From Pseudolabrys sp. (GTDB lineage Bacteria; Pseudomonadota; Alphaproteobacteria; Rhizobiales; Xanthobacteraceae): a stretch of DNA of 56,399 nt. The translations under genes were made by a program, and so were the position numbers. The stretch lies in assembly GCA_026125895.1 (NCBI GenBank), contig JAHCKG010000029.1, forward strand, positions 1 to 56,399, given 5' to 3'. Below the pieces are notes generated by a model, which saw only the letters and a list, made by a program, of their open reading frames with translations, searched no databases and was not told where the DNA came from. Shown here in pieces: positions 1 to 56,399 of the stretch (positions are counted from its first letter, which is position 1; every line of letters starts with the position of its first letter).

Positions 1-938
1 CACGCCGACCTCGTTGAACAGGTCGATCCATTCGGCGCTGGTTTTGGTCTTGGTGCGCGCCTCGATCGCGGCGTTGAGCGGATCGCGGTTCTTCGAGCGC
101 AGCGCGCTCGTCTTGTAATCGGGATTGTCCAGCAATTCCGGCGCGCCGATGGCATTGCAGCAGCGCTCCCACATCACCTGGCCGGTCGAGGCGATGTTGA
201 TGTGGCCGTCCTTGGTCCTGAACACGCCGGTCGGGATCGCGGTCGGGTGGTTGTTGCCGGCCTGCTTGGGCACCTCGTGCGCCTGCAGCCAGCGCGCGGC
301 CTGGAAGTCGAGCATGAAGATCTGCGCCTGCAGCAGCGAGGTCGACACCCACTGGCCTTCGCCGGAGACTTCGCGCTCCAACAGCGCGGTCATGACGCCG
401 AGCGCGCAGAACAGGCCGGCGGACAGGTCCGCGACCGGGATGCCGGCGCGCACCGGACCCTGGCCCGGCAGACCGGTGATCGACATCAGCCCGCCCATGC
501 CTTGCGCGATCTGGTCGAAGCCCGGCCGGTCGCGATAGGGGCCGTCCTGGCCGAAGCCGGAGATGCTGGCGAGCACGATGCGCTTGTTCACGCTCTTCAG
601 CGACTCGTAGTCGATGCCGAGGCGATCCTTGACGTCGGGCCGGAAGTTCTCGACCACGACGTCGGCCTTCTCGACCATGCGCAGGAACGCCGCCTTGCCC
701 TGCGGTGACTTCAGGTCGAGCGTGACGCTGCGCTTGTTGCGGTGGAGGTTCTGGAAGTCCGGCCCCTGGCGCGGGCCGCCCGGCCCCTCGCCCTTTTCCA
801 GATGCGCCGGCGTCTCGATCTTGATGACGTTGGCGCCCCAGTCGGCGAACTGGCGCACGCGGTCGGACCCGAGCGCACCCGCGTCAGGTCGAGGACGGTG
901 AAGCGCGACAGCGCGGTGGATGCTCTGGGGTACGGCAT
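1..938 (-). pseudogene. CaiB/BaiF family CoA-transferase, frameshifted, 3' part outside the window
   Basis: Class III CoA-transferases move CoA between organic acids. Reading left from the ATG at 938, the first codons give the family opening V-L-D-L-T-R-V-R-S-G-P-T. The expected continuation (V-R-Q-F-A-D-W-G-A) then lies in the next frame from about 858. Restoring one base near 858-861 joins the two parts. The second frame stays open to the window edge and carries typical family text such as DGPYRDRPGFDQIAQGMGG (about 530-475). The body is otherwise undamaged, so this is either a very recent inactivation or a base missing from the assembly. The C-terminal part lies beyond position 1. Confidence 0.8.
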
Positions 939-1043
939 GACCGACGGCTCCAAACCAGCCCGGAAACGGCTCGAGGGCGGCTTTTCTCGCAATTTATGCG
1001 AGACATTCCCCGATTAGCCGGGGCTTGTCCATCCGAGCCCGTC

Positions 1044-1679
1044 TCACGCCTTGGCCAGTCCGCTCAACAGCAGCGCGACGGACCGGCGCAGATCGGCCAC
1101 GCCACGGTCGATCGGCAGAGCGCCGTCCGCCAGCCAGCGGCGCAGTTCGGCGCGGACGATGGCGAACACCACGGCGGCCGCCGCCTTCGGCTCGATGTCC
1201 GTCCTGAGTTCGCCGCGGTCCTGCCCCAGCGCGATCATCCGGCCGATCGTTTCAACGACCGAGTCCAGCAGCGCGCGGCAGCGCCGGGCCTGCGCGCCGT
1301 CGTCGAAAAATTGCAGCTCACGCAGCACGATCATCGACAGCGTCCGCTCCTCACCGAAATAGGCATAGTGGGCGCGCAGGACGGCGCAGAAATTGTCGAG
1401 AAAAGGCGCCGCCGGATCGACCCTGGCGGCGGATGCCGCCAGCATCGTCTCCAGCTCGTCGTTGATGCACAGAAACAGCAGATCCCGCTTGTTGGCGGCA
1501 TAGGCGAACACGGTGCCGAGGCCGACCTGCGCCAGATCGGCCACCTGGCGCACCGTGGCGTCCTCGAAGCCCTGGGTCACGAACAGCGTCCGCGCGGCCG
1601 TTTTGATGCGCCGCAGCTTGTCGAGCTTGTTGCGCTCGCGCAGCCCCATGGTGGCGCCGTCGCTCGCTGCCGCCGTCAT
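1044..1679 (-). CDS. TetR/AcrR family transcriptional regulator
   Basis: A 211-aa protein with an N-terminal TetR-type DNA-binding domain (about residues 20-68; recognition segment VGLGTVFAYAANKRDLL). The rest is the all-helical ligand-binding domain typical of the family in length. These proteins are usually repressors released by a small ligand. The gene is divergent from the MFS/CocE pair starting at 1817, and a near-perfect palindrome lies between them (1756-1777). Control of that pair and of itself is therefore the simplest reading. The ATG at 1649 (M11, just before GLRERNK) is an alternative start. The ligand cannot be predicted. Confidence 0.88.
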   Translation of the reverse strand: MTAAASDGATMGLRERNKLDKLRRIKTAARTLFVTQGFEDATVRQVADLAQVGLGTVFAYAANKRDLLFLCINDELETMLAASAARVDPAAPFLDNFCAVLRAHYAYFGEERTLSMIVLRELQFFDDGAQARRCRALLDSVVETIGRMIALGQDRGELRTDIEPKAAAAVVFAIVRAELRRWLADGALPIDRGVADLRRSVALLLSGLAKA

Positions 1680-1755
1680 GTCCGCGCCCTTTCCATTCCA
1701 AACCGCCCGGTATCGCGACCGCCCCCTGACCCCGGGCGGCCCGTCATTGACTGAT

Positions 1756-1777
1756 AAAACCGAACATGTTCTATTTT
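1756..1777. promoter_or_regulatory. Candidate TetR operator
   Basis: The perfect 10-bp palindrome GAACATGTTC (1762-1771) is flanked by AAAA and TTTT at symmetric positions, making a 22-bp dyad with 18 matching positions. It lies in the 137-bp gap between the divergent TetR gene and the MFS gene, about 40 bp upstream of the latter's start. Position and size fit a TetR-type operator. The assignment is an inference. Confidence 0.5.
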
Positions 1778-1816
1778 GATCAAACTACAATAATTTCATA
1801 GGGGGAGAAACTCACC

Positions 1817-3067
1817 ATGGCAAATGCATCGGCGTCTGTCGCGCGCGAGCGCGTCTATTTCGGCTGGTGGCTCGTCGTCGGGACGATGATCTGCCAGATC
1901 TTCTCGACCTCCGCCGTCTCCTTGTTCAGCTTCGGCGCCTTCATCGCACCGCTCGAACAGGAATTTCACTGGACGCGCGCCCAGGTGTCGTTCGCGGCGG
2001 CCATCATTTCCTACGCGCTGATCTTCGCCAACTTCATCCAGGGATTTCTGCTCGACCGGTTCGGACCGCGCCGCCTGCTGCTGACGACGGTTCCCCTGTT
2101 CTCGCTCGTCATCGCCTCGTTCTACTTTCTGCCGGCCAACCTGCCGCTGTTCTATCTTCTGTGGGTGGTGGCCATCTTCTGCGGCCCCGGCAATTTCGCC
2201 ACCACGCACGCCAAGCTCGACGCCGCGTGGTTCGACCGCAATCTCGGCATCGCCGTCGGCATCACCGCCGCGGGCATCGGCATCGCCGGCGTGGTGCTGC
2301 CGATCCTGGCGCAGACGCTGATCGCGCAGTTCGGCTGGCGCGGCGCCTATGTCGGCCTCGCCGTGGTCGCGCTGATCGTGGTCTATCCGATCTGCCTGGG
2401 ACTGATCTACGACAAGCCGTCCGACAAGGGGCTGACCATTCCCGGCAGCGCGGGATCGTCCAATCCGGTGTTCGGCGACACCTTCCGCGAAGCGGTCCGC
2501 CGCAAGGCATACATCCTGATGGCGGTCGCGTTCCTGCTGCTCGGCTTCGTCAGCAGCGCCATCCTCGTCCATCAGATCCCGATGCTGATCGATTCCGGCT
2601 GGACCCCGCAGCGCGCGGCGCTGGTCGCCTCGGTCTTCGGCATTGCGATGATCTGCGCGCGGCTGGTGGTCGGATTGACGCTCGACCGCTTCTTTGCGCC
2701 TTACGTTCTGATCGCGTGCATCGTCGCCGCCATCGTCGCGCTCACGATCTACGCGGCGGGGTTGCGCGACAATATCGCCTTCCTGTGCGCGCTGCTGATC
2801 GGAACGATCGTCGGCGCCGAGTTCGATTTCCTCGGTTACGCGCTGCGCCGCTACTTCGGCACGCGCGCCTATGGCAAATTGTACGGGTCGATCTACGCGA
2901 TCTTCAGTCTGGGCGGCGGCATCGGCGTCGCCGCGCTCGGCATCAGCCGCACGGCGTTCGGCTCCTACGCTTACGGCCTCTGGATCGCCGATGCCTGCGC
3001 CGTCATCGCGCTGCTGCTGGTCGCGCAACTCGGCGCCTACACCTACCAGCCGCAGGCGCGTTCCTGA
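1817..3067 (+). CDS. MFS family transporter
   Basis: A 416-aa polytopic inner-membrane protein with about twelve hydrophobic segments. It has the major-facilitator loop signature after TM2 (GFLLDRFGPRRLL) and a matching one in the second half (GLTLDRFFAPYV). It resembles the oxalate/formate-antiporter-like and monocarboxylate branch of MFS, but the substrate is not readable. A strong ribosome site (GGGGGAGAA, about 1800-1808) precedes the ATG. Only one base separates its stop from the CocE-family hydrolase, so the two are co-translated and probably handle one compound: import, then hydrolysis. The divergent TetR gene is the likely regulator. Confidence 0.88.
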   Translation: MANASASVARERVYFGWWLVVGTMICQIFSTSAVSLFSFGAFIAPLEQEFHWTRAQVSFAAAIISYALIFANFIQGFLLDRFGPRRLLLTTVPLFSLVIASFYFLPANLPLFYLLWVVAIFCGPGNFATTHAKLDAAWFDRNLGIAVGITAAGIGIAGVVLPILAQTLIAQFGWRGAYVGLAVVALIVVYPICLGLIYDKPSDKGLTIPGSAGSSNPVFGDTFREAVRRKAYILMAVAFLLLGFVSSAILVHQIPMLIDSGWTPQRAALVASVFGIAMICARLVVGLTLDRFFAPYVLIACIVAAIVALTIYAAGLRDNIAFLCALLIGTIVGAEFDFLGYALRRYFGTRAYGKLYGSIYAIFSLGGGIGVAALGISRTAFGSYAYGLWIADACAVIALLLVAQLGAYTYQPQARS

Positions 3068-3068
3068 G

Positions 3069-4703
3069 ATGAAAGTCGACAGTGACCTGTTCGTCACGAT
3101 GAGCGATGGGGTGCGGGTGGCGCTTCGGGTCTATCGGCCCGACGCGCCGGGCCGCTATCCGGCGCTGTTCGCCGCCTCGCCCTATCGATACGACAACGAC
3201 GACGTGCCCGAAACCGGCGCATTTCTCTGGCACGAGATCGGGCCGCTGCGCTGGTACGTCGAGCAGGGCTACGCCTATGTCCGGCTCGATATCCGCGGCA
3301 CCGGCCGCTCCGGTGGCGACTATAATTTCTACGACCGCCGGGAGCGGCGCGATCTCCACGAGGTGATCGAATGGATCGCGGCGCAGTCCTGGTCGAACGG
3401 CCGGGTCGGCGGCTTCGGCCAGTCGTATTACGCGCGCGCGCAGTGGTGCATGGCCGCCGAGCGGCCGCCGCATCTCACCTGCATCGCACCCTATGACGGC
3501 CACACCGACCTGTTCGGAGGCTGGTGCTATCAGGGCGGCATCCCGTCGGCCTTCATGTCGACCTGGTGGAATTCGATCGTGCGGCCGATCAACCAGAATC
3601 CGGCCAACGGCGCGCCGCCGCGCGCCATCGCCTGCGACCTGCCGTGGATCATCAGCCAGCATCCGTCATTCGACGACTTCTGGCGCGAGCGCGAGATCGA
3701 GGACGCGCTGACCCGGGTCGACATCCCGGTCTATTCGATCGGCGTCTGGGCCAAACGCGATCTGCATCTCAACGGCAACATCATCGGCTACCAGAAAGTC
3801 CGCGGGCCGAAAAAACTCCGGCTGTCCGGCGCGCCCTCGCCGGGCGCCGCGCACAAGGAGTTCGCCTCGCAGCAGTTTCACGAGACCGTGCTGCTGCCGT
3901 TTTACGATCACTATCTCAAAGGCCTCGACACGCCTTACCTGAAACGGCCGGCCGTCGAATATGCCGTGCGCGGCGACGACGCGCTCGCCACCGCCGCCGA
4001 GTGGCCGCCGCAGCACATGCGCTATGAGGCGTGGTATCTCGGCGCGGAACGCTCGGGCAGCGTTCGCTCCCTCAACGACGGCTCGCTGTCGCCGACAGCC
4101 GGTTCGGCGGATGGCGCAACATCGTATCGCCAGCCCGACGCGTCATGGACGATCGGTCATGTCGCCATGACCCCGCAGGGGCCCGATCCGGTCGCGCGGG
4201 TGCTGACATTCACGTCCGCGCCGTTGCCGGAGGACGTCATCATCGCCGGCCCGGCCGAACTGGTGCTCTATCTTTCCGCCGATCGCGGCGACACCGACGT
4301 CATCGTCAGACTGTCCGAGCAGGCCGCGCAGGATTCCAAGACGGCGGATACCAAGGCGGCGCAGGCCCAGCCGGCGAGCACCCTTGTCACCAAGGGCTGG
4401 CTGCGCGCCTCGCACCGGGCGGTGGACGCCGAGGCGAGCCGGCCGGGCGCGCCGGTGCTGACGCATGCCGATCCCGCGCCGCTGCAGCCGGGCGAGGTTT
4501 ACGAGTTGCGCATCCCGCTGATGCCGGCCGCCTACCGGTTCCGGGCGGGGTCGCGCATCAGGCTCGAGATCGCCGGCACGGACTCCCCCCTGACCGACGC
4601 GCAGTGGTGGCACGTCTACACGCCCGACCGGGCCGGAACCGACACCATTCACCATTCCGCGGCCGCGCCGTCGCGTCTGCTGCTGCCGCGATTGCGGGGC
4701 TGA
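3069..4703 (+). CDS. CocE/NonD family alpha/beta hydrolase
   Basis: A 544-aa hydrolase of the cocaine-esterase / X-Pro dipeptidyl-peptidase-like family, which cleaves ester or amide bonds. The N-terminal half holds the alpha/beta fold with the family entry motif VRLDIRGTGRSGG (about 71-83) and nucleophile Ser119 in G-Q-S-Y-Y. The C-terminal third (from about residue 370) is the jelly-roll domain of the family, ending in LRLEIAGTDSP-like text. The start is the ATG one base after the MFS stop; the longer in-frame extension overlaps the MFS gene and is not credible. No signal peptide is seen, so it should be cytoplasmic and act on what the adjacent MFS protein imports. Confidence 0.85.
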   Translation: MKVDSDLFVTMSDGVRVALRVYRPDAPGRYPALFAASPYRYDNDDVPETGAFLWHEIGPLRWYVEQGYAYVRLDIRGTGRSGGDYNFYDRRERRDLHEVIEWIAAQSWSNGRVGGFGQSYYARAQWCMAAERPPHLTCIAPYDGHTDLFGGWCYQGGIPSAFMSTWWNSIVRPINQNPANGAPPRAIACDLPWIISQHPSFDDFWREREIEDALTRVDIPVYSIGVWAKRDLHLNGNIIGYQKVRGPKKLRLSGAPSPGAAHKEFASQQFHETVLLPFYDHYLKGLDTPYLKRPAVEYAVRGDDALATAAEWPPQHMRYEAWYLGAERSGSVRSLNDGSLSPTAGSADGATSYRQPDASWTIGHVAMTPQGPDPVARVLTFTSAPLPEDVIIAGPAELVLYLSADRGDTDVIVRLSEQAAQDSKTADTKAAQAQPASTLVTKGWLRASHRAVDAEASRPGAPVLTHADPAPLQPGEVYELRIPLMPAAYRFRAGSRIRLEIAGTDSPLTDAQWWHVYTPDRAGTDTIHHSAAAPSRLLLPRLRG

Positions 4704-4981
4704 AACCAACGATTTATTCATGATCGGCGGGTTTTTTGGCCCCATGCGCCGATTGCGCCTTGAAATCACCGCCATCACCTGTCATATCAGCGCCAACGGA
4801 ACGGCCCGGATTCGGGCTTCCGCGGGCAGCGTGCACGAAACTCATTCAATCGATTTTCGCCCCGCCTCCGTTTTCCAAGAATATGCCGACAACCCTGGCA
4901 ACGCGGGATGTCTGACAACCCCGCGATTCCGCCGGGCGCAGATGCGCCCCGGCCGCTTCGCCTTATGAAGAAAGAGACTGT
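4704..4981. other. Intergenic region ahead of the RNA helicase gene
   Basis: 278 bp with no convincing gene. It is AT-richer than its surroundings near 4708-4740 and probably holds the promoter and a long leader of the helicase gene; such leaders are common for RhlE/cold-shock helicases. An A-rich ribosome site (AAGAAAGAGA) ends just before the TTG start at 4982. Confidence 0.4.
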
Positions 4982-6622
4982 TTGACTTCGTTTCACGATT
5001 TCGGCCTCGCAGAGCCGATCGCCCGCGCCCTCGCGGATGAGAACTACATCACCCCCACTCCGATCCAGTCGCAGACCATTCCGCTCGTCCTCGAAGGACG
5101 CGACGTGGTCGGCATCGCCCAGACCGGCACCGGCAAGACCGCTGCCTTCGCGCTGCCGATCCTCAACCATCTGAACGCGAAACGCTTCCGCCCCGAGCGC
5201 AAGAGCTGCCGCGTGCTGGTGCTGTCGCCGACCCGCGAACTGTCCGGCCAGATCGCCGACAGCTTCGCCACTTACGGCAAGAACATCCGCCCGCTCGACA
5301 TCGCGCTGGCGATCGGCGGCGTGCCGATCAAGCGCCACATCCGCGCCGTGCAGAACGGCGTCGAGGTGCTGGTGGCGACGCCGGGCCGCCTGCTCGACCT
5401 CGCCCAGCAGCGTGCCGTGCGGCTCGACAAGATCGAGGTGCTGGTGCTCGACGAAGCCGACCGCATGCTCGACATGGGCTTCATCCGCGACATCCGCAAG
5501 ATCGTCGCGATGCTGCCGAAGGAGCGGCAGACGCTGTTCTTCTCGGCCACCATGCCGCAGGAGATCGAGAAGCTCGCCGGCGAGATGCTGCGCAATCCGT
5601 CGCGCGTCGCGGTGACGCCGCAGGCGACCACCGCCGAGCGCGTCAACCAGCGCGTCATCCACACCGACAAGGCCGGCAAGCAGGCGCTGCTCGCCGAGGT
5701 GCTGAACGCCGAGCCGGTTGACCGCGCCATCGTCTTCACCCGCACCAAGCACGGCGCCGACAAGGTGGTGCGCGGCCTCGCCAAGTCCGGCATCGACGCC
5801 CACGCCATCCACGGCAACAAGTCGCAGAACAACCGCGAGCGCACGCTCGCCGCGTTCCGCGAGGGCAGCGTGCGCGTGCTGGTCGCGACCGACATCGCCG
5901 CGCGCGGCATCGACGTCGACGGCGTCAGCCACGTCATCAATTACGACCTGCCGAACGTGCCGGAATCCTACGTCCACCGCATCGGCCGCACCGCGCGGGC
6001 CGGCGCCGAGGGCGCCGCGATCTCGTTCTGCGACCGCGAGGAGGCCGCCTTCCTGCGCGACATCGAGCGGATCATCCGCATGAAGATCCCGGCGACCGAC
6101 CGCCGCCCGGCGGGCGGTCAGCGGCCGGCGGCCGCGCCGCAGCAGGCCGGCGAACGGCCCGCCGCGCAGGGCGAGCCGGCGCATGGCCATCGCAACGGTG
6201 GCGGCAACGGACACCGCGCTCATGGTCACGGCCGCAACGGCGAAGGACGCCGGGGCCAGAGCCACGGACACGGCAACGGCGAGGGTCACCGCGGCGGCCA
6301 GCATCGCCGCAACGACCGTCATGACCGGGACGGCCGCCCGAACGGCGAGCGTCAGAACGGTGAGCGCCAGAACGGCGAGCGTCATGGCAGCCACAACGGC
6401 CAGCAGAACGCCCACCGCGCCAATGGCAAGTCCGGCCACGGCGGGCGGAGCGACCAGCATCCGGTGAAATTTGCCGCGCCGCAGAACGGCGACCGCGGTC
6501 ACCGGGGCCGGGACACGGCTGCCCCGCATAACGAGGCGCAGCCAAACGGCATCGAAAATGTTACATTCATGCAACGGCAGACGGGCCCGCGCCGCGGCGC
6601 CGGCCGTCGCGCACCGATCTGA
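4982..6622 (+). CDS. rhlE: DEAD-box RNA helicase, RhlE type
   Basis: ATP-dependent RNA helicase of 546 aa, probably acting in ribosome assembly or RNA decay. All core motifs are present: Q motif near 24-32, Walker A AQTGTGKT (46-53), PTREL (83-87), DEAD (157-160), SAT (188-190), [11 protein letters not shown] (301-311) and HRIGRTAR (332-339). From about residue 370 the protein becomes a low-complexity tail rich in H, G, N, R and Q, including tandem [10 protein letters not shown] units (about 6349-6384). This is the RNA-binding tail type of RhlE proteins. The start is TTG, supported by the family N-terminus TSFHDFGL and an A-rich ribosome site. The next gene is an IF-1-like protein 19 bp downstream. 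Confidence 0.92.
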
Positions 6623-6641
6623 AGTTACCGGAGGAGCCTGG

Positions 6642-6914
6642 ATGGCGAAGGAAGAACTGCTGGAGTTTGACGGGACGGTCACCGAGGTTTTGCCGGACGG
6701 CAATTTCCGGGTGAAGCTCGACAACGAGCACGAGGTGCTGGCCTACACCGCCGGCAAGATGCGCAAATTCCGCATCCGCACCGGCGTCGGCGACCGCGTC
6801 ATCGTCGAAATGTCGCCCTACGATCTGCAGCGCGGACGCATCAGTTTCCGCCACAAGGGCGATGCGCCGACATCGGCGCCGGCGCAGCGAAGGCCGAATT
6901 TCCGCCGCCGTTAG
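6642..6914 (+). CDS. infA: Translation initiation factor IF-1-like protein with extended tail
   Basis: A 90-aa S1/OB-fold protein. [20 protein letters not shown], then [21 protein letters not shown] and [15 protein letters not shown], match IF-1 along its whole length. Canonical IF-1 is about 72 aa; here a Pro/Arg-rich basic extension of about 18 residues follows. A strong GGAGGA site (6630-6635) precedes the ATG. It sits directly behind the RhlE helicase gene, suggesting co-expression in translation or cold adaptation. Whether this is the only IF-1 or a second, specialised copy cannot be told from this window, so the symbol is tentative. Confidence 0.85.
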
Positions 6915-6924
6915 CTTCTCCAAT

Positions 6925-6956
6925 GTCCCGGCCCTCAAAAGCCGGGACTTGTCGTT
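6925..6956 (+). terminator. Intrinsic terminator after the IF-1-like gene
   Basis: GTCCCGGC (6925-6932) pairs perfectly with GCCGGGAC (6941-6948) around an 8-nt loop, followed by TTGTCGTTT. It lies 10 bp after the IF-1-like stop. The T-tract is imperfect. Confidence 0.6.
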
Positions 6957-7008
6957 TCCGGGGGCAGTATCCGCGCCAGTCGGGCGCACGATCGGAGCGC
7001 CGGACGCG

Positions 7009-8520
7009 ATGATGAAAACCTCCCCCCTCGCCTTCCTGTTCGCGGTCCTGCTCGCCGCCACCACCGCGGTGGCGCAAAGCCCCGAGCCCGCGGCCAAACC
7101 GCAAGAGCCGAAACAAGAGCAGAAGGCGCAGGCGCAAGGCCCCGGCATTCTCAAGCTGCTGCCGGCCGACGCCGTCACCCAGCATTCAATCGATACGCCG
7201 CAAGGCCGCATCGACTACACCGCGACCGCCGGCACGCTCGCCTTCTACGACCAGTCCGGCAGCCAGAGCGCCTCGGTGTTCTATACGGCTTACGTGGCCA
7301 AGAACCGCGGCGCCAACCGGCCTTTGACCTTCGCCTTCAACGGCGGACCGGGCGCGGCCTCCGCCTTCCTGCATCTCGGCGTCGTCGGCCCGCGCATTCT
7401 CGCCATCGGCGGCAACGGCCATGACGCGACGCGCGCCGAGCTGCGCGACAATCCGGAAACCTGGCTCGCCTTCACCGATCTGGTGCTGATCGATCCGGTC
7501 GGCACCGGCTGGAGCCGCGCCGCCAAGAGCGACGACGCCAAGAATTTCTGGGGCGTGCGCAGCGACGCCGAATCGATGGCCAAGGCGATCGCGCTCTATG
7601 TCGCGCACAACAATCGCGGCTCCTCGCCGAAATATCTACTCGGCGAAAGCTATGGCGGCTTCCGCGCGCTCAAGACGGCGCGCGCGCTGCTGCGCGACCA
7701 GGGCCTCGCGGTGAGCGGCATCGTCATGCTGTCGCCGTTGCTCGAAGGCTGGCTGACTTTCGGCGACGACACCTCGGCATTGCGCGCGGCGCTGCAATTG
7801 CCCTCGCTCGCCGCCGCCGAACTCGAGCGCAAACACGCCTTCACTCTGGAATCGCAGGTCGCGGCGGAGAACTTCGCCATGACCGATTATCTCACGATGC
7901 TGGCCGGCCGCGCGCCGCAGGGCGAGGCCGCGCAGAAATTCTACGGCCGCGTCGCCGACATGACCGGCGTGCCGCAGACGACGATCGCCAATGCCCGCGG
8001 CTTCATCAATGATTTCGTCAAGACGGTGCGCATGGGCAAGATCGTCAGCCGCTACGACGCCGATTTTGCCGTGGACGATCCCAACCCCGAGCGCGCCGCG
8101 GCGCGCGGGCCCGATCCGATCCTCGACGGCGTGGCGCGCGCCTATGGCGGCGCCTTCGCCGACTACGCGCGCAACGAACTCGGCTTCAAGACCGAGATGA
8201 CCTACACGCTGCTCGCGGGCGACATCAGCGGTCAATGGGATTGGGGCCGCGGCGGCCGTTTCGCGGCCTCGAGCGAAGAGGACATCCGCACGCTGCTCGC
8301 CTTCTCGCCGTCGTTCCGCATTCTCGTCGCCCACGGCTACGCCGACATGGTGACGCCCTACGGCATGACGCGCTACGTGCTCGACCATCTGCCGCCGATC
8401 GGCGGCGCCGGCCGCGTGCAGCTCAAGCTCTATCGCGGCGGCCACATGTTCTACATCGCCCAGGATTCGCGCAAAGCCTTCAACGCCGACGCCGCCGCGT
8501 TCTACCGCGCGGCGGAATAG
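7009..8520 (+). CDS. Serine carboxypeptidase-like peptidase (family S10), exported
   Basis: A 503-aa peptidase expected to remove C-terminal residues from peptides in the periplasm. Residues 1-22 form a signal peptide ending A-V-A-Q, followed by a P/E/K/Q-rich linker (24-43). The S10 motifs are clear: NGGPGAASA (111-119), catalytic Ser214 in GESYGG, an Asp in ADMVTPY and a His in RGGHMFY near the C-terminus. Length fits bacterial S10 proteins. Two adjacent ATGs (7009 and 7012) are equivalent starts; in-frame codons upstream would destroy the signal peptide. It stands alone after a terminator, 42 bp before puuD, and its link to the purine genes is unclear. Confidence 0.87.
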   Translation: MMKTSPLAFLFAVLLAATTAVAQSPEPAAKPQEPKQEQKAQAQGPGILKLLPADAVTQHSIDTPQGRIDYTATAGTLAFYDQSGSQSASVFYTAYVAKNRGANRPLTFAFNGGPGAASAFLHLGVVGPRILAIGGNGHDATRAELRDNPETWLAFTDLVLIDPVGTGWSRAAKSDDAKNFWGVRSDAESMAKAIALYVAHNNRGSSPKYLLGESYGGFRALKTARALLRDQGLAVSGIVMLSPLLEGWLTFGDDTSALRAALQLPSLAAAELERKHAFTLESQVAAENFAMTDYLTMLAGRAPQGEAAQKFYGRVADMTGVPQTTIANARGFINDFVKTVRMGKIVSRYDADFAVDDPNPERAAARGPDPILDGVARAYGGAFADYARNELGFKTEMTYTLLAGDISGQWDWGRGGRFAASSEEDIRTLLAFSPSFRILVAHGYADMVTPYGMTRYVLDHLPPIGGAGRVQLKLYRGGHMFYIAQDSRKAFNADAAAFYRAAE

Positions 8521-8562
8521 GACCGGCACCCGCTCCCTTGAACTACCGGCGCGCCATCTGTC

Positions 8563-9804
8563 ATGGTGGCGGCGCCGGTGTTGCTGGGGGCCGTCCGCTT
8601 GGACCTTTATCTGGTCATCTACGAACTCGTAAGCGCCACGCTGCGCTGGCTGCATGTCGTCGCCGGCATCGCCTGGATCGGCTCGTCCTTCTACTTCATC
8701 CACCTCGACCTCAGCCTGAGGAAGCGCGCCGGCCTGCCCGACGGCGTAAAGGGCGACGCCTGGCAGATCCACGGCGGCGGCTTCTACCAGATGATCAAGT
8801 TTCTGGTGGCGCCGAAGAACATGCCGGACGAGCTGACCTGGTTCAAATGGGAAGCCTACACGACCTGGCTGTCCGGCTTCGCGCTGCTGGTCGTCGTCTA
8901 TTACATGCAGGCCGACCTGTTCCTGATCGACCGCTCGGTGCTCGCCATGAGCGCGCCGATGGCGGCGGGCATCGCCTTCGCCACGCTGGTGGTGAGCTGG
9001 CTGGTCTATGAGGCGCTGTGCCGCTCGCCGCTCGGCAAGCACGAGGTGGCACTGGCGCTGGTCGGCTTCGTCTATCTCGTGGCGCTGACCTACGGCTTCA
9101 CCCACATTTTCAGCGGCCGCGGCGCCTTCACCCAGATCGGCGCGCTGATCGGCACCATCATGGTCGCCAATGTGTTCGCCGTGATCATGCCGAACCAGCG
9201 CAAGACCGTGGCGGCGCTGATGGCCGGCGAGAAACCCAACCCGGTGTGGGGCGAACTCGGCAAGCAGCGCTCGGTGCACAACAACTACCTGACGCTGCCG
9301 GTCGTGTTCCTGATGCTGTCCAACCATTACCCGCTGTTCTTCGCCACGAAGTACAACTGGGTGATCGTCGCCATCGTGCTGATCATCGGCCCGGTGATCC
9401 GGCACTTCTTCAATGCGCGGCACGAGGGCAAGGCCTCGCCGTGGTGGACCTGGTTCGTCGCCGCTTTCGCCATGATGCTGGTGCTGTGGCTGACCACCAC
9501 GGGACCGAAGGATGCGCCCAAGACCGGCGCGCTGGAGGGCAAGCCGACTTTCGCGCAGGTGAGCGAGATCGTGTCGTCCCGCTGCAGCATGTGCCATACC
9601 GCCGAGCCGGTCTGGGCCGGCATCGGCGCGGCGCCGAAGGACATCCGCCTCGACACTCCCGACGCCATCCGCCTGCATGCCAAATTGATTGCCTTGCAGG
9701 CCGGTCACTCGAGCGCCATGCCGCCCGGCAATGTCACCGAGATCACGCCGCAGGAGCGCCAGGTGCTGGCGGCGTGGTATGCGGCGGGGGCGTTGGGGGA
9801 GTGA
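8563..9804 (+). CDS. puuD: Urate hydroxylase PuuD (membrane urate oxidase with cytochrome c domain)
   Basis: Oxidises urate to 5-hydroxyisourate, passing electrons to a fused cytochrome c. The first about 310 residues contain eight or so membrane helices with the family segments WLHVVAGIAWIGSSFYFIHLD (29-49) and GALIGTIMVANVFAVIMPNQ (193-212). The C-terminal periplasmic part carries the haem site CSMCH (341-345). Length (413 aa) is normal. The next gene encodes the two following steps of the pathway. No clear ribosome site precedes the ATG at 8563; a TTG at 8599 (LDLYLV) is a possible alternative start. Confidence 0.93.
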   Translation: MVAAPVLLGAVRLDLYLVIYELVSATLRWLHVVAGIAWIGSSFYFIHLDLSLRKRAGLPDGVKGDAWQIHGGGFYQMIKFLVAPKNMPDELTWFKWEAYTTWLSGFALLVVVYYMQADLFLIDRSVLAMSAPMAAGIAFATLVVSWLVYEALCRSPLGKHEVALALVGFVYLVALTYGFTHIFSGRGAFTQIGALIGTIMVANVFAVIMPNQRKTVAALMAGEKPNPVWGELGKQRSVHNNYLTLPVVFLMLSNHYPLFFATKYNWVIVAIVLIIGPVIRHFFNARHEGKASPWWTWFVAAFAMMLVLWLTTTGPKDAPKTGALEGKPTFAQVSEIVSSRCSMCHTAEPVWAGIGAAPKDIRLDTPDAIRLHAKLIALQAGHSSAMPPGNVTEITPQERQVLAAWYAAGALGE

Positions 9805-9831
9805 TCGCAACGCACGAGCGGGGCCACGTCC

Positions 9832-9915
9832 TCCGCTCGTCCCCGCGAAAGCGGGGACCCAGTGCGGCATTGAAAAGCTGATCTGGATTCCCGCTTGCGC
9901 GGGAATGAGCGGAGT
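9832..9915. repeat. Palindromic intergenic repeat, family 1, copy 1
   Basis: Two hairpins in tandem: CCCCGCGAAAGCGGGG, then about 30 nt, then TTCCCGCTTGCGCGGGAA, with outer arms CCGCTC/GAGCGG. The same design recurs at 17257-17346 and 51859-51944, so this is a dispersed REP/BIME-like element. It lies between puuD and the UraD-UraH gene. Confidence 0.75.
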
Positions 9916-9929
9916 GTGATGCAACGCCA

Positions 9930-10829
9930 ATGAGCCCACTAACCCTCGACCAACTCAACACCCTCCCCCCCGCCGATTTCACCGCGGCGCTGGCGGACAT
10001 CTACGAGCATTCGCCGTGGGTGGCGGAAGCGGCATCCAAGCAGCGGCCGTTTGCATCGCTCGCCGCACTGCATGAGGCGATGGTGGCGGCGGTCAGGGCC
10101 GCGCCGCAAGACGCGCGCATGAAGCTGATCGCGGCGCACCCCGATCTCGCCGGTAAGGCGGCGCGCGCCGGCACGCTGACCAAGGATTCGACCAGCGAAC
10201 AACTGAGCGCCGGGCTCGACCGCCTGAGCGAAGCCGACTACGCGCGCTTTCACCAGCTCAACGACGCCTACAAGGCCAGGTTCGGCATTCCCTTCATCGT
10301 CTGCGTGCGCCGGCACACCAAGGACTCGATCCTCGCCGAGTTCGAGCGCCGCCTCGCTCATGGTAATGGTATTGGCGACACCGCCGAGGCCGACACCGCG
10401 CTCGAGGAAATCTTCCGCATCGGCGCGCTGCGCCTCGACAGCCAGGTCAGCGCGCCGGACAAGCTGCCGGTCGCCGGGCGGCTGTCCACCCATGTGCTCG
10501 ACACCCACAGCGGCCGGCCGGCCGAGGGCGTGGCCGTCGAACTCTGGGAATTGGCGCGCGACGGCGCCGAACGCCTCGTCGTCAGGACGGCGACCAACAA
10601 GGACGGCCGCACCGACGCGCCGCTGATCGGCGGCCGGCCGGTGCCGCGCGGCAGCTACGAACTGCGCTTCGCCATCGGCGGCTATTTCCGGAACCGTGGC
10701 GTGGCGCTGCCCGAGCCGCCGTTTCTCGATATCGTGCCGATCCGCTTCGGCGTCGCCGAGCCGGAGGGCCACTACCATGTGCCGCTCTCGGCCTCGCCCT
10801 GGGCCTACGGAACCTACCGCGGTAGCTGA
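9930..10829 (+). CDS. Bifunctional OHCU decarboxylase / 5-hydroxyisourate hydrolase
   Basis: A 299-aa fusion that carries out both steps after PuuD. The N-terminal domain (about 1-165) is UraD-like: catalytic His70 in AHPDLAGK and RFGIPFIVCVR (117-127). The C-terminal domain (about 183-299) is a transthyretin-like HIU hydrolase (UraH): LSTHVLDTHSGRPAEGV, then ending in the diagnostic Y-R-G-S. HIU hydrolase opens 5-hydroxyisourate to OHCU, and UraD decarboxylates OHCU to S-allantoin. The two are separate proteins in many bacteria; fusion here ensures equal amounts. It is cytoplasmic, with no signal peptide. A palindromic repeat separates it from puuD. Confidence 0.93.
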   Translation: MSPLTLDQLNTLPPADFTAALADIYEHSPWVAEAASKQRPFASLAALHEAMVAAVRAAPQDARMKLIAAHPDLAGKAARAGTLTKDSTSEQLSAGLDRLSEADYARFHQLNDAYKARFGIPFIVCVRRHTKDSILAEFERRLAHGNGIGDTAEADTALEEIFRIGALRLDSQVSAPDKLPVAGRLSTHVLDTHSGRPAEGVAVELWELARDGAERLVVRTATNKDGRTDAPLIGGRPVPRGSYELRFAIGGYFRNRGVALPEPPFLDIVPIRFGVAEPEGHYHVPLSASPWAYGTYRGS

Positions 10830-10924
10830 CCCCCATTTGCCCAAACGGCAGGCCGCGCTGCCGCAATTGGCGCGTGGATAGGCAGGGGCTGGCGACAATT
10901 GGTGCCTTCAACTGCCGCTGGATT

Positions 10925-10940
10925 TGGCACAATATTGGCT
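10925..10940 (+). promoter_or_regulatory. Candidate sigma-54 (RpoN) promoter
   Basis: TGGCAC (10925-10930) followed by TGGCT has invariant GG (10926-10927) and GC (10938-10939) exactly 10 bp apart, as in the -24/-12 consensus TGGCAC-N5-TTGC (one mismatch in the -12 box). Transcription would start near 10951, about 60 bp before the importer's first gene. Nitrogen-controlled purine uptake would make biological sense. No enhancer site was identified. Confidence 0.5.
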
Positions 10941-11010
10941 TGTCGCTTTTGTAGACGCCGCCCGGGGGACATGGCGGCGTCGTCGTCTGAGTAACAGGAC
11001 AGCCTTCCAT

Positions 11011-12571
<1,561 letters not shown>

Positions 12572-12588
<17 letters not shown>

Positions 12589-13651
12589 GAAACGCGCCGA
12601 GCGCTCGACCTTCATCGCGCTCGCCTCGCCGCTGCTCGCCATCGCGCTGACGCTGGTGACGATGTCGATCCTGCTGATGGCGCTCGGCAAGAACCCGCTG
12701 GCGGCGCTCTATGTCTATTTCGTCGAGCCGCTCACCGATTCCTATACGCTGATGGAAATCGCGGTGAAGGCTTCGCCCATCGTCATGATCGCGATCGGCC
12801 TGTCGCTCTGCTACCTCGCCAATGTCTGGAATATCGGCGCCGAGGGCCAGTTCCTGATGGGCGCGGTGACCGGCAGCTATCTCGCCGTCGTCACCAATGG
12901 CAGCGACGTCGGCCACTGGCTGGTCATCGTCATGCTGATCATGGGCGCGCTCGGCGGCGCGCTGTGGGCGCTGATTCCGGCGATCTGCCGCGTGCGCTTC
13001 GGCGCCAACGAGATTCTGACCTCGCTGATGCTGGTCTATGTCGCCGACCTGATCATGGACTATCTGGTGCGCGGCCCGTGGCGCGACCCCAAGGGTCCGA
13101 ATTTTCCGACGACCGCGTCGTTCGATCCGTCGGCGACCGTGCCGGTGCTGCTCGACGGCGGCCGGCTGCATGCCGGCGTCATCATCACGCTCGCCGTCGT
13201 GGTGACGGCGGCGGTGATGCTGGGGCGCACCATCAAGGGCTTCGAGATCCGCGTCGTCGGCGCGGCGCCGCGCGCGGCGCGCTTTGCCGGCTTCAAGTCG
13301 GATCGGCTGGTGATCTTCACCTTCCTGATTTCCGGCGCGCTTGCCGGTCTTGCCGGCATTATCGAGGTTGCCGGCCCCGTCGGCGTCCTCCAGCCCGGCA
13401 TCTCGCCGGGCTACGGCTTCACCGCGATCATCGTCGCCTTCCTCGGCCGCCTCAATCCGCTCGGCATTCTGATCGCCGGCCTGTTCCTCGCGCTGACCTT
13501 CATCGGCGGCGAAGGCGCGCAGATCTCGATGAAAATCCCGCTCGATCTTACCAAGGTGTTCCAGGGCGTGCTGCTGTTCTATGTGCTCGCCTGCGACAGC
13601 CTCATTCTCTACCGCATCCGCCTGATCGGCTCGCAACAGAAGACCGCATGA
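12572..13651 (+). CDS. ABC transporter permease, BMP/nucleoside type, subunit 1
   Basis: A 359-aa inner-membrane permease (BPD_transp_2 family) with about ten hydrophobic segments. Family marks include WNIGAEGQFLMGA (about 84-96) and GANEILTSLMLVYVA. It pairs with the next permease to form the channel of the importer. A ribosome site GAGGAGG (12559-12565) fixes the ATG at 12572, inside the ATPase gene, implying translational coupling. Confidence 0.9.
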
Positions 13652-13660
13652 GACATTTGC

Positions 13661-14581
13661 ATGCTGATTGTTGAAGCCATCATCCTGTCCGTGATCGCCG
13701 CCTCGACGCCGCTGCTGCTGGCGTCGGCGGGCGAACTCGTCGTCGAGCGCTCCGGCGTGCTCAATCTCGGCGTCGAGGGCATGATGATCATGGGCGCGGC
13801 CTGCGGCTTTGCCGGCGCCTTCCTCACCGGCTCGACCTTTATCGGCGCGCTCACCGGCATCGCCGCCGGCATGGCGCTGTCGCTCGTCTTCGCGGTGCTG
13901 ACGCTCGGGCTCGCGGTCAACCAGGTGGCGGCGGGACTCGCGCTCACCATTCTCGGCATCGGCCTGTCCGGCCTGATCGGCGCCGGCTTCGTCGGCCAGA
14001 AGATCGTGCCGGCACCGCATCTATCCATTCCCGTCGTCTCCGACATCCCCGTGATCGGCAAGATCCTGTTCGCGCAGGACGGCTTCGTCTATTTCTCGGT
14101 GCTGCTCATCGTCGGCATCTGGTGGTTCCTCTATCGCACGCGCGGCGGGCTGATCCTGCGCGCCGTCGGCGACAGCCACACCTCGGCGCATGCGCTCGGT
14201 TATCCGGTGCTGAAAATCCGCCTGCTCGCCGTGCTGTTCGGCGGCGGCTGCGCCGGGCTTGCCGGCGCCTTCCTGCCGCTCGCCTATACGCCGTTCTTCA
14301 TCCCCGGCATGACCGCCGGCCGCGGCTGGATCGCGCTGGCCTTGGTGGTGTTCTCGTCGTGGCTGCCCGGCCGCCTCGTCGCCGGCGCCTATCTGTTCGG
14401 CGCCGTCAGCATCCTGCAGCTGCATGCGCAGGCGCTGGGCCTTGGCATTCCCTCGCAACTGATGACGGCGCTGCCTTACCTCGCGACCGTGATCGTTCTC
14501 GTCATCATTTCCCGCGCCCGCGGCGGCGCAGGTTCGGTGGCGCCGGCTTCGCTCGGCACGGTGTTCGTGCCCGATCGCTAA
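13661..14581 (+). CDS. ABC transporter permease, BMP/nucleoside type, subunit 2
   Basis: A 306-aa second permease of the BPD_transp_2 family, with the typical start (SVIAASTPLLLASAGELVVERSG, quoted in part) and GVLNLGVEGMMIMGA. It has about eight to ten membrane segments. It begins 9 bp after the first permease. The paired permeases, double-cassette ATPase and BMP lipoprotein-like binding protein are the complete set for this class of importer. Confidence 0.9.
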   Translation: MLIVEAIILSVIAASTPLLLASAGELVVERSGVLNLGVEGMMIMGAACGFAGAFLTGSTFIGALTGIAAGMALSLVFAVLTLGLAVNQVAAGLALTILGIGLSGLIGAGFVGQKIVPAPHLSIPVVSDIPVIGKILFAQDGFVYFSVLLIVGIWWFLYRTRGGLILRAVGDSHTSAHALGYPVLKIRLLAVLFGGGCAGLAGAFLPLAYTPFFIPGMTAGRGWIALALVVFSSWLPGRLVAGAYLFGAVSILQLHAQALGLGIPSQLMTALPYLATVIVLVIISRARGGAGSVAPASLGTVFVPDR

Positions 14582-14619
14582 CACACGATTTCTGACGTCA
14601 CTTTCACATGGAGCGCAAC

Positions 14620-15699
14620 ATGAAGAAACTTCTGATGACCGCCGCGGCGGCGGCTTTGGCACTCGCCGCAACTGCGATGAACGCTTCCGCCGCCGACAAG
14701 CTGAAGGTCGGCTTCATCTATCTCGGCCCGGTCGGCGATCTCGGCTGGACCTACATGCACGAAGTGGCGCGCCAGGCGCTGGTCAAGGAGCTCGGAGACA
14801 AGATCGAGACCACCTATCTCGAGAACGTCAACGAAGGTCCGGACAGCGAGCGCTCGATCGTGCAGCTCGCGCGCACCGGCCACCAACTCATCTTCACCAC
14901 GTCGTTCGGCTACATGGACCCGACGGTGAAGGTCGCCAAGCAGTTCCCGAAGGTTAACTTCGAGCACGCCACCGGCTACAAGCGCGCGGCCAATCTCGGC
15001 ACTTATTCCGGCCGCTTCTACGAAGGCCGTTACATCCAGGGCGTGATCGCCGCCAAGATGTCGAAGTCCGGCACTATCGGCTACATCGGCTCGTTCCCGA
15101 TTCCGGAAGTGATCTCCGGCATCAACGCCACGATGCTGGGCGCGCAGTCGGTCAACCCCAACATCAAGGTCAAGATCATCTGGGTGAACACCTGGTTCGA
15201 TCCCGGCAAGGAAGCCGACGCCGCCAAGGCGCTGGCCGATCAGGGTGCCGACGTGCTGATGCAGCACACTGACTCGCCGGCGGCGATGCAGGTCGCACAG
15301 CAGCGCGGCATCTACGCGTTCGGCCAGGACAGCGACATGATCAAGTTCGGCCCGAAATCGCAGCTTACCGCGATCGTCAACAATTGGGGCCCCTACTACA
15401 TCAAGCAGACCAAGGCCGCGCTCGCCGGCACCTGGAAGTCGGAAGACACCTGGGATGGCCTGAAGGAAAAGATGGTGGTGATGGCGCCCTACACCAACAT
15501 GCCCGACGACGTGAAGAAGCTCGCCGAGAAGACCGAGGCCGACATCGTCGCCGGCACGCTCAACCCGTTCAAGTGCCCGGTGATGGGCCAGGACGGCAAG
15601 CCGGTGGAATGCAAGGGCGGCACGCATCTCGACGCCGGCCAGATCCTCGGCATGAACTTCTACGTGAAGGGCGTGGACGACAAGTTCCCGGGGAAGTGA
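14620..15699 (+). CDS. BMP family ABC transporter substrate-binding protein
   Basis: A 359-aa periplasmic binding protein (Med/BmpA/PnrA family; known members bind purine nucleosides or related compounds). Residues 1-24 are a signal peptide ending A-S-A-A-D. The mature part opens with KLKVGFIYLGPVGDLGWTY, diagnostic for the family. The ATG at 14620 (MKKLL) has GGAG 6 bp upstream; the ATG at 14608 is a weaker choice. It is last in the importer operon. An elaborate palindromic repeat lies immediately downstream. Confidence 0.92.
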   Translation: MKKLLMTAAAAALALAATAMNASAADKLKVGFIYLGPVGDLGWTYMHEVARQALVKELGDKIETTYLENVNEGPDSERSIVQLARTGHQLIFTTSFGYMDPTVKVAKQFPKVNFEHATGYKRAANLGTYSGRFYEGRYIQGVIAAKMSKSGTIGYIGSFPIPEVISGINATMLGAQSVNPNIKVKIIWVNTWFDPGKEADAAKALADQGADVLMQHTDSPAAMQVAQQRGIYAFGQDSDMIKFGPKSQLTAIVNNWGPYYIKQTKAALAGTWKSEDTWDGLKEKMVVMAPYTNMPDDVKKLAEKTEADIVAGTLNPFKCPVMGQDGKPVECKGGTHLDAGQILGMNFYVKGVDDKFPGK

Positions 15700-15705
15700 G
15701 GCTTG

Positions 15706-15838
15706 CTTGTCCCTCCCCGTCTTCGGGGAGGGTGGCGAGCGCAGCGAGCCGGGTGGGGTGACGCAAACGATGACCCCACCCGACTCCGCGCTTCGCGCGG
15801 AGCCACCCTCCCCTTTCAGGGGAGGGATAAGAGGGAGC
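15706..15838. repeat. Long composite palindromic intergenic repeat, family 2
   Basis: About 130 bp built of nested palindromes: CCCTCCCC/GGGGAGGG at the left, GGTGGGGT/ACCCCACC in the middle, CTCCGCG-CTT-CGCGCGGAG, and CCCTCCCC/GGGGAGGG again at the right, all framed by GCTTGCTTGTCCCTC/GAGGGAGCAAG. It fills the gap between the converging bmp and amidohydrolase genes. It is a dispersed-repeat type common in this bacterial group and may also end transcription from both sides. Confidence 0.7.
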
Positions 15839-15864
15839 AAGTCGCGAGTGCGATTGTGAACCTT

Positions 15865-17205
15865 TCACCCCTGCACCATCCTCGCCGCAGCCTGATGGCG
15901 GCGCATCAGGCCGGCGATGTCGAGGCCGGGAATGGCGCCGTCGATCACGGTCCATTTGCCCTCGATCATGACGCGGTCGGCGCGATACGCACCGCACAGC
16001 ACCAGCGCCGCGAGCGGATCGCCGTGGCCCGAGAAGCGCAGTTCATCGAGTTTGTAGAGCGCCAGATCGGCGCGCTGACCGGCGGCGATCGCGCCGAGCT
16101 CCGGCCGGCCGACGCAGGCCGCCGAACCTTGCGTGGCCCAGCGCAGCGCATCCTTGTGGCTGACTTTGGTGACGCCGTAGCGCCCGCGCTGCAACAGGAA
16201 CGCGGCGCGCACTTCCTGCATCAGATTCGATTCATCGTTCGACGCCGAGCCATCGACGCCGAGGCCGACCGACACACCCGCCGCCTCCAGGTCGCAGACC
16301 GGGCAATGCCCGGAGGCCAGCGTCTGGTTCGAACAGGCGCAATGGCTGATCGACACCTTGCCTTTGGCGAGGCGCGGCATTTCCGCCTTGTCGAAGTGCA
16401 CGCCGTGCGCCAGCCAGGTGCGGTGATTGAGCCAGCCGCAATCCTCCAGATAATCGAGCGGCCGGCATTTGTAGAGCTCGAGGCAGAAAGCGTTCTCGTC
16501 CTCGGTCTCGGCGAGATGCGTGTGCAGGCGCACGTCGAGCTTGCCGGCGAGCGCGGCCGTCTTCTGCATCAGCGAGGTCGTCACCGAGAACGGCGAGCAC
16601 GGCGCCAGCGCCACTTGAGTCATCGCGCCTGGCCCGCGCTGGTGATAGCGCGACACGACGCGCTCACTGTCGGCGAGGATGGTGTCCTCGTCCTGCACAA
16701 CCGAGTCCGGCGGCAGGCCGCCGTCGCGCTCCGACAGGTTCATCGAGCCGCGCGTCAGCAGCACGCGGATGCCGAGCTTCTGCGCGGCAGCGATCTCGAT
16801 ATCGACGCCGTCCTGGAGGCCCTTCGGGAACACGTAATGATGGTCGGTGGTGGTGGTGCAGCCGGACAGCATCAGCTCGGCCATCGCCACCGTGACCGCG
16901 GCGTCGAGCGCCTCCGGCGTCATCCTCGCCCAGATCGGATAGAGCGCCTTGAGCCACGGGAACAGTTCGCGATCGAGCGCGGCCGGGACGGCGCGCGTCA
17001 GCGTCTGGTAGAAATGATGATGCGTATTGATCAGCCCCGGAATGACGACATGGTCGCGCGCCTCGAACGCCTTGACGTTCGGCGTCGCCGGCTCGCGGCC
17101 CTTGCCGACCAGTTCGACGATGGCGCCGTCCTTCACCACGACGCCACGCTCCGCGCCGTCAGCGAGAATGGCGAGCGGGTCTTTGATCCAGAGGGCGTCG
17201 GTCAT
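15865..17205 (-). CDS. 8-oxoguanine deaminase-type amidohydrolase
   Basis: A 446-aa metal-dependent deaminase of the guanine/8-oxoguanine deaminase and SsnA/AtzA branch. Metal ligands: H-x-H in NTHHHFYQTL (about 62-64), a His in LHTHLAETEDE, a His in LAHGVHF, and an Asp in GLGVDGSASND, the text typical of 8-oxoguanine deaminases. The product would be urate (from 8-oxoguanine) or xanthine (from guanine), feeding the neighbouring molybdenum hydroxylase and PuuD. E. coli has a similar grouping (ssnA/ygfK/ygfM/xdhD). It converges with the importer operon. Exact substrate is an inference. Confidence 0.85.
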   Translation of the reverse strand: MTDALWIKDPLAILADGAERGVVVKDGAIVELVGKGREPATPNVKAFEARDHVVIPGLINTHHHFYQTLTRAVPAALDRELFPWLKALYPIWARMTPEALDAAVTVAMAELMLSGCTTTTDHHYVFPKGLQDGVDIEIAAAQKLGIRVLLTRGSMNLSERDGGLPPDSVVQDEDTILADSERVVSRYHQRGPGAMTQVALAPCSPFSVTTSLMQKTAALAGKLDVRLHTHLAETEDENAFCLELYKCRPLDYLEDCGWLNHRTWLAHGVHFDKAEMPRLAKGKVSISHCACSNQTLASGHCPVCDLEAAGVSVGLGVDGSASNDESNLMQEVRAAFLLQRGRYGVTKVSHKDALRWATQGSAACVGRPELGAIAAGQRADLALYKLDELRFSGHGDPLAALVLCGAYRADRVMIEGKWTVIDGAIPGLDIAGLMRRHQAAARMVQG

Positions 17206-17256
17206 AAGTGGATTCCTTTGATGCCATCATACGGGGACTTTGGAGTCGAACAACAG

Positions 17257-17346
17257 ACTCCGCTCACCCCCGCGAAAGCGGGGGTCCAGAGACGGCAATC
17301 TCGGTGTTTGCGATTCTGGATCCCCGCTTTCGCGGGGATGAGCGGA
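17257..17346. repeat. Palindromic intergenic repeat, family 1, copy 2
   Basis: Hairpin CCCCCGCGAAAGCGGGGG, about 30 nt spacer, hairpin ATCCCCGCTTTCGCGGGGAT, with outer arms CTCCGCTC/GAGCGGAG. Same layout as copies at 9832 and 51859. It lies between the divergent amidohydrolase and FAD-subunit genes, so it is part of their shared upstream region. Confidence 0.75.
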
Positions 17347-17366
17347 GAAAGTGGCAGGCGCCGCGC

Positions 17367-18188
17367 ATGGACCTGAACACCATCACCGCCGTCGAACGCC
17401 CAACCTCGCGCGCCGCGCTGCCCGCTTGGCGCGACGGCGATGCGTTCCTCGCCGGCGGCACCTGGCTGTTTTCCGAACCGCAGGACAAACTCACGCGCCT
17501 GATCGATCTCGCGACATTGGGCTGGACGCCGCTGCGCGCGACCGACGCCGGCCTGGAGATCGCCGCCACTTGCACCATCGCCCAGCTCGACGGCTTTGCC
17601 GCGCCGCCGAGCTGGACCGCGGCGCCGCTGATCGGCCAGTGCTGCCGCGCCTTTCTCGCCTCGTTCAAGATCTGGAATGTCGCCACTGTCGGCGGCAACA
17701 TCGTCATGTCGCTGCCGGCCGGGCCGATGATCTCGCTCGCCAGCGCGCTCGATGGCGAACTCGAGATCTGGGCGCCGGACGGCGGCGAACGCCGCATGCG
17801 CGTTGCCGATTTCGTCACCGGCGACCACCGCAACGCTTTGAAGGCCGGCGAGATCGTCCGCGCCATTCATCTGCCGCAGGCGGCGCTGATGCGGCGCACC
17901 GCCTTCCGCCAGATTTCGCTGCAAACCCACGGCCGCTCCGGCGCGCTGGTCATAGGCACGCGCGATCAAGGCGGCGGCTTCGCGCTGACGGTGACGGCGG
18001 GGACGCCGAAGCCGTACCAATTTCGCTTCGCCGCCCTGCTCTCGGCCGACGAGCTCACCGCACACATCGACAGCACGATCAACGGCGATTGGTTCGACGA
18101 CATCCACGGCCTGCCGGCGTGGCGGCGCGCCATGACGCTGCACTTCGCCCGCGAGATTCTCGCCGAACTCGGTGGAGACGCGCGATGA
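17367..18188 (+). CDS. FAD-binding subunit of xanthine dehydrogenase-family enzyme (YgfM-like)
   Basis: A 273-aa FAD-binding domain protein of the molybdopterin dehydrogenase FAD family. It shows the N-terminal pyrophosphate-binding element FLAGGTWL (about 27-34) and IWNVATVGGNIVMSLPAGP (about 107-125), the second FAD-contact motif of the family. It carries electrons from the Fe-S centres of the next protein to an acceptor. Its stop overlaps the start of the fused Mo/Fe-S subunit by 4 bp. The pairing of a separate FAD subunit with a fused Fe-S+Mo subunit is the YgfM/XdhD arrangement. The ATG at 17367 follows the repeat element; a longer reading frame would run through the repeat and is rejected. 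Confidence 0.88.
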   Translation: MDLNTITAVERPTSRAALPAWRDGDAFLAGGTWLFSEPQDKLTRLIDLATLGWTPLRATDAGLEIAATCTIAQLDGFAAPPSWTAAPLIGQCCRAFLASFKIWNVATVGGNIVMSLPAGPMISLASALDGELEIWAPDGGERRMRVADFVTGDHRNALKAGEIVRAIHLPQAALMRRTAFRQISLQTHGRSGALVIGTRDQGGGFALTVTAGTPKPYQFRFAALLSADELTAHIDSTINGDWFDDIHGLPAWRRAMTLHFAREILAELGGDAR

Positions 18189-20914
18189 CATTCCGCATCA
18201 ACGGCCGCGACTTTGCCGAGCAGCCGGCGCCGGGCCAGTGCCTGCGCACGTTCCTGCGCGACCTCGGTCACTTCGGCGTCAAGAAAGGCTGCGACGCCGG
18301 CGATTGCGGCGCCTGCACCGTTTATCTCGACGGCGAGCCCGTGCATTCCTGTCTGGTGCCGGCGTTCCGCGCCGACGGCCGCGAGGTGACGACCATCGAA
18401 GGTCTGGCGAGCGGCACCGAACTGCATCCGATGCAGCAGGCCTTCCTCGACGCGCAGGGCTATCAGTGCGGCTTCTGCACCGCCGGCATGATCATGACCG
18501 CGGCGGCGCTCAACCAGGAACAGAAGGCCGATCTCGGCCGCGCGCTCAAGGGCAATTTGTGCCGCTGCACCGGCTACCGGTCGATCGAGGATGCCATTGC
18601 CGGGCGGCATGACACGGCAGAGCCGAAGGCGGGATGCGGCGTCGGTCATAACGTGCCGGCGCCGGCCGGACCCGATGTCGTCACCGGCAAGGCGCGCTTC
18701 ACGCTCGATGTCGCCATCGACGGTTTGCATCACATCAAGCTGCTGCGCTCGCCGCACGCCCATGCGCGCATCCGCGGCATCGACAAGCGCGCGGCGCTGG
18801 CGGTGCCGGGTGTCATCGCGGTGCTGACGCATGAGGACGCGCCGAAGACGCTCTATTCCAGCGCGCGGCACGAGACGCGCGAGACCGATCCCGACGATAC
18901 CCGCGTGCTCGACGATGTCGTGCGCTTCATCGGCCAGCGCGTTGCCGCCGTGGTGGCGACGAGCGAGCGAGCGGCCGAGGAAGGCTGCCGCCGGCTCAAA
19001 GTCGATTACGACATCCTGCCCGCGGTGTTCGATCCCGAGGAAGCGATGCAGGCGAGCGCGCCGCGCCTGCACGATAAGGGCCCGGGGGCGCGCATCCACG
19101 ATGCCTCGCGCAATCTGGTCGCCGAAATGCACGGCGCCACCGGCGACGTCGCGCAGGGCTTCACCGAGGCCGACGCCATCCACGAAGGCACCTATTATGT
19201 GCCGCGCGTGCAGCACGCGCATCTCGAGACCTTGTGCGCCATCGCCTGGATCGACGAGAGCGGCCGCCTCAATGTCCGTTCCTCGACGCAAGTGCCGTTC
19301 CTGACACGGCTCGAACTGGCGCATGTCTTCGGACTCGACCGCGACAAGGTGCGCGTGTTCTGCGAACGCGTCGGCGGCGGCTTCGGCGCCAAGCAGGAAA
19401 TGCTCACCGAAGATATCGCCGCGCTCGCCGCGCTGAAGACCGGCAAGCCGGTACAGCTTGAATTCACGCGCGAGGAGCAGTTCACCGGCGCCACCACGCG
19501 GCATCCGATGAAGGTGCGCATCAAGGTCGGCGCCAAACGCGACGGGACCCTCACTGCGATGGAGATGCATGTCGTCTCCAACACCGGCGCCTACGGCAAT
19601 CACGGCATGCCGGTGCTCGAGCATGCCTGCTCGGAATCGGTGAGCGTCTATCGCTGCGCCAACAAGAAGATCGACGGCACTGCCGCCTACACCAACACGG
19701 TGCCGGCCGGCGCGTTTCGCGGCTACGGCCTGCCGCAGACCGGCTTTGCCGTGGAGTCGGCGATCGACGAAGTGGCGCGCATGATCGGCATGGACGCACT
19801 TGAATTCCGCCGCCGCAACGTCGTGCGCAAGGGCGAGCCGATGATCGGCCTGCACGGCTCGCCCGACGACGTGATCTACGGCAGCTACGGCCTCGACCAG
19901 TGCCTCGATCTCGTGCAGGCGGCGCTGCTGCGCCATGACGGCGATGAAGCGCCCGAAGGCTGGGCGGTCGGCGAAGGCACCGCGCTCACCATGATCGACA
20001 CGGTGCCGCCGGGCGGGCATTTCTCCGACACCTATATCTGGCTGGAAGCCGACGGCACGTACAACATGACGATCGGCACCGCCGAATTCGGCAACGGCAC
20101 CTCGACGGTGCACCGGCAGATCGCCGCGAGCGTGCTCAACGCCAGCCCGGCGGCGATCGCCTTCACGCAGTCCGACACGGATCACGGCGGCCACGACACC
20201 GGCGCTTATGGCTCCACTGGCACCGTGGTGGCCGGCCGGGCCACGCAGCGCGCGGCAGAAGCCTTGCGCGACAAGATATTGGATTTTGCCGCCGAGCAGT
20301 CCGGCGCGGATCGCGCACGCTGCAAACTCATGCACGACGCCGTCGATTGCGGCGGCAAGACCATGGCGCTGAGCGAACTGTTCCGCATTGCCGAGTCGTT
20401 CGTCGTCGATCTGTCGGCGCATGGCACGTCGAACGGCATCCCGCGCTCGGTCGCCTTCAACGTGCACGGCTTCCGCGTCGCGGTGAACAAGGCGACCGGC
20501 GAGGTGAAGATATTGAAGAGCGTGCAGGCCGCCGACGCCGGCTTCGTCATCAACCCGATGCAGTGCCGCGCCCAGATCGAAGGCGGCGTGGCGCAGGCGC
20601 TAGGGGCGGCGATGCTCGAGGAGGTCGTCATCGACGAGGCCGGCCGCGTCACCAACCCGGCGCTGCGGCACTACCGCATCCCGGCTTTCGCCGACGTGCC
20701 GCACACCGAGGTGCTGTTCGCCGAGACCTCGGACGAACTCGGGCCCTTCGGCGCCAAGTCGATGAGCGAGAGCCCGTACAACCCTGTGGCGGCGGCGCTG
20801 GCCAATGCCATCCGCGCCGCCACCGGGGTGCGGTTCTACCGCCTGCCGCTGCGGCCGGACCGGGTTCATGCGGGCATCACAGCCTCCGCCGGTTCTGACA
20901 GGACGGCTTCGTAA
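18185..20914 (+). CDS. xdhD: Molybdenum hydroxylase with fused 2Fe-2S and Moco domains (XdhD-like)
   Basis: A 909-aa protein. Residues 1-140 hold two 2Fe-2S clusters: plant-type (Cys36, 41, 44, 56 in [21 protein letters not shown], of which all four Cys are present) and all-helical (Cys95, 98, 126, 128). From about 155 on it is the molybdopterin large subunit: [21 protein letters not shown] and, near the end, [12 protein letters not shown] with the presumed catalytic Glu. It should hydroxylate a purine such as hypoxanthine or xanthine. The fusion, the separate FAD subunit and the adjacent deaminase match the E. coli XdhD locus. The purine specificity is inferred; related Mo hydroxylases act on other N-heterocycles. 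Confidence 0.88.
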
Positions 20915-21058
20915 CCAAACCCGGCTAAACCACTGGCATTTGGTCCCTTTCTGGCGCCCAATGGACAAGCAACCGGCCCGGAACTTGCTTTCTCAAAGAG
21001 CAAACGCCCGGCCGTCGAAGCGCATAGAGTGGCCGGGCGCCACAGGGTACGAGTATCC

Positions 21059-24000
21059 ATGTCCATCCTCGCCGGCCTTCATCATTTCACCAGCTACAAA
21101 TACGACCGGCCCATTGCGCTCGGCCCGCAGATCGTCCGCCTGCGCCCCGCGCCGCACAGCCGCACCAAAATCCCGAGTTATTCGCTCAAGGTGACGCCAG
21201 CCGAGCACTTCGTGAACTGGCAGCAGGACCCGCACGGCAACTGGCTGGCCCGCTTCGTCTTCCCGGAGAAGACCACCGAGTTCTCGGTGACGGTCGATTT
21301 CACCGCCGATCTCGAAGTCATCAATCCGTTCGATTTCTTCGTCGAGCCCTATGCCGATCAGTGGCCCTTCACCTATGCCGACGAACTCAAGGACGATCTG
21401 GCGCCCTATCTCAAGGCCGAGCCGGTCGAACCCTTGTTGCAGGCGCTGATCGATTCGATCCCGCGCGAGAAACGCAACACCGTGGACTTCGTCGTCGATA
21501 TCAACCAGCGCATCAACAAGGTGGTGAAGTACGTCGTGCGCATGGAGCCCGGCGTGCAGACGCCGGATGAGACCTTGTCCTGCGGCCTCGGCTCGTGCCG
21601 CGACTCGGCTTGGCTCATGGTGCAGTTGCTGCGCCATATCGGTCTCGCCGCGCGTTTCGTCTCCGGTTATCTGATCCAGCTCCGCCCCGATCTCAAATCG
21701 CTCGACGGGCCGAGCGGTACCGACGTCGATTTCACCGACCTGCACGCCTGGACCGAAGTCTATCTTCCCGGCGCCGGCTGGATCGGTCTCGATCCGACCT
21801 CCGGTCTGCTCTGCGGCGAAGGCCACATCCCGGTGGCGGCGACGCCGCATTATCGCTCGGCGGCGCCGATCACCGGCCTGGTCGAGCCGGCCGAGGTCAC
21901 GTTCGATTTCGAGATGAAGGTCGCGCGCATCGCCGAGCGGCCGCGCGTCACCGCGCCATTCTCGGATGAGGCATGGCATGCGCTCGATCAACTCGGCGAC
22001 AAGGTGGATGCCGATCTCACCACCTGGGACGTGCGCCTGACGATGGGCGGCGAGCCGACCTTTGTCTCGATCGACGACTATCAGTCCGCCGAGTGGAACA
22101 CCGCGGCGCTCGGTCCGCAGAAGCTCAAGCGCGCCGGCGACCTCATCGAGCGCCTGCGCCAGCGCTTCGCGCCCAGCGCCCTGCTGCATTACGGCCAGGG
22201 CAAATGGTATCCGGGCGAAGAGCTGCCGCGCTGGGCCTATTCGCTGTACTGGCGGCGCGACGGCGAGCCGATGTGGCAGAACCTCGACCTCATTGCGCGC
22301 GACAAGACCACGCCGCCGCCAACCTCGCTCGATCTGCAGAGTTTCGCCGAAGCCGTCGCCGCGCGCATCGGCCTGCGCCGTGACTACGTGCAGCCGGTGT
22401 ATGAGGACCCGGCCGAACGGCTGCTCAAGGAAAGCGCGCTGCCGGACAATATCGATCCGGCCAATCCGAAGATCGACGACGCCGCGGAGCGCAACCGCAT
22501 CATGCGCTCCTTCGAGAAAAAGCTGACGCATCCGGCCGGCTTCGTCATTCCGGTGCAGCACTGGGCCGCGCAGGCGAGCGGCGGCTGGCTGTCGGAAATC
22601 TGGCAGACGCGGCGCGGCCGCCTGTTCCTCATTCCCGGCGATTCACCGGCGGGCTTGCGCCTGCCGCTCGGCCAGTTGCCCTACATCGCGCCGGCCGATT
22701 ATCCGCATCCGATCCCCGCCGACCCGTTCGGCGAACATCCGGCGCTGGCAGCGGTGGCGGCGGCCGCCGAACCCGGCAAGGCCCCGCCCTTGCAGCCGGA
22801 AACGCTGGTGGCGCAGACGAGGCCCGGCGCGCTGTCGCAGTTGCAGTCGCAGAACTTCCCGGTGCGCACCGCGCTGACCATGGAAATCCGCGACGGCCGC
22901 TTCGCCGTGTTCATGCCGCCGGCCGAACGGCTGGAGGATTATCTCGAGTTGCTCGCCGCAGTCGAGGCCACCGCGGCGTCGCAGAATCTGCCGGTGCATA
23001 TCGAAGGTTATCCGCCGCCGCACGATCCGCGCGTCAGCGTCATCAAGGTGACGCCCGACCCCGGCGTCATCGAAGTCAACGTGCATCCCGCCGCGAACTG
23101 GCGCGAAGCCGTCGATATCACCCGTGGCCTCTATGAAGACGCGCGGCACTCACGCCTCGGCACCGACAAGTTCATGATCGACGGCCGCCACACCGGCACC
23201 GGTGGCGGCAACCATGTCGTGCTCGGCGGACAGTTCGCGTCGGACTCGCCATTCCTGCGCCGGCCCGATCTGTTGAAGAGTCTCGTGCTGTACTGGCAGC
23301 GCCATCCGTCGCTGTCTTATCTGTTCTCCGGCCTGTTCATCGGCCCGACCAGCCAGGCGCCGCGCATCGACGAAGCGCGCCAGGACATTCTCTACGAACT
23401 CGAAATCGCCATGTCGAACGTGCCGGCGCCGGGCAACGGCATGACGCCGCCGCCGTGGCTGGTCGATCGCCTGTTCCGCAACATCCTCGTCGATGTCACC
23501 GGCAACACGCACCGCACCGAAATCTGCATCGACAAACTGTTCTCGCCGGACGGCCCGACCGGTCGGTTAGGCCTCGTCGAATTCCGCTGTTTCGAAATGC
23601 CGCCGGATGCGCGCATGTCGCTGGCGCAGCAGTTGCTGCTGCGCGCGCTGGTCGCCTGGTTCTGGCGCGAGCCGCAGGACGGCAAACTGGCGCGCTGGGG
23701 CACCGCGCTGCACGACAAGTTCATGCTCGAGCATTACGTCTGGAGCGATTTCCTCGATGTGCTCGAGGACCTGAAGCGCGCCGGATATCCATTCGATCCG
23801 GTATGGTTCGACGCGCAGCGGCAATTCCGCTTCCCGCGCTACGGTCTCGTCGAACATGGCGGCGTGTCGCTCGAACTACGTCACGCGCTCGAGCCGTGGC
23901 ACGTGCTCGGCGAGGAAGCCGCCGGCGGCGGCACCACGCGCTTCGTCGATTCATCGGTCGAACGTTTGCAGATCAAGGTCGAGGGCTTCGTCGAGGGCCG

Positions 24001-24379
24001 CCACGCCGTTGCCTGCAACGGCCGCCGTCTGCCGCTGCGCTCCACCGGCCGCAGCGGCGAAGCCGTTGCCGGCGTGCGTTTCAAGGCGTGGAATCTGTCG
24101 GCCGCGCTGCAGCCGACCTTGCCCGTCAACGCGCCGCTCACCTTCGACATCGTCGATCTGTGGAGCCGGCGCTCGCTCGGCGGCTGCGTCTATCATGTGG
24201 CGCACCCCGGCGGCCGCAATTACGAGACATTTCCTGTGAACTCCTACGAGGCGGAGGCCCGCCGGCGGGCGCGCTTCGAGGATATCGGTCATACTGGCGG
24301 GCGCTACGCGCCGTCGCCGGAGGCGCCGTCGCTCGAATTCCCGCACACGCTTGACCTGAGAAGGCCGGGCTGGCTCTAA
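21059..24379 (+). CDS. Transglutaminase-DUF2126 fusion protein
   Basis: A 1,106-aa cytoplasmic protein. Residues 1-300 are a bacterial transglutaminase-like domain with an intact Cys180-His229-Asp245 triad ([35 protein letters not shown]). Residues about 310-1,100 are DUF2126 ([43 protein letters not shown]), predicted in the literature on amidoligases to be a distant glutamine-synthetase-like ligase. The pair could cleave and form peptide-type bonds. It is first in a three-gene operon with an ATP-grasp/alpha-E protein and a second transglutaminase, a conserved set of unproven function. The start is the ATG at 21059; 10 upstream in-frame codons lack support. Confidence 0.92.
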
Positions 24380-24388
24380 CCCGATCCG

Positions 24389-26890
24389 ATGGCCGTGCCT
24401 CGCGACAAGACCCTGGACTCGGAAGCAAGCCTCGACGCCTTCGTCGCCGGCTATCGGCCGCTGCCGGGCATTGTCGATGAGATGATGGACGACAGCGGCG
24501 CGGTGCGTCCGCACTGGCGCACGCTGCTGTCGCAGTTCGCCGCCCTCGGCGCTGAAGAAATCGGCCGGCGCTTTGCCGCCGCCGATCGTTACCTGCACGA
24601 CTCCGGTGTGTTCTATCGCGTCTATGAAGACCCGGCCGGCGCCGAGCGGCCGTGGCCGCTCAGCCATGTACCGCTGATCATCGAGCCCGGCGAATGGAAG
24701 GCGCTCGAAGCCGGCCTCGTCCAGCGCGCGCATCTGCTCGAAGCCGTGCTGTCCGACGCTTACGGCGACGGCGAGATGATGCGCGACGGCCGTCTGCCCG
24801 CGGCGTTGGTCGCCGGCAATCCGGAATTCCTGCGGCCGCTGGTCGGCGTCGAGCCGCCGGGCGGCGCGCATCTGCGCTTCTACGCGGTCGATGTAGGCCG
24901 CGGTCCGGACGGGCGCTGGTGGGTGCTCGGCGATCGCGCGCAGGCGCCGTCCGGCGCCGGCTATGCCGTCGAAAGCCGCCTGGCGCTGTCGCGCGCCATG
25001 CCCGACATCTATGCACGGACGCGCGTCGAGCGCGTCGCGCCGTTCTTCCAGGCTTTCCAGGCCGAACTGTTCAGCCACAACCGGCAGGACGACGCGCGCG
25101 TCTGCCTGCTGACGCCAGGGCCGCTCAACGAAACCTATTTCGAGCACACGTTTCTGGCCCGCTATCTCGGCCTGCTGCTGGTCGAAGGCGAAGACCTGAT
25201 CGCGCGCGATGACGGCGTCTTCATCCGCACCATCTCCGGGCTGCGCCGCACCGACGTGCTGCTCCGCCGCATCGACGCCGACTTCGCCGATCCGCTCGAA
25301 CTCAACGCCGCCTCGCGTCTCGGTGTCGCCGGCCTGGTGCAGGCGGTGCGCGACGGCAAGGTGGTGATCGCCAATGCGCTCGGCGCGGGTCTCGTCGAAG
25401 CGCGCGCCATGCTCGCCTTCCTGCCGGCGCTGGCGCCGCAGGTGCTCGGCGAAGAGCTGTCGTTGCCGAACATCGCCACCTGGTGGCTCGGCCGCAAGGA
25501 TGTGCGCGAGGATGTGCTGCCCCGCCTCGACGATGTCGTCATCGCGCCGGCCTTCGGAACGCAGATGGCCGGTTTGCGGCTCGGCGGCGGCGTGCTCGGC
25601 GCCGAATTGTCGGACGGCCAGCGCGCGGTGCTGATGCAGGCGCTGGAAGATCGCCCGATCGATTACATCGCGCAGGAAGCGGTGACGCTCTCGACCACGC
25701 CGGTGTGGCGCGACGGCCGCTTGCAGCCGCGGCCGTTCTCGCTGCGGCTGTTCCTCGCCCGCGTCGGCGATGGCTGGAAGGTGATGCCCGGCGGCTTCGT
25801 GCGCATCGCCGAGAATGCCGATGCGCGCGCCATCAGTTTGCAACAGGGCGACCTCACCGCCGATGCATGGGTGCTGGCCGAAGGCCCGGTGGCGGCGACC
25901 ACGCTGCTTCCCGCGCCGGAGCATGTGCCGATCCAGCGCATGACCGGCATGCTGCAAAGCCGCGCCGCCGACAACCTGTTCTGGGTCGGCCGCTACATCG
26001 AGCGCGCCGAAGCGACGTTGCGGCTGACGCGCGCCATGCTGGGCCGTCTCGCTGATGCTTCCGATGTCGCCGCGCCGCTGGTCGCGGCCATCTCGGGGCT
26101 GCTGCAGAACTGGAGCGCGGCGCCGCTCGATCCGGCATTCTCACCGCCGACCTTGGTGGCGCGCTCGGTGCTGCTCAATCCGGATTTCAACGGGGCTTTG
26201 CCGCGGCTGACGCGGGCGGCGCGCAGCGCGGCGTCCGTGATCCGCGAGCGCTTCTCGCCCGACGCTTGGCGCGCCATCGACGACCTCGTCGCGCTGATCG
26301 CCGCGCCGCTGCCGTACGGCCCTTCGGAAAGCGCGATGATCGATCGCGTCGAGGCGGCCCTGCGCATCATCGCCTCGTTCTCCGGGCTCGCGCAGGAGAA
26401 CATGACGCAGCTTGCCGGCTGGCGTTTCCTCGAACTCGGCCGCCGCATCGAACGGTCGGTGCAGACTTGTCGTTTCGTCCGCACATTTGGCGGCAAGGAC
26501 ACGCCCGACGGTGGCCTCGACGTGCTGCTCGAACTCGCCGACAGCCAGCTCACCTACCGGCAGCGTTACGTCATGATAGCGGCGCTGGCGCCGGTGATCG
26601 ACCTCGTCATGCTCGATCCGTCCAATCCGCGCTCGGTGGCGTTCCAGCTCGACCGCATCGAGGCGCATCTCGCGGCTTTGCCCAAGCGCGAGATCGACGG
26701 CCGGCTGTCGCCGGTGCGGCAGATCGCGGTGTCGCTGGCGACGCGGCTGCGCACCGCCGACGCCGCCAACATTGCCGCCGCCGCGATCGTCGAGACCGAG
26801 AACGACCTGATGCGGCTGTCCGAGATGATTGGCTCGACCTATCTGACGCATAGCGACCGCGCCACGGCGGACGGGGACACGGTGTCATGA
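24389..26890 (+). CDS. Circularly permuted ATP-grasp / alpha-E fusion protein
   Basis: An 833-aa fusion of two proteins that are separate genes in many bacteria. Residues about 1-505 are a circularly permuted ATP-grasp domain (COG2308 type): SGVFYRVYEDP, LRFYAVDVGRGPDGRWWVLGDR, ESRLALSRAMPDIY, and ATP/metal-site text such as LTPGPLNETYFEHTFLARYLG (quoted in part). Residues about 515-833 are the alpha-helical alpha-E domain (DUF403): MLQSRAADNLFWVGRYIERAE. ATP-grasp enzymes ligate a carboxylate to an amine using ATP. It lies 9 bp after the DUF2126 gene and overlaps the next transglutaminase by 4 bp. Confidence 0.92.
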   Translation: MAVPRDKTLDSEASLDAFVAGYRPLPGIVDEMMDDSGAVRPHWRTLLSQFAALGAEEIGRRFAAADRYLHDSGVFYRVYEDPAGAERPWPLSHVPLIIEPGEWKALEAGLVQRAHLLEAVLSDAYGDGEMMRDGRLPAALVAGNPEFLRPLVGVEPPGGAHLRFYAVDVGRGPDGRWWVLGDRAQAPSGAGYAVESRLALSRAMPDIYARTRVERVAPFFQAFQAELFSHNRQDDARVCLLTPGPLNETYFEHTFLARYLGLLLVEGEDLIARDDGVFIRTISGLRRTDVLLRRIDADFADPLELNAASRLGVAGLVQAVRDGKVVIANALGAGLVEARAMLAFLPALAPQVLGEELSLPNIATWWLGRKDVREDVLPRLDDVVIAPAFGTQMAGLRLGGGVLGAELSDGQRAVLMQALEDRPIDYIAQEAVTLSTTPVWRDGRLQPRPFSLRLFLARVGDGWKVMPGGFVRIAENADARAISLQQGDLTADAWVLAEGPVAATTLLPAPEHVPIQRMTGMLQSRAADNLFWVGRYIERAEATLRLTRAMLGRLADASDVAAPLVAAISGLLQNWSAAPLDPAFSPPTLVARSVLLNPDFNGALPRLTRAARSAASVIRERFSPDAWRAIDDLVALIAAPLPYGPSESAMIDRVEAALRIIASFSGLAQENMTQLAGWRFLELGRRIERSVQTCRFVRTFGGKDTPDGGLDVLLELADSQLTYRQRYVMIAALAPVIDLVMLDPSNPRSVAFQLDRIEAHLAALPKREIDGRLSPVRQIAVSLATRLRTADAANIAAAAIVETENDLMRLSEMIGSTYLTHSDRATADGDTVS

Positions 26891-27798
26891 TCTACGACAT
26901 CCGTCAGGTCACCTCCTGTGCCTACGCTTCGCCGGTCGCGCATGCGCATCACGTGCTGCGGCTGACGCCCGTCAACCGCCCCGGCCAGCGCGTGCATCTG
27001 AGCGCGCTGCGCATCGAGCCGCCGCCGGTGAAGGCGCGCGAGGGCGCGGACTTCTTCGGCAACCGGCTGACCTCGATCACCATCAACGAGGCGCACTCGA
27101 CGCTGGCCGTGAAGGTGTCCGCGCGCATCGCCGTCGAGCCCGCCGTCATGCCCGACGCGGCCGCGGCGCCGGCCTGGGAGACGGTGCGCGATGAGGTGTT
27201 CGCGGCCACCGATATCGGCCCGCAGTCGCCGGTGCATTTCCTGTTCACCAGCCGCATGGTGTCGCTCGATCCGGAGATCCGCGACTACGCGCGCCAGAGC
27301 TTCACGCCCGGCCGCTCGATCGTCGAGGCGGCGCTCGAGCTCAACCACCGCATCAAGACCGACATGACCTACGAGATCGGCGCCACCACGGTCACGACCA
27401 CCGCGCCGATGTCGTTCGCGCTGCGGCGCGGCGTTTGCCAGGACTTCGCGCATATCATGATTTCAGGCCTGCGTGGCCTTGGCCTGCCGGCGGCCTATGT
27501 CAGCGGCTACCTGCGCACGACGCGCAATGCCGAGCAGGCGCAGTTGCAGGGCGCCGACGCCATGCATGCCTGGGTCATGGTCTGGTGCGGCGAAGCGCTC
27601 GGCTGGCTTGGCTTCGATCCGACCAACGACATGGTCGCTTCCGACGATCACGTCGTGCTCGCCGTGGGCCGCGATTACTCCGACGTCGCGCCGATGGACG
27701 GCGTCATCGTCGCCGCCGGCGGCCAGCGCATTACCGTGTCGGTGAGCGTGACGCCGGTGCAGCCGACGGCGTCGCTGCTGCCGCAGAACGCGTTGTAG
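26887..27798 (+). CDS. Transglutaminase-like cysteine peptidase
   Basis: A 303-aa protein. The N-terminal about 90 residues are the beta-rich domain of bacterial transglutaminase families. The catalytic core holds Cys184 (RRGVCQDFAH), His227 (DAMHAWVMVW) and Asp244 (GFDPTND). Its start ATG overlaps the stop of the ATP-grasp/alpha-E gene (ATGA), so the three are one transcription unit. In the predicted system it would hydrolyse or transfer peptides made by the ligases. No signal peptide is seen. The proteasome-like (Anbu) peptidase that often accompanies this set is not in the window. Confidence 0.9.
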   Translation: MIYDIRQVTSCAYASPVAHAHHVLRLTPVNRPGQRVHLSALRIEPPPVKAREGADFFGNRLTSITINEAHSTLAVKVSARIAVEPAVMPDAAAAPAWETVRDEVFAATDIGPQSPVHFLFTSRMVSLDPEIRDYARQSFTPGRSIVEAALELNHRIKTDMTYEIGATTVTTTAPMSFALRRGVCQDFAHIMISGLRGLGLPAAYVSGYLRTTRNAEQAQLQGADAMHAWVMVWCGEALGWLGFDPTNDMVASDDHVVLAVGRDYSDVAPMDGVIVAAGGQRITVSVSVTPVQPTASLLPQNAL

Positions 27799-27816
27799 AC
27801 GCGCCCTGCCGCCGCT

Positions 27817-28857
27817 CTAGCCGGCGACGTATTTCTTCCAGTTATCGGTGCGCAAGGGCATGTCGGCGAAGGTCTTGCGCTGATCGGCGGCGCGGCCGAC
27901 CAAGTCGGCGGCGGTCATGTTCTTGCGGTCCAGATAGGCATTCAGTTCCTCCAAGGTGGCCGACAGGGCCGGCGTGCCGCGCAGCATGACGTTCGATGCC
28001 ATCTCCACCGCATGCGCGCCGGCCAGCATCATGCGCGCGACGTCGAGGCCGTTGCGCGCACCGTTGGTCGCGATCAGCGGCTTGTCGGGCCCGAGTTGCT
28101 GCCGCGACACGCTGAGCCAGTGACAGGTGAGCGGCAGGTTCCAGTAGCCGCCGACGCCCAAAGTGGTGCCGAGGAAGGGCTGCATGGTTTCGACATCGGG
28201 AATGAAGCCGAGCAGCCGCCCCGCCATCACCACCGCTTCCGCGCCGGCGGCAAAGGCTGCGGCGGCGAGATCCGGCACGCGTTCGCTCTGGCCGGTGATC
28301 TTGACCCACAGCGGGATCTTGATGGCCTGGCGCACCGCGGAAACGATCATGGTGACGCGCGCTGGATCGAGCTCGGTGGCGACGACGCCCTTGGCCTGGC
28401 TCGCATAGGGCGTGCCGATATTGAGCTCGAGGATGCGCAGGCCCGCCTGTTCGATCTGTCTGGCCATCGCGACCGTCTTGTCGAGATCGGCCACGATGAG
28501 GCTGGCGATGGCGTAGGAGTCCATCGTCTTGGCCTCACGGTCGAGTTGGGCCGTCTGTTCCAGCCAGGCGTCGAAGGCCTGGGGCGTCAGGCCGGAGCGC
28601 GTCGCCATGAAGGCGGTCGCGGGGGCCTGCGGCGTCCATGGGATTTCGCGCCACTGGTCGTCGAGCAGCATGTATTCGGCGCGCTGCAACTGGTCCTTGC
28701 CGCGCTCCATTTCATTGATGGATTTGACGACGACGGCGCCGACGCCGGCCCTGAGCGCGCCCAGCACACCCCCCGCCTCGATCACATGCTCGGCCGCGCC
28801 GGCGATCAGCGGATTCTTCAAGGCGGTCCTGCCGACCGTGACATCGAGGCGGGCCAT
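27817..28857 (-). CDS. Dihydroorotate dehydrogenase-like flavoprotein
   Basis: A 346-aa TIM-barrel flavoprotein of the DHOD / dihydropyrimidine dehydrogenase PreA-like group. It starts DVTVGRTALKNPLIAGA and has LELNIGTPYASQ (FMN/substrate loop), PLWVKITG, AVVMAGRLLGF and an ATNGARNGLDVARMML phosphate-binding segment near the C-terminus. It is not a classical PyrD: the usual active-site Cys/Ser loop is replaced by the N-I-G-T-P-Y context, so a role in pyrimidine synthesis should not be assumed. It lies 135 bp after the PLP-enzyme gene on the same strand and converges with the transglutaminase operon. Confidence 0.75.
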   Translation of the reverse strand: MARLDVTVGRTALKNPLIAGAAEHVIEAGGVLGALRAGVGAVVVKSINEMERGKDQLQRAEYMLLDDQWREIPWTPQAPATAFMATRSGLTPQAFDAWLEQTAQLDREAKTMDSYAIASLIVADLDKTVAMARQIEQAGLRILELNIGTPYASQAKGVVATELDPARVTMIVSAVRQAIKIPLWVKITGQSERVPDLAAAAFAAGAEAVVMAGRLLGFIPDVETMQPFLGTTLGVGGYWNLPLTCHWLSVSRQQLGPDKPLIATNGARNGLDVARMMLAGAHAVEMASNVMLRGTPALSATLEELNAYLDRKNMTAADLVGRAADQRKTFADMPLRTDNWKKYVAG

Positions 28858-28992
28858 TCAATTTCTCCGTCAGATGATCCTGTGCGCGCGTTTTAGACGA
28901 TCTGCGCTTGCGCCGACATAGCACCGGCACGGCGCGCGGCCTGCAGATTCGCCGCATCGTTCCGGAATCGCGAACGCGCTTGATCGCGGCGT

Positions 28993-30132
28993 TCAGCCGA
29001 GCGCGCCGCGCGCGTCGATCGGCCACAGCGTTTCCACACGTGCGCGCGGCGTACCGAAATCGCGCACGCCAACATACCAATCGTGGAGATTGACGGTCGG
29101 ATCGCAGTGGCCGGGCACCAGCAGCAGCTTGTCGCCCCAGGCCGGCGGCGCCGCGCCCGGCGCCACCGTGATGACGCCGTGCTCGTCCGAGGGCCGCTGA
29201 TAGGCGAGACCGGGCCGCTGCCACACATCGGGAAAGCCGCTGTCGTTCGACAGGGCCTTGTGGCCGGCATCGACGACGACCTGATCGGGCGCATTCGCGC
29301 TCATCACCGTCGCCAGCACGAACAGCGCATGTTCGAAGCGCGGCGCGTTGCCGCCCTCCTCGGAGACGTTGCGCGCGTAGTCAGCGTCCATGAAAATGTA
29401 GGAGCCGGCCTGCAACTCGTTCCACACGCCCGACGCGCCTTCGAGCATGAAGGTGCCGGTGCCGGCGCCGCCGATGGTGTCACAGGTAAAGCCGGCCGCC
29501 TTGAGATGCGCGGCGGTGTCGATGACGTCCTGTTGCGCGGCCTCGATCGCCGCGCGACGTTCCGCCGGCGTGCGCAGATGCTGCGCGCGGCCGTGATAGG
29601 CCTGCAAACCGCCGAAGCGCAGATGCGCACAGCGTGCGATCGCCGCGGCGAAGCGCGCCGCCTCCGGCCCCGGCGCCACACCGCAGCGGCGGCCGCCGAC
29701 ATCGATCTCGACCAGCACGTCGATCTTTGAGCCGGCCTGACGCGCGGCTTCGTCGAGCAGCGCGATCTGCTCGAACCGGTCGACGCAGACGCCGACCTTG
29801 ACCTGCCGTGCCAGCGCGGCGAGGCGTGCGAGCTTGCGGGCGCCGACCACCTCGTTGCTGACGAGAATGTCGCGCACGCCGCCGGCGGCCAGCGCTTCCG
29901 CCTCGGCCACCTTCTGGCAGCAGATGCCGACCGCGCCGAGCGCGATCTGCTTGGCGGCGATGATCGCCGATTTGTGCGTCTTGGCGTGCGGGCGCAGCCG
30001 AACGCCGAGCGCCCTCACCCGCTCGGCCAGGAGCGTCATGTTGCGCTCCATGGCGTCGAGGTCGATGACCAGCGCCGGCGTGTCGATCTCGGAAAACGGC
30101 GCGCCGATCTCGGCAGGCGGCAAAGCGGGCAT
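28993..30132 (-). CDS. D-threonine aldolase / D-serine dehydratase family PLP enzyme
   Basis: A 379-aa fold-type III PLP enzyme (alanine-racemase N-terminal barrel plus D-serine-dehydratase-like C-terminal domain). The PLP lysine is in RPHAKTHKS (about residues 48-56). The C-terminal metal pair is likely in VPGHCDPTVN. Such enzymes cleave or dehydrate D-3-hydroxy amino acids. I choose the ATG at 30132 (MPALPPAEIG); the longer frame starting at 30216 would take its first 28 residues from the attachment site and the inserted element. The start is only 33 bp from the tRNA-derived repeat, so the island has been inserted right upstream of this gene and separated it from tRNA-Arg. Confidence 0.82.
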   Translation of the reverse strand: MPALPPAEIGAPFSEIDTPALVIDLDAMERNMTLLAERVRALGVRLRPHAKTHKSAIIAAKQIALGAVGICCQKVAEAEALAAGGVRDILVSNEVVGARKLARLAALARQVKVGVCVDRFEQIALLDEAARQAGSKIDVLVEIDVGGRRCGVAPGPEAARFAAAIARCAHLRFGGLQAYHGRAQHLRTPAERRAAIEAAQQDVIDTAAHLKAAGFTCDTIGGAGTGTFMLEGASGVWNELQAGSYIFMDADYARNVSEEGGNAPRFEHALFVLATVMSANAPDQVVVDAGHKALSNDSGFPDVWQRPGLAYQRPSDEHGVITVAPGAAPPAWGDKLLLVPGHCDPTVNLHDWYVGVRDFGTPRARVETLWPIDARGALG

Positions 30133-30164
30133 GGAGGGGCTCAGGGTCTTATGGCCGGAAAGTC

Positions 30165-30180
30165 TGGCGGTCCCGAGAGG
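30165..30180. repeat. Attachment site copy distal to the tRNA (attL)
   Basis: TGGCGGTCCCGAGAGG is identical to 41742-41757, the last 16 nt of tRNA-Arg(CCU) read on the + strand, including the encoded CCA end. After one mismatch, GTCG also matches. Direct repeats of a tRNA 3' end flanking an integrase gene define the ends of the integrated element (about 30181-41741). Confidence 0.9.
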
Positions 30181-30218
30181 GGTCGCCGTTTCAAGATAGA
30201 ACAATAACTTAGGCATCG

Positions 30219-30274
30219 GTGGGACAGTGAATTGTCCCGCTGTTTTACAGAGCTTTTTGCCGGCTCTGTCCCAC
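30219..30274. promoter_or_regulatory. Candidate integrase arm-type sites at the left end
   Basis: GTGGGACA occurs at 30219-30226 and inverted (TGTCCCAC) at 30267-30274; a half-copy TTGTCCC lies at 30233-30239. The same octamer occurs near the right end at 41689-41696. Repeats present at both ends of an integrating element fit arm-type binding sites for the recombinase. The region also must hold the promoter of the primase-helicase gene. Confidence 0.4.
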
Positions 30275-30295
30275 TCCGGAATACGTTAGAGCGCG

Positions 30296-31789
30296 ATGTC
30301 TGACAATCTGATCGAGGAAATCGCCGCTCTTGCGGACGGCGAGCAGACGCCGCTTGCGCCGGAGGCTGACGACACGGTGGCGCGGCCGGCCGATGGCCAG
30401 GCCGCCGAGGCCGATTCCGGGCCGCGAACTTGGGGCTACGATGTCGATGCCATCAACCGCGATTACGCCTTGGTCCTGTGGGGCGGTAAAGCCGTTGTCG
30501 TGCGAGAGCGGCCGGACGGGCCCATCGAGGATCGCGTGCGCGTGCTATCGGTCGAGGCGTTCGACCAATGGTTCGCGAACCGGTTCACCGAGATCACGAC
30601 CGCCGATGGCAAGGTGCGTGCGATCAGTTGGGGCCGCGCCTGGCGTACCGATCGCCGGCGTCGGCAATATGCTGGAATCGAGTTTTTCCCGAATCCGGAT
30701 GGGGCCGAAGGCACAAGGGACTATCTGAATTTGTGGCGCGGCCTGGCGATCGAACCTACCGCAGCTGGCGACTATTCGATCTTCCGCGACCATCTTCTCA
30801 ATCAGGTGTGTCAGGGTGATCAGGCCATTTTCGATTGGGTGTTCGGGTGGTTCGCGCACATCGTCCAACGGCCGCGCGAGCGCATCGGCACCGCGCTGGT
30901 GCTGCGCGGACGCATGGGCACCGGGAAAACCAAGGTCGGCGAGGTGATCGGATCGCTGCTGCCTGCGCATTACTTTCAGGTGGACGATCCTCGATACATC
31001 ACCGGTCAATTCAACGCTCACATGGCGTCGTGCCTTTTGCTGCAGGCTGAGGAAGCCGTGTGGGCTGGCGATAAACATGCCGAAGGTCGCCTTAAGGGCT
31101 TGATCACGTCAGAATCGCAGATGATCGAATCGAAGGGCGTCGATCCGATCCGCATCCGGAATTTTGTACGGCTGATGATGACCTCAAACGAGGATTGGGT
31201 CGTACCGGCTGGTATGGACGAGCGCCGGTTTTGCGTGCTCGACGTGCATCCGCGATGCGCGCAAAACCACGATTACTTCCGTGAAATGGACGAACAGCTT
31301 GCCGCCGGCGGGCGAGCGAGGTTGCTGCGCGATCTGCTGGCCTTCGATCTGAGCAAGGTCAATCTCCGGCAAATCCCGCGTACCGAGGCGCTCTTGGAGC
31401 AGAAGGTTCGGTCGCTCGATCCGCTCGATGGGTGGTGGCTCGCGCGTCTCATGGACGGCACCGCGACCAGCCGAAGCGCTGACTGGCCGGCGACGGTAAC
31501 GATTGATGCACTTTATGCCGACTATCTTCGCGCGGCCGAGGAGATCGGCGTCGGCCGCAAGCGTGACCGGGCGACGTTCGGTCACCGCCTGTCAAAATTG
31601 GTCCCTGGCATCAAAAAAACGAGGCCAAGGGCTGAGGGAGAGGGCCGGCGCCCTTGGTGCTATCTGCTGCCTCCCCTGGCCGATTGCCGTGGGGATTTCG
31701 AGGGGATGGTCGGCCAGCCGATCGAGTGGCCGCCCCTTCCGGCGAGCGAGAAAGAGATTTCGGCAAGCGATGAGGTAGTCCCCCTCTAG
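30296..31789 (+). CDS. Phage/plasmid primase-helicase (SF3-type, DUF5906-like)
   Basis: A 497-aa replication protein. The C-terminal half is a superfamily 3 helicase: Walker A GRMGTGKT (205-212), Walker B-like LLLQAEEAVW (about 247-256), sensor LMMTSNED (293-300) and DERRF (308-312). A C-terminal winged-helix-like segment (about 410-460) fits the D5/DUF5906 family. The N-terminal 130 residues lack obvious AEP primase motifs, so it may be helicase only. It is the first gene of the element and is followed directly by a dense repeat array that looks like its origin. It would drive autonomous or helper-linked replication after excision. Confidence 0.85.
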   Translation: MSDNLIEEIAALADGEQTPLAPEADDTVARPADGQAAEADSGPRTWGYDVDAINRDYALVLWGGKAVVVRERPDGPIEDRVRVLSVEAFDQWFANRFTEITTADGKVRAISWGRAWRTDRRRRQYAGIEFFPNPDGAEGTRDYLNLWRGLAIEPTAAGDYSIFRDHLLNQVCQGDQAIFDWVFGWFAHIVQRPRERIGTALVLRGRMGTGKTKVGEVIGSLLPAHYFQVDDPRYITGQFNAHMASCLLLQAEEAVWAGDKHAEGRLKGLITSESQMIESKGVDPIRIRNFVRLMMTSNEDWVVPAGMDERRFCVLDVHPRCAQNHDYFREMDEQLAAGGRARLLRDLLAFDLSKVNLRQIPRTEALLEQKVRSLDPLDGWWLARLMDGTATSRSADWPATVTIDALYADYLRAAEEIGVGRKRDRATFGHRLSKLVPGIKKTRPRAEGEGRRPWCYLLPPLADCRGDFEGMVGQPIEWPPLPASEKEISASDEVVPL

Positions 31790-31790
31790 C

Positions 31791-32043
31791 TTGGTCCTAG
31801 TGGTCCTAGCGTCACAATTCGCTAGGACCGCCGAAAACCCCCTAAAAATAAGGCTTGGTCCTAGTGGTCCTAGTGGTCCAGGTCGCGCGTGCGTGTGGGA
31901 AAATCTAAAACCCGCGTCGCATCAACACGTCTCCTCCTAATTCTCTTTTTTGCTTGGACCACTAGGACCACTAGGACCAGCCCTTATTTTTCAAGGTCTT
32001 TTGCGGTCCAGGCAAAAATGTAGCCCTTGGACCGCCTTGGACC
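31791..32043. repeat. GGTCC/CTAG repeat array with 37-nt inverted arms, candidate replication origin
   Basis: Twelve GGTCC or GGACC pentamers in about 250 bp. A first pair forms GGTCCTAGCG (31802-31811) / CGCTAGGACC (31820-31829). A larger dyad has arms 31844-31880 and 31955-31991 that match at 35 of 37 positions, each holding three tandem 9-mers GGTCCTAGT, around a 74-nt loop. Further single copies lie at 32005, 32029 and 32039. CTAG, a rare tetramer in proteobacteria, occurs eight times. It sits between the primase-helicase and the next gene, the usual place for an origin. Confidence 0.65.
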
Positions 32044-32059
32044 ACGACAGGAGTCTGCT

Positions 32060-32317
32060 GTGAGCAAACCGACTACCGATCAACTCTCCTTTGCGCGGAC
32101 GATGAGCCGGCGGCAGAGGCTGGCGCTCTGGAACTTGGCCGATCATCCGGCTTACATGAGCGTGTCGGAACAGATCGACGCCGAGTTCAAAGCACTGATC
32201 AAGCATGGCCTTGCGGCAGGCCACAGCACGACGCCGGATGGTAGCGGGCCATTCATGTGGGCGGCGACCGATGCCGGCAAGGCGATATCGAAGCAGGTGG
32301 CAGCCGGCGAGCTTTGA
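32060..32317 (+). CDS. Hypothetical protein of the element (85 aa)
   Basis: GTG start with ACAGGAG 7 bp upstream. The sequence has a helical N-terminal half (MSRRQRLALWNLADHP) and a C-terminal segment FMWAATDAGKAISKQ. This pattern (short helices, then an aromatic-rich beta-like wing W-A-A-T-D-A-G) resembles small winged-helix proteins, but I do not recognise a family. It follows the repeat array, so a role in replication control is possible. Codon use agrees with the neighbouring genes. Confidence 0.65.
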   Translation: MSKPTTDQLSFARTMSRRQRLALWNLADHPAYMSVSEQIDAEFKALIKHGLAAGHSTTPDGSGPFMWAATDAGKAISKQVAAGEL

Positions 32318-32411
32318 CCTCGCCGACCCGACGGGTCCTTCCCCGCCCCCCGAGGGGTGCGGACGTAAGCGGCCCCCGATTCCTTCCAGTTGGGCTACTC
32401 GAAAACTTTGG

Positions 32412-32525
32412 TTGTCAGAGTTGTCAGCCATTGACAGTCGGTTGTCACGCAACCCTCTGTTTTCACTAGGTTTCGATCATCTGTTGGAACATCGGCGAAA
32501 GCCGACCGCTGTCAATGTTGACAGC
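32412..32525. promoter_or_regulatory. TGTCA/TGACA operator-like cluster ahead of the structural genes
   Basis: TTGTCA occurs at 32412, 32421 and 32442 and TTGACA at 32431. The dyad GCTGTCAATGTTGACAGC (32508-32525) has perfect 8-bp arms and ends 28 bp before the tail-chaperone start. The set of six half-sites suggests an activator or repressor site controlling the tail genes. No candidate regulator gene is certain. Confidence 0.45.
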
Positions 32526-32553
32526 CACATCCTCACGAAAACGGGAGAATACG

Positions 32554-32880
32554 ATGAGCGATCATTTCACGATCGAGAGCGACGGCGTGCGTGTCGTGAA
32601 GCTGGAAAAGCCTTTCGAGGGTCATCACGGCATGATCAGCGAGATCAGGCTCAGGCCTCCGACCTACAAGGATTTTATGGAACTGGGTGACCCGACTGTG
32701 CTGGTCGTTGTCGCCAATGGAATGGTGCCGCAAGACGATCTTGTGACGATCGGCAAGTACATCTCCAGGCTCGGCGGCGGCGACACCGCGCGCCTCGATA
32801 CAGTCGGCACGCTGCGCGATGCGGAGGCGCTGACTAAGGCGGTCAAAAGTTTTTTTACTCAGGCGTCGGCAAGCAACTAG
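32554..32880 (+). CDS. Phage tail assembly chaperone (short, zero-frame product)
   Basis: A 108-aa protein (start ATG with GGGAGA upstream) with a beta-rich N-terminal half (LEKPFEGHHGMISEIRLRPPTYKDFMELGD, quoted in part) typical of the tail assembly chaperone families that precede tape-measure genes. It would coat the tape-measure protein during tail-tube assembly. Near its end it runs through seven Ts (32850-32856) and then terminates at TAG 32878-32880. A -1 shift gives a longer product (see the next entry). Immediately downstream is the tape-measure gene, the canonical position. Confidence 0.8.
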   Translation: MSDHFTIESDGVRVVKLEKPFEGHHGMISEIRLRPPTYKDFMELGDPTVLVVVANGMVPQDDLVTIGKYISRLGGGDTARLDTVGTLRDAEALTKAVKSFFTQASASN

Positions 32881-33011
32881 ACCGCTACGCCGACTTTCTG
32901 ATTTTTGAGGTACGTCTCGCGCCGAGCGAGATCAACGCCATGACGATCGACGAAATCGTGCGGCTAACCGCCCGAAGCGTCGACTACATAAGGCGAAAAC
33001 GAGGTTCCTGA
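32850..33011 (+). CDS. -1 frame extension of the tail chaperone (gpGT-like programmed frameshift)
   Basis: The zero-frame codons TTT TTT preceded by T form a canonical slippery heptamer (T TTT TTT, 32850-32856). Slipping back one base gives TAC TCA GGC GTC... and an open frame of 51 codons from 32856 to TGA at 33009-33011, one base before the tape-measure ATG. The fused product is 152 aa; the extension contains LDRYADFLIFEV and MTIDEIVRLTARSVDYI. A possible stimulatory stem GTCGGC (32865-32870) / GCCGAC (32889-32894) starts 8 nt downstream. Such G/GT frameshifts are conserved in long-tailed phages. Confidence 0.75.
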   Translation, partial: FFYSGVGKQLDRYADFLIFEVRLAPSEINAMTIDEIVRLTARSVDYIRRKRGS

Positions 33012-33012
33012 C

Positions 33013-35097
33013 ATGGCTCGAACTATTCTCGATGCAGAGGCTCGGATCACCGCGCGCGATCGAACCGGAGGCGTGTTCGATGGCATCGCCAACAAAATCA
33101 GGCGCGTGAACGGGGCGGCGAATGCCGCGAACCGGCAAATGGGGACTATTGAGCGCGCGAGCGCCGCGGTGTCGCGATCAACCGGCGCGATCGTTGCGGC
33201 GTCCACCCGCATGTTGGCGCCGCTCGCTGCCGGCTACGGTATTTCGCAAGGCGTCAAGCGGTTCGGCGAAACCGAGATGGCCATCACGCGCATCGGCATC
33301 ACGGCCGACGCCACCGACGCCGAGGTCGGTCACCTGCATAAGACGCTGCGCGGCCTGGCGTTCGAAGCAGGCAAGCCGTTTGATGAAGTGACAGGCGGTC
33401 TTGAGCAGCTTGTCGCCGGCGGTCTCGACCTGCCGCAGGCCATGCCGGCGATGCCGGCCATCGTTAAAACCGCCCAGGCCGCAGGCGCCGAGGTGCGTGA
33501 CATGGCGAACACGTCGCTCGCGTTGATTCAGAACATGGGCATCGCCGGCGCCAAGATGCAGGACGCTTTCGACATCCTGGTCGCCGGTGGCAAGGCCGGG
33601 AAATTCGAACTTAAAGATATGGCCCGCTACCTCCCATCGATCATGCCGCAGGCCGTCGCTGTGGGCATGAAGGGTGAGGATGGCCTCAAGCGCATCGTCG
33701 CATTACTGCAGGCTGTGCGCGCTGGCACCGGCACAACCGAAGAAGCCGCGTCATCAGTGGCAAATATTTTCGCCAAGATGGAAAGCGAGGAAACCGCCAA
33801 GAGATTTTCGAAATTCGGTATCGATCTTCGTAAGGAAATGGCGCAAGCGCGCAAAGAAGGTAAGGACCTCCTTGAGGTCTTTACTGGCTTGTCCAAGAAG
33901 GCCGTGAACGGCGATCTTTCGAAGCTTCCGCAACTCTTCTCCGACATGGAATTCGCGCGCGGTATGCGGGCGCTAATGTCTTTTGGGGATCTTCTGACCG
34001 AAGTGATGGGCAAGCTCAACAGCGCCCGAGGTTCGGCTGGTCGCGATTTCGATCGGGTGATGACCAAGAGCCAAGTTTCGATCAACCGCCTGTCCGAAAG
34101 CTGGGATCGCGCGACTGAGTCGATTGGTCGCCTTATCGATCGTCTCGGCGGCTCAAAATTCCTCAATGGCATCGCTAAAACCGTCGAAAGTACAATTGAT
34201 TCCATCGACCGCCTTGGCGATCCCAAGAAAAGTGAAGAATTTCGGCGCGAGCGCGGTCAACCGCAGACAGCTTCGGAACTACATGATCGGCTGTTGCAGC
34301 AAAAGAAGCGCGAGCAACTGGCCGACCTCGATTCTAAAGTCGCGGTAGCCGAACACGATGTCGCCGCGGCAGAGGCGACGGCGAAGTTACGCAGGGGCCT
34401 TGGCCGTGATCCCGGCGACGCGCGGCGTAATCTGGAACGGCTTCGCATCGAGCGGGAATCTGTGCGTCTGCAAATCGAAGCGCTTAAAATTCCCTATCCG
34501 CTGCCGATCGACCTAAAGCAATTCGCCGAAAAGAAGGGAGGCCACGTTGTCGAGCCTTCCAGCCGCAAGTTGCGGCCCGGCGAGGCCGACTCGATCAAAA
34601 AGGAGTTGATTTCGGCCGGGGACGTGCTTCATCCGGTTGTGCGGCCTATGCCCCGCCCCGATCCGCGGCGGCAACCTTCGACGCCAATCTTCGTCAACGG
34701 TCTTGACCTGCCGCCGCAGCCTATTGAGGCACGCGCTCTACCCAAGCCGCCAGACCTGCCGCCGCAGCCTACTGAGGCACGCGCTCTACCCAAGCTGCCA
34801 GACCTGCCGCCGCAGCCTACTGAGGCACGCGCTCTACCCAAGCCGCCAGACCTGCCGCCGCAGCCTACTGAGGCACGCGCTCTACCCAAGCTGCCAGACC
34901 TGCCGCCTATAGCCGAGCCGCAGCTGCGGGGGTCCGCTGAGATCACAAACAAGATCGTCGTGGAGCCGTCGCCGGATTTCATCACCCGCGTGATCCAGTC
35001 CGTCCGTAGCGCGATTCCCGGCCTATCTGTTCGTGATGGGACCACTGGTTCGACGGGAGGATCGATGCCAGAGGCCGACCCCGGTAGAAACTATTAA
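33013..35097 (+). CDS. Phage tail tape-measure protein (TP901 family type)
   Basis: A 694-aa, mostly helical protein that sets tail length. The N-terminal part has Mu/TP901-type text (ITARDRTGGVFDGIANKIRRV; then FGETEMAITRIGITADATDAEV) and a hydrophobic stretch TRMLAPLAAGYGISQG. A coiled-coil-like region lies around 415-485. Residues about 565-632 are a tandem 16-residue repeat (DLPPQPTEARALPKPP), followed by a short tail domain. Length is at the lower end for tape measures; at the usual about 0.15 nm per residue the tail would be near 100 nm. It starts one base after the chaperone frameshift product. Confidence 0.85.
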   Translation: MARTILDAEARITARDRTGGVFDGIANKIRRVNGAANAANRQMGTIERASAAVSRSTGAIVAASTRMLAPLAAGYGISQGVKRFGETEMAITRIGITADATDAEVGHLHKTLRGLAFEAGKPFDEVTGGLEQLVAGGLDLPQAMPAMPAIVKTAQAAGAEVRDMANTSLALIQNMGIAGAKMQDAFDILVAGGKAGKFELKDMARYLPSIMPQAVAVGMKGEDGLKRIVALLQAVRAGTGTTEEAASSVANIFAKMESEETAKRFSKFGIDLRKEMAQARKEGKDLLEVFTGLSKKAVNGDLSKLPQLFSDMEFARGMRALMSFGDLLTEVMGKLNSARGSAGRDFDRVMTKSQVSINRLSESWDRATESIGRLIDRLGGSKFLNGIAKTVESTIDSIDRLGDPKKSEEFRRERGQPQTASELHDRLLQQKKREQLADLDSKVAVAEHDVAAAEATAKLRRGLGRDPGDARRNLERLRIERESVRLQIEALKIPYPLPIDLKQFAEKKGGHVVEPSSRKLRPGEADSIKKELISAGDVLHPVVRPMPRPDPRRQPSTPIFVNGLDLPPQPIEARALPKPPDLPPQPTEARALPKLPDLPPQPTEARALPKPPDLPPQPTEARALPKLPDLPPIAEPQLRGSAEITNKIVVEPSPDFITRVIQSVRSAIPGLSVRDGTTGSTGGSMPEADPGRNY
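34705..34908 (+). repeat. 48-bp tandem repeat inside the tape-measure gene
   Basis: Four full 48-bp units begin at 34705, 34753, 34801 and 34849, with a partial fifth at 34897. Units 1 and 3 end AAGCCGCCA, units 2 and 4 AAGCTGCCA, so the last duplication copied a 96-bp pair. Unit 1 alone has CTATTGAGG in place of CTACTGAGG. The reading frame is kept, giving a Pro-rich 16-residue protein repeat. Confidence 0.9.
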
Positions 35098-35142
35098 TTC
35101 CTTGAGGCCAGAATGCCGAGCTAACCAGCGGAGGGATGGTTC

Positions 35143-35313
35143 ATGCAGAACACGCCACATCGGCTTCCGTCGAACGATGACCTGGCTCGGATGACCGAGG
35201 AGTTGGAAGCCTTTTGCCGTCAGCATCAGCCGCTTTCACCGGAGGTGACTGAGGCGATTGAGCGTGAGGTGCGCCGCGGGTCTTTCCCCAACCCCCACGG
35301 CCTGCGGCGCTAA
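35143..35313 (+). CDS. Hypothetical small protein of the element (56 aa)
   Basis: An ATG with a good ribosome site (GGAGGG, 35130-35135) opens a 56-codon frame ending TAA. The protein is charged and helical (DDLARMTEELEAFCRQHQ; EVTEAIEREVRRG), with no family I recognise. Size and place, between the tape measure and a structured non-coding stretch, suggest an element-specific regulator or assembly factor. Its stop is followed within 7 bp by a repeat region. Confidence 0.6.
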   Translation: MQNTPHRLPSNDDLARMTEELEAFCRQHQPLSPEVTEAIEREVRRGSFPNPHGLRR

Positions 35314-35699
35314 GGCGGCCCGAACACGCCGAACATACCGAACACGATGGCCGAACACGTCCCCGGCAAACTTGCGAAAATCGCAAATTTGCCGCCATTG
35401 GCGGCGGTTGATTCTCGGTGTAAGTTTTGAGTTGGGTGTCGAAACCCGGACCTGAGATAGGCAGGCTTCCGATTGGCGTCGGTAAGCTGCCGATGCACCA
35501 GAGCCTTGGCGGGCTCTACGGTGCGCTGGCATCGCCTTGGCGGGCGAGCCGTCCTGGCCATATTGGCCGGGGGCGGTGCGTCATGTCCAGAGCGAAAGCT
35601 TAAAAGCCGCCGACCTGTCTCTCAGGCAGGTTTCGACCCCCCGGCTGCCGGTCCCGCCGATCGGCAAGGCTGTCGAAAGCCGAACCTGAGAGCTATCCC
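35314..35699 (+). ncRNA. Hairpin-dense non-coding stretch, candidate structured RNA
   Basis: 386 bp without a credible gene. In order: CGAACA repeated four times (35321-35357); a 13-bp hairpin 35365-35377/35381-35393 with one mismatch and loop AAA; three stem-loops with the same six-base loop TTGGCG at 35473-35478, 35506-35511 and 35537-35542, each with a different stem of 8-11 bp and one small bulge; CCTGGCCA-TAT-TGGCCGGG (35553-35571); and a long imperfect stem 35619-35637/35671-35691. A 21-nt sequence at 35437-35457 recurs at 35671-35691 (19 of 21 matches). I do not recognise a known RNA family. Confidence 0.5.
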
Positions 35700-36506
35700 A
35701 TGACCACAACCGAGGACCGGTGCGACAATGCTTCGCCCGCGCATCCGCGCGCGCAAACACAGGAGTGTCGAGATATCATGTCAGCGTCAGTTCATGCGTT
35801 CACCCCCCGCGCCGCCGCGCCTGCACAAGGCTCCCATGGCGAAGCAAGCCTTATCGAACTCGGCCGCCAATTCGATAAGCAGTTGCTGATCGTTCGCAGG
35901 CTGAGTGAAGAATCCGAGAGACTGGACGATATTTCCGAGGCGCAAATGCCATCTTGGCCGACCGCGGCATGTGTTCGCCCTGGTGATCGAGTGTTGCTGC
36001 GGGGGCGTTTCAGTAGCGCCGACTTCACGACCGGGCGGCCTTACACCTACGCCGAGATAAACCGCATGACGGAATGGAAGGTGCACTTGTTCATCTTTAG
36101 GCCTGCGATCGGATCGCCTCGATCGCACAAAGCATTGCCATGGCCACGCGCGCAGAGGCGCCTTGATGAAATCTGCGCCGCACACCAGCAATGGCGGGCG
36201 GATTGTATTTCAGTTCGGGAAAACACGGGCTACGCCGAAACCTATCGCGCCTTATCGGCGGCCGACGACAAACTGTTTACGATCATTGAAGGCATCGCTT
36301 CGGCAAGGGCGCTTTCCCCCGAGGGCTTAGCGGCGAAGGCAAGGGCTGCCGCTTTTCTCAAGGAGCGATTCGATCCGGTGGAGGATACGGACGATGAGGA
36401 GATCGATGATCGCCTGATGCGATCGCTTTATCGTGACGCGATCGCCATCGGCACGCCGCCGTCGCCGGCCGCGCCGGCGGCCCGCCGCGCTGCCGGTATC
36501 GCCTAA
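35700..36506 (+). CDS. Hypothetical protein of the element (268 aa)
   Basis: The first start is the ATG at 35700, right after the long stem of the structured stretch; an ATG at 35778 (MSASVHAF) with AGGAG upstream is equally plausible and would give 242 aa. The sequence is mixed helical with an internal segment RPGDRVLLRGRFSSADFTTGRPYTYAEI (quoted in part) and ends in an acidic run (DPVEDTDDEEIDDRLM) and an Ala/Pro-rich tail. No signal peptide or membrane segment is seen. I do not recognise a family; the place suggests a head- or DNA-related function. Confidence 0.65.
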   Translation: MTTTEDRCDNASPAHPRAQTQECRDIMSASVHAFTPRAAAPAQGSHGEASLIELGRQFDKQLLIVRRLSEESERLDDISEAQMPSWPTAACVRPGDRVLLRGRFSSADFTTGRPYTYAEINRMTEWKVHLFIFRPAIGSPRSHKALPWPRAQRRLDEICAAHQQWRADCISVRENTGYAETYRALSAADDKLFTIIEGIASARALSPEGLAAKARAAAFLKERFDPVEDTDDEEIDDRLMRSLYRDAIAIGTPPSPAAPAARRAAGIA

Positions 36507-36529
36507 GCCCGAATCGGCTTTCCGAAATC

Positions 36530-36558
36530 ATCGCCCGGCGGCTTCGCGGCCGGGCGAT
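36530..36558 (+). terminator. Strong hairpin between two unknown genes
   Basis: ATCGCCCGGC (36530-36539) pairs with GCCGGGCGAT (36549-36558), 10 bp, with loop GGCTTCGCG. It lies 24 bp after the preceding stop. No T-tract follows, so it may slow polymerase or protect RNA and is not a clear terminator. Confidence 0.45.
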
Positions 36559-36705
36559 GCAGGGGTCAACCCTGCGCCCGCCGACAAATTTATTCTGTCG
36601 GTCGCTCAAAAAGTTGGCCGCAGTTTGCGGGCCGAGAGTGGCGCCTCCCCTTGTCAGCCTACCATCGCGCATCTAGTCCGCTGCAATTCACTCTTGAGGT
36701 GACAT

Positions 36706-37218
36706 ATGCCGGCAAAGGCGAAGAAAACCGCCGCGGCGAAAGCCGCCGCCGCCTCGCCATCGTTTCGCGACCGCAAAAAGAGCGTGTTGCTGCAGCTTCA
36801 CAATCGAAAGGCACTCTGTGACGATCCTAAGACCTCTCGTCTATTACTCATCGCCGGTGAAATTTGGCGCCGCCTGATGACTTCGGAAGCCCCAACAGTC
36901 GGGGCGTCAGCTTCGGCCCTTGTCGAGCGGGTCGACACGTCCATATCTCAGGACGCGATCGATCGCCGCATGGCGCTTATTCTCGACGCGGACGCGAAGA
37001 ACAGGCAGCAACGCAAATATGCCGAGCACCTTCGGCAGGCCATCGGTCAATATGCCGCTGAGGTTCTCGATGCGGTCGCGCGCGACGATCTAGAAATCGA
37101 TCTTGCCGCTAAGCGTCTCTATGGGAAGGACGACAAGCTGAGTGTGGTCTGCACACGCGAGCGCCTGCGGGCATCCCTGCACAGCCTGACCGCCCTCCTC
37201 CGCTTACCAGGTACCTAG
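36706..37218 (+). CDS. Hypothetical protein of the element (170 aa)
   Basis: ATG with GAGGTG upstream. The N-terminus is Lys/Ala-rich and basic (MPAKAKKTAAAKAAAASPSF), followed by a largely helical protein (RLLLIAGEIWRRLM; RQQRKYAEHLRQAIGQYAAEVLDAV, in part). The basic tail suggests nucleic-acid contact. It is not recognisably a small terminase, although size would allow it. It is flanked by a hairpin upstream and an intrinsic terminator downstream. Confidence 0.65.
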   Translation: MPAKAKKTAAAKAAAASPSFRDRKKSVLLQLHNRKALCDDPKTSRLLLIAGEIWRRLMTSEAPTVGASASALVERVDTSISQDAIDRRMALILDADAKNRQQRKYAEHLRQAIGQYAAEVLDAVARDDLEIDLAAKRLYGKDDKLSVVCTRERLRASLHSLTALLRLPGT

Positions 37219-37278
37219 AAAGCTTTTCTGTTGCCGGGTACCCGAGTTTGTGGCTTCATGGCTACACACGGAATTCCG

Positions 37279-37317
37279 CCCGGCCGAGCCTCATCTCGCG
37301 CCGGGTTTTTGTTTTCG
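37279..37317 (+). terminator. Intrinsic terminator in the element (1)
   Basis: CCCGGC-CGAG (37279-37288) pairs with CTCG-(C)-GCCGGG (37295-37305, one bulge) and is followed by TTTTTGTTTT. It separates the 170-aa gene from the 202-aa gene. Confidence 0.75.
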
Positions 37318-37345
37318 CCATCCCCCAATTGGAGAATTTTCAGTC

Positions 37346-37954
37346 ATGAACACCCCTTTCGCCAAACACGGCTTGCGGCAAAACCAGTTTGCCGCGCTCA
37401 TGCAGATGAGCGTTGACGAGGTTCGCTCCTTGATGAACAGCATGCCGTCCCTTGCTTCACAGACCTCGGTTGCAATGGCTCGGCTGTCTGGCGCCGGCGT
37501 TCGCTATAGCTACCGAGAGGCCCTGGCGATCGAGGCGGCGCGCCAGCTGACTGACGATGGCGGTTTGTCGATGGAGAGTGCGATGCGCATCGTGATCTCG
37601 AATATCGGCCGCTATTTCGAATATCGGTGTTCCGACAGTGGCAAGACCGACTCGGACTTCTGGATCGGCGTGACCCGCGCTCGGAATACCTGGGACCAGG
37701 CCAAGGAGCCTCGCGGCTCGTATCCGGTCACCAGTTTTGGGCCCGGCGAATTTTGGTCGGGCAATCATTACGCCGGCGCGCTGGCGGAGGTCCTCACGAC
37801 GACGCAGGAATGGCAGCGGCACGACGAGCAGATGTATCCAGAATCGGACCCCGCGGCGATATTCCTCACGAACATTTCCGCTGCTGACCGCCGCTTGCGT
37901 CAGCGTGCCGGCGATCTGATCGAAGTCGACGCGGACGAATTCACCGCGACTTAG
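37346..37954 (+). CDS. Hypothetical protein of the element (202 aa)
   Basis: The ATG at 37346 has GGAG 11 bp upstream and follows a terminator, so longer in-frame readings are rejected. The N-terminus (KHGLRQNQFAALMQMSVDEVRSLMNSMP, in part) looks like a helix-turn-helix, then comes YSYREALAIEAARQLTDDGGLSMESAMRIVISNI (in part), reminiscent of MerR-like or phage regulatory proteins. An aromatic segment EFWSGNHYAGALAEVL follows. No firm family. Terminators on both sides suggest it is expressed separately, perhaps as a regulator of the capsid gene. Confidence 0.6.
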   Translation: MNTPFAKHGLRQNQFAALMQMSVDEVRSLMNSMPSLASQTSVAMARLSGAGVRYSYREALAIEAARQLTDDGGLSMESAMRIVISNIGRYFEYRCSDSGKTDSDFWIGVTRARNTWDQAKEPRGSYPVTSFGPGEFWSGNHYAGALAEVLTTTQEWQRHDEQMYPESDPAAIFLTNISAADRRLRQRAGDLIEVDADEFTAT

Positions 37955-37986
37955 CCGCTCAACTTCATCTAATTGAGCCTGCCCGC

Positions 37987-38015
37987 CGGCGCCTATCAGG
38001 GCGCCGTTTTCTTTT
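37987..38015 (+). terminator. Intrinsic terminator in the element (2)
   Basis: CGGCGCC (37987-37993) pairs with GGCGCCG (38000-38006), loop TATCAG, followed by TTTTCTTTT. It lies between the 202-aa gene and the protease-capsid gene, 25 bp before the latter's start. Confidence 0.78.
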
Positions 38016-38039
38016 GTCCGAACATAAAGGACTCTTCGC

Positions 38040-39986
38040 ATGTCGATCATGCGCGACTCGACGATGACGCTTTATGGCGCCGTCAGAACCGATGACCTTG
38101 ACGATTTGTCGGGGTTCTCCGCTCGCGATGTACGCACCGCCCTCGATAACCACGGCGCCGGCGACATCATTGTCTGCCTCAACTCGCCTGGCGGCAACGC
38201 CTTTGAAGGGCTTGCTATCTACAACGCGCTGAAGAGCCACCATGGAAAGGTGACGATTAACATCGATGGCGTCGCCGCTTCGGCGGCATCGCTGATCGCG
38301 ATGGCGGGCGATGAGATCGTCATGCTCAGCGGCGCCATGATCATGATTCATGATCCGCGCAGCGTCACGGTCGGGACTTCTGCCGCCCATCGCAAAGTCG
38401 CAGACGATCTCGAATTGATGGCGCGACAGTTCGGCGAAATCTACGCCGAGCGCACCGGCCAGACACCGCAAGCGATCGCGGAAATGATGGCCGCCGAAAC
38501 CTGGTGTGACGCCGATAAGGCCATCGCAAGTGGCTTTGCGACCCGCAAGGCCGAAACCAAATCTGCGCGCATCTTCGCTGACTTCGACTACAGCCAATAC
38601 GGCAACGCTCCCAAATTTCTTATGCAAATGAAGAAAGGACCGACTGCAATGCCCAATACAACTGATGGCGACATCGCCAATGACTTTTTGAACGCGAAAC
38701 CTTGGGCCGGACGTTTCTATCGCAGCGCCGGCACGTCCGACCTTTCGATCGGTGTTCTCAATGACATCGTCGAGATGTCTGCGACGTATGACGATGCCAG
38801 GGACGAGCTCGTCGCCGCTATGGCGGCGTCGACCAATGCGAACAAACCGAGCCCGCAAAGCCGCTCTCCGTATGGGCTGGGCGCGGGCAACACGTTTGGT
38901 AATCCGAACTTCCTGGCCAAAACGATCGGCGATGTCCTGCACGCACGAATGAGCGGCGCGGCGCCAGAAGGGGCCGCTCGTGAATTGATGGGTTGTTCGA
39001 TCCTCGAACTCGGGAGCCGCCTCGCTGAGGTGAACGGCCAGCGCATTTCGTGGAGCAGCCGCGGTGAAGTTGTCGACAACATCATGATGACGGCCGGTGG
39101 CCACAGCACGAGCGATTTCTCGCAACTGCTCCTCGGCGCCGGCAACCGCGTCTTTCTCGATGCCTACAAGCTTGCCGAAAGCCCGCTCAAGGGCCTCGGC
39201 AAGCGTCGAGACGCGGCGGATTTCCGGCCCCTGATGTCCATTCGCTTGAGCGAAGCTCCGGCATTGCTGGAAAAGCCCGAGGGTGGCGAACTGACTTATG
39301 GCTCTCGATCGGAGACCGTTGAGTCCTTCGCCCTCAAGCCGGCGGGCCGAATCTTCGCCATCACGCGCGAAGCGCTCATCAATGACGACCTCGGTGCGTT
39401 CTCATCCTCCGCGCGGGCGTGGGGGCGCACGGCGGCCCTTTATGAAGCCGATCGCCTGTATTCCCTGTTCTCGGCAAACGGCGGCGCCGGCGCGACTCTG
39501 TCGGACAATAACGCGCTCTATACGACCGCGCGCGGCAACAAACTGACCGTCGGATCGGCGCTCGCCAGTGGCTCGCTCAGCAGCGCTCGGCAATCGATGC
39601 GTTCGATGAAGGACCCTGACGGCAAGACGTTCATCAACCTCAAGCCCCGTCATCTTGTGGTCGGCCCTTCGCTTGAGGAGACAGCGTTGCAACTCGCAGC
39701 GACGATCACTCCGACTGCCATCAACGATGTGAACACTTTCGCCGGCAAGCTGGACGTTCACGTCGAGCCCCGCTTTCAGGACGCCACCTGGCGAATCTTT
39801 GCCGATCCGAGCGACCTGCCTGTGATCGTGTACGGGTACCTGAACGGGCAGGCTGGCCCTCAGTTGGCGACAAAGGAAGGCTGGACAACGCTCGGTATGG
39901 AATTCCGTTGCGTTCTCGACTTCGGCTGCGGCCTTGAAGATTGGCGCGGTTCGGTGATGGCAACCGGCGAGGCGCCGGCGGAATAG
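38040..39986 (+). CDS. ClpP-like prohead protease-major capsid protein fusion
   Basis: A 648-aa fusion seen in some proteobacterial phages. Residues 1-185 are a ClpP-type serine protease: NSPGGNAFEG (48-57), nucleophile Ser81 in VAASAAS and His104 in MIMIHDP. From about 204 to the end is the major capsid part (HK97-like architecture inferred): GNPNFLAKTIGDVLHARM, PLMSIRLSEAPALLEKPEGGE (in part), FAITREALINDDLGAF and ATWRIFADPSDLPVIVYGYLNGQAGP (in part). Protease and shell encoded together allow self-processing during capsid assembly. An in-frame ATG at 38649 with AAAGGA upstream may yield free capsid protein. Confidence 0.87.
   Translation: MSIMRDSTMTLYGAVRTDDLDDLSGFSARDVRTALDNHGAGDIIVCLNSPGGNAFEGLAIYNALKSHHGKVTINIDGVAASAASLIAMAGDEIVMLSGAMIMIHDPRSVTVGTSAAHRKVADDLELMARQFGEIYAERTGQTPQAIAEMMAAETWCDADKAIASGFATRKAETKSARIFADFDYSQYGNAPKFLMQMKKGPTAMPNTTDGDIANDFLNAKPWAGRFYRSAGTSDLSIGVLNDIVEMSATYDDARDELVAAMAASTNANKPSPQSRSPYGLGAGNTFGNPNFLAKTIGDVLHARMSGAAPEGAARELMGCSILELGSRLAEVNGQRISWSSRGEVVDNIMMTAGGHSTSDFSQLLLGAGNRVFLDAYKLAESPLKGLGKRRDAADFRPLMSIRLSEAPALLEKPEGGELTYGSRSETVESFALKPAGRIFAITREALINDDLGAFSSSARAWGRTAALYEADRLYSLFSANGGAGATLSDNNALYTTARGNKLTVGSALASGSLSSARQSMRSMKDPDGKTFINLKPRHLVVGPSLEETALQLAATITPTAINDVNTFAGKLDVHVEPRFQDATWRIFADPSDLPVIVYGYLNGQAGPQLATKEGWTTLGMEFRCVLDFGCGLEDWRGSVMATGEAPAE
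38634..38651 (+). promoter_or_regulatory. Internal ribosome site and start for capsid domain
   Basis: AAAGGA (38634-38639) lies 9 bp before an in-frame ATG at 38649 (codon 204), exactly at the protease-capsid junction. Initiation here would give a 445-aa capsid protein without protease. Inference from sequence only. Confidence 0.45.
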
Positions 39987-40203
39987 CATCATCTGCCGAT
40001 GGCGCTTGCGGCCGATGGTTGCCGCGAGCGCCTCGATTTACTCACCGGCGTGGTGATCCTGAGGGCGTCGCGGCCACGTCCAAAAAGCACAAGCTCACCT
40101 CCCCTACCTCGCCGGTGCCCTGCATATGGAACGGTCTGCAGGGGGATTTTCATTGGGGGGTCAAGGTGAGCACCGGCCGCACTAATTTAATCGCGATCAT
40201 CCG

Positions 40204-40458
40204 ATGTCCACACCGACCCAAAACGCGCAGGCGCGCGCGCCAAAAAGCGTGCTGCCACCTTCGTTGCCGCCGCGCGGCTTGTCGCGTGCCCAGGCGGCGG
40301 AATATATCGGCGTGGGCGCGACGTTGTTCGACCAGCTTGTGAAAGATGGGCGGATGCCACCCGCCAAGCGAATCAACGGCCGGACGGTTTGGGACCGCCG
40401 CCGGCTTGACGAAGCGTTTGAGGCCTTGGACGATGGCGTTGTGTCCGAATGGGACTAA
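40204..40458 (+). CDS. Excisionase-like helix-turn-helix DNA-binding protein
   Basis: An 84-aa protein with a MerR/AlpA-type helix-turn-helix: LSRAQAAEYIGVGATLFDQLVKDGRMPPAKRINGRTVWDRRRLDEAF (in part). This is the standard small protein that binds attachment-site DNA to promote excision or activates the integrase. It ends 5 bp before the preferred integrase start, so the two are coupled. The 217 bp upstream contain no convincing gene. Confidence 0.82.
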   Translation: MSTPTQNAQARAPKSVLPPSLPPRGLSRAQAAEYIGVGATLFDQLVKDGRMPPAKRINGRTVWDRRRLDEAFEALDDGVVSEWD

Positions 40459-40463
40459 GGGCG

Positions 40464-41489
40464 ATGAAAGTCCGGCTCAAATACCTAAGCGAGGATGTGG
40501 ACCGGCACGGCAACGTCCGTTGCTATGTCCGTGTGCCTGGAAAGCCTAAGGTGCGATTGCGATCGCAACCCGGCTCGCCGAATTTCATGGACGAATATCG
40601 GGCCGCGTTCTCGCTGGCGGCCGAGTCTGTCACCGTCAGGACGTTGGCGCGCGGGACCTTCGGTTATCTTTGCAATGCCTACTTTGCGAGCCAGGCATTC
40701 AGGTCCCTCGACAAAAGCACTCAGAGTTGGCGCCGCCGCGCCCTGAATGAACTGGTCGAGAGGCATGGCGACAAACGCGTATCAACGTTGCAGGCGCGTC
40801 ACATCAGGAAGCTGCGAGATGAAAAGCGCGTGGACGGCGACGGTGCGGCCAACATTCGGGTCAAGGCACTGAGGGCATTGTTTAGGTGGGCGGTTGAAGC
40901 CGACGAAGCAACTTCCGATCCAGCGCGTGATGTCCAGCTTATTCGCTACGTTACTCGCGGCTTCCATACATGGTCTATCGACGAGGTCGCAGCATTTGAA
41001 AAGCGCCACCCGATTGGGACCAAGGCGCATCTGGCGCTATCTATCCTGCTTTACACCGCGTGCCGCCGCGAGGATGCCGTTCGATTAGGACCGCAGCATC
41101 TACGCGATGGCCGCATCAAGTACACCCAAGCGAAGAATGAAAATCGCAACCCCGTTACGCTCGATATCCCGGCGCATCCTGATCTTGTCGCCTCGATCGA
41201 GGCGGCGCCGTCTGGTCATCTGACGTTTCTCGCGACGGAGTACGGCCGACCTTTCACCGTTGCCGGCTTTGGGAATTGGTTTCGTGACAGGTGCAATGAG
41301 GCGGGCTTGCCTCATTGTACCGCGCATGGGCTGCGAAAGGCGACAGCAACGCGACTTGCCGAGCGAGGCGCAACTGCGCATCAGATCATGGCAGTGACCG
41401 GTCACAAGACGCTACAGGAGGCCGAGAGATACACCCGTGCTGCCCGGCAGGCTCAGTTAGCTGACGCAGCGATGGCTAAGTTGAAATGA
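40464..41489 (+). CDS. Tyrosine-type phage integrase
   Basis: A site-specific recombinase of 341 aa, or 346 aa if the ATG at 40449 is used. Numbering from 40449: core-binding domain about 60-165; catalytic residues Arg206 (TACRREDAVRL), His293 and Arg296 (HGLRKATATRL), His319 (GHKTLQEAERYTR) and nucleophile Tyr328. It lies about 250 bp from tRNA-Arg, the usual place for an integrase using a tRNA 3' end. Both ends of the element carry matching attachment repeats, so integration by this enzyme is well supported. Its stop overlaps the start of a small membrane protein. Confidence 0.93.
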   Translation: MKVRLKYLSEDVDRHGNVRCYVRVPGKPKVRLRSQPGSPNFMDEYRAAFSLAAESVTVRTLARGTFGYLCNAYFASQAFRSLDKSTQSWRRRALNELVERHGDKRVSTLQARHIRKLRDEKRVDGDGAANIRVKALRALFRWAVEADEATSDPARDVQLIRYVTRGFHTWSIDEVAAFEKRHPIGTKAHLALSILLYTACRREDAVRLGPQHLRDGRIKYTQAKNENRNPVTLDIPAHPDLVASIEAAPSGHLTFLATEYGRPFTVAGFGNWFRDRCNEAGLPHCTAHGLRKATATRLAERGATAHQIMAVTGHKTLQEAERYTRAARQAQLADAAMAKLK

Positions 41490-41650
41490 CGCGTAAGACG
41501 GTAAAGCGTATCGAATTTGTCGTCGGCGCCATTACGACAATCTTGCTGTTCGCCGGCCTGATCTTGGCCGATCGCTATCTTTCACCTGATCGACTTCCTC
41601 TGCTTGATCCCGATGAACGTGATCCTGTCGGGTATCACGGTCACGAGTAG
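41486..41650 (+). CDS. Small single-span membrane protein coupled to the integrase (54 aa)
   Basis: ATG overlaps the integrase stop (ATGA). The protein has a basic N-terminus (MTRKTVKRIE), one hydrophobic helix (FVVGAITTILLFAGLILA) and a short acidic tail with His/Asp residues, so it should insert with the N-terminus inside. Function unknown; small membrane proteins of prophages often act in exclusion or host interference. The overlap argues for real translation. Confidence 0.55.
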   Translation: MTRKTVKRIEFVVGAITTILLFAGLILADRYLSPDRLPLLDPDERDPVGYHGHE

Positions 41651-41699
41651 AACACCGCGGGAACGATATTGCCCCACCTTGAATGCTAGTGGGACAAAT

Positions 41700-41728
41700 G
41701 ACCTGAAAAAATCTAGATATATCAGGTC
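41700..41728. terminator. AT-rich hairpin at the right end of the element
   Basis: GACCTGA (41700-41706) pairs with TCAGGTC (41722-41728) around an A/T-rich loop containing TCTAGA. It may end the integrase transcript before the antiparallel tRNA, or bind recombination proteins near the attachment site. Confidence 0.4.
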
Positions 41729-41741
41729 GGTGTTTTAGGAG

Positions 41742-41818
41742 TGGCGGTCCCGAGAGGAGTCGAACCTCCGACCTTCGGTTTAGGAAACCGCTGCTCTATC
41801 CTGCTGAGCTACGGGACC
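41742..41818 (-). tRNA. tRNA-Arg (anticodon CCU)
   Basis: 77 nt with a full cloverleaf: acceptor GGTCCCG/CGGGACC, D-stem GCTC/GAGC, anticodon loop TTCCTAA (anticodon CCT), T-stem GGAGG/CCTCT with loop TTCGACT, discriminator G and encoded CCA. One mismatch (G-A) closes the outer anticodon stem. It reads AGG codons. The last 16 nt are duplicated at 30165-30180, marking it as the integration site of the element. Confidence 0.95.
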
Positions 41819-41887
41819 GTGCGGCGCAGGTGTAGCAACTTTCCGCGGAATCGCGAAGCCCGCCCGTCCAACAAAAACCGGGGCCGA

Positions 41888-42742
41888 TCAGCGCCGCGTC
41901 GCCGCGATGAAAGCGTCGATGTCGTCGCGCACCGGCGCCAGCAGCTCGACCGGGGTGCCGAAGCCGCCCAGGATCGTGACATGGCCGACGGCCGCGTAGC
42001 GCCGCAGCGTCACCTGATTGCCGGCGGCGCGCAGGGCGGCCGCGAGACGGGTCGAATTGCTCGGCTCGACGGTCGTATCGAGCGCACCGGCCAGCAGCAG
42101 CGACGGCGGCGCGCGCCGCGACGCGTAAGTGATGGGTTGCGTCTCCGGCCGGTTGGCGCCGCCGAAGATCGCGGCCAGCGTCTCGTCCCGCAACGGCAGG
42201 AAGTCGTAGGGCCCGGCCAGTCCGATGAAGCCGGCGATCTGCCGCTGCGACAGGCCGACGGCGCGGAGCCAGCGCGGATCGTAAGCCAGCATGGCCGCGT
42301 TGTAGGCGCCGGCCGAATGACCGGCGAGATAGATGTTATTGGCATCGCCACCGAGCCGCGCGGCGTTGTCGCGCGCCCAGCGCACCGCCTTCGCGGCATC
42401 TTCGAGAAACGCCGGGTAGCGCACCTGCGGATAGACGCGGTAGTTCGGGATAATCGTGAGGTAGCCGCGCTGCGCCAGCGCCCGGCCGAGAAACGAATAG
42501 GTCGACTTGTCGCCGTTCTGCCAGCTACCGCCGTAAATGAACACGATCACCGGCGCGCCGCGTTTCGCGGGACGGTAGATGTCCAGCGTATGACGCGCGC
42601 CCGCGGCATAGCGCACCGACTCCCGGGCCTGGACGATTTGCGCATCCGCGGCAGTGCCCAGAACCATGGCGACCGCCGCGACCATCGCGGCGAGGCGCCG
42701 ACGAGGCCGGCGAAGTTCCAGGATCCTGCGGCCGATCGGCAT
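41888..42742 (-). CDS. Exported alpha/beta hydrolase (esterase/lipase-like)
   Basis: A 284-aa serine hydrolase. An N-terminal hydrophobic stretch (LAAMVAAVAMVLGTAADA) after a basic start suggests export. Catalytic pieces: oxyanion segment YGGSWQNG, nucleophile Ser in AGHSAGAYNA, Asp in AGALDTTVEP and His in AVGHVTIL. This is the BD-FAE/carboxylesterase-like (COG0657) group, substrate unknown. It is oriented like the tRNA and lies 69 bp past its 5' end; the start is divergent from the dipeptidase gene. Confidence 0.82.
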   Translation of the reverse strand: MPIGRRILELRRPRRRLAAMVAAVAMVLGTAADAQIVQARESVRYAAGARHTLDIYRPAKRGAPVIVFIYGGSWQNGDKSTYSFLGRALAQRGYLTIIPNYRVYPQVRYPAFLEDAAKAVRWARDNAARLGGDANNIYLAGHSAGAYNAAMLAYDPRWLRAVGLSQRQIAGFIGLAGPYDFLPLRDETLAAIFGGANRPETQPITYASRRAPPSLLLAGALDTTVEPSNSTRLAAALRAAGNQVTLRRYAAVGHVTILGGFGTPVELLAPVRDDIDAFIAATRR

Positions 42743-42863
42743 GACGTCCCTTTCGTTGGAGGCGGAGGCTGAGCGAGCCGGGGCGGCGCCCTGTTCCGCA
42801 GCCGTTGCGCCGCGCCCATGCTATGGTGGCCGCCAACACAGTACGTAACGACAGGCGCGATGG

Positions 42864-43922
42864 ATGACCTCTCCGATCCCGGTTTTTGACGGCCACAACG
42901 ACGTCCTGCTGCGGCTCTACAAGTCCAGTTCCTCAGACCCGGTCGGCGATTTCCTCAAGGGCGAGGAGGCCGGCCACATCGACCTGCCGAAGGCGCGTGC
43001 CGGCGCGTTTGCCGGCGGTCTTTTCGCGTTGTATTCGCCGTCGCCGCGGCCGGCCAACTCAGGCGATCAGGCGGCAAGCGGCGGGCTGTCGCGCTCGCTG
43101 CCGCCGCCGTTGCCGATGGACGAGGCCCGCGTTTCGGTCGCCGGCGAACTGGCGATGCTGGTGAGGATCGAACGCGCGTCGCAAGGCGCGGTCGCGATCT
43201 GCCGCTGCGTCGCCGAGATCGAGGCTGCCATGGCGCGCGGCGCGCTCGCCGCCGTGCCGCACATCGAAGGCGCCGAAGCGATCGACGAGAAGCTCGACTT
43301 CCTCGACGTGCTTTATGCCGCCGGCCTGCGTTCGCTCGGACCGGTGTGGAGCCGGCCCAATATCTTCGGCCACGGCGTGCCGTTTCGTTTTCCCTCGAGC
43401 CCGGACACCGGCGACGGGCTCACCGCGGCGGGCGAAAATCTCGTCCGCGTCTGCGACGAGATGAGGATCCTGGTCGACCTGTCGCACATCACCGAGAAAG
43501 GCTTCTGGGATGTGGCGCGGCTGTCGAAGGCGCCGCTGGTGGCGACGCATTCCAACGCGCATGCGCTGTGCCCGAGCCCCCGCAATCTCACCGACAAGCA
43601 GCTCGCCGCCATCCGCGATACCGGCGGCATGGTCGGGCTGAACTTCGCCACCGGCTTCCTGCGGCCCGACGGCCTGATGCGCGGCGACACCGAGATCGGC
43701 TTGATGGTGCAGCAGCTCGACTATCTGCTGGAGAAGCTCGGCGAGGATCATGTCGGCCTCGGCTCCGATTTCGACGGGGCCATGGTGTCGCAGGCGATCG
43801 GCTCGGCCGCCGGCTTGCCGGTTCTGTTCGAGGCTTTGCGCGCCAAGGGCTATTCCGAAGCGCTGATGAACAAGATCGGCACCGGCAACTGGCTCAATTT
43901 GCTGAAGCGCACCATCGGCTGA
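42864..43922 (+). CDS. Membrane dipeptidase (renal dipeptidase family, M19)
   Basis: A 352-aa zinc peptidase that splits dipeptides. It opens with the metal-binding HNDVLLRLY (9-17, H-x-D in the family pattern), then PHIEGAEAID with the bridging Glu, DLSHITEKGFWDVARL and ATHSNAHALCPSPRNLTD with further His ligands, and HVGLGSDFDGA near the C-terminus. No signal peptide, so it is probably cytoplasmic as in many bacteria. It lies upstream of the GntR/TRAP locus, 94 bp before the regulator gene, and may belong to that unit. Confidence 0.9.
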   Translation: MTSPIPVFDGHNDVLLRLYKSSSSDPVGDFLKGEEAGHIDLPKARAGAFAGGLFALYSPSPRPANSGDQAASGGLSRSLPPPLPMDEARVSVAGELAMLVRIERASQGAVAICRCVAEIEAAMARGALAAVPHIEGAEAIDEKLDFLDVLYAAGLRSLGPVWSRPNIFGHGVPFRFPSSPDTGDGLTAAGENLVRVCDEMRILVDLSHITEKGFWDVARLSKAPLVATHSNAHALCPSPRNLTDKQLAAIRDTGGMVGLNFATGFLRPDGLMRGDTEIGLMVQQLDYLLEKLGEDHVGLGSDFDGAMVSQAIGSAAGLPVLFEALRAKGYSEALMNKIGTGNWLNLLKRTIG

Positions 43923-44016
43923 TCGCCGCGCGACGGCAGTTGCCGCATTCCGATTTCTGCATCTATGATTTCGGCGGACGCCCGGCCGGTCGAGCCGCCG
44001 GGCCACAAAGGCAACC

Positions 44017-44715
44017 ATGGGCGACGCGCCAGGCCAGCAGCAGAAACGAACGCCCGACGAGGAGATCGCCGAGGCGCTGGAAAGCGACATCATTTTCGGC
44101 CGCCTCAAGCCGGGCGAGCGCCTGCGCGAGGAAGCGCTGCTCGAACGCTTCGGCCATTCGCGGCACTTCATCCGCCTCGCTTTCGCGCGGCTGGAGAAGA
44201 AAGGCATCCTCGTTCACACGCGCAATGTCGGCGCCGCGGTGCGTGCCTTCACCATTCCTGAAGTGGAGGAAGTCTACGACGTTCGCGAGATGATCCAGCG
44301 TCAGGCCGCCTTGCGTATTCCGCTGCCGGCGGACCCGCAGGACATCGCCAACATCGCCGTAATCCAGCGCGACTACGTCGCCTGCGTCAAAGCCGGCGAT
44401 CTGCGCGGCATCCATGCCTGCAACGACCGCTTCCATCTCGCCATCTTCGCGCTGTGCAACAACAGCCACCTGCTGGCGCTGGTCAAGCAGTACATGGACC
44501 TGACCTACGTCATCCGCACCGTCACCTTCTCCGATCCGAGGGCGCTCGAGGCCTCGCGCAAACAGCACGAGGCTATGCTCGATCAGCTCAAGGGCCGCGA
44601 CAGCTGGGCGCTGGCCGAATTGTGCGTGCAGCATCTGCGGCCGAACAAGGAGAAGTATCTCGGCCGGCTGCGCGAGGCGGCCGCGGCGCAGGACCGCAAG
44701 CCGGCGGCGGAATAG
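44017..44715 (+). CDS. GntR family transcriptional regulator (FadR/FCD type)
   Basis: A 232-aa regulator. The N-terminal winged helix (about 15-80) has GRLKPGERLREEALLERFGHSRHFIRLAFARLEKKGIL (in part). The C-terminal FCD domain carries the usual metal-site residues (D, H, H) within DVREMIQRQAALR, CNDRFHLAIF and QHEAML. Ligands of this group are typically small carboxylates or sugar acids. Two matching palindromes of FadR-like type lie just downstream, ahead of the TRAP genes, so it most likely represses them. Confidence 0.9.
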   Translation: MGDAPGQQQKRTPDEEIAEALESDIIFGRLKPGERLREEALLERFGHSRHFIRLAFARLEKKGILVHTRNVGAAVRAFTIPEVEEVYDVREMIQRQAALRIPLPADPQDIANIAVIQRDYVACVKAGDLRGIHACNDRFHLAIFALCNNSHLLALVKQYMDLTYVIRTVTFSDPRALEASRKQHEAMLDQLKGRDSWALAELCVQHLRPNKEKYLGRLREAAAAQDRKPAAE

Positions 44716-44728
44716 GCCCGCCACCCTG

Positions 44729-44803
44729 ATTGTCGACAATAACGACTCCGGCATGGGCCTTCTTGCGGTGCAGCGCGGCTTTTTCCGCCTTATTGTTGAC
44801 AAT
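44729..44803. promoter_or_regulatory. Paired GntR-type operators upstream of the TRAP operon
   Basis: ATTGTCGACAAT (44729-44740, perfect palindrome) and ATTGTTGACAAT (44792-44803, one difference) are 63 bp apart, six helical turns. The form TTGT-N2-ACAA is typical of FadR-subfamily GntR operators. They lie between the GntR gene and dctP. Looping repression by the neighbour is a reasonable model. Confidence 0.7.
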
Positions 44804-44884
44804 CCAGCGGCCGCGACGGACACTTCAAAGAAAAAAGCCCTCTGCCCCACGGCGTCACCAAACACTCTCAGGGAGGAAAGTCCG

Positions 44885-45883
44885 ATGCTCATCCGCAAAT
44901 CGTTGACACTTGCCGTTTTGCTCGCCGCAGCGGCCGCGCTGGCTTCCCCGGCCGCGGCGCAGAAGCGTGAATTTTCCTTTGCCTACGACCAGCCCAAGCA
45001 GAGCGGCTACGGCATCGGCGCCGCGATGTTCGACAAGAAGCTCCAGGAGCTCAGCAAGGGCACGATGTCGATCAACCAGTATCCGAGCGCGCAGCTCGGC
45101 ACCGAAGCCCAGACCATGCAGAAGGTGCAGACCGGCGACATCGACTTCGTCATCCTGTCGACGGCCAACGCCTCGACGGCGCAGCCGGAGTCCGGCGTGT
45201 TCTCGCTGCACTTCATCTTCCGTGACGAGGCGCACGCCATCAAGGTGCTCGGCGACGCCAAGGTGATCGCGGCGATGCGCGAGCTCTATGCCGCCAAGAT
45301 CAAGGGCGCGCACATGATCGCGCTCGGCTCGCAGGGCCTGCGCCACATGTACGGCAAGAAGCCGATCGAAAAGATCGCCGACATCAAGGGCGTCAAGATG
45401 CGCGTGCAGGCGACCGTGACCGAGGACACCCTGTTCCCGGCCTATGGCGCGCAGGTCGTGCACATGCCGTTCGGCGAGGTCTACACCGCACTGCAGACCG
45501 GCGTCGTCGACATGGCCGAGAACGGCATCAACAACTACCTCGTCAACAAGCACTACGAGCCGGCGCCGGTGCTGTCGCTCACCGAACATGAAGCCAACCA
45601 CTCGGCCTTGTTCATCAGCGACAAGGCGTGGTCGAGCCTGACCGACGAGCAGAAGAAGTGGGTGCAGACCGCGGCCGACGAGATCTCGCAGAAGGAGCCG
45701 GAGGCGGCCTTCAAGCTCGAGCATGAAGCGCTCGCCAAGCTGCAGAAGATGGGCGTCAAGATCGTCAAGACCGTCGACAAGAGCGGCTTCTCGCAGATCA
45801 GCAAGCCGATCCAGGACAAGCTGGCGAAGGACCTCGGCCCGAACGCCGTCAAGGTGCTCGAACTGGTCCGCAGCATCCAGTGA
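44885..45883 (+). CDS. dctP: TRAP transporter substrate-binding protein (DctP)
   Basis: A 332-aa periplasmic binding protein. Signal peptide 1-25 ending A-A-A-Q. Family text: LGTEAQTMQKVQTGDIDFVI, KGVKMRVQATVTEDTLF with the carboxylate-binding Arg, and GEVYTALQTGVVDMAENGINNY (in part). A strong GGGAGG site precedes the ATG; a longer in-frame reading from 44753 would overlap the operators. It forms a complete TRAP system with the two membrane genes downstream. The dehydratase following the transporter suggests a sugar acid as ligand. Confidence 0.92.
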   Translation: MLIRKSLTLAVLLAAAAALASPAAAQKREFSFAYDQPKQSGYGIGAAMFDKKLQELSKGTMSINQYPSAQLGTEAQTMQKVQTGDIDFVILSTANASTAQPESGVFSLHFIFRDEAHAIKVLGDAKVIAAMRELYAAKIKGAHMIALGSQGLRHMYGKKPIEKIADIKGVKMRVQATVTEDTLFPAYGAQVVHMPFGEVYTALQTGVVDMAENGINNYLVNKHYEPAPVLSLTEHEANHSALFISDKAWSSLTDEQKKWVQTAADEISQKEPEAAFKLEHEALAKLQKMGVKIVKTVDKSGFSQISKPIQDKLAKDLGPNAVKVLELVRSIQ

Positions 45884-45890
45884 GCGCCAC

Positions 45891-45924
45891 GGCGGGAGCT
45901 ACCCCTCGGCTCCCGCCGCTTTTT
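45891..45924 (+). terminator. Hairpin-T tract between dctP and dctQ
   Basis: GGCGGGAGC (45891-45899) pairs perfectly with GCTCCCGCC (45909-45917), followed by GCTTTTT. It has the form of an intrinsic terminator within the operon. It probably lowers expression of the membrane subunits relative to the binding protein and protects the dctP mRNA end. Confidence 0.7.
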
Positions 45925-45940
45925 CTCGTGGGAAACTGCC

Positions 45941-46492
45941 ATGCCGCGCTTTGACAGCCTCGTCATCCAGGACCAGCGCCACCTCAAATGGCGCGCGCTC
46001 GATCCGATCGAACAGGGCCTGATGATCCTGTGCGGGGTCTGCATCGCCGCCTTCAGCGTTCTCGTGTTCTGCGACGTCATCACCCGCGCCATCGGCCGGC
46101 CGTGGCTCTGGGTGCAGGAAGCGACGATGACGTTCTTCCTTTACGGCATCTTCATCGGCGTCGCCGCGGCGACGCGCCGCAACGATCATCTCTATCTCGC
46201 GGTGCTCGCCGAATCGATGTCGGGCGGCGCGCGGCTGTTCTTCGAGACGTTCAACCGCCTCGTCGTGCTCGGCGTCGCGCTCGCCATGATCTATTACGGC
46301 TACCTGAATTTCCTCGACGGCTTCAAGAGCCTGCGCATGCCGTCGATGATGCCGATGGCGACCTTCTATGCCGCCATCCCGATCAGCGGCTTCTTCGTCG
46401 CGCTGTTCACCATCGAGCAGATGGTCAACGGCTTTAAGAACGGCTTTGCCAATCCGGACGGCGCCGCGGAAGAAAAGAGGCAGTCGCTGTGA
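45941..46492 (+). CDS. dctQ: TRAP transporter small permease (DctQ)
   Basis: A 183-aa inner-membrane protein with four hydrophobic segments (for example GLMILCGVCIAAFSVLVFCDVITRA, in part) and the family mark RPWLWVQEATMTFFLYGIF (in part). It associates with the DctM channel. GGGAA precedes the ATG. Its stop overlaps the GTG start of dctM. Confidence 0.9.
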   Translation: MPRFDSLVIQDQRHLKWRALDPIEQGLMILCGVCIAAFSVLVFCDVITRAIGRPWLWVQEATMTFFLYGIFIGVAAATRRNDHLYLAVLAESMSGGARLFFETFNRLVVLGVALAMIYYGYLNFLDGFKSLRMPSMMPMATFYAAIPISGFFVALFTIEQMVNGFKNGFANPDGAAEEKRQSL

Positions 46493-47829
46493 CCACCAAC
46501 GGCTTCCTCATTCTGACGATGGGCTTCCTCTTCCTGTTTCTCGGCTACATGGGCGTGCCGGTCGCATTCGCGCTGATCGGCGCGGTGCTGATCGTCACCT
46601 CGTTCACGCCGGTCAGCCACGCCTCGATGATCGCGCAGGTCTTCAACGGCATGGACGTCGAAGCACTGATGGCGATTCCATTCTTCCTGCTGGTCGGCGA
46701 CCTGATGACGTCGGCCAACGTCACCCAGCGCATGATCTCGCTGTCGCAGACGCTGGTCGGCCACATGCGCGGCGGCCTCGCACAGGTCGTCACCTTGTTC
46801 AGCATGTTCTTTGCCGGCATTTCCGGCTCGTCGGCGGCCGACGTCGCGGTGCTGACCCGCTCCATCGCGCCGGAAATGGCGCGCGAAGGCTACGACCGTG
46901 CCTTCACCGCGGCGCTGATCGCATCCGCCGCCACCATGGCCAACCTGATCCCGCCCAGCATCATGGCGGTCGTCTATGGCGCCACCGGCAACGTCTCGAT
47001 CGGCGGCCTGTTTCTCGGCGGCGTCGCGCCCGGCGTGTTCATCGGCATCGGCCTGATGATCTACAGCCATTTCTTCGGCCCGATCGGCCTCAAGCACAAA
47101 CGCGCCACCTTCGCGCAGTTCACCGAGGCGACCAAGCGCTCCGCCGTGCCGCTGATGATCCCGGTCATCATCATGGGCGGCATCCTCACCGGCTGGTTCA
47201 CGCCGAGCGAAGCCGGCATCATTGCCGTCGCCTATATCCTCATCGTCGTCATCCCGCTGCTCAACCCGAAGCACCTGCCGCATCTGCCGCGCGATTTCGC
47301 GCTGACGGGCCTTTTGTATTCGATCCCGCTGATCACGATCGGCGCCGCCTCGGCTTTCGGCTGGATGCTGGCTTATCTGCGCGGCCCGGCCGTGGTGTCG
47401 GACTGGATCAGCTACTACGCCGGCGGCGATCCGCATCTGATCATGCTGATGCTGACCGCGCTGTTCATCGTCGTCGGCGACTTCATCGACGCGGTGCCGG
47501 CCATCATCATCTTCATGCCGCTGATCCTCGAGCTCACCAAGAACACCGACATCAATGCCGTGCACATGGGCGTCGTCATCATCACCACGTTGGCTTTCGG
47601 CCTGATCACCCCGCCCTACGGCCTCTGCCTGCTGATGGCGTCCAAGTTCGTCAATGTGAAATTCTCGAGCGCCATGCGCGCCTCGTTCCCGATTTACGTG
47701 GTCTTCTTTGCCGCCATCGCTTTCGCGATTTACTTCCCGGAAATCGTGCTATGGCTGCCGAAGCAGCTTTTGCCGCAATCGGTCGGTTGCTTCCGCAACC
47801 CCAGCGGCGCCGGCTGGATTTGCCCCTGA
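46489..47829 (+). CDS. dctM: TRAP transporter large permease (DctM)
   Basis: A 446-aa inner-membrane protein with about 12 segments, the ion-coupled channel of the TRAP system. Family text: GYMGVPVAFALIGAVLIV, AGISGSSAADVAVL, PPSIMAVVYGATGNVSIGGL, TLAFGLITPPYGLCLLM. It starts with GTG (GTGA overlap with dctQ). The last about 15 residues (SVGCFRNPSGAGWICP) are unlike the usual short C-terminus and may be a lineage-specific tail. Confidence 0.92.
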   Translation: MTTNGFLILTMGFLFLFLGYMGVPVAFALIGAVLIVTSFTPVSHASMIAQVFNGMDVEALMAIPFFLLVGDLMTSANVTQRMISLSQTLVGHMRGGLAQVVTLFSMFFAGISGSSAADVAVLTRSIAPEMAREGYDRAFTAALIASAATMANLIPPSIMAVVYGATGNVSIGGLFLGGVAPGVFIGIGLMIYSHFFGPIGLKHKRATFAQFTEATKRSAVPLMIPVIIMGGILTGWFTPSEAGIIAVAYILIVVIPLLNPKHLPHLPRDFALTGLLYSIPLITIGAASAFGWMLAYLRGPAVVSDWISYYAGGDPHLIMLMLTALFIVVGDFIDAVPAIIIFMPLILELTKNTDINAVHMGVVIITTLAFGLITPPYGLCLLMASKFVNVKFSSAMRASFPIYVVFFAAIAFAIYFPEIVLWLPKQLLPQSVGCFRNPSGAGWICP

Positions 47830-47853
47830 AGCGCCACCTGACGGACGATGTGA

Positions 47854-49563
47854 ATGAGTAATGGACTACGGCAAGGCCTGACCAGCTACGGCGACACCGC
47901 GTTCTCGCTGTTCCTGCGCAAGGCCTTCATCAAGGGCATGGGGTATTCCGACGACGCCCTCGACCGGCCGATCGTCGGCATCACCGACACCTATTCCGAC
48001 TTCAATCCGTGTCACGGCAACGTGCCGCAGCTCATCGAGGCGGTGAAGCGCGGCGTCATGCTGGCCGGCGCCATGCCGATGGTGTTCCCCACCATTTCGA
48101 TCCATGAGAGCTTCGCCTTCCCCACCTCGATGTTCCTGCGCAACCTGATGGCGATGGACACCGAGGAGATGATCCGCGCGCTGCCGGTGGACTCCGTCGT
48201 GCTGATCGGCGGCTGCGACAAGACCATCCCCGCACAGGTGATGGGCGCGGCCAGCGCCGACAAGCCCGCCATCGTGCTGCCAACCGGGCCGATGCTGGTC
48301 GGTCACTTCAAGGGCGAACAACTCGGCGCCTGCACCGACTGCCGCCGGCTGTGGGGCGAATTCCGCGGTGAGCGCATGAGCGGCGAGGATATCGATGTCG
48401 CCAATGGCCGGCTGGTGCCGTCCGTCGGCACCTGCGGCGTCATGGGCACCGCCTCGACCATCGCCTGCATGATGGAAGCGCTCGGCATGTCGCTGCCCGG
48501 CAGCGCCTCAATTCCGGCGGTGCACGCCGATCGCATCCGCATGGCCGAACTCACCGGCAAGCGCGCCGCCGAGATGACCAAGGGCGGACCGAAGCCGTCG
48601 GAAATCCTGACCAAGGAAGCGTTCCGCAACGCCATTGTCATGCTGCAGGCGATTGGTGGTTCGACCAACGGCGTGGTGCACCTTTCGGCCATTGCCGGCC
48701 GCACGCCGCATCCGATCACGCTCGAGACCTATGACGAGGTCGGCCGCAATACGCCGGTGCTGGTCGATCTCAAGCCGACCGGCCAGCACTACATGGAGCA
48801 CTTCCATCAGGCCGGCGGCGTGCCGCGGCTGATGCAGGAGCTCAAGGATCTTCTGGCGCTCGATGCGAAACATGTCGCCGGCGGCACGCTCGGCGACGCT
48901 ATCAAGGCTTTCGAGGACGTGCCGGGCCAGACCGTCATCCGCTCGCGCAAGGCACCGCTAAAGAGCGAAGGCGGCCTCGTTGTGCTGCGCGGCAGTCTGG
49001 CGCCGCGCGGCGCCGTGCTCAAGCAGGGGGCGGCGGACGCCAGGCTGATGCAGCATGAAGGCCGCGCCGTGGTGTTCGACTCGGTCGCCGACATGACGGC
49101 GCGCATCGACGATCCAGGACTCGACGTCACCGCCGACGACGTCCTGGTCATGCGCAATGCCGGCCCGGTCGGCGCGCCGGGCATGCCGGAAGCCGGCTAT
49201 ATCCCGATTCCGAAGAAACTGGCGCAACTTGGCGTCAAGGACATGGTGCGCATCTCCGACGCGCGCATGAGCGGCACTGCCTTCGGGACAATAGTACTGC
49301 ACATCAGTCCCGAAGCCGCCGTCGGCGGCCCGCTGGCGCTGGTGAAGACCGGCGATCGCATCCGGCTCGACGTCAAGGCGCGGCGCATCGACGTGCTGAT
49401 CGACGACGCCGAAATGAAGAAGCGTCGCGACGCCTGGCAGGCGCCGCCGACGCCCGAGGTCGCACAGCGCGGCTACGCCAAGCTCTACCGCGAGCACGTC
49501 CAGCAGGCCGACGAAGGCTGCGACTTCGATTTCCTGGCGCGGCCGGACACGGCGAAGCGCTGA
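47854..49563 (+). CDS. IlvD/Edd family dehydratase, probably sugar-acid dehydratase
   Basis: A 569-aa Fe-S dehydratase. The three cluster cysteines are present: Cys53 (NPCHGN), Cys121 (GGCDKT) and Cys194 (GTCGVMGTAST). C-terminal PGMPEAGYIPIP and SDARMSGTAFG complete the family signature. The sequence context (RKAFIKGMGYSDDALDRPIVGI, in part) is closer to aldonate dehydratases (arabinonate/gluconate-like) than to IlvD of branched-chain synthesis. Located 24 bp after the TRAP permease, it would dehydrate the imported acid to a 2-keto-3-deoxy compound. No downstream aldolase lies here, so the pathway must be completed elsewhere. Confidence 0.87.
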   Translation: MSNGLRQGLTSYGDTAFSLFLRKAFIKGMGYSDDALDRPIVGITDTYSDFNPCHGNVPQLIEAVKRGVMLAGAMPMVFPTISIHESFAFPTSMFLRNLMAMDTEEMIRALPVDSVVLIGGCDKTIPAQVMGAASADKPAIVLPTGPMLVGHFKGEQLGACTDCRRLWGEFRGERMSGEDIDVANGRLVPSVGTCGVMGTASTIACMMEALGMSLPGSASIPAVHADRIRMAELTGKRAAEMTKGGPKPSEILTKEAFRNAIVMLQAIGGSTNGVVHLSAIAGRTPHPITLETYDEVGRNTPVLVDLKPTGQHYMEHFHQAGGVPRLMQELKDLLALDAKHVAGGTLGDAIKAFEDVPGQTVIRSRKAPLKSEGGLVVLRGSLAPRGAVLKQGAADARLMQHEGRAVVFDSVADMTARIDDPGLDVTADDVLVMRNAGPVGAPGMPEAGYIPIPKKLAQLGVKDMVRISDARMSGTAFGTIVLHISPEAAVGGPLALVKTGDRIRLDVKARRIDVLIDDAEMKKRRDAWQAPPTPEVAQRGYAKLYREHVQQADEGCDFDFLARPDTAKR

Positions 49564-49617
49564 GCGCACGCGCCCGCCGTCTTGACGGCGGCGTTGACGT
49601 CTTTGGACAATCGCCGC

Positions 49618-50361
49618 ATGGGCATCGGGCGGCTGATCGCGTCGCTGATCGCGGCTATTGCTGCCGCCACCCCGGCGCTTGCCGAGGCGCCCTGCACCGG
49701 CACGGCTGTGAAGCCGGGCACGGTCGCCGCGGTTCAGGATGGACGCACGTTCACGCTTACCGACGGCCGCGAGGTCAGGCTCGCCGGCATCGAATCAGCG
49801 TCCGATGGCACGGCGCTCCGGGACCGCGTGGCAGGGCAGCACCTGCGCCTCGAGGGAACCGGTGAAGACCGATATGGCCGCCTCGTGGCCTATGTTTATC
49901 GAGGCGCGGAAGCGGAACCCGTGCAGCTCGCGCTGCTGGCGGCCGGCGAAGCCCGGGTTTCGGCCAGAATTGGCGGCAAAACCTGCGCCGAGGCGCTTCT
50001 TTCGGCCGAAAACGCCGCCCGGACGGCCCGCCGCGGCCTGTGGGCCGACCCCAATTCCGCCCCTTTAAGTTCAGAAAATTTAACCATGATTTCGGCGTCA
50101 CAGGGGCATTTTGCCCTCATTGAAGGCCGAGTCTTGTCGGTTCGGGAGAGCGGGGCCACAATCTACGTGAATTTCGGGCGGCGCTGGACGCGGGACTTTT
50201 CCGTCATTATCCCGAAGCGCGCGCGGGGCAATTTTGCCGCCGCCGGCATCGACATCAAGGCGCTCGAACGCCGGCGCATCCGGGTGCGCGGCGTGATCGA
50301 GCGGCGTAGCGGCCCGATCGTCCAGGCGATCGCGCCCGAGCAAATCGAACTGATCGACTGA
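49618..50361 (+). CDS. Secreted thermonuclease-like (SNase-fold) protein
   Basis: A 247-aa protein. From the ATG at 49618, residues 1-23 form a signal peptide (MGIGRLIASLIAAIAAATPA, ending ALAEA). The following OB-like domain matches the SNase family: VAAVQDGRTFTLTDGREVRLAGIE, GEDRYGRLVAYVY and SAENAARTARRGLWADP (parts of these). Several catalytic Arg/Asp/Glu positions appear altered (R-T-F-T replaces the usual D-x-D), so nuclease activity is doubtful. A C-terminal extension of about 75 residues forms another small beta domain. It overlaps none of its neighbours; a TTG at 49582 is rejected. Confidence 0.75.
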   Translation: MGIGRLIASLIAAIAAATPALAEAPCTGTAVKPGTVAAVQDGRTFTLTDGREVRLAGIESASDGTALRDRVAGQHLRLEGTGEDRYGRLVAYVYRGAEAEPVQLALLAAGEARVSARIGGKTCAEALLSAENAARTARRGLWADPNSAPLSSENLTMISASQGHFALIEGRVLSVRESGATIYVNFGRRWTRDFSVIIPKRARGNFAAAGIDIKALERRRIRVRGVIERRSGPIVQAIAPEQIELID

Positions 50362-50366
50362 GGGCA

Positions 50367-51854
50367 ATGCGTAGTGCGGCGAGTACATTGATGGGACGGA
50401 TGGCGCGCATCGGCCGCGCCTGGCTCGCCGTGCCGGTGCTGCTGGCGGCGCTGACCGCCTGCAGCCAGTTGCCCGACGCGCCGCGTCAGGTGTCGCTGCC
50501 GATCCCGAAGACGATCGATCGCGACCAGGGCTCGCCCGCAGCGGTTCGGGAGAACGCGCGCATCCTCGCCTCCTATGGCGGGCTTTACGACAACCCGCGG
50601 ATGCAGGCCGAGATCGAGAAGATCGTCGCCCGGTTGGTTGCCGCTTCGGAACGGCCGGACCTGAAGTATCAGGTGACGATGCTGAACTCGCCGGCGGTCA
50701 ACGCCTTCGCGCTGCCCAACGGAAACCTCTATATTTCGCGTGGTCTCATCGCGCTCGCCGCCGACAAGGCCGAGCTTGCTTCGGTGCTGGCGCACGAGAT
50801 GGGCCACGTCATCGCCCGCCACGCCGCCATCCGCGCCGAGCAGGCCAAGCAGACGGCGCTGATCGGTCAGGTGGTCAGCGAAGTCCTGAGCGATCCGAAC
50901 ATGGGCGCGCTGGCGCTTGCCAAATCGAAGCTGACGCTGGCGGCGTTCTCGCGCGCGCAGGAATTCGAAGCCGACGGCATCGGCATCGGCATTTCCGCCC
51001 GCGCCGGTTTCGACAGCTTCGGCGCGGCGCGCTTCCTCACGGCGATGCAGCGCAATGCCGATGTCAAGGGCGCCAGCAACAATGCCGGCGTCGATCCGCA
51101 TGTCGCCGACTTTCTCTCCAGCCATCCGGCGACGCCGGAGCGCGTGAAGAACGCTGTCGCCAATGCGCGGCAGTTTTCGGGACCGGGCAATGGCGAGCGC
51201 GACCGCGATTCCTATCTCGGCGACATCGAGGGCATGGTCTATGGCGAAGACCCGAGCGAAGGCTTCGCCCGCGGCCGGCGCTTCCTGCATCCCAAACTCG
51301 GCTTCACCTTCACGGCGCCGCCCGGCTTCTCGCTCGACAACACCGCGCAGGCGGTGCTCGGCCTCAAGGAAGGCGGCGGCGAAGCGATGCGGCTCGACGT
51401 GGTCAGCGTGCCGGCCGAGCAGCGGCTAAGCGATTACCTGAAGTCCGGCTGGATCGACAATGTCGACGCTGCGAGCGCGGAAGACTTCTCGATCAATGGC
51501 TTCCCTGCCGCGACCGCTTCGGCCAAGGGCGAGCGCTGGTCGTTCCGTCTGTTCGCCGTGCGCTTCGGCAGCGATGTCTATCGCTTCATATTCGCGGCGC
51601 GCGATCTCACGGCTGCGAACGACAAGTCGTTCCGCGAGTCGGTGATGACGTTCCGCCGCATGAGCTTGAAGGAAAGTGCCGGCATCAAGCCGCTGCATAT
51701 TCGCGTCGCCACCGTAAGGGCCGGCGACACGATCGATTCGCTGGCGCAGCGTATGGCGACCGATCACAAGGTCGAACGCTTCCTGCTGCTCAACGGCTTC
51801 CAGAGCCACGACAAGCTCAAGCCTGGGCAGAAGGTAAAGCTGGTGATGGAGTGA
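50367..51854 (+). CDS. M48 family metalloprotease, lipoprotein
   Basis: A 495-aa protease, probably anchored in the membrane and facing the periplasm. Lipobox LTAC with Cys32. Zinc site HEMGH (143-147) with the third ligand in EFEADGIGI. This is the BepA/LoiP-like quality-control group. The C-terminal part has a beta domain (about 290-440) and a LysM-like segment (VRAGDTIDSLAQRM to KPGQKVKLV), suggesting contact with peptidoglycan. Starts at 50367, 50391 and 50400 are all possible; the shortest two still keep the signal peptide. Confidence 0.87.
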   Translation: MRSAASTLMGRMARIGRAWLAVPVLLAALTACSQLPDAPRQVSLPIPKTIDRDQGSPAAVRENARILASYGGLYDNPRMQAEIEKIVARLVAASERPDLKYQVTMLNSPAVNAFALPNGNLYISRGLIALAADKAELASVLAHEMGHVIARHAAIRAEQAKQTALIGQVVSEVLSDPNMGALALAKSKLTLAAFSRAQEFEADGIGIGISARAGFDSFGAARFLTAMQRNADVKGASNNAGVDPHVADFLSSHPATPERVKNAVANARQFSGPGNGERDRDSYLGDIEGMVYGEDPSEGFARGRRFLHPKLGFTFTAPPGFSLDNTAQAVLGLKEGGGEAMRLDVVSVPAEQRLSDYLKSGWIDNVDAASAEDFSINGFPAATASAKGERWSFRLFAVRFGSDVYRFIFAARDLTAANDKSFRESVMTFRRMSLKESAGIKPLHIRVATVRAGDTIDSLAQRMATDHKVERFLLLNGFQSHDKLKPGQKVKLVME

Positions 51855-51858
51855 TGAG

Positions 51859-51944
51859 CTCCGTCGTCCTCCGCGAAGGCGGAGGACCCAGCGCTTGCTT
51901 TTTCGAAAAAACGCTGGATCCCCGCTTTCGCGGGGATGACACGA
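51859..51944. repeat. Palindromic intergenic repeat, family 1, copy 3
   Basis: Hairpin TCCTCCGCGAAGGCGGAGGA, a spacer that itself contains a TTTTTCGAAAAA dyad, then ATCCCCGCTTTCGCGGGGAT. It has the same two-hairpin plan as the copies at 9832 and 17257, with the left hairpin base-changed but its pairing kept. Confidence 0.75.
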
Positions 51945-51954
51945 GGAAAAGCAA

Positions 51955-51985
51955 AAACGGCCGGGTTTCCCCGGCCGTTTCATTT
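51955..51985. terminator. Bidirectional intrinsic terminator
   Basis: AAACGGCCGGG (51955-51965) pairs perfectly with CCCGGCCGTTT (51970-51980), loop TTTC. T-rich runs follow on both strands. It ends the M48 gene on the + strand and the dioxygenase gene on the - strand. Confidence 0.85.
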
Positions 51986-52003
51986 GTAACACGGCAGCAG
52001 TGC

Positions 52004-52966
52004 TTACTGCTCGCCTGCCTCGGCGTTGAGCGTGAATTCACGCGGCACGTCCGGACCCCACAGGTAGAACGAGTCTTCCGGCTTGTGGTCGGCGGCCGGC
52101 CAGCGGTCTTCCTTCGGGATGTAGTCGATGTCGCAGGAATACTCGGCGAACGAGCCCCACGGATCCATGATGTAGTGGAAGTAGTTCGAGCCGAGCACGT
52201 GGCGGCCGAGGCCCCAGCCCTTCTGATAACCCTTGTCGTGCATGCGCGCCGCGCCGAGACCGATGTCGTTGATCGACGTCACGTCCCACGAGCAATGGTG
52301 GAAGCCCGGCGCCGACGACTTCACCAGCGCCAGCAGGTGATGATCGCTGCCGTGAATGCCGTGCATGAAGGCGACGAGGTCGGAGGCGCGGTCCGACAGC
52401 CGCAGGCCGAGCGTGCGCTCATAGAACTCGATCGACTTCAGGACGTCGGCGGTGAAGATCAGCACATGCGACAGCCGGCGCGGCCGCACCAGCGGCGCCG
52501 CGGCGCGCGTCGTCGCCGCCGCCTGTCCGGGGCCGACGGTGACCCATTCGCTGACGGCCTTCTGGTCGGGCGACACCTTCGGCGCCACCTTCACTTCCAT
52601 CAGGATGCCTTCGTGGTTGCGGAACCAGAAGCCGTTCGATTCGAAGCCCGGCGGCGGATCGATCAGCTTGATGCCCTGCCCCTCGATGCGCTTCTTCAGG
52701 CGGTCGATGTCTTCGGCGTAGCAGCCGAACGACAGGTGGTGCAGCGCCTTGGTCTTGCCCTCGATCACCGAGCCCCAGGCGTGTTCATGACCGAAGGTCT
52801 TGAGTTGCAAGGTATTGCCCTTGCGCACCATGTTGAGACCGAAGTTGGTGTAGAAGTCGTCAGCCGCGTTCACGTCTGGAACGGCGAGGACGAACTGGTC
52901 GAGCGAATGGATGCCGAACTCATCCGAGCTGGCTTTCGGCGCGACATAGCCGCCGATGGCAGTCAT
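52004..52966 (-). CDS. Extradiol ring-cleavage dioxygenase-like protein (VOC superfamily)
   Basis: A 320-aa protein with two vicinal-oxygen-chelate modules, as in type I extradiol dioxygenases (catechol or dihydroxybiphenyl type). Module 1: GIHSLDQFVLAVPDVNAADDFY. Module 2 carries the Fe ligands: His in LSHVLIFTADVL, His in APGFHHCSWDV and Glu in FAEYSCDIDYI (quoted in parts). It should cleave an aromatic diol beside its hydroxyl groups. It stands alone, with a shared terminator downstream; no other aromatic degradation genes are near, so the substrate is unknown. Confidence 0.85.
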   Translation of the reverse strand: MTAIGGYVAPKASSDEFGIHSLDQFVLAVPDVNAADDFYTNFGLNMVRKGNTLQLKTFGHEHAWGSVIEGKTKALHHLSFGCYAEDIDRLKKRIEGQGIKLIDPPPGFESNGFWFRNHEGILMEVKVAPKVSPDQKAVSEWVTVGPGQAAATTRAAAPLVRPRRLSHVLIFTADVLKSIEFYERTLGLRLSDRASDLVAFMHGIHGSDHHLLALVKSSAPGFHHCSWDVTSINDIGLGAARMHDKGYQKGWGLGRHVLGSNYFHYIMDPWGSFAEYSCDIDYIPKEDRWPAADHKPEDSFYLWGPDVPREFTLNAEAGEQ

Positions 52967-53104
52967 TTTGTGGCTCCCTAGACCTTTGTTGCTTCTCGCG
53001 GCGCATCATAACCCCGCCTCCGAGGCGCGCAAACGGTTCCTCGGGCTCCGCAGGCCTCTGGCATTTGCCCATCGACGCCCACCCGGAACGGCTGCAACCT
53101 GCGC

Positions 53105-53539
53105 GTGGAACGCGAACCCGCCCACCGGACTTATCGTCTGATGGAATTGTCGGGTCGCGATGGTCTGGGCTGGGCGGTGGCGATCTATATGGCCGCCATG
53201 ATGGGCACGCTCGGAGCCCTCGCCGTGCCGGTGTATTACGCCGTTTCGCCGCAGGTCTATGAGAACCCGCCCCCGGAGCCGCTCGACCCGCTGCTGAACG
53301 GGCCGATCGTCGGCAAGCGCGTATCGACCCCGGTTCCACTGGCGTTGCTCAAGCATCCCGAATTGGTCGATCCCAAGCTAGTCGCCGAGCTCAACGCCAA
53401 GATGAACGGTAAGAGCAAGCCCGCCCGCCACGAGGTCGCGCAGCAACCCGCACGCCGTGAACGGGCGGCCGCGGTGGCGGAACTGCCGGATCGGCCCGAG
53501 CGCTCGGGCTTCTTCCTCTTCAATCTGTTCGGCGGCTGA
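53105..53539 (+). CDS. Hypothetical membrane-anchored protein
   Basis: 144 aa from the GTG at 53105 or 132 aa from the ATG at 53141. One hydrophobic helix (GWAVAIYMAAMMGTLGALAVPVYYAV, in part) follows a short cytoplasmic end. After it comes a Pro-rich linker, a charged Lys/Arg/Ala stretch and a C-terminal aromatic end FFLFNLFGG. The plan suits a single-span protein with a periplasmic tail. I do not recognise a family. Its last 20 bp overlap the end of the opposite DUF2066 gene. Confidence 0.6.
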   Translation: MEREPAHRTYRLMELSGRDGLGWAVAIYMAAMMGTLGALAVPVYYAVSPQVYENPPPEPLDPLLNGPIVGKRVSTPVPLALLKHPELVDPKLVAELNAKMNGKSKPARHEVAQQPARRERAAAVAELPDRPERSGFFLFNLFGG

Positions 53540-54380
53540 CCGGCGCGCCGTTGCCGGAAAGGGCGCGCATGGCGCCGCGTAACGCCACACGGAACGCCTC
53601 GTCGTAGTTGATGCCGCTGGCCGACCATACAAACTGCCGGCCGCGGGCGGATATGCGCCACGTCGCGATCCAGCCATGCGCCTTGTCGCTCCAGGCGAGA
53701 TCGCCGATTAGCGGCTGATCGCCGCCGGCGACCTTGGCCAACGCCTCGGCCGACGCATTGGCTTTGTCGCGCACCAGTTTAGGCCCGGCTTGCGCCGTGA
53801 TGCCGTTGGCGCGCAGCGGCTCCGCTGCCGGCAGCACGACGTTCAGCCCGTAGCGCCGCACGGCATTGCCGAGCGATTCGCGCATGTCGGGATCGAACTC
53901 GCCGTCCTTGGCCAGCACGCCGTCGCGGTTGCGGCCGCGCACCGTGACGATCATCGCCAAAGTCGGGCGCTTGCCCTTCCAGATACGACGGCCAAGCGAT
54001 GCCAGCACATTGTCGATCTTCGCCGGATTGAAGTGACAGGTAAGAAAGTGCGGCCGGTCATAAGTGCCCTGCTCGTCATGGATCGCCCGGCCGGACAGCC
54101 GGTCGAAATAAGAAAAAGAATCGATGAAGTCGGCGGCGCGCGCGGCCAGCGCCGGCACGCGCTTGCTGTCAAGGATGGTCACGTCGCCTGATGCCCGCAC
54201 CAGCACGTCCTCGAAGCAGAGCTTGAAGCCGAGCGGCCGATTGCGCTCATCCTTGCCGGTCACGACCGCCTGCGCCACGTAGTTGTCATTGAGATCGATC
54301 GGCGGCGGCGGCTTGGTCTCGGCGGCATCGGCGCTGCCGCCGGCGATGAGAAGTACAGCCAGCATCAGGAACTTACGCAT
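53520..54380 (-). CDS. DUF2066 domain-containing exported protein
   Basis: 286 aa with a signal peptide (MRKFLMLAVLLIAGGSADA). The family segments KLCFEDVLVRASGD, AADFIDSFSYFDRLSG and LTCHFNPAKIDNVLASLGRRIW (in part) identify DUF2066, periplasmic proteins of unknown function. The C-terminal part (WIATWRISARGRQFVWSASG, then DEAFRVALRGAM) is also typical. It is 3 bp downstream of the LysR gene on the same strand but probably unrelated to it. Confidence 0.78.
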   Translation of the reverse strand: MRKFLMLAVLLIAGGSADAAETKPPPPIDLNDNYVAQAVVTGKDERNRPLGFKLCFEDVLVRASGDVTILDSKRVPALAARAADFIDSFSYFDRLSGRAIHDEQGTYDRPHFLTCHFNPAKIDNVLASLGRRIWKGKRPTLAMIVTVRGRNRDGVLAKDGEFDPDMRESLGNAVRRYGLNVVLPAAEPLRANGITAQAGPKLVRDKANASAEALAKVAGGDQPLIGDLAWSDKAHGWIATWRISARGRQFVWSASGINYDEAFRVALRGAMRALSGNGAPVSRRTD

Positions 54381-54383
54381 TGT

Positions 54384-55289
54384 TCAAGGCCTTCGGCTTG
54401 GACCGAGAAAGGAGCGTTCGCACATGAAGTCGACAAACGCCCTGAGCTTCGGCGACAGATAGCGGCTCGACGGCCAGAGTATGCGCATTGTTCCGGCATG
54501 GGCGACGAAATCGTCGAGCACGGTGACGAGCCGACCGCCCTCGATGTGTTCGCGAACAAGAACATCCGGCAGGCAGGTAATTCCGAGCCCTTCGGTGGCC
54601 ATCAGCAGCAACGGTTCGATCGTGTTGGCGACCGCCGCCGGCTTGATGGCGATTTCCAGATCTTGTCCGTCGCGCACGAGCGGCCAGCGTTCGAACTTCC
54701 GGCTGGTGGCAAACCGGTGCAGCAGGCAGGCATGGCCGGCGAGATCTTCGGGCACCCGCGGCACGCCTGCGCGGGCGAGATAGGCGGGCGAGGCAACCAG
54801 CTCGAGATGGAATTCGCCAAGCACCCGGCTCATGAGCCGCGAATCCGCGACGTCGCCGGCCCGGATCACCGCGTCAAAGCCTTCCTCGATGATATCGACC
54901 AGGTGGTCGCCGAACTCGAGATCGAGTTGGACTTCCGGGTAGGCCCGCATGAAGTCGTTCAGCGGCGGCACCGTCAGCGCATTGATGATCGGCAGGCTGA
55001 TGCGCAACTTGCCGCGCGGCGCCTCGCGGGTCTGCGCCAGCTCCATCTCCGCGACCTCGAGCTCGCAAAGGATATGGCGGCAGCGCTCGAGGAACATCGC
55101 ACCTTCCGCCGTCAGCGTGATGCTGCGCGTCGAACGATGAAACAGGCGAACGCCGAGCCGCTCCTCGAGGCGCGTGATTGCCTTGCCCACCGCCGACGAC
55201 GACAGGCCGAGTTGATGGCCGGCCGTGGTGAAGCTGCGCGCGTCGGCCGCCAGCACAAATACGTTCAGCGCACCGAGATTATCCATCAC
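54384..55289 (-). CDS. LysR family transcriptional regulator
   Basis: A 301-aa regulator. The N-terminal winged HTH (1-62: NLGALNVFVLAADARSFTTAG, then SSSAVGKAITRLEERLGVRLFHRSTR, in parts) is followed by the periplasmic-binding-like effector domain (about 90-295). It resembles the CrgA/AaeR-like subgroup. It is divergent from the deacetylase-family gene, with an AT-rich palindrome between them. It probably activates that gene and represses itself; the inducer is unknown. Confidence 0.9.
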   Translation of the reverse strand: MMDNLGALNVFVLAADARSFTTAGHQLGLSSSAVGKAITRLEERLGVRLFHRSTRSITLTAEGAMFLERCRHILCELEVAEMELAQTREAPRGKLRISLPIINALTVPPLNDFMRAYPEVQLDLEFGDHLVDIIEEGFDAVIRAGDVADSRLMSRVLGEFHLELVASPAYLARAGVPRVPEDLAGHACLLHRFATSRKFERWPLVRDGQDLEIAIKPAAVANTIEPLLLMATEGLGITCLPDVLVREHIEGGRLVTVLDDFVAHAGTMRILWPSSRYLSPKLRAFVDFMCERSFLGPSRRP

Positions 55290-55303
55290 CGTCGAGCCAT
55301 TAT

Positions 55304-55316
55304 GGAATTAAATTCC
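55304..55316. promoter_or_regulatory. Candidate LysR operator
   Basis: GGAATT-A-AATTCC is a perfect dyad around a single A, 15 bp upstream of the LysR start codon. GGAATT recurs at 55339-55344. The intergenic region between the divergent genes is clearly AT-richer than its flanks. Assignment to the neighbouring LysR protein is an inference. Confidence 0.4.
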
Positions 55317-55428
55317 GAATTAATAGGAACTGTAGCGGAATTGTCGCCAATCTTCCAGTCGCCCATCTTGGCTCCCGGCCGCGGCGCACCGCATGGCCGC
55401 CGCAACTCCACCGCAGCAGGAACTGGAA

Positions 55429-56328
55429 ATGGACAACCCCCTCTACGATTACTCGCCCATCAACGACCGGCCCGCCATCGCGTGGCCGAACGGCGCGCGG
55501 GTCGCCTTCTATGTCGGCCTCAATGTCGAGCACTTCGAACTCGGCAAACCGTCAACGAGTCTTTGGGAAGGCACCGCCCATCTGCGTCCCGACCCGCTTA
55601 ATCACGGCTGGCGCGATTACGGTCCGCGCGTCGGCATCTGGCGGATGGTCGAGTCCTTCGACAGGCACGGCATCCGCCCGTCCGTGCTTCTGAACTCCGA
55701 TGCGGTGAAGCACTATCCGCAAATCATCGCCGCCGGGCGCCAGCGCGACTGGGCCTGGCTTGCGCACGGCAAGACCAACTCGATGCTGCACACCGACATG
55801 GCGCCGGACGACGAGCGGCGCTTTCTTGCCGACGTCACCGAAACCATCGCCAAGGCGACGGGCCGGCGGCCGAAGGGGTGGATGGGCCCCGGCCTCACCG
55901 AAACATTTGCGACGCCGCAGATCCTGAAGGAGCTCGGCTACAGCTACGTTCTCGACTGGACGGCCGATGACCAGCCCTTCGCGCTCAATCTGCCGGGCCT
56001 GATATCGGTGCCCTACTCGGTCGAACTCAATGATCTCAGCCTGTTCGGCGTCAAGGGGATGACCGGCGAGGAGTTCTATCGCACGGTCGTCGATCAGTTC
56101 GATCAACTCTACGCCGACAGCGCCGACTCCGGCCGCGTCATGGCGCTGGCGCTGCATCCCTTCGTCATGGGCCAGGCATTCCGCGCACGCTATCTGGATG
56201 AAGCGCTCGGCTATATCGCGTCGCATGACGGGGTCTGGCTGACGACGAGCGACGACATCGCCGAGCACTACGTCGCCACCGCATCCCAGCATGGTTCGCA
56301 GGCGAGGTTGGCGAGAGCGACGGGCTGA
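55429..56328 (+). CDS. Polysaccharide deacetylase-family protein (PuuE/allantoinase-like group)
   Basis: 299 aa from the ATG at 55429 (AGGA 9-12 bp upstream; an ATG at 55393 would add 12 residues). The fold is the NodB-like carbohydrate esterase domain: ARVAFYVGLNVEHFEL at the first strand, DRHGIRPSVLLNSDAV, RPKGWMGPGLTETFATPQILKELGY (in part) and a C-terminal LALHPFVMGQAFRARYL. Relatives include metal-independent allantoinase PuuE and unassigned amidohydrolases. The usual D-D-H metal triad is not obvious. It might hydrolyse a cyclic amide or N-acyl compound; the divergent LysR gene probably controls it. Confidence 0.8.
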   Translation: MDNPLYDYSPINDRPAIAWPNGARVAFYVGLNVEHFELGKPSTSLWEGTAHLRPDPLNHGWRDYGPRVGIWRMVESFDRHGIRPSVLLNSDAVKHYPQIIAAGRQRDWAWLAHGKTNSMLHTDMAPDDERRFLADVTETIAKATGRRPKGWMGPGLTETFATPQILKELGYSYVLDWTADDQPFALNLPGLISVPYSVELNDLSLFGVKGMTGEEFYRTVVDQFDQLYADSADSGRVMALALHPFVMGQAFRARYLDEALGYIASHDGVWLTTSDDIAEHYVATASQHGSQARLARATG

Positions 56329-56350
56329 CGGCGACGACAGTGCGCAAGAA

Positions 56351-56378
56351 AAAGCCCGGCATCGCTGCCGGGCTTTGA
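56351..56378. terminator. Intrinsic terminator after the deacetylase-family gene
   Basis: AAAGCCCGGCA (56351-56361) pairs perfectly with TGCCGGGCTTT (56366-56376), loop TCGC, 22 bp past the stop codon. A-rich sequence before it allows termination from both sides. Confidence 0.85.
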
Positions 56379-56399
56379 TTGCGTGCTGTCGTCTGAACT

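Follow-up and report, generated by a model that had tools for sequence, protein, structure and literature searches.

Described satellites and the element compared with them

The cf-PICIs are described, in the part of PMC10690885 used here, as having genes for portal, head-tail connectors, TerS, TerL and HNH. The same excerpts report that MulchRoom and MiniFlayer, satellites of Streptomyces, carry genes for terminase subunits and for a portal without a primase homologue, and that P4 redirects P2 capsids using Sid. The PLE satellites of phage ICP1 place their own tape measure protein (TMP) in chimeric tails, and PLE11 particles hold the capsid protein of the helper (PMC12987554). Gram-negative PICIs carry a cosQ-cosN region together with a sequence at the R3 position and are packaged by the helper terminase, according to the sections of PMC9026076 used here.

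The whole stretch of DNA analysed here, in the following called the window (56,399 nucleotides of Pseudolabrys sp.), contains an 11,577-bp element that is flanked by exact 16-bp repeats and sits at the tRNA-Arg(CCT) 3' end. Like cf-PICIs it has its own major capsid protein and head protease, its integrase and excisionase-like genes adjoin the capsid gene, and its size is about the same; in contrast to them, portal, connectors, TerS, TerL and HNH were not detected in it, and a tail assembly chaperone (TAC) and TMP follow a cos-like site instead. With PLE it shares satellite-encoded TAC and TMP, a likeness in gene content, but it has its own capsid gene. The cosQ word and the repeats at the expected distance, albeit with a weak score against a phage-built profile, recall Gram-negative PICIs, to which the element adds capsid and tail genes; the gene g2, adjoining the cos-like site, is a candidate for a counterpart of their Rpp. 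A satellite-encoded capsid is also found in MulchRoom and MiniFlayer, which as far as excerpted have terminase and portal and no primase homologue; in the element, neither motor nor portal was detected. P4 has a helicase, an iteron origin and an AlpA-like regulator, and P4-like satellites thus resemble the element in these features, but not in its own capsid. The element does not fit the cf-PICIs, as motor and portal were not detected in it, and does not fit PLE, as it has its own capsid. In the literature searched we found no published case of capsid, TAC-TMP and cos without motor or portal; TMP in satellites has already been published, and what is new here is the lambda-type cos-like site.

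Integration site

The left repeat (30165..30180) is an exact copy of the tRNA 3' end, and the right one (41742..41757) lies 11,577 bp away within the tRNA-Arg(CCT) gene (41742..41818, minus strand; ARAGORN, Rfam), at whose 3' end the repeat begins. In the Rfam scan this tRNA alone reached the gathering score, with three further matches below it, and a promoter scan found 0 promoters vs 3.7 expected. The tyrosine integrase gene int (40449..41489, plus strand) has homologues in related elements; the Phage_integrase family is matched by nine of the 120 ORFs of the element set, which includes nine integrase candidates, the matches not being itemised by member. Upstream of it, xis (40204..40458, plus strand) encodes an HTH_17/excisionase-like protein (PHROG 66 excisionase, 1e-6; PF12728, 1.3e-4, below cut-off). 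The empty site is present in the congeners G070, G142 and G034, three of the 19 other genomes in which the locus was compared, where the left and right flanks join at the tRNA without the element. The earlier reading of repeats, integrase and excisionase as an integrated mobile element is thus borne out. According to the earlier note, a full-length prophage with the same genes at this site in relatives would point to a deletion remnant; none was found at the tRNA-Arg site in the 19 genomes.

Replication module and cos-like site

The gene prim (30296..31789, plus strand) encodes an SF3-type replicative helicase (DUF5906/VapE-like; DUF5906, E 5.9e-23). Its match to a PHROG primase (4.1e-46) is confined to the C-terminal part, and an N-terminal primase domain was not matched in Pfam or PHROG. 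It is followed by an iteron replication origin (31790..32026) with direct and inverted arrays of TGGTCCTAG, of which eight copies lie in 237 bp (one mismatch allowed); 40 shuffles gave 2.1 copies on average and never more than 3. The layout of the origin is common to the relatives; the iteron word varies between elements and is repeated within each. Both the helicase and the likely origin had been named earlier, and these matches and counts agree with them. Between origin and cos-like site, g2 (32027..32317, plus strand) encodes a small HTH-like protein (PHROG 686 HTH, E 0.0088) with homologues in six other distinct elements (L034, L038, L039, L041, L052, L134) and in L292. The absence of a repressor stated earlier is not established, as g2 and xis are small HTH-type genes.

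A lambda-type cos-like site, overlooked in the earlier note, is located at 32333..32447 (plus strand), immediately upstream of TAC, at the place where cf-PICI-like relatives have terS-terL-portal. It consists of the cosQ word GGGTCCTTCCC (32333-32343), a cosN-like stretch and TTGTCA/TTGACA repeats at the cosB position, which start at 32412, 32421, 32431 and 32442. A second, variant cosQ-like motif, GGGTCTTTCCC, lies at 35278..35320 (plus strand); two cosQ-like words in the window were reached by 0 of 100 shuffles. Since lambda cosQ begins 30 bp ahead of the lambda left end, the R3-equivalent, published at bp 48-65 in the section of PMC9026076 used here, would be expected approximately at +78 to +95 from cosQ. 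In all five elements compared, TTGTCA repeats begin at +80 and +89 (L035: +79 and +88), and TTGTCA/TTGACA words number 3-6 per segment vs 0.14-0.34 expected at the element's own rate. The phage-built cos profile (16 phage/cf-PICI sites plus lambda) matches the window weakly, aligning 17 bases with 9.0 bits and E 7.2. L034 and L065 are missing from its matches at E up to 10; it fits better for L038 (0.0016), L134 (0.0061), L084 (0.013) and L106 (0.049).

The cosQ word also occurs near terS/terL of cf-PICI-like elements and phages. In Rhizobium, the satellites L084 and L106 and the myoprophages L092 and L166 have in common cosQ, cosN-like sequence, CTAGTGA and CTGAC repeats from +75 and +80. Of these satellites, L084 is carried by Rhizobium sp. 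SL86 and L106 by R. terricola, both cultured. The Rhizobium myoprophages with such a site have terminase, portal and tail genes, and their satellite partners are without terminase; in one case a terminase-less satellite and a myoprophage also have the TMP in common. The cos subtype of the window, searched with a pattern derived from these same satellites, occurs in three of 292 family genomes and in three viral contigs, always within these satellites, and no helper phage with it was found in the 292 genomes and the viral contigs. Among the repeat-bounded terminase-less elements described below, the cosQ word occurs in capsid orientation in just 7 of 26; in the 43 terminase-less rows altogether it is present in 13, in capsid orientation in 11 of these. 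Judged by its sequence, the site in the window may function as cos.

Structural genes and genes not detected

TAC (32554..32880, plus strand) was given a start codon picked by us within the ORF 32515-32880, and TMP (33013..35097, plus strand; 694 aa) matches PF10145 at 5.6e-26, with 76% identity to L052 and 48% to the myoprophage L267. Farther downstream, a ClpP-like head protease is fused to an HK97-type major capsid protein (38040..39986, plus strand; ClpP-like 5.7e-26, Phage_capsid_4 2.7e-40); an AlphaFold model of the capsid failed (pLDDT 38). From the earlier assignment of tail chaperone, tape measure and capsid, the latter two stand firmly, whereas the evidence for TAC is weaker (PHROG 166 tail family, 1.3e-8; PF10109, E 0.0032, under its cut-off). 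The satellite TMPs (window 694, L037 609, L134 614 aa) are about as long as those of related myophages (PPF1 606 aa by annotation; open frames of L267 and L092, 653 and 633), and the idea that they serve shorter tails was dropped.

Between TMP and capsid lie the small ORF g5 (35143..35313), a conserved stretch (35367..35753) that is apparently noncoding as far as 35699, and three genes without assigned function: g6 (35700..36506; 268 aa), the longest unassigned gene of the window and without Pfam or PHROG match, g7 (36706..37218; 170 aa) and g8 (37250..37954; 234 aa), all four ORFs on the plus strand. Across nine elements g8 has 16 invariant columns. One g8 homologue matches a MerR HTH model at 1.8e-5, and another of the nine matches PF11123 DNA_Packaging_2 at E 0.097. 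Nothing in PDB matched the predicted structure of g8 (pLDDT 71) at E 0.001, and searching the PDB sequences with a profile of g8 gave no match either.

As claimed before, the window proteins scanned (Pfam, PHROG; E up to 1) matched no family of terminases, portals, tail tubes or lysis proteins, nor any of head-tail connectors or HNH; profile searches for portal and terminase likewise gave no match in the element. Terminase and portal were likewise absent from the families listed (25 of 36 and 25 of 39) for 120 ORFs of nine elements and L052, from a rescan of the 80 unassigned ORFs among them with every family listed, and from 42 larger ORFs (five of the first set, and 37 that belong to 19 of the 20 wider elements), for which one scan listed all 25 families and the other 25 of 79. 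These ORFs were called by our own scripts instead of a gene finder, and the 120 are our selection. One ORF of the related-element set matches a head-tail adaptor family. Names of the sid type were found neither in the window list of the general Pfam scan nor in those of the related set (25 of 36 and 16 of 16 families listed). In the element's own genome (82% complete), sheath and GpA terminase, just these families being searched, had no match; HK97-type portal genes are present elsewhere in the host genome.

Most element genes are under purifying selection: prim, tac, tmp and int have dN/dS values of 0.10-0.30; prim reaches 0.12 against L052 and L134, and TAC and TMP each 0.10 against L052. 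The capsid gene is under less constraint (0.40-0.46).

Related elements

Eight other related elements were found, seven of them repeat-bounded and seven with tRNA genes called. The seven repeat-bounded ones share the capsid-integrase core of the element, measure 9.7-13.6 kb and lie at other sites, and the gene order of the IMG/VR contig L134 is identical to that of the element; a search for the same gene order at other loci had been proposed earlier. IS66 families and a type IIG enzyme occur in the element set, and their assignment to L034 and L041, respectively, is inferred from ORF length.

The wider set comprises 26 repeat-bounded, terminase-less, capsid-encoding elements with a mean size of 10,974 bp (SD 690), namely those of the 43 terminase-less rows, short or cut contigs included, that have a repeat of at least 14 bases at a called tRNA; L034 (13.6 kb) is outside the 26, as its locus lacks a called tRNA. 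Real phages and cut contigs also figure among the 69 terminase-bearing rows, in which some identical pairs remain. The capsid scans cover the best 80 of 349 and the best 80 of 597 loci, and 13 to 22 loci repeating others were left out of comparisons. TMP is present in 14 of the 26 and absent in 12, and related elements with terminase and portal also carry capsid and TMP. A tie between TMP carriage and lack of terminase (14/26 vs 2/27 repeat-bounded elements, Fisher p 2.7e-4) is not claimed; on the capsid tree it comes down to three independent pairs on starred branches, with no significance.

In that tree, which is of a quick kind with long-branch warnings that include the window's own branch, and from which 14 short loci and all rows aligned over fewer than 250 residues were dropped, the clade of the element falls within one starred group holding most cf-PICI-like elements. 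The terminase-less state takes seven changes, at least four of them forced by starred branches, and one terminase-less clade is found in Halomonas and kin.

Interpretation

We consider it likely that the element is an intact integrative satellite which combines a capsid of its own with a chimeric tail and is packaged via portal and terminase of a helper. Upon helper infection or induction, the satellite would excise via int and xis and would replicate from the iteron origin by means of the SF3-type helicase that it encodes, leading to concatemers. The lambda-type terminase of the helper would recognise the satellite cos, and the DNA would pass the helper portal into a prohead of the satellite's own protease-capsid fusion. 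This head would join a tail with TAC and TMP from the satellite and tube, sheath and baseplate from the helper, and cell lysis would be due to helper genes. The helper is probably a cos-type myophage. Excision, a helper portal working in the satellite capsid, the chimeric tail, mobilisation and particle content are what we infer; for a satellite capsid with the portal of a helper, no precedent was found in the literature searched. Comparison of sequences shows integration and an empty site, a recurrent gene set, constraint on the genes, a conserved origin and a cos-like signal accompanied by cosB-like repeats, and it detects no motor or portal gene.

It is improbable that the structural genes chiefly sabotage the helper as dominant-negative capsid or tail ruler, with the satellite DNA riding in ordinary helper particles. 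Tail assembly can indeed be blocked by satellites and prophages (PMC11364771, PMC12987554, in the excerpts used), TAC and TMP might interfere without entering a particle, and cos-bearing PICIs use helper capsids (PMC9026076, in part). However, the matches of protease-capsid fusion, TAC and TMP extend over whole families and not fragments, these genes are under constraint, the uniform size of the 26 elements suits a fixed small capsid, and the PLE11 particle contains the satellite TMP (PMC12987554). Very improbable is a non-viral or gene-transfer-agent-linked island that reuses phage proteins, for example for a protein compartment. The portal genes elsewhere in the host genome would suit it, and HK97-fold shells can be cellular, but the cos-like site, TAC-TMP and integrase/excisionase would have no role there, and relatives have capsid and TMP next to terminase and portal.

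Still a little less probable is that one of the genes g6-g8 encodes a strongly diverged portal, terminase or connector, which would bring the element closer to cf-PICIs. These genes have no assigned function, and the PF11123 match of one g8 homologue and the head-tail adaptor match in the set point in this direction, but their products are short (see above), usual portals and large terminases are longer, and the failed PDB match of the g8 model and the MerR HTH match argue against it. Least probable of all, and rejected by us, is a deletion remnant of a prophage stripped of packaging, tail and lysis genes. Its structural genes have clear phage homologues and the variant second cosQ word might mark an old recombination; yet related gene sets lie at different sites, each with both repeats, the size range is narrow, three congeners have empty sites, and purifying selection as well as the conserved origin and cos-like site also speak against it. 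The earlier preference for a phage satellite over random decay is therefore upheld by the empty sites, the recurrence and the dN/dS values.

Significance

In the literature found, motor and portal accompany the capsid in capsid-making satellites, and here capsid, tail ruler and a putative packaging signal come without them. With less confidence than for the element itself, we favour a distinct and recurrent class of satellites with their own capsid (plus TMP in 14 of 26 repeat-bounded members, and a phage-type cos-like signal in some), in which portal, motor, tube, sheath, baseplate and lysis are those of the helper and the particle would be chimeric at head and tail. In Rhizobium, named satellite-phage pairs are available in which this can be tested. 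If true, the capsid protein has to function together with a foreign portal vertex; this would bear on portal-capsid recognition and on the minimum gene set of a satellite, and chimeric tails would extend from the PLE satellites to alphaproteobacteria.

An integrated unit in tRNA-Arg(CCT)

The element spans 11,577 bp between a 16-bp repeat at 30165 and the second copy, at 41742 within tRNA-Arg(CCT), which bears out the earlier note's description of a tRNA-Arg element with 16-bp repeats, a helicase, a capsid and a tape measure. On the plus strand it carries, in this order, the SF3-type helicase gene prim, an iteron origin, g2, a cos-like site, the genes for the tail assembly chaperone (TAC) and the tail tape measure protein (TMP), g5, g6, g7, g8, a protease-capsid fusion (mcp), the excisionase-like xis and the tyrosine integrase gene int. 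The capsid and TMP genes are each single-copy in their own genome, a draft of 82% completeness, and two further weak matches to the capsid query (29% and 37% identity) both concern the protease half. This half (38040-38700) is ClpP-like, whereas in close relatives capsids of this kind bear an HK97/S78-type protease; the domain appears to have been swapped. The TMP gene contains at 34705-34896 a 48-bp tandem repeat encoding 16 proline-rich residues, which is missing from the TMP of the fragment L052 (84% identical where aligned). HK97-type portal genes are found elsewhere in the host genome (C2:132149-133138 and C34:72331-73318); a profile search gave no tail or capsid match near them, and they perhaps belong to a gene transfer agent or prophage.

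Immediately 3' of prim lies the iteron array, present with 5-11 copies in seven elements versus a maximum of 4 in 40 shuffles each, which supports the origin suspected before. The arrays are arranged similarly about a GC-rich segment, and the iteron word is repeated within each element and different between elements, as would be expected of an origin bound by a replication protein.

Judged from sequence comparison, the element is a unit and not wreckage, and the preference of the earlier note for a satellite over random decay is upheld by three observations, namely an empty site in congeners, related repeat-bounded elements elsewhere and dN/dS below 1. In three of the 19 congeners compared (G142, G034 and G070) both flanks join at the tRNA and the element is absent, with 84-87% identity in the left flank. 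Related elements occur in family genomes (L034, L035, L037, L038, L039 and L041) and on the MAG contig L061; g8, capsid and integrase are common to all seven, and prim, TAC and TMP vary. The gene order is nearly complete on the IMG/VR contig L134, and the fragments L052 and L292 retain prim-g2-TAC-TMP. Both repeats are present in 7/7 genome-derived relatives with a spacing of 9.7-13.6 kb, and a tRNA gene was called in six cases (Glu twice, Phe, Thr, Val, Arg(TCT)), with none at L034. In comparisons with L052, L134 or L037, with synonymous sites close to saturation, dN/dS is 0.10-0.30 for prim, tac, tmp and int, 0.21-0.33 for g8, 0.40-0.46 for mcp and 0.52 for g6; for g2 it is 0.30 against L052 and saturated against L134.

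The place of TAC-TMP is occupied in L041 by a probable type IIG restriction-modification gene (7031-10021, minus strand), apparently defence cargo, and in L034 seemingly by IS66, both members being inferred by ORF length. The TMP of L061 belongs to another family. Genome G038 holds two related elements, L034 without TMP and L036 ordered capsid-TAC-TMP.

Missing motor and portal, and a cos-like site

The lack of terminase and portal noted earlier held in the profile searches: 120 ORFs from nine elements and L052 gave neither among the families listed (25 of 36 in Pfam, 25 of 39 in NCBIfam), and a rescan of the 80 ORFs without assigned role gave neither in any family. One ORF among the scanned related elements matches a head-tail adaptor.

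A 116-bp stretch at 32332-32447, 87% identical to L035 in a base-by-base comparison of close relatives, opens with GGGTCCTTCCC and is a candidate lambda-type cos-like site. In the lambda record GGGTCCTTTCC begins 30 bp ahead of the left end, and in phages and cf-PICI-like elements, too, the cosQ word is found close to terS or terL. It occurs twice in the window, both times within the element and once as GGGTCTTTCCC; 0/100 shuffles reached two. For lambda and PICI cos, site R3 of TerS or Rpp, or its equivalent, is given at bp 48-65 (PMC9026076), which converts via the 30-bp lambda offset to about +78 to +95 from cosQ. TTGTCA repeats begin at +80 and +89 (L035: +79 and +88), as found in 5/5 close elements compared, with 3-6 TTGTCA/TTGACA words per segment where the rate of each element would predict 0.14-0.34. 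A pattern built from these sites matches three of 292 family genomes and gives three matches in viral contigs, all in these satellites, and a backward-read control gave zero matches in the 292 genomes. Counting against the assignment, a profile derived from the sites of phages and cf-PICIs gives the window a weak score (E 7.2). The second of the two cosQ words, the variant one, lies at 35278; two such words bracket TAC-TMP in the window, L052 and L134.

The stretch 35367-35753 is 78-79% identical to L052 and L035, with substitutions even across codon phases and stops in all six window frames. L052 and L035 are 96% identical here, though their TMPs are far apart, and RNAalifold on four sequences found 11/114 pairs changed on both sides. 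A regulatory RNA or an exchange point is possible.

Terminase-less elements among capsid relatives

Scans with the capsid alignment, limited to the best 80 loci of each set (349 from genomes, 597 viral), were sorted by TerL, portal, TerS and tail-gene profiles into phages (63 rows), loci with terminase or portal and no sheath, tube or baseplate match (69 rows; many cf-PICI-like with terS-terL-portal-capsid-integrase, some cut phages) and terminase-less loci (43 rows), the last occurring in Rhizobium, Sphingomonas, Microvirga, Halomonas and others. Among these, 26/43 are repeat-bounded at a tRNA and measure 9,364-12,008 bp (mean 10,974, SD 690); a TMP match is absent in 12 of the 26, and in 19 no cosQ word stands in capsid orientation. 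In 20 wider elements, ORFs of at least 300 aa (capsid, integrase and known TMP excluded) and some shorter ones were scanned, giving no terminase or portal in any of the 25 Pfam families or the 25 of 79 PHROG families listed; the scanned ORFs gave replication proteins, TMPs and cargo. A capsid tree of 157 rows has seven changes of the terminase-less label, and starred branches force at least four of these. Large terminase, portal, capsid and TMP occur all together in L283 (cos-TMP-TerL-portal-capsid-integrase, 17.1 kb, repeat-bounded), in L284, which has the same order without the cosQ word (16.3 kb, repeat-bounded), and in L286 and L269, whose gene orders differ from L283.

Two terminase-less elements, L084 (Rhizobium sp. 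SL86) and L106 (R. terricola), have several cos-like features in common with L092 (R. metallidurans, cosQ word GGGTCCTCCCC) and the viral contig L166, namely cosQ, a cosN-like stretch, CTAGTGA, and CTGAC repeats at +75, +80 and +88/89. L092 and L166 carry, besides terminase and portal, the sheath, tube, TAC and TMP genes. The window clade has the same five repeat bases (CTGAC) in the opposite orientation. The TMP of L084 matches those of Rhizobium phage PPF1, L092 and L166 along almost its full length, at 37-41% identity; no TMP match was found in L106. Both ends of the PPF1 record fall inside sequence resembling cosN of these sites, and the cosQ word was not found at the record end.

Relation to known satellites

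PLEs are described as encoding TAC and TMP and building chimeric tails, and putative tmp genes are reported for some cf-PICIs in the legend of Extended Data Fig. 10 (PMC12987554). As far as these accounts go, the element resembles PLEs in having its own TAC and TMP and differs from cf-PICIs, which bring along terminase and portal (PMC10690885), neither of which was detected in the element. Titles and abstract openings, with subscription journals thinly covered, describe no satellite with its own capsid, TAC-TMP and cos and without terminase or portal. Downstream of the cos word the cf-PICI-like relatives have terS-terL-portal, and the element has TAC-TMP. The simplest reading of these gene orders is that a packaging module and a tail-ruler module may have been exchanged for one another.
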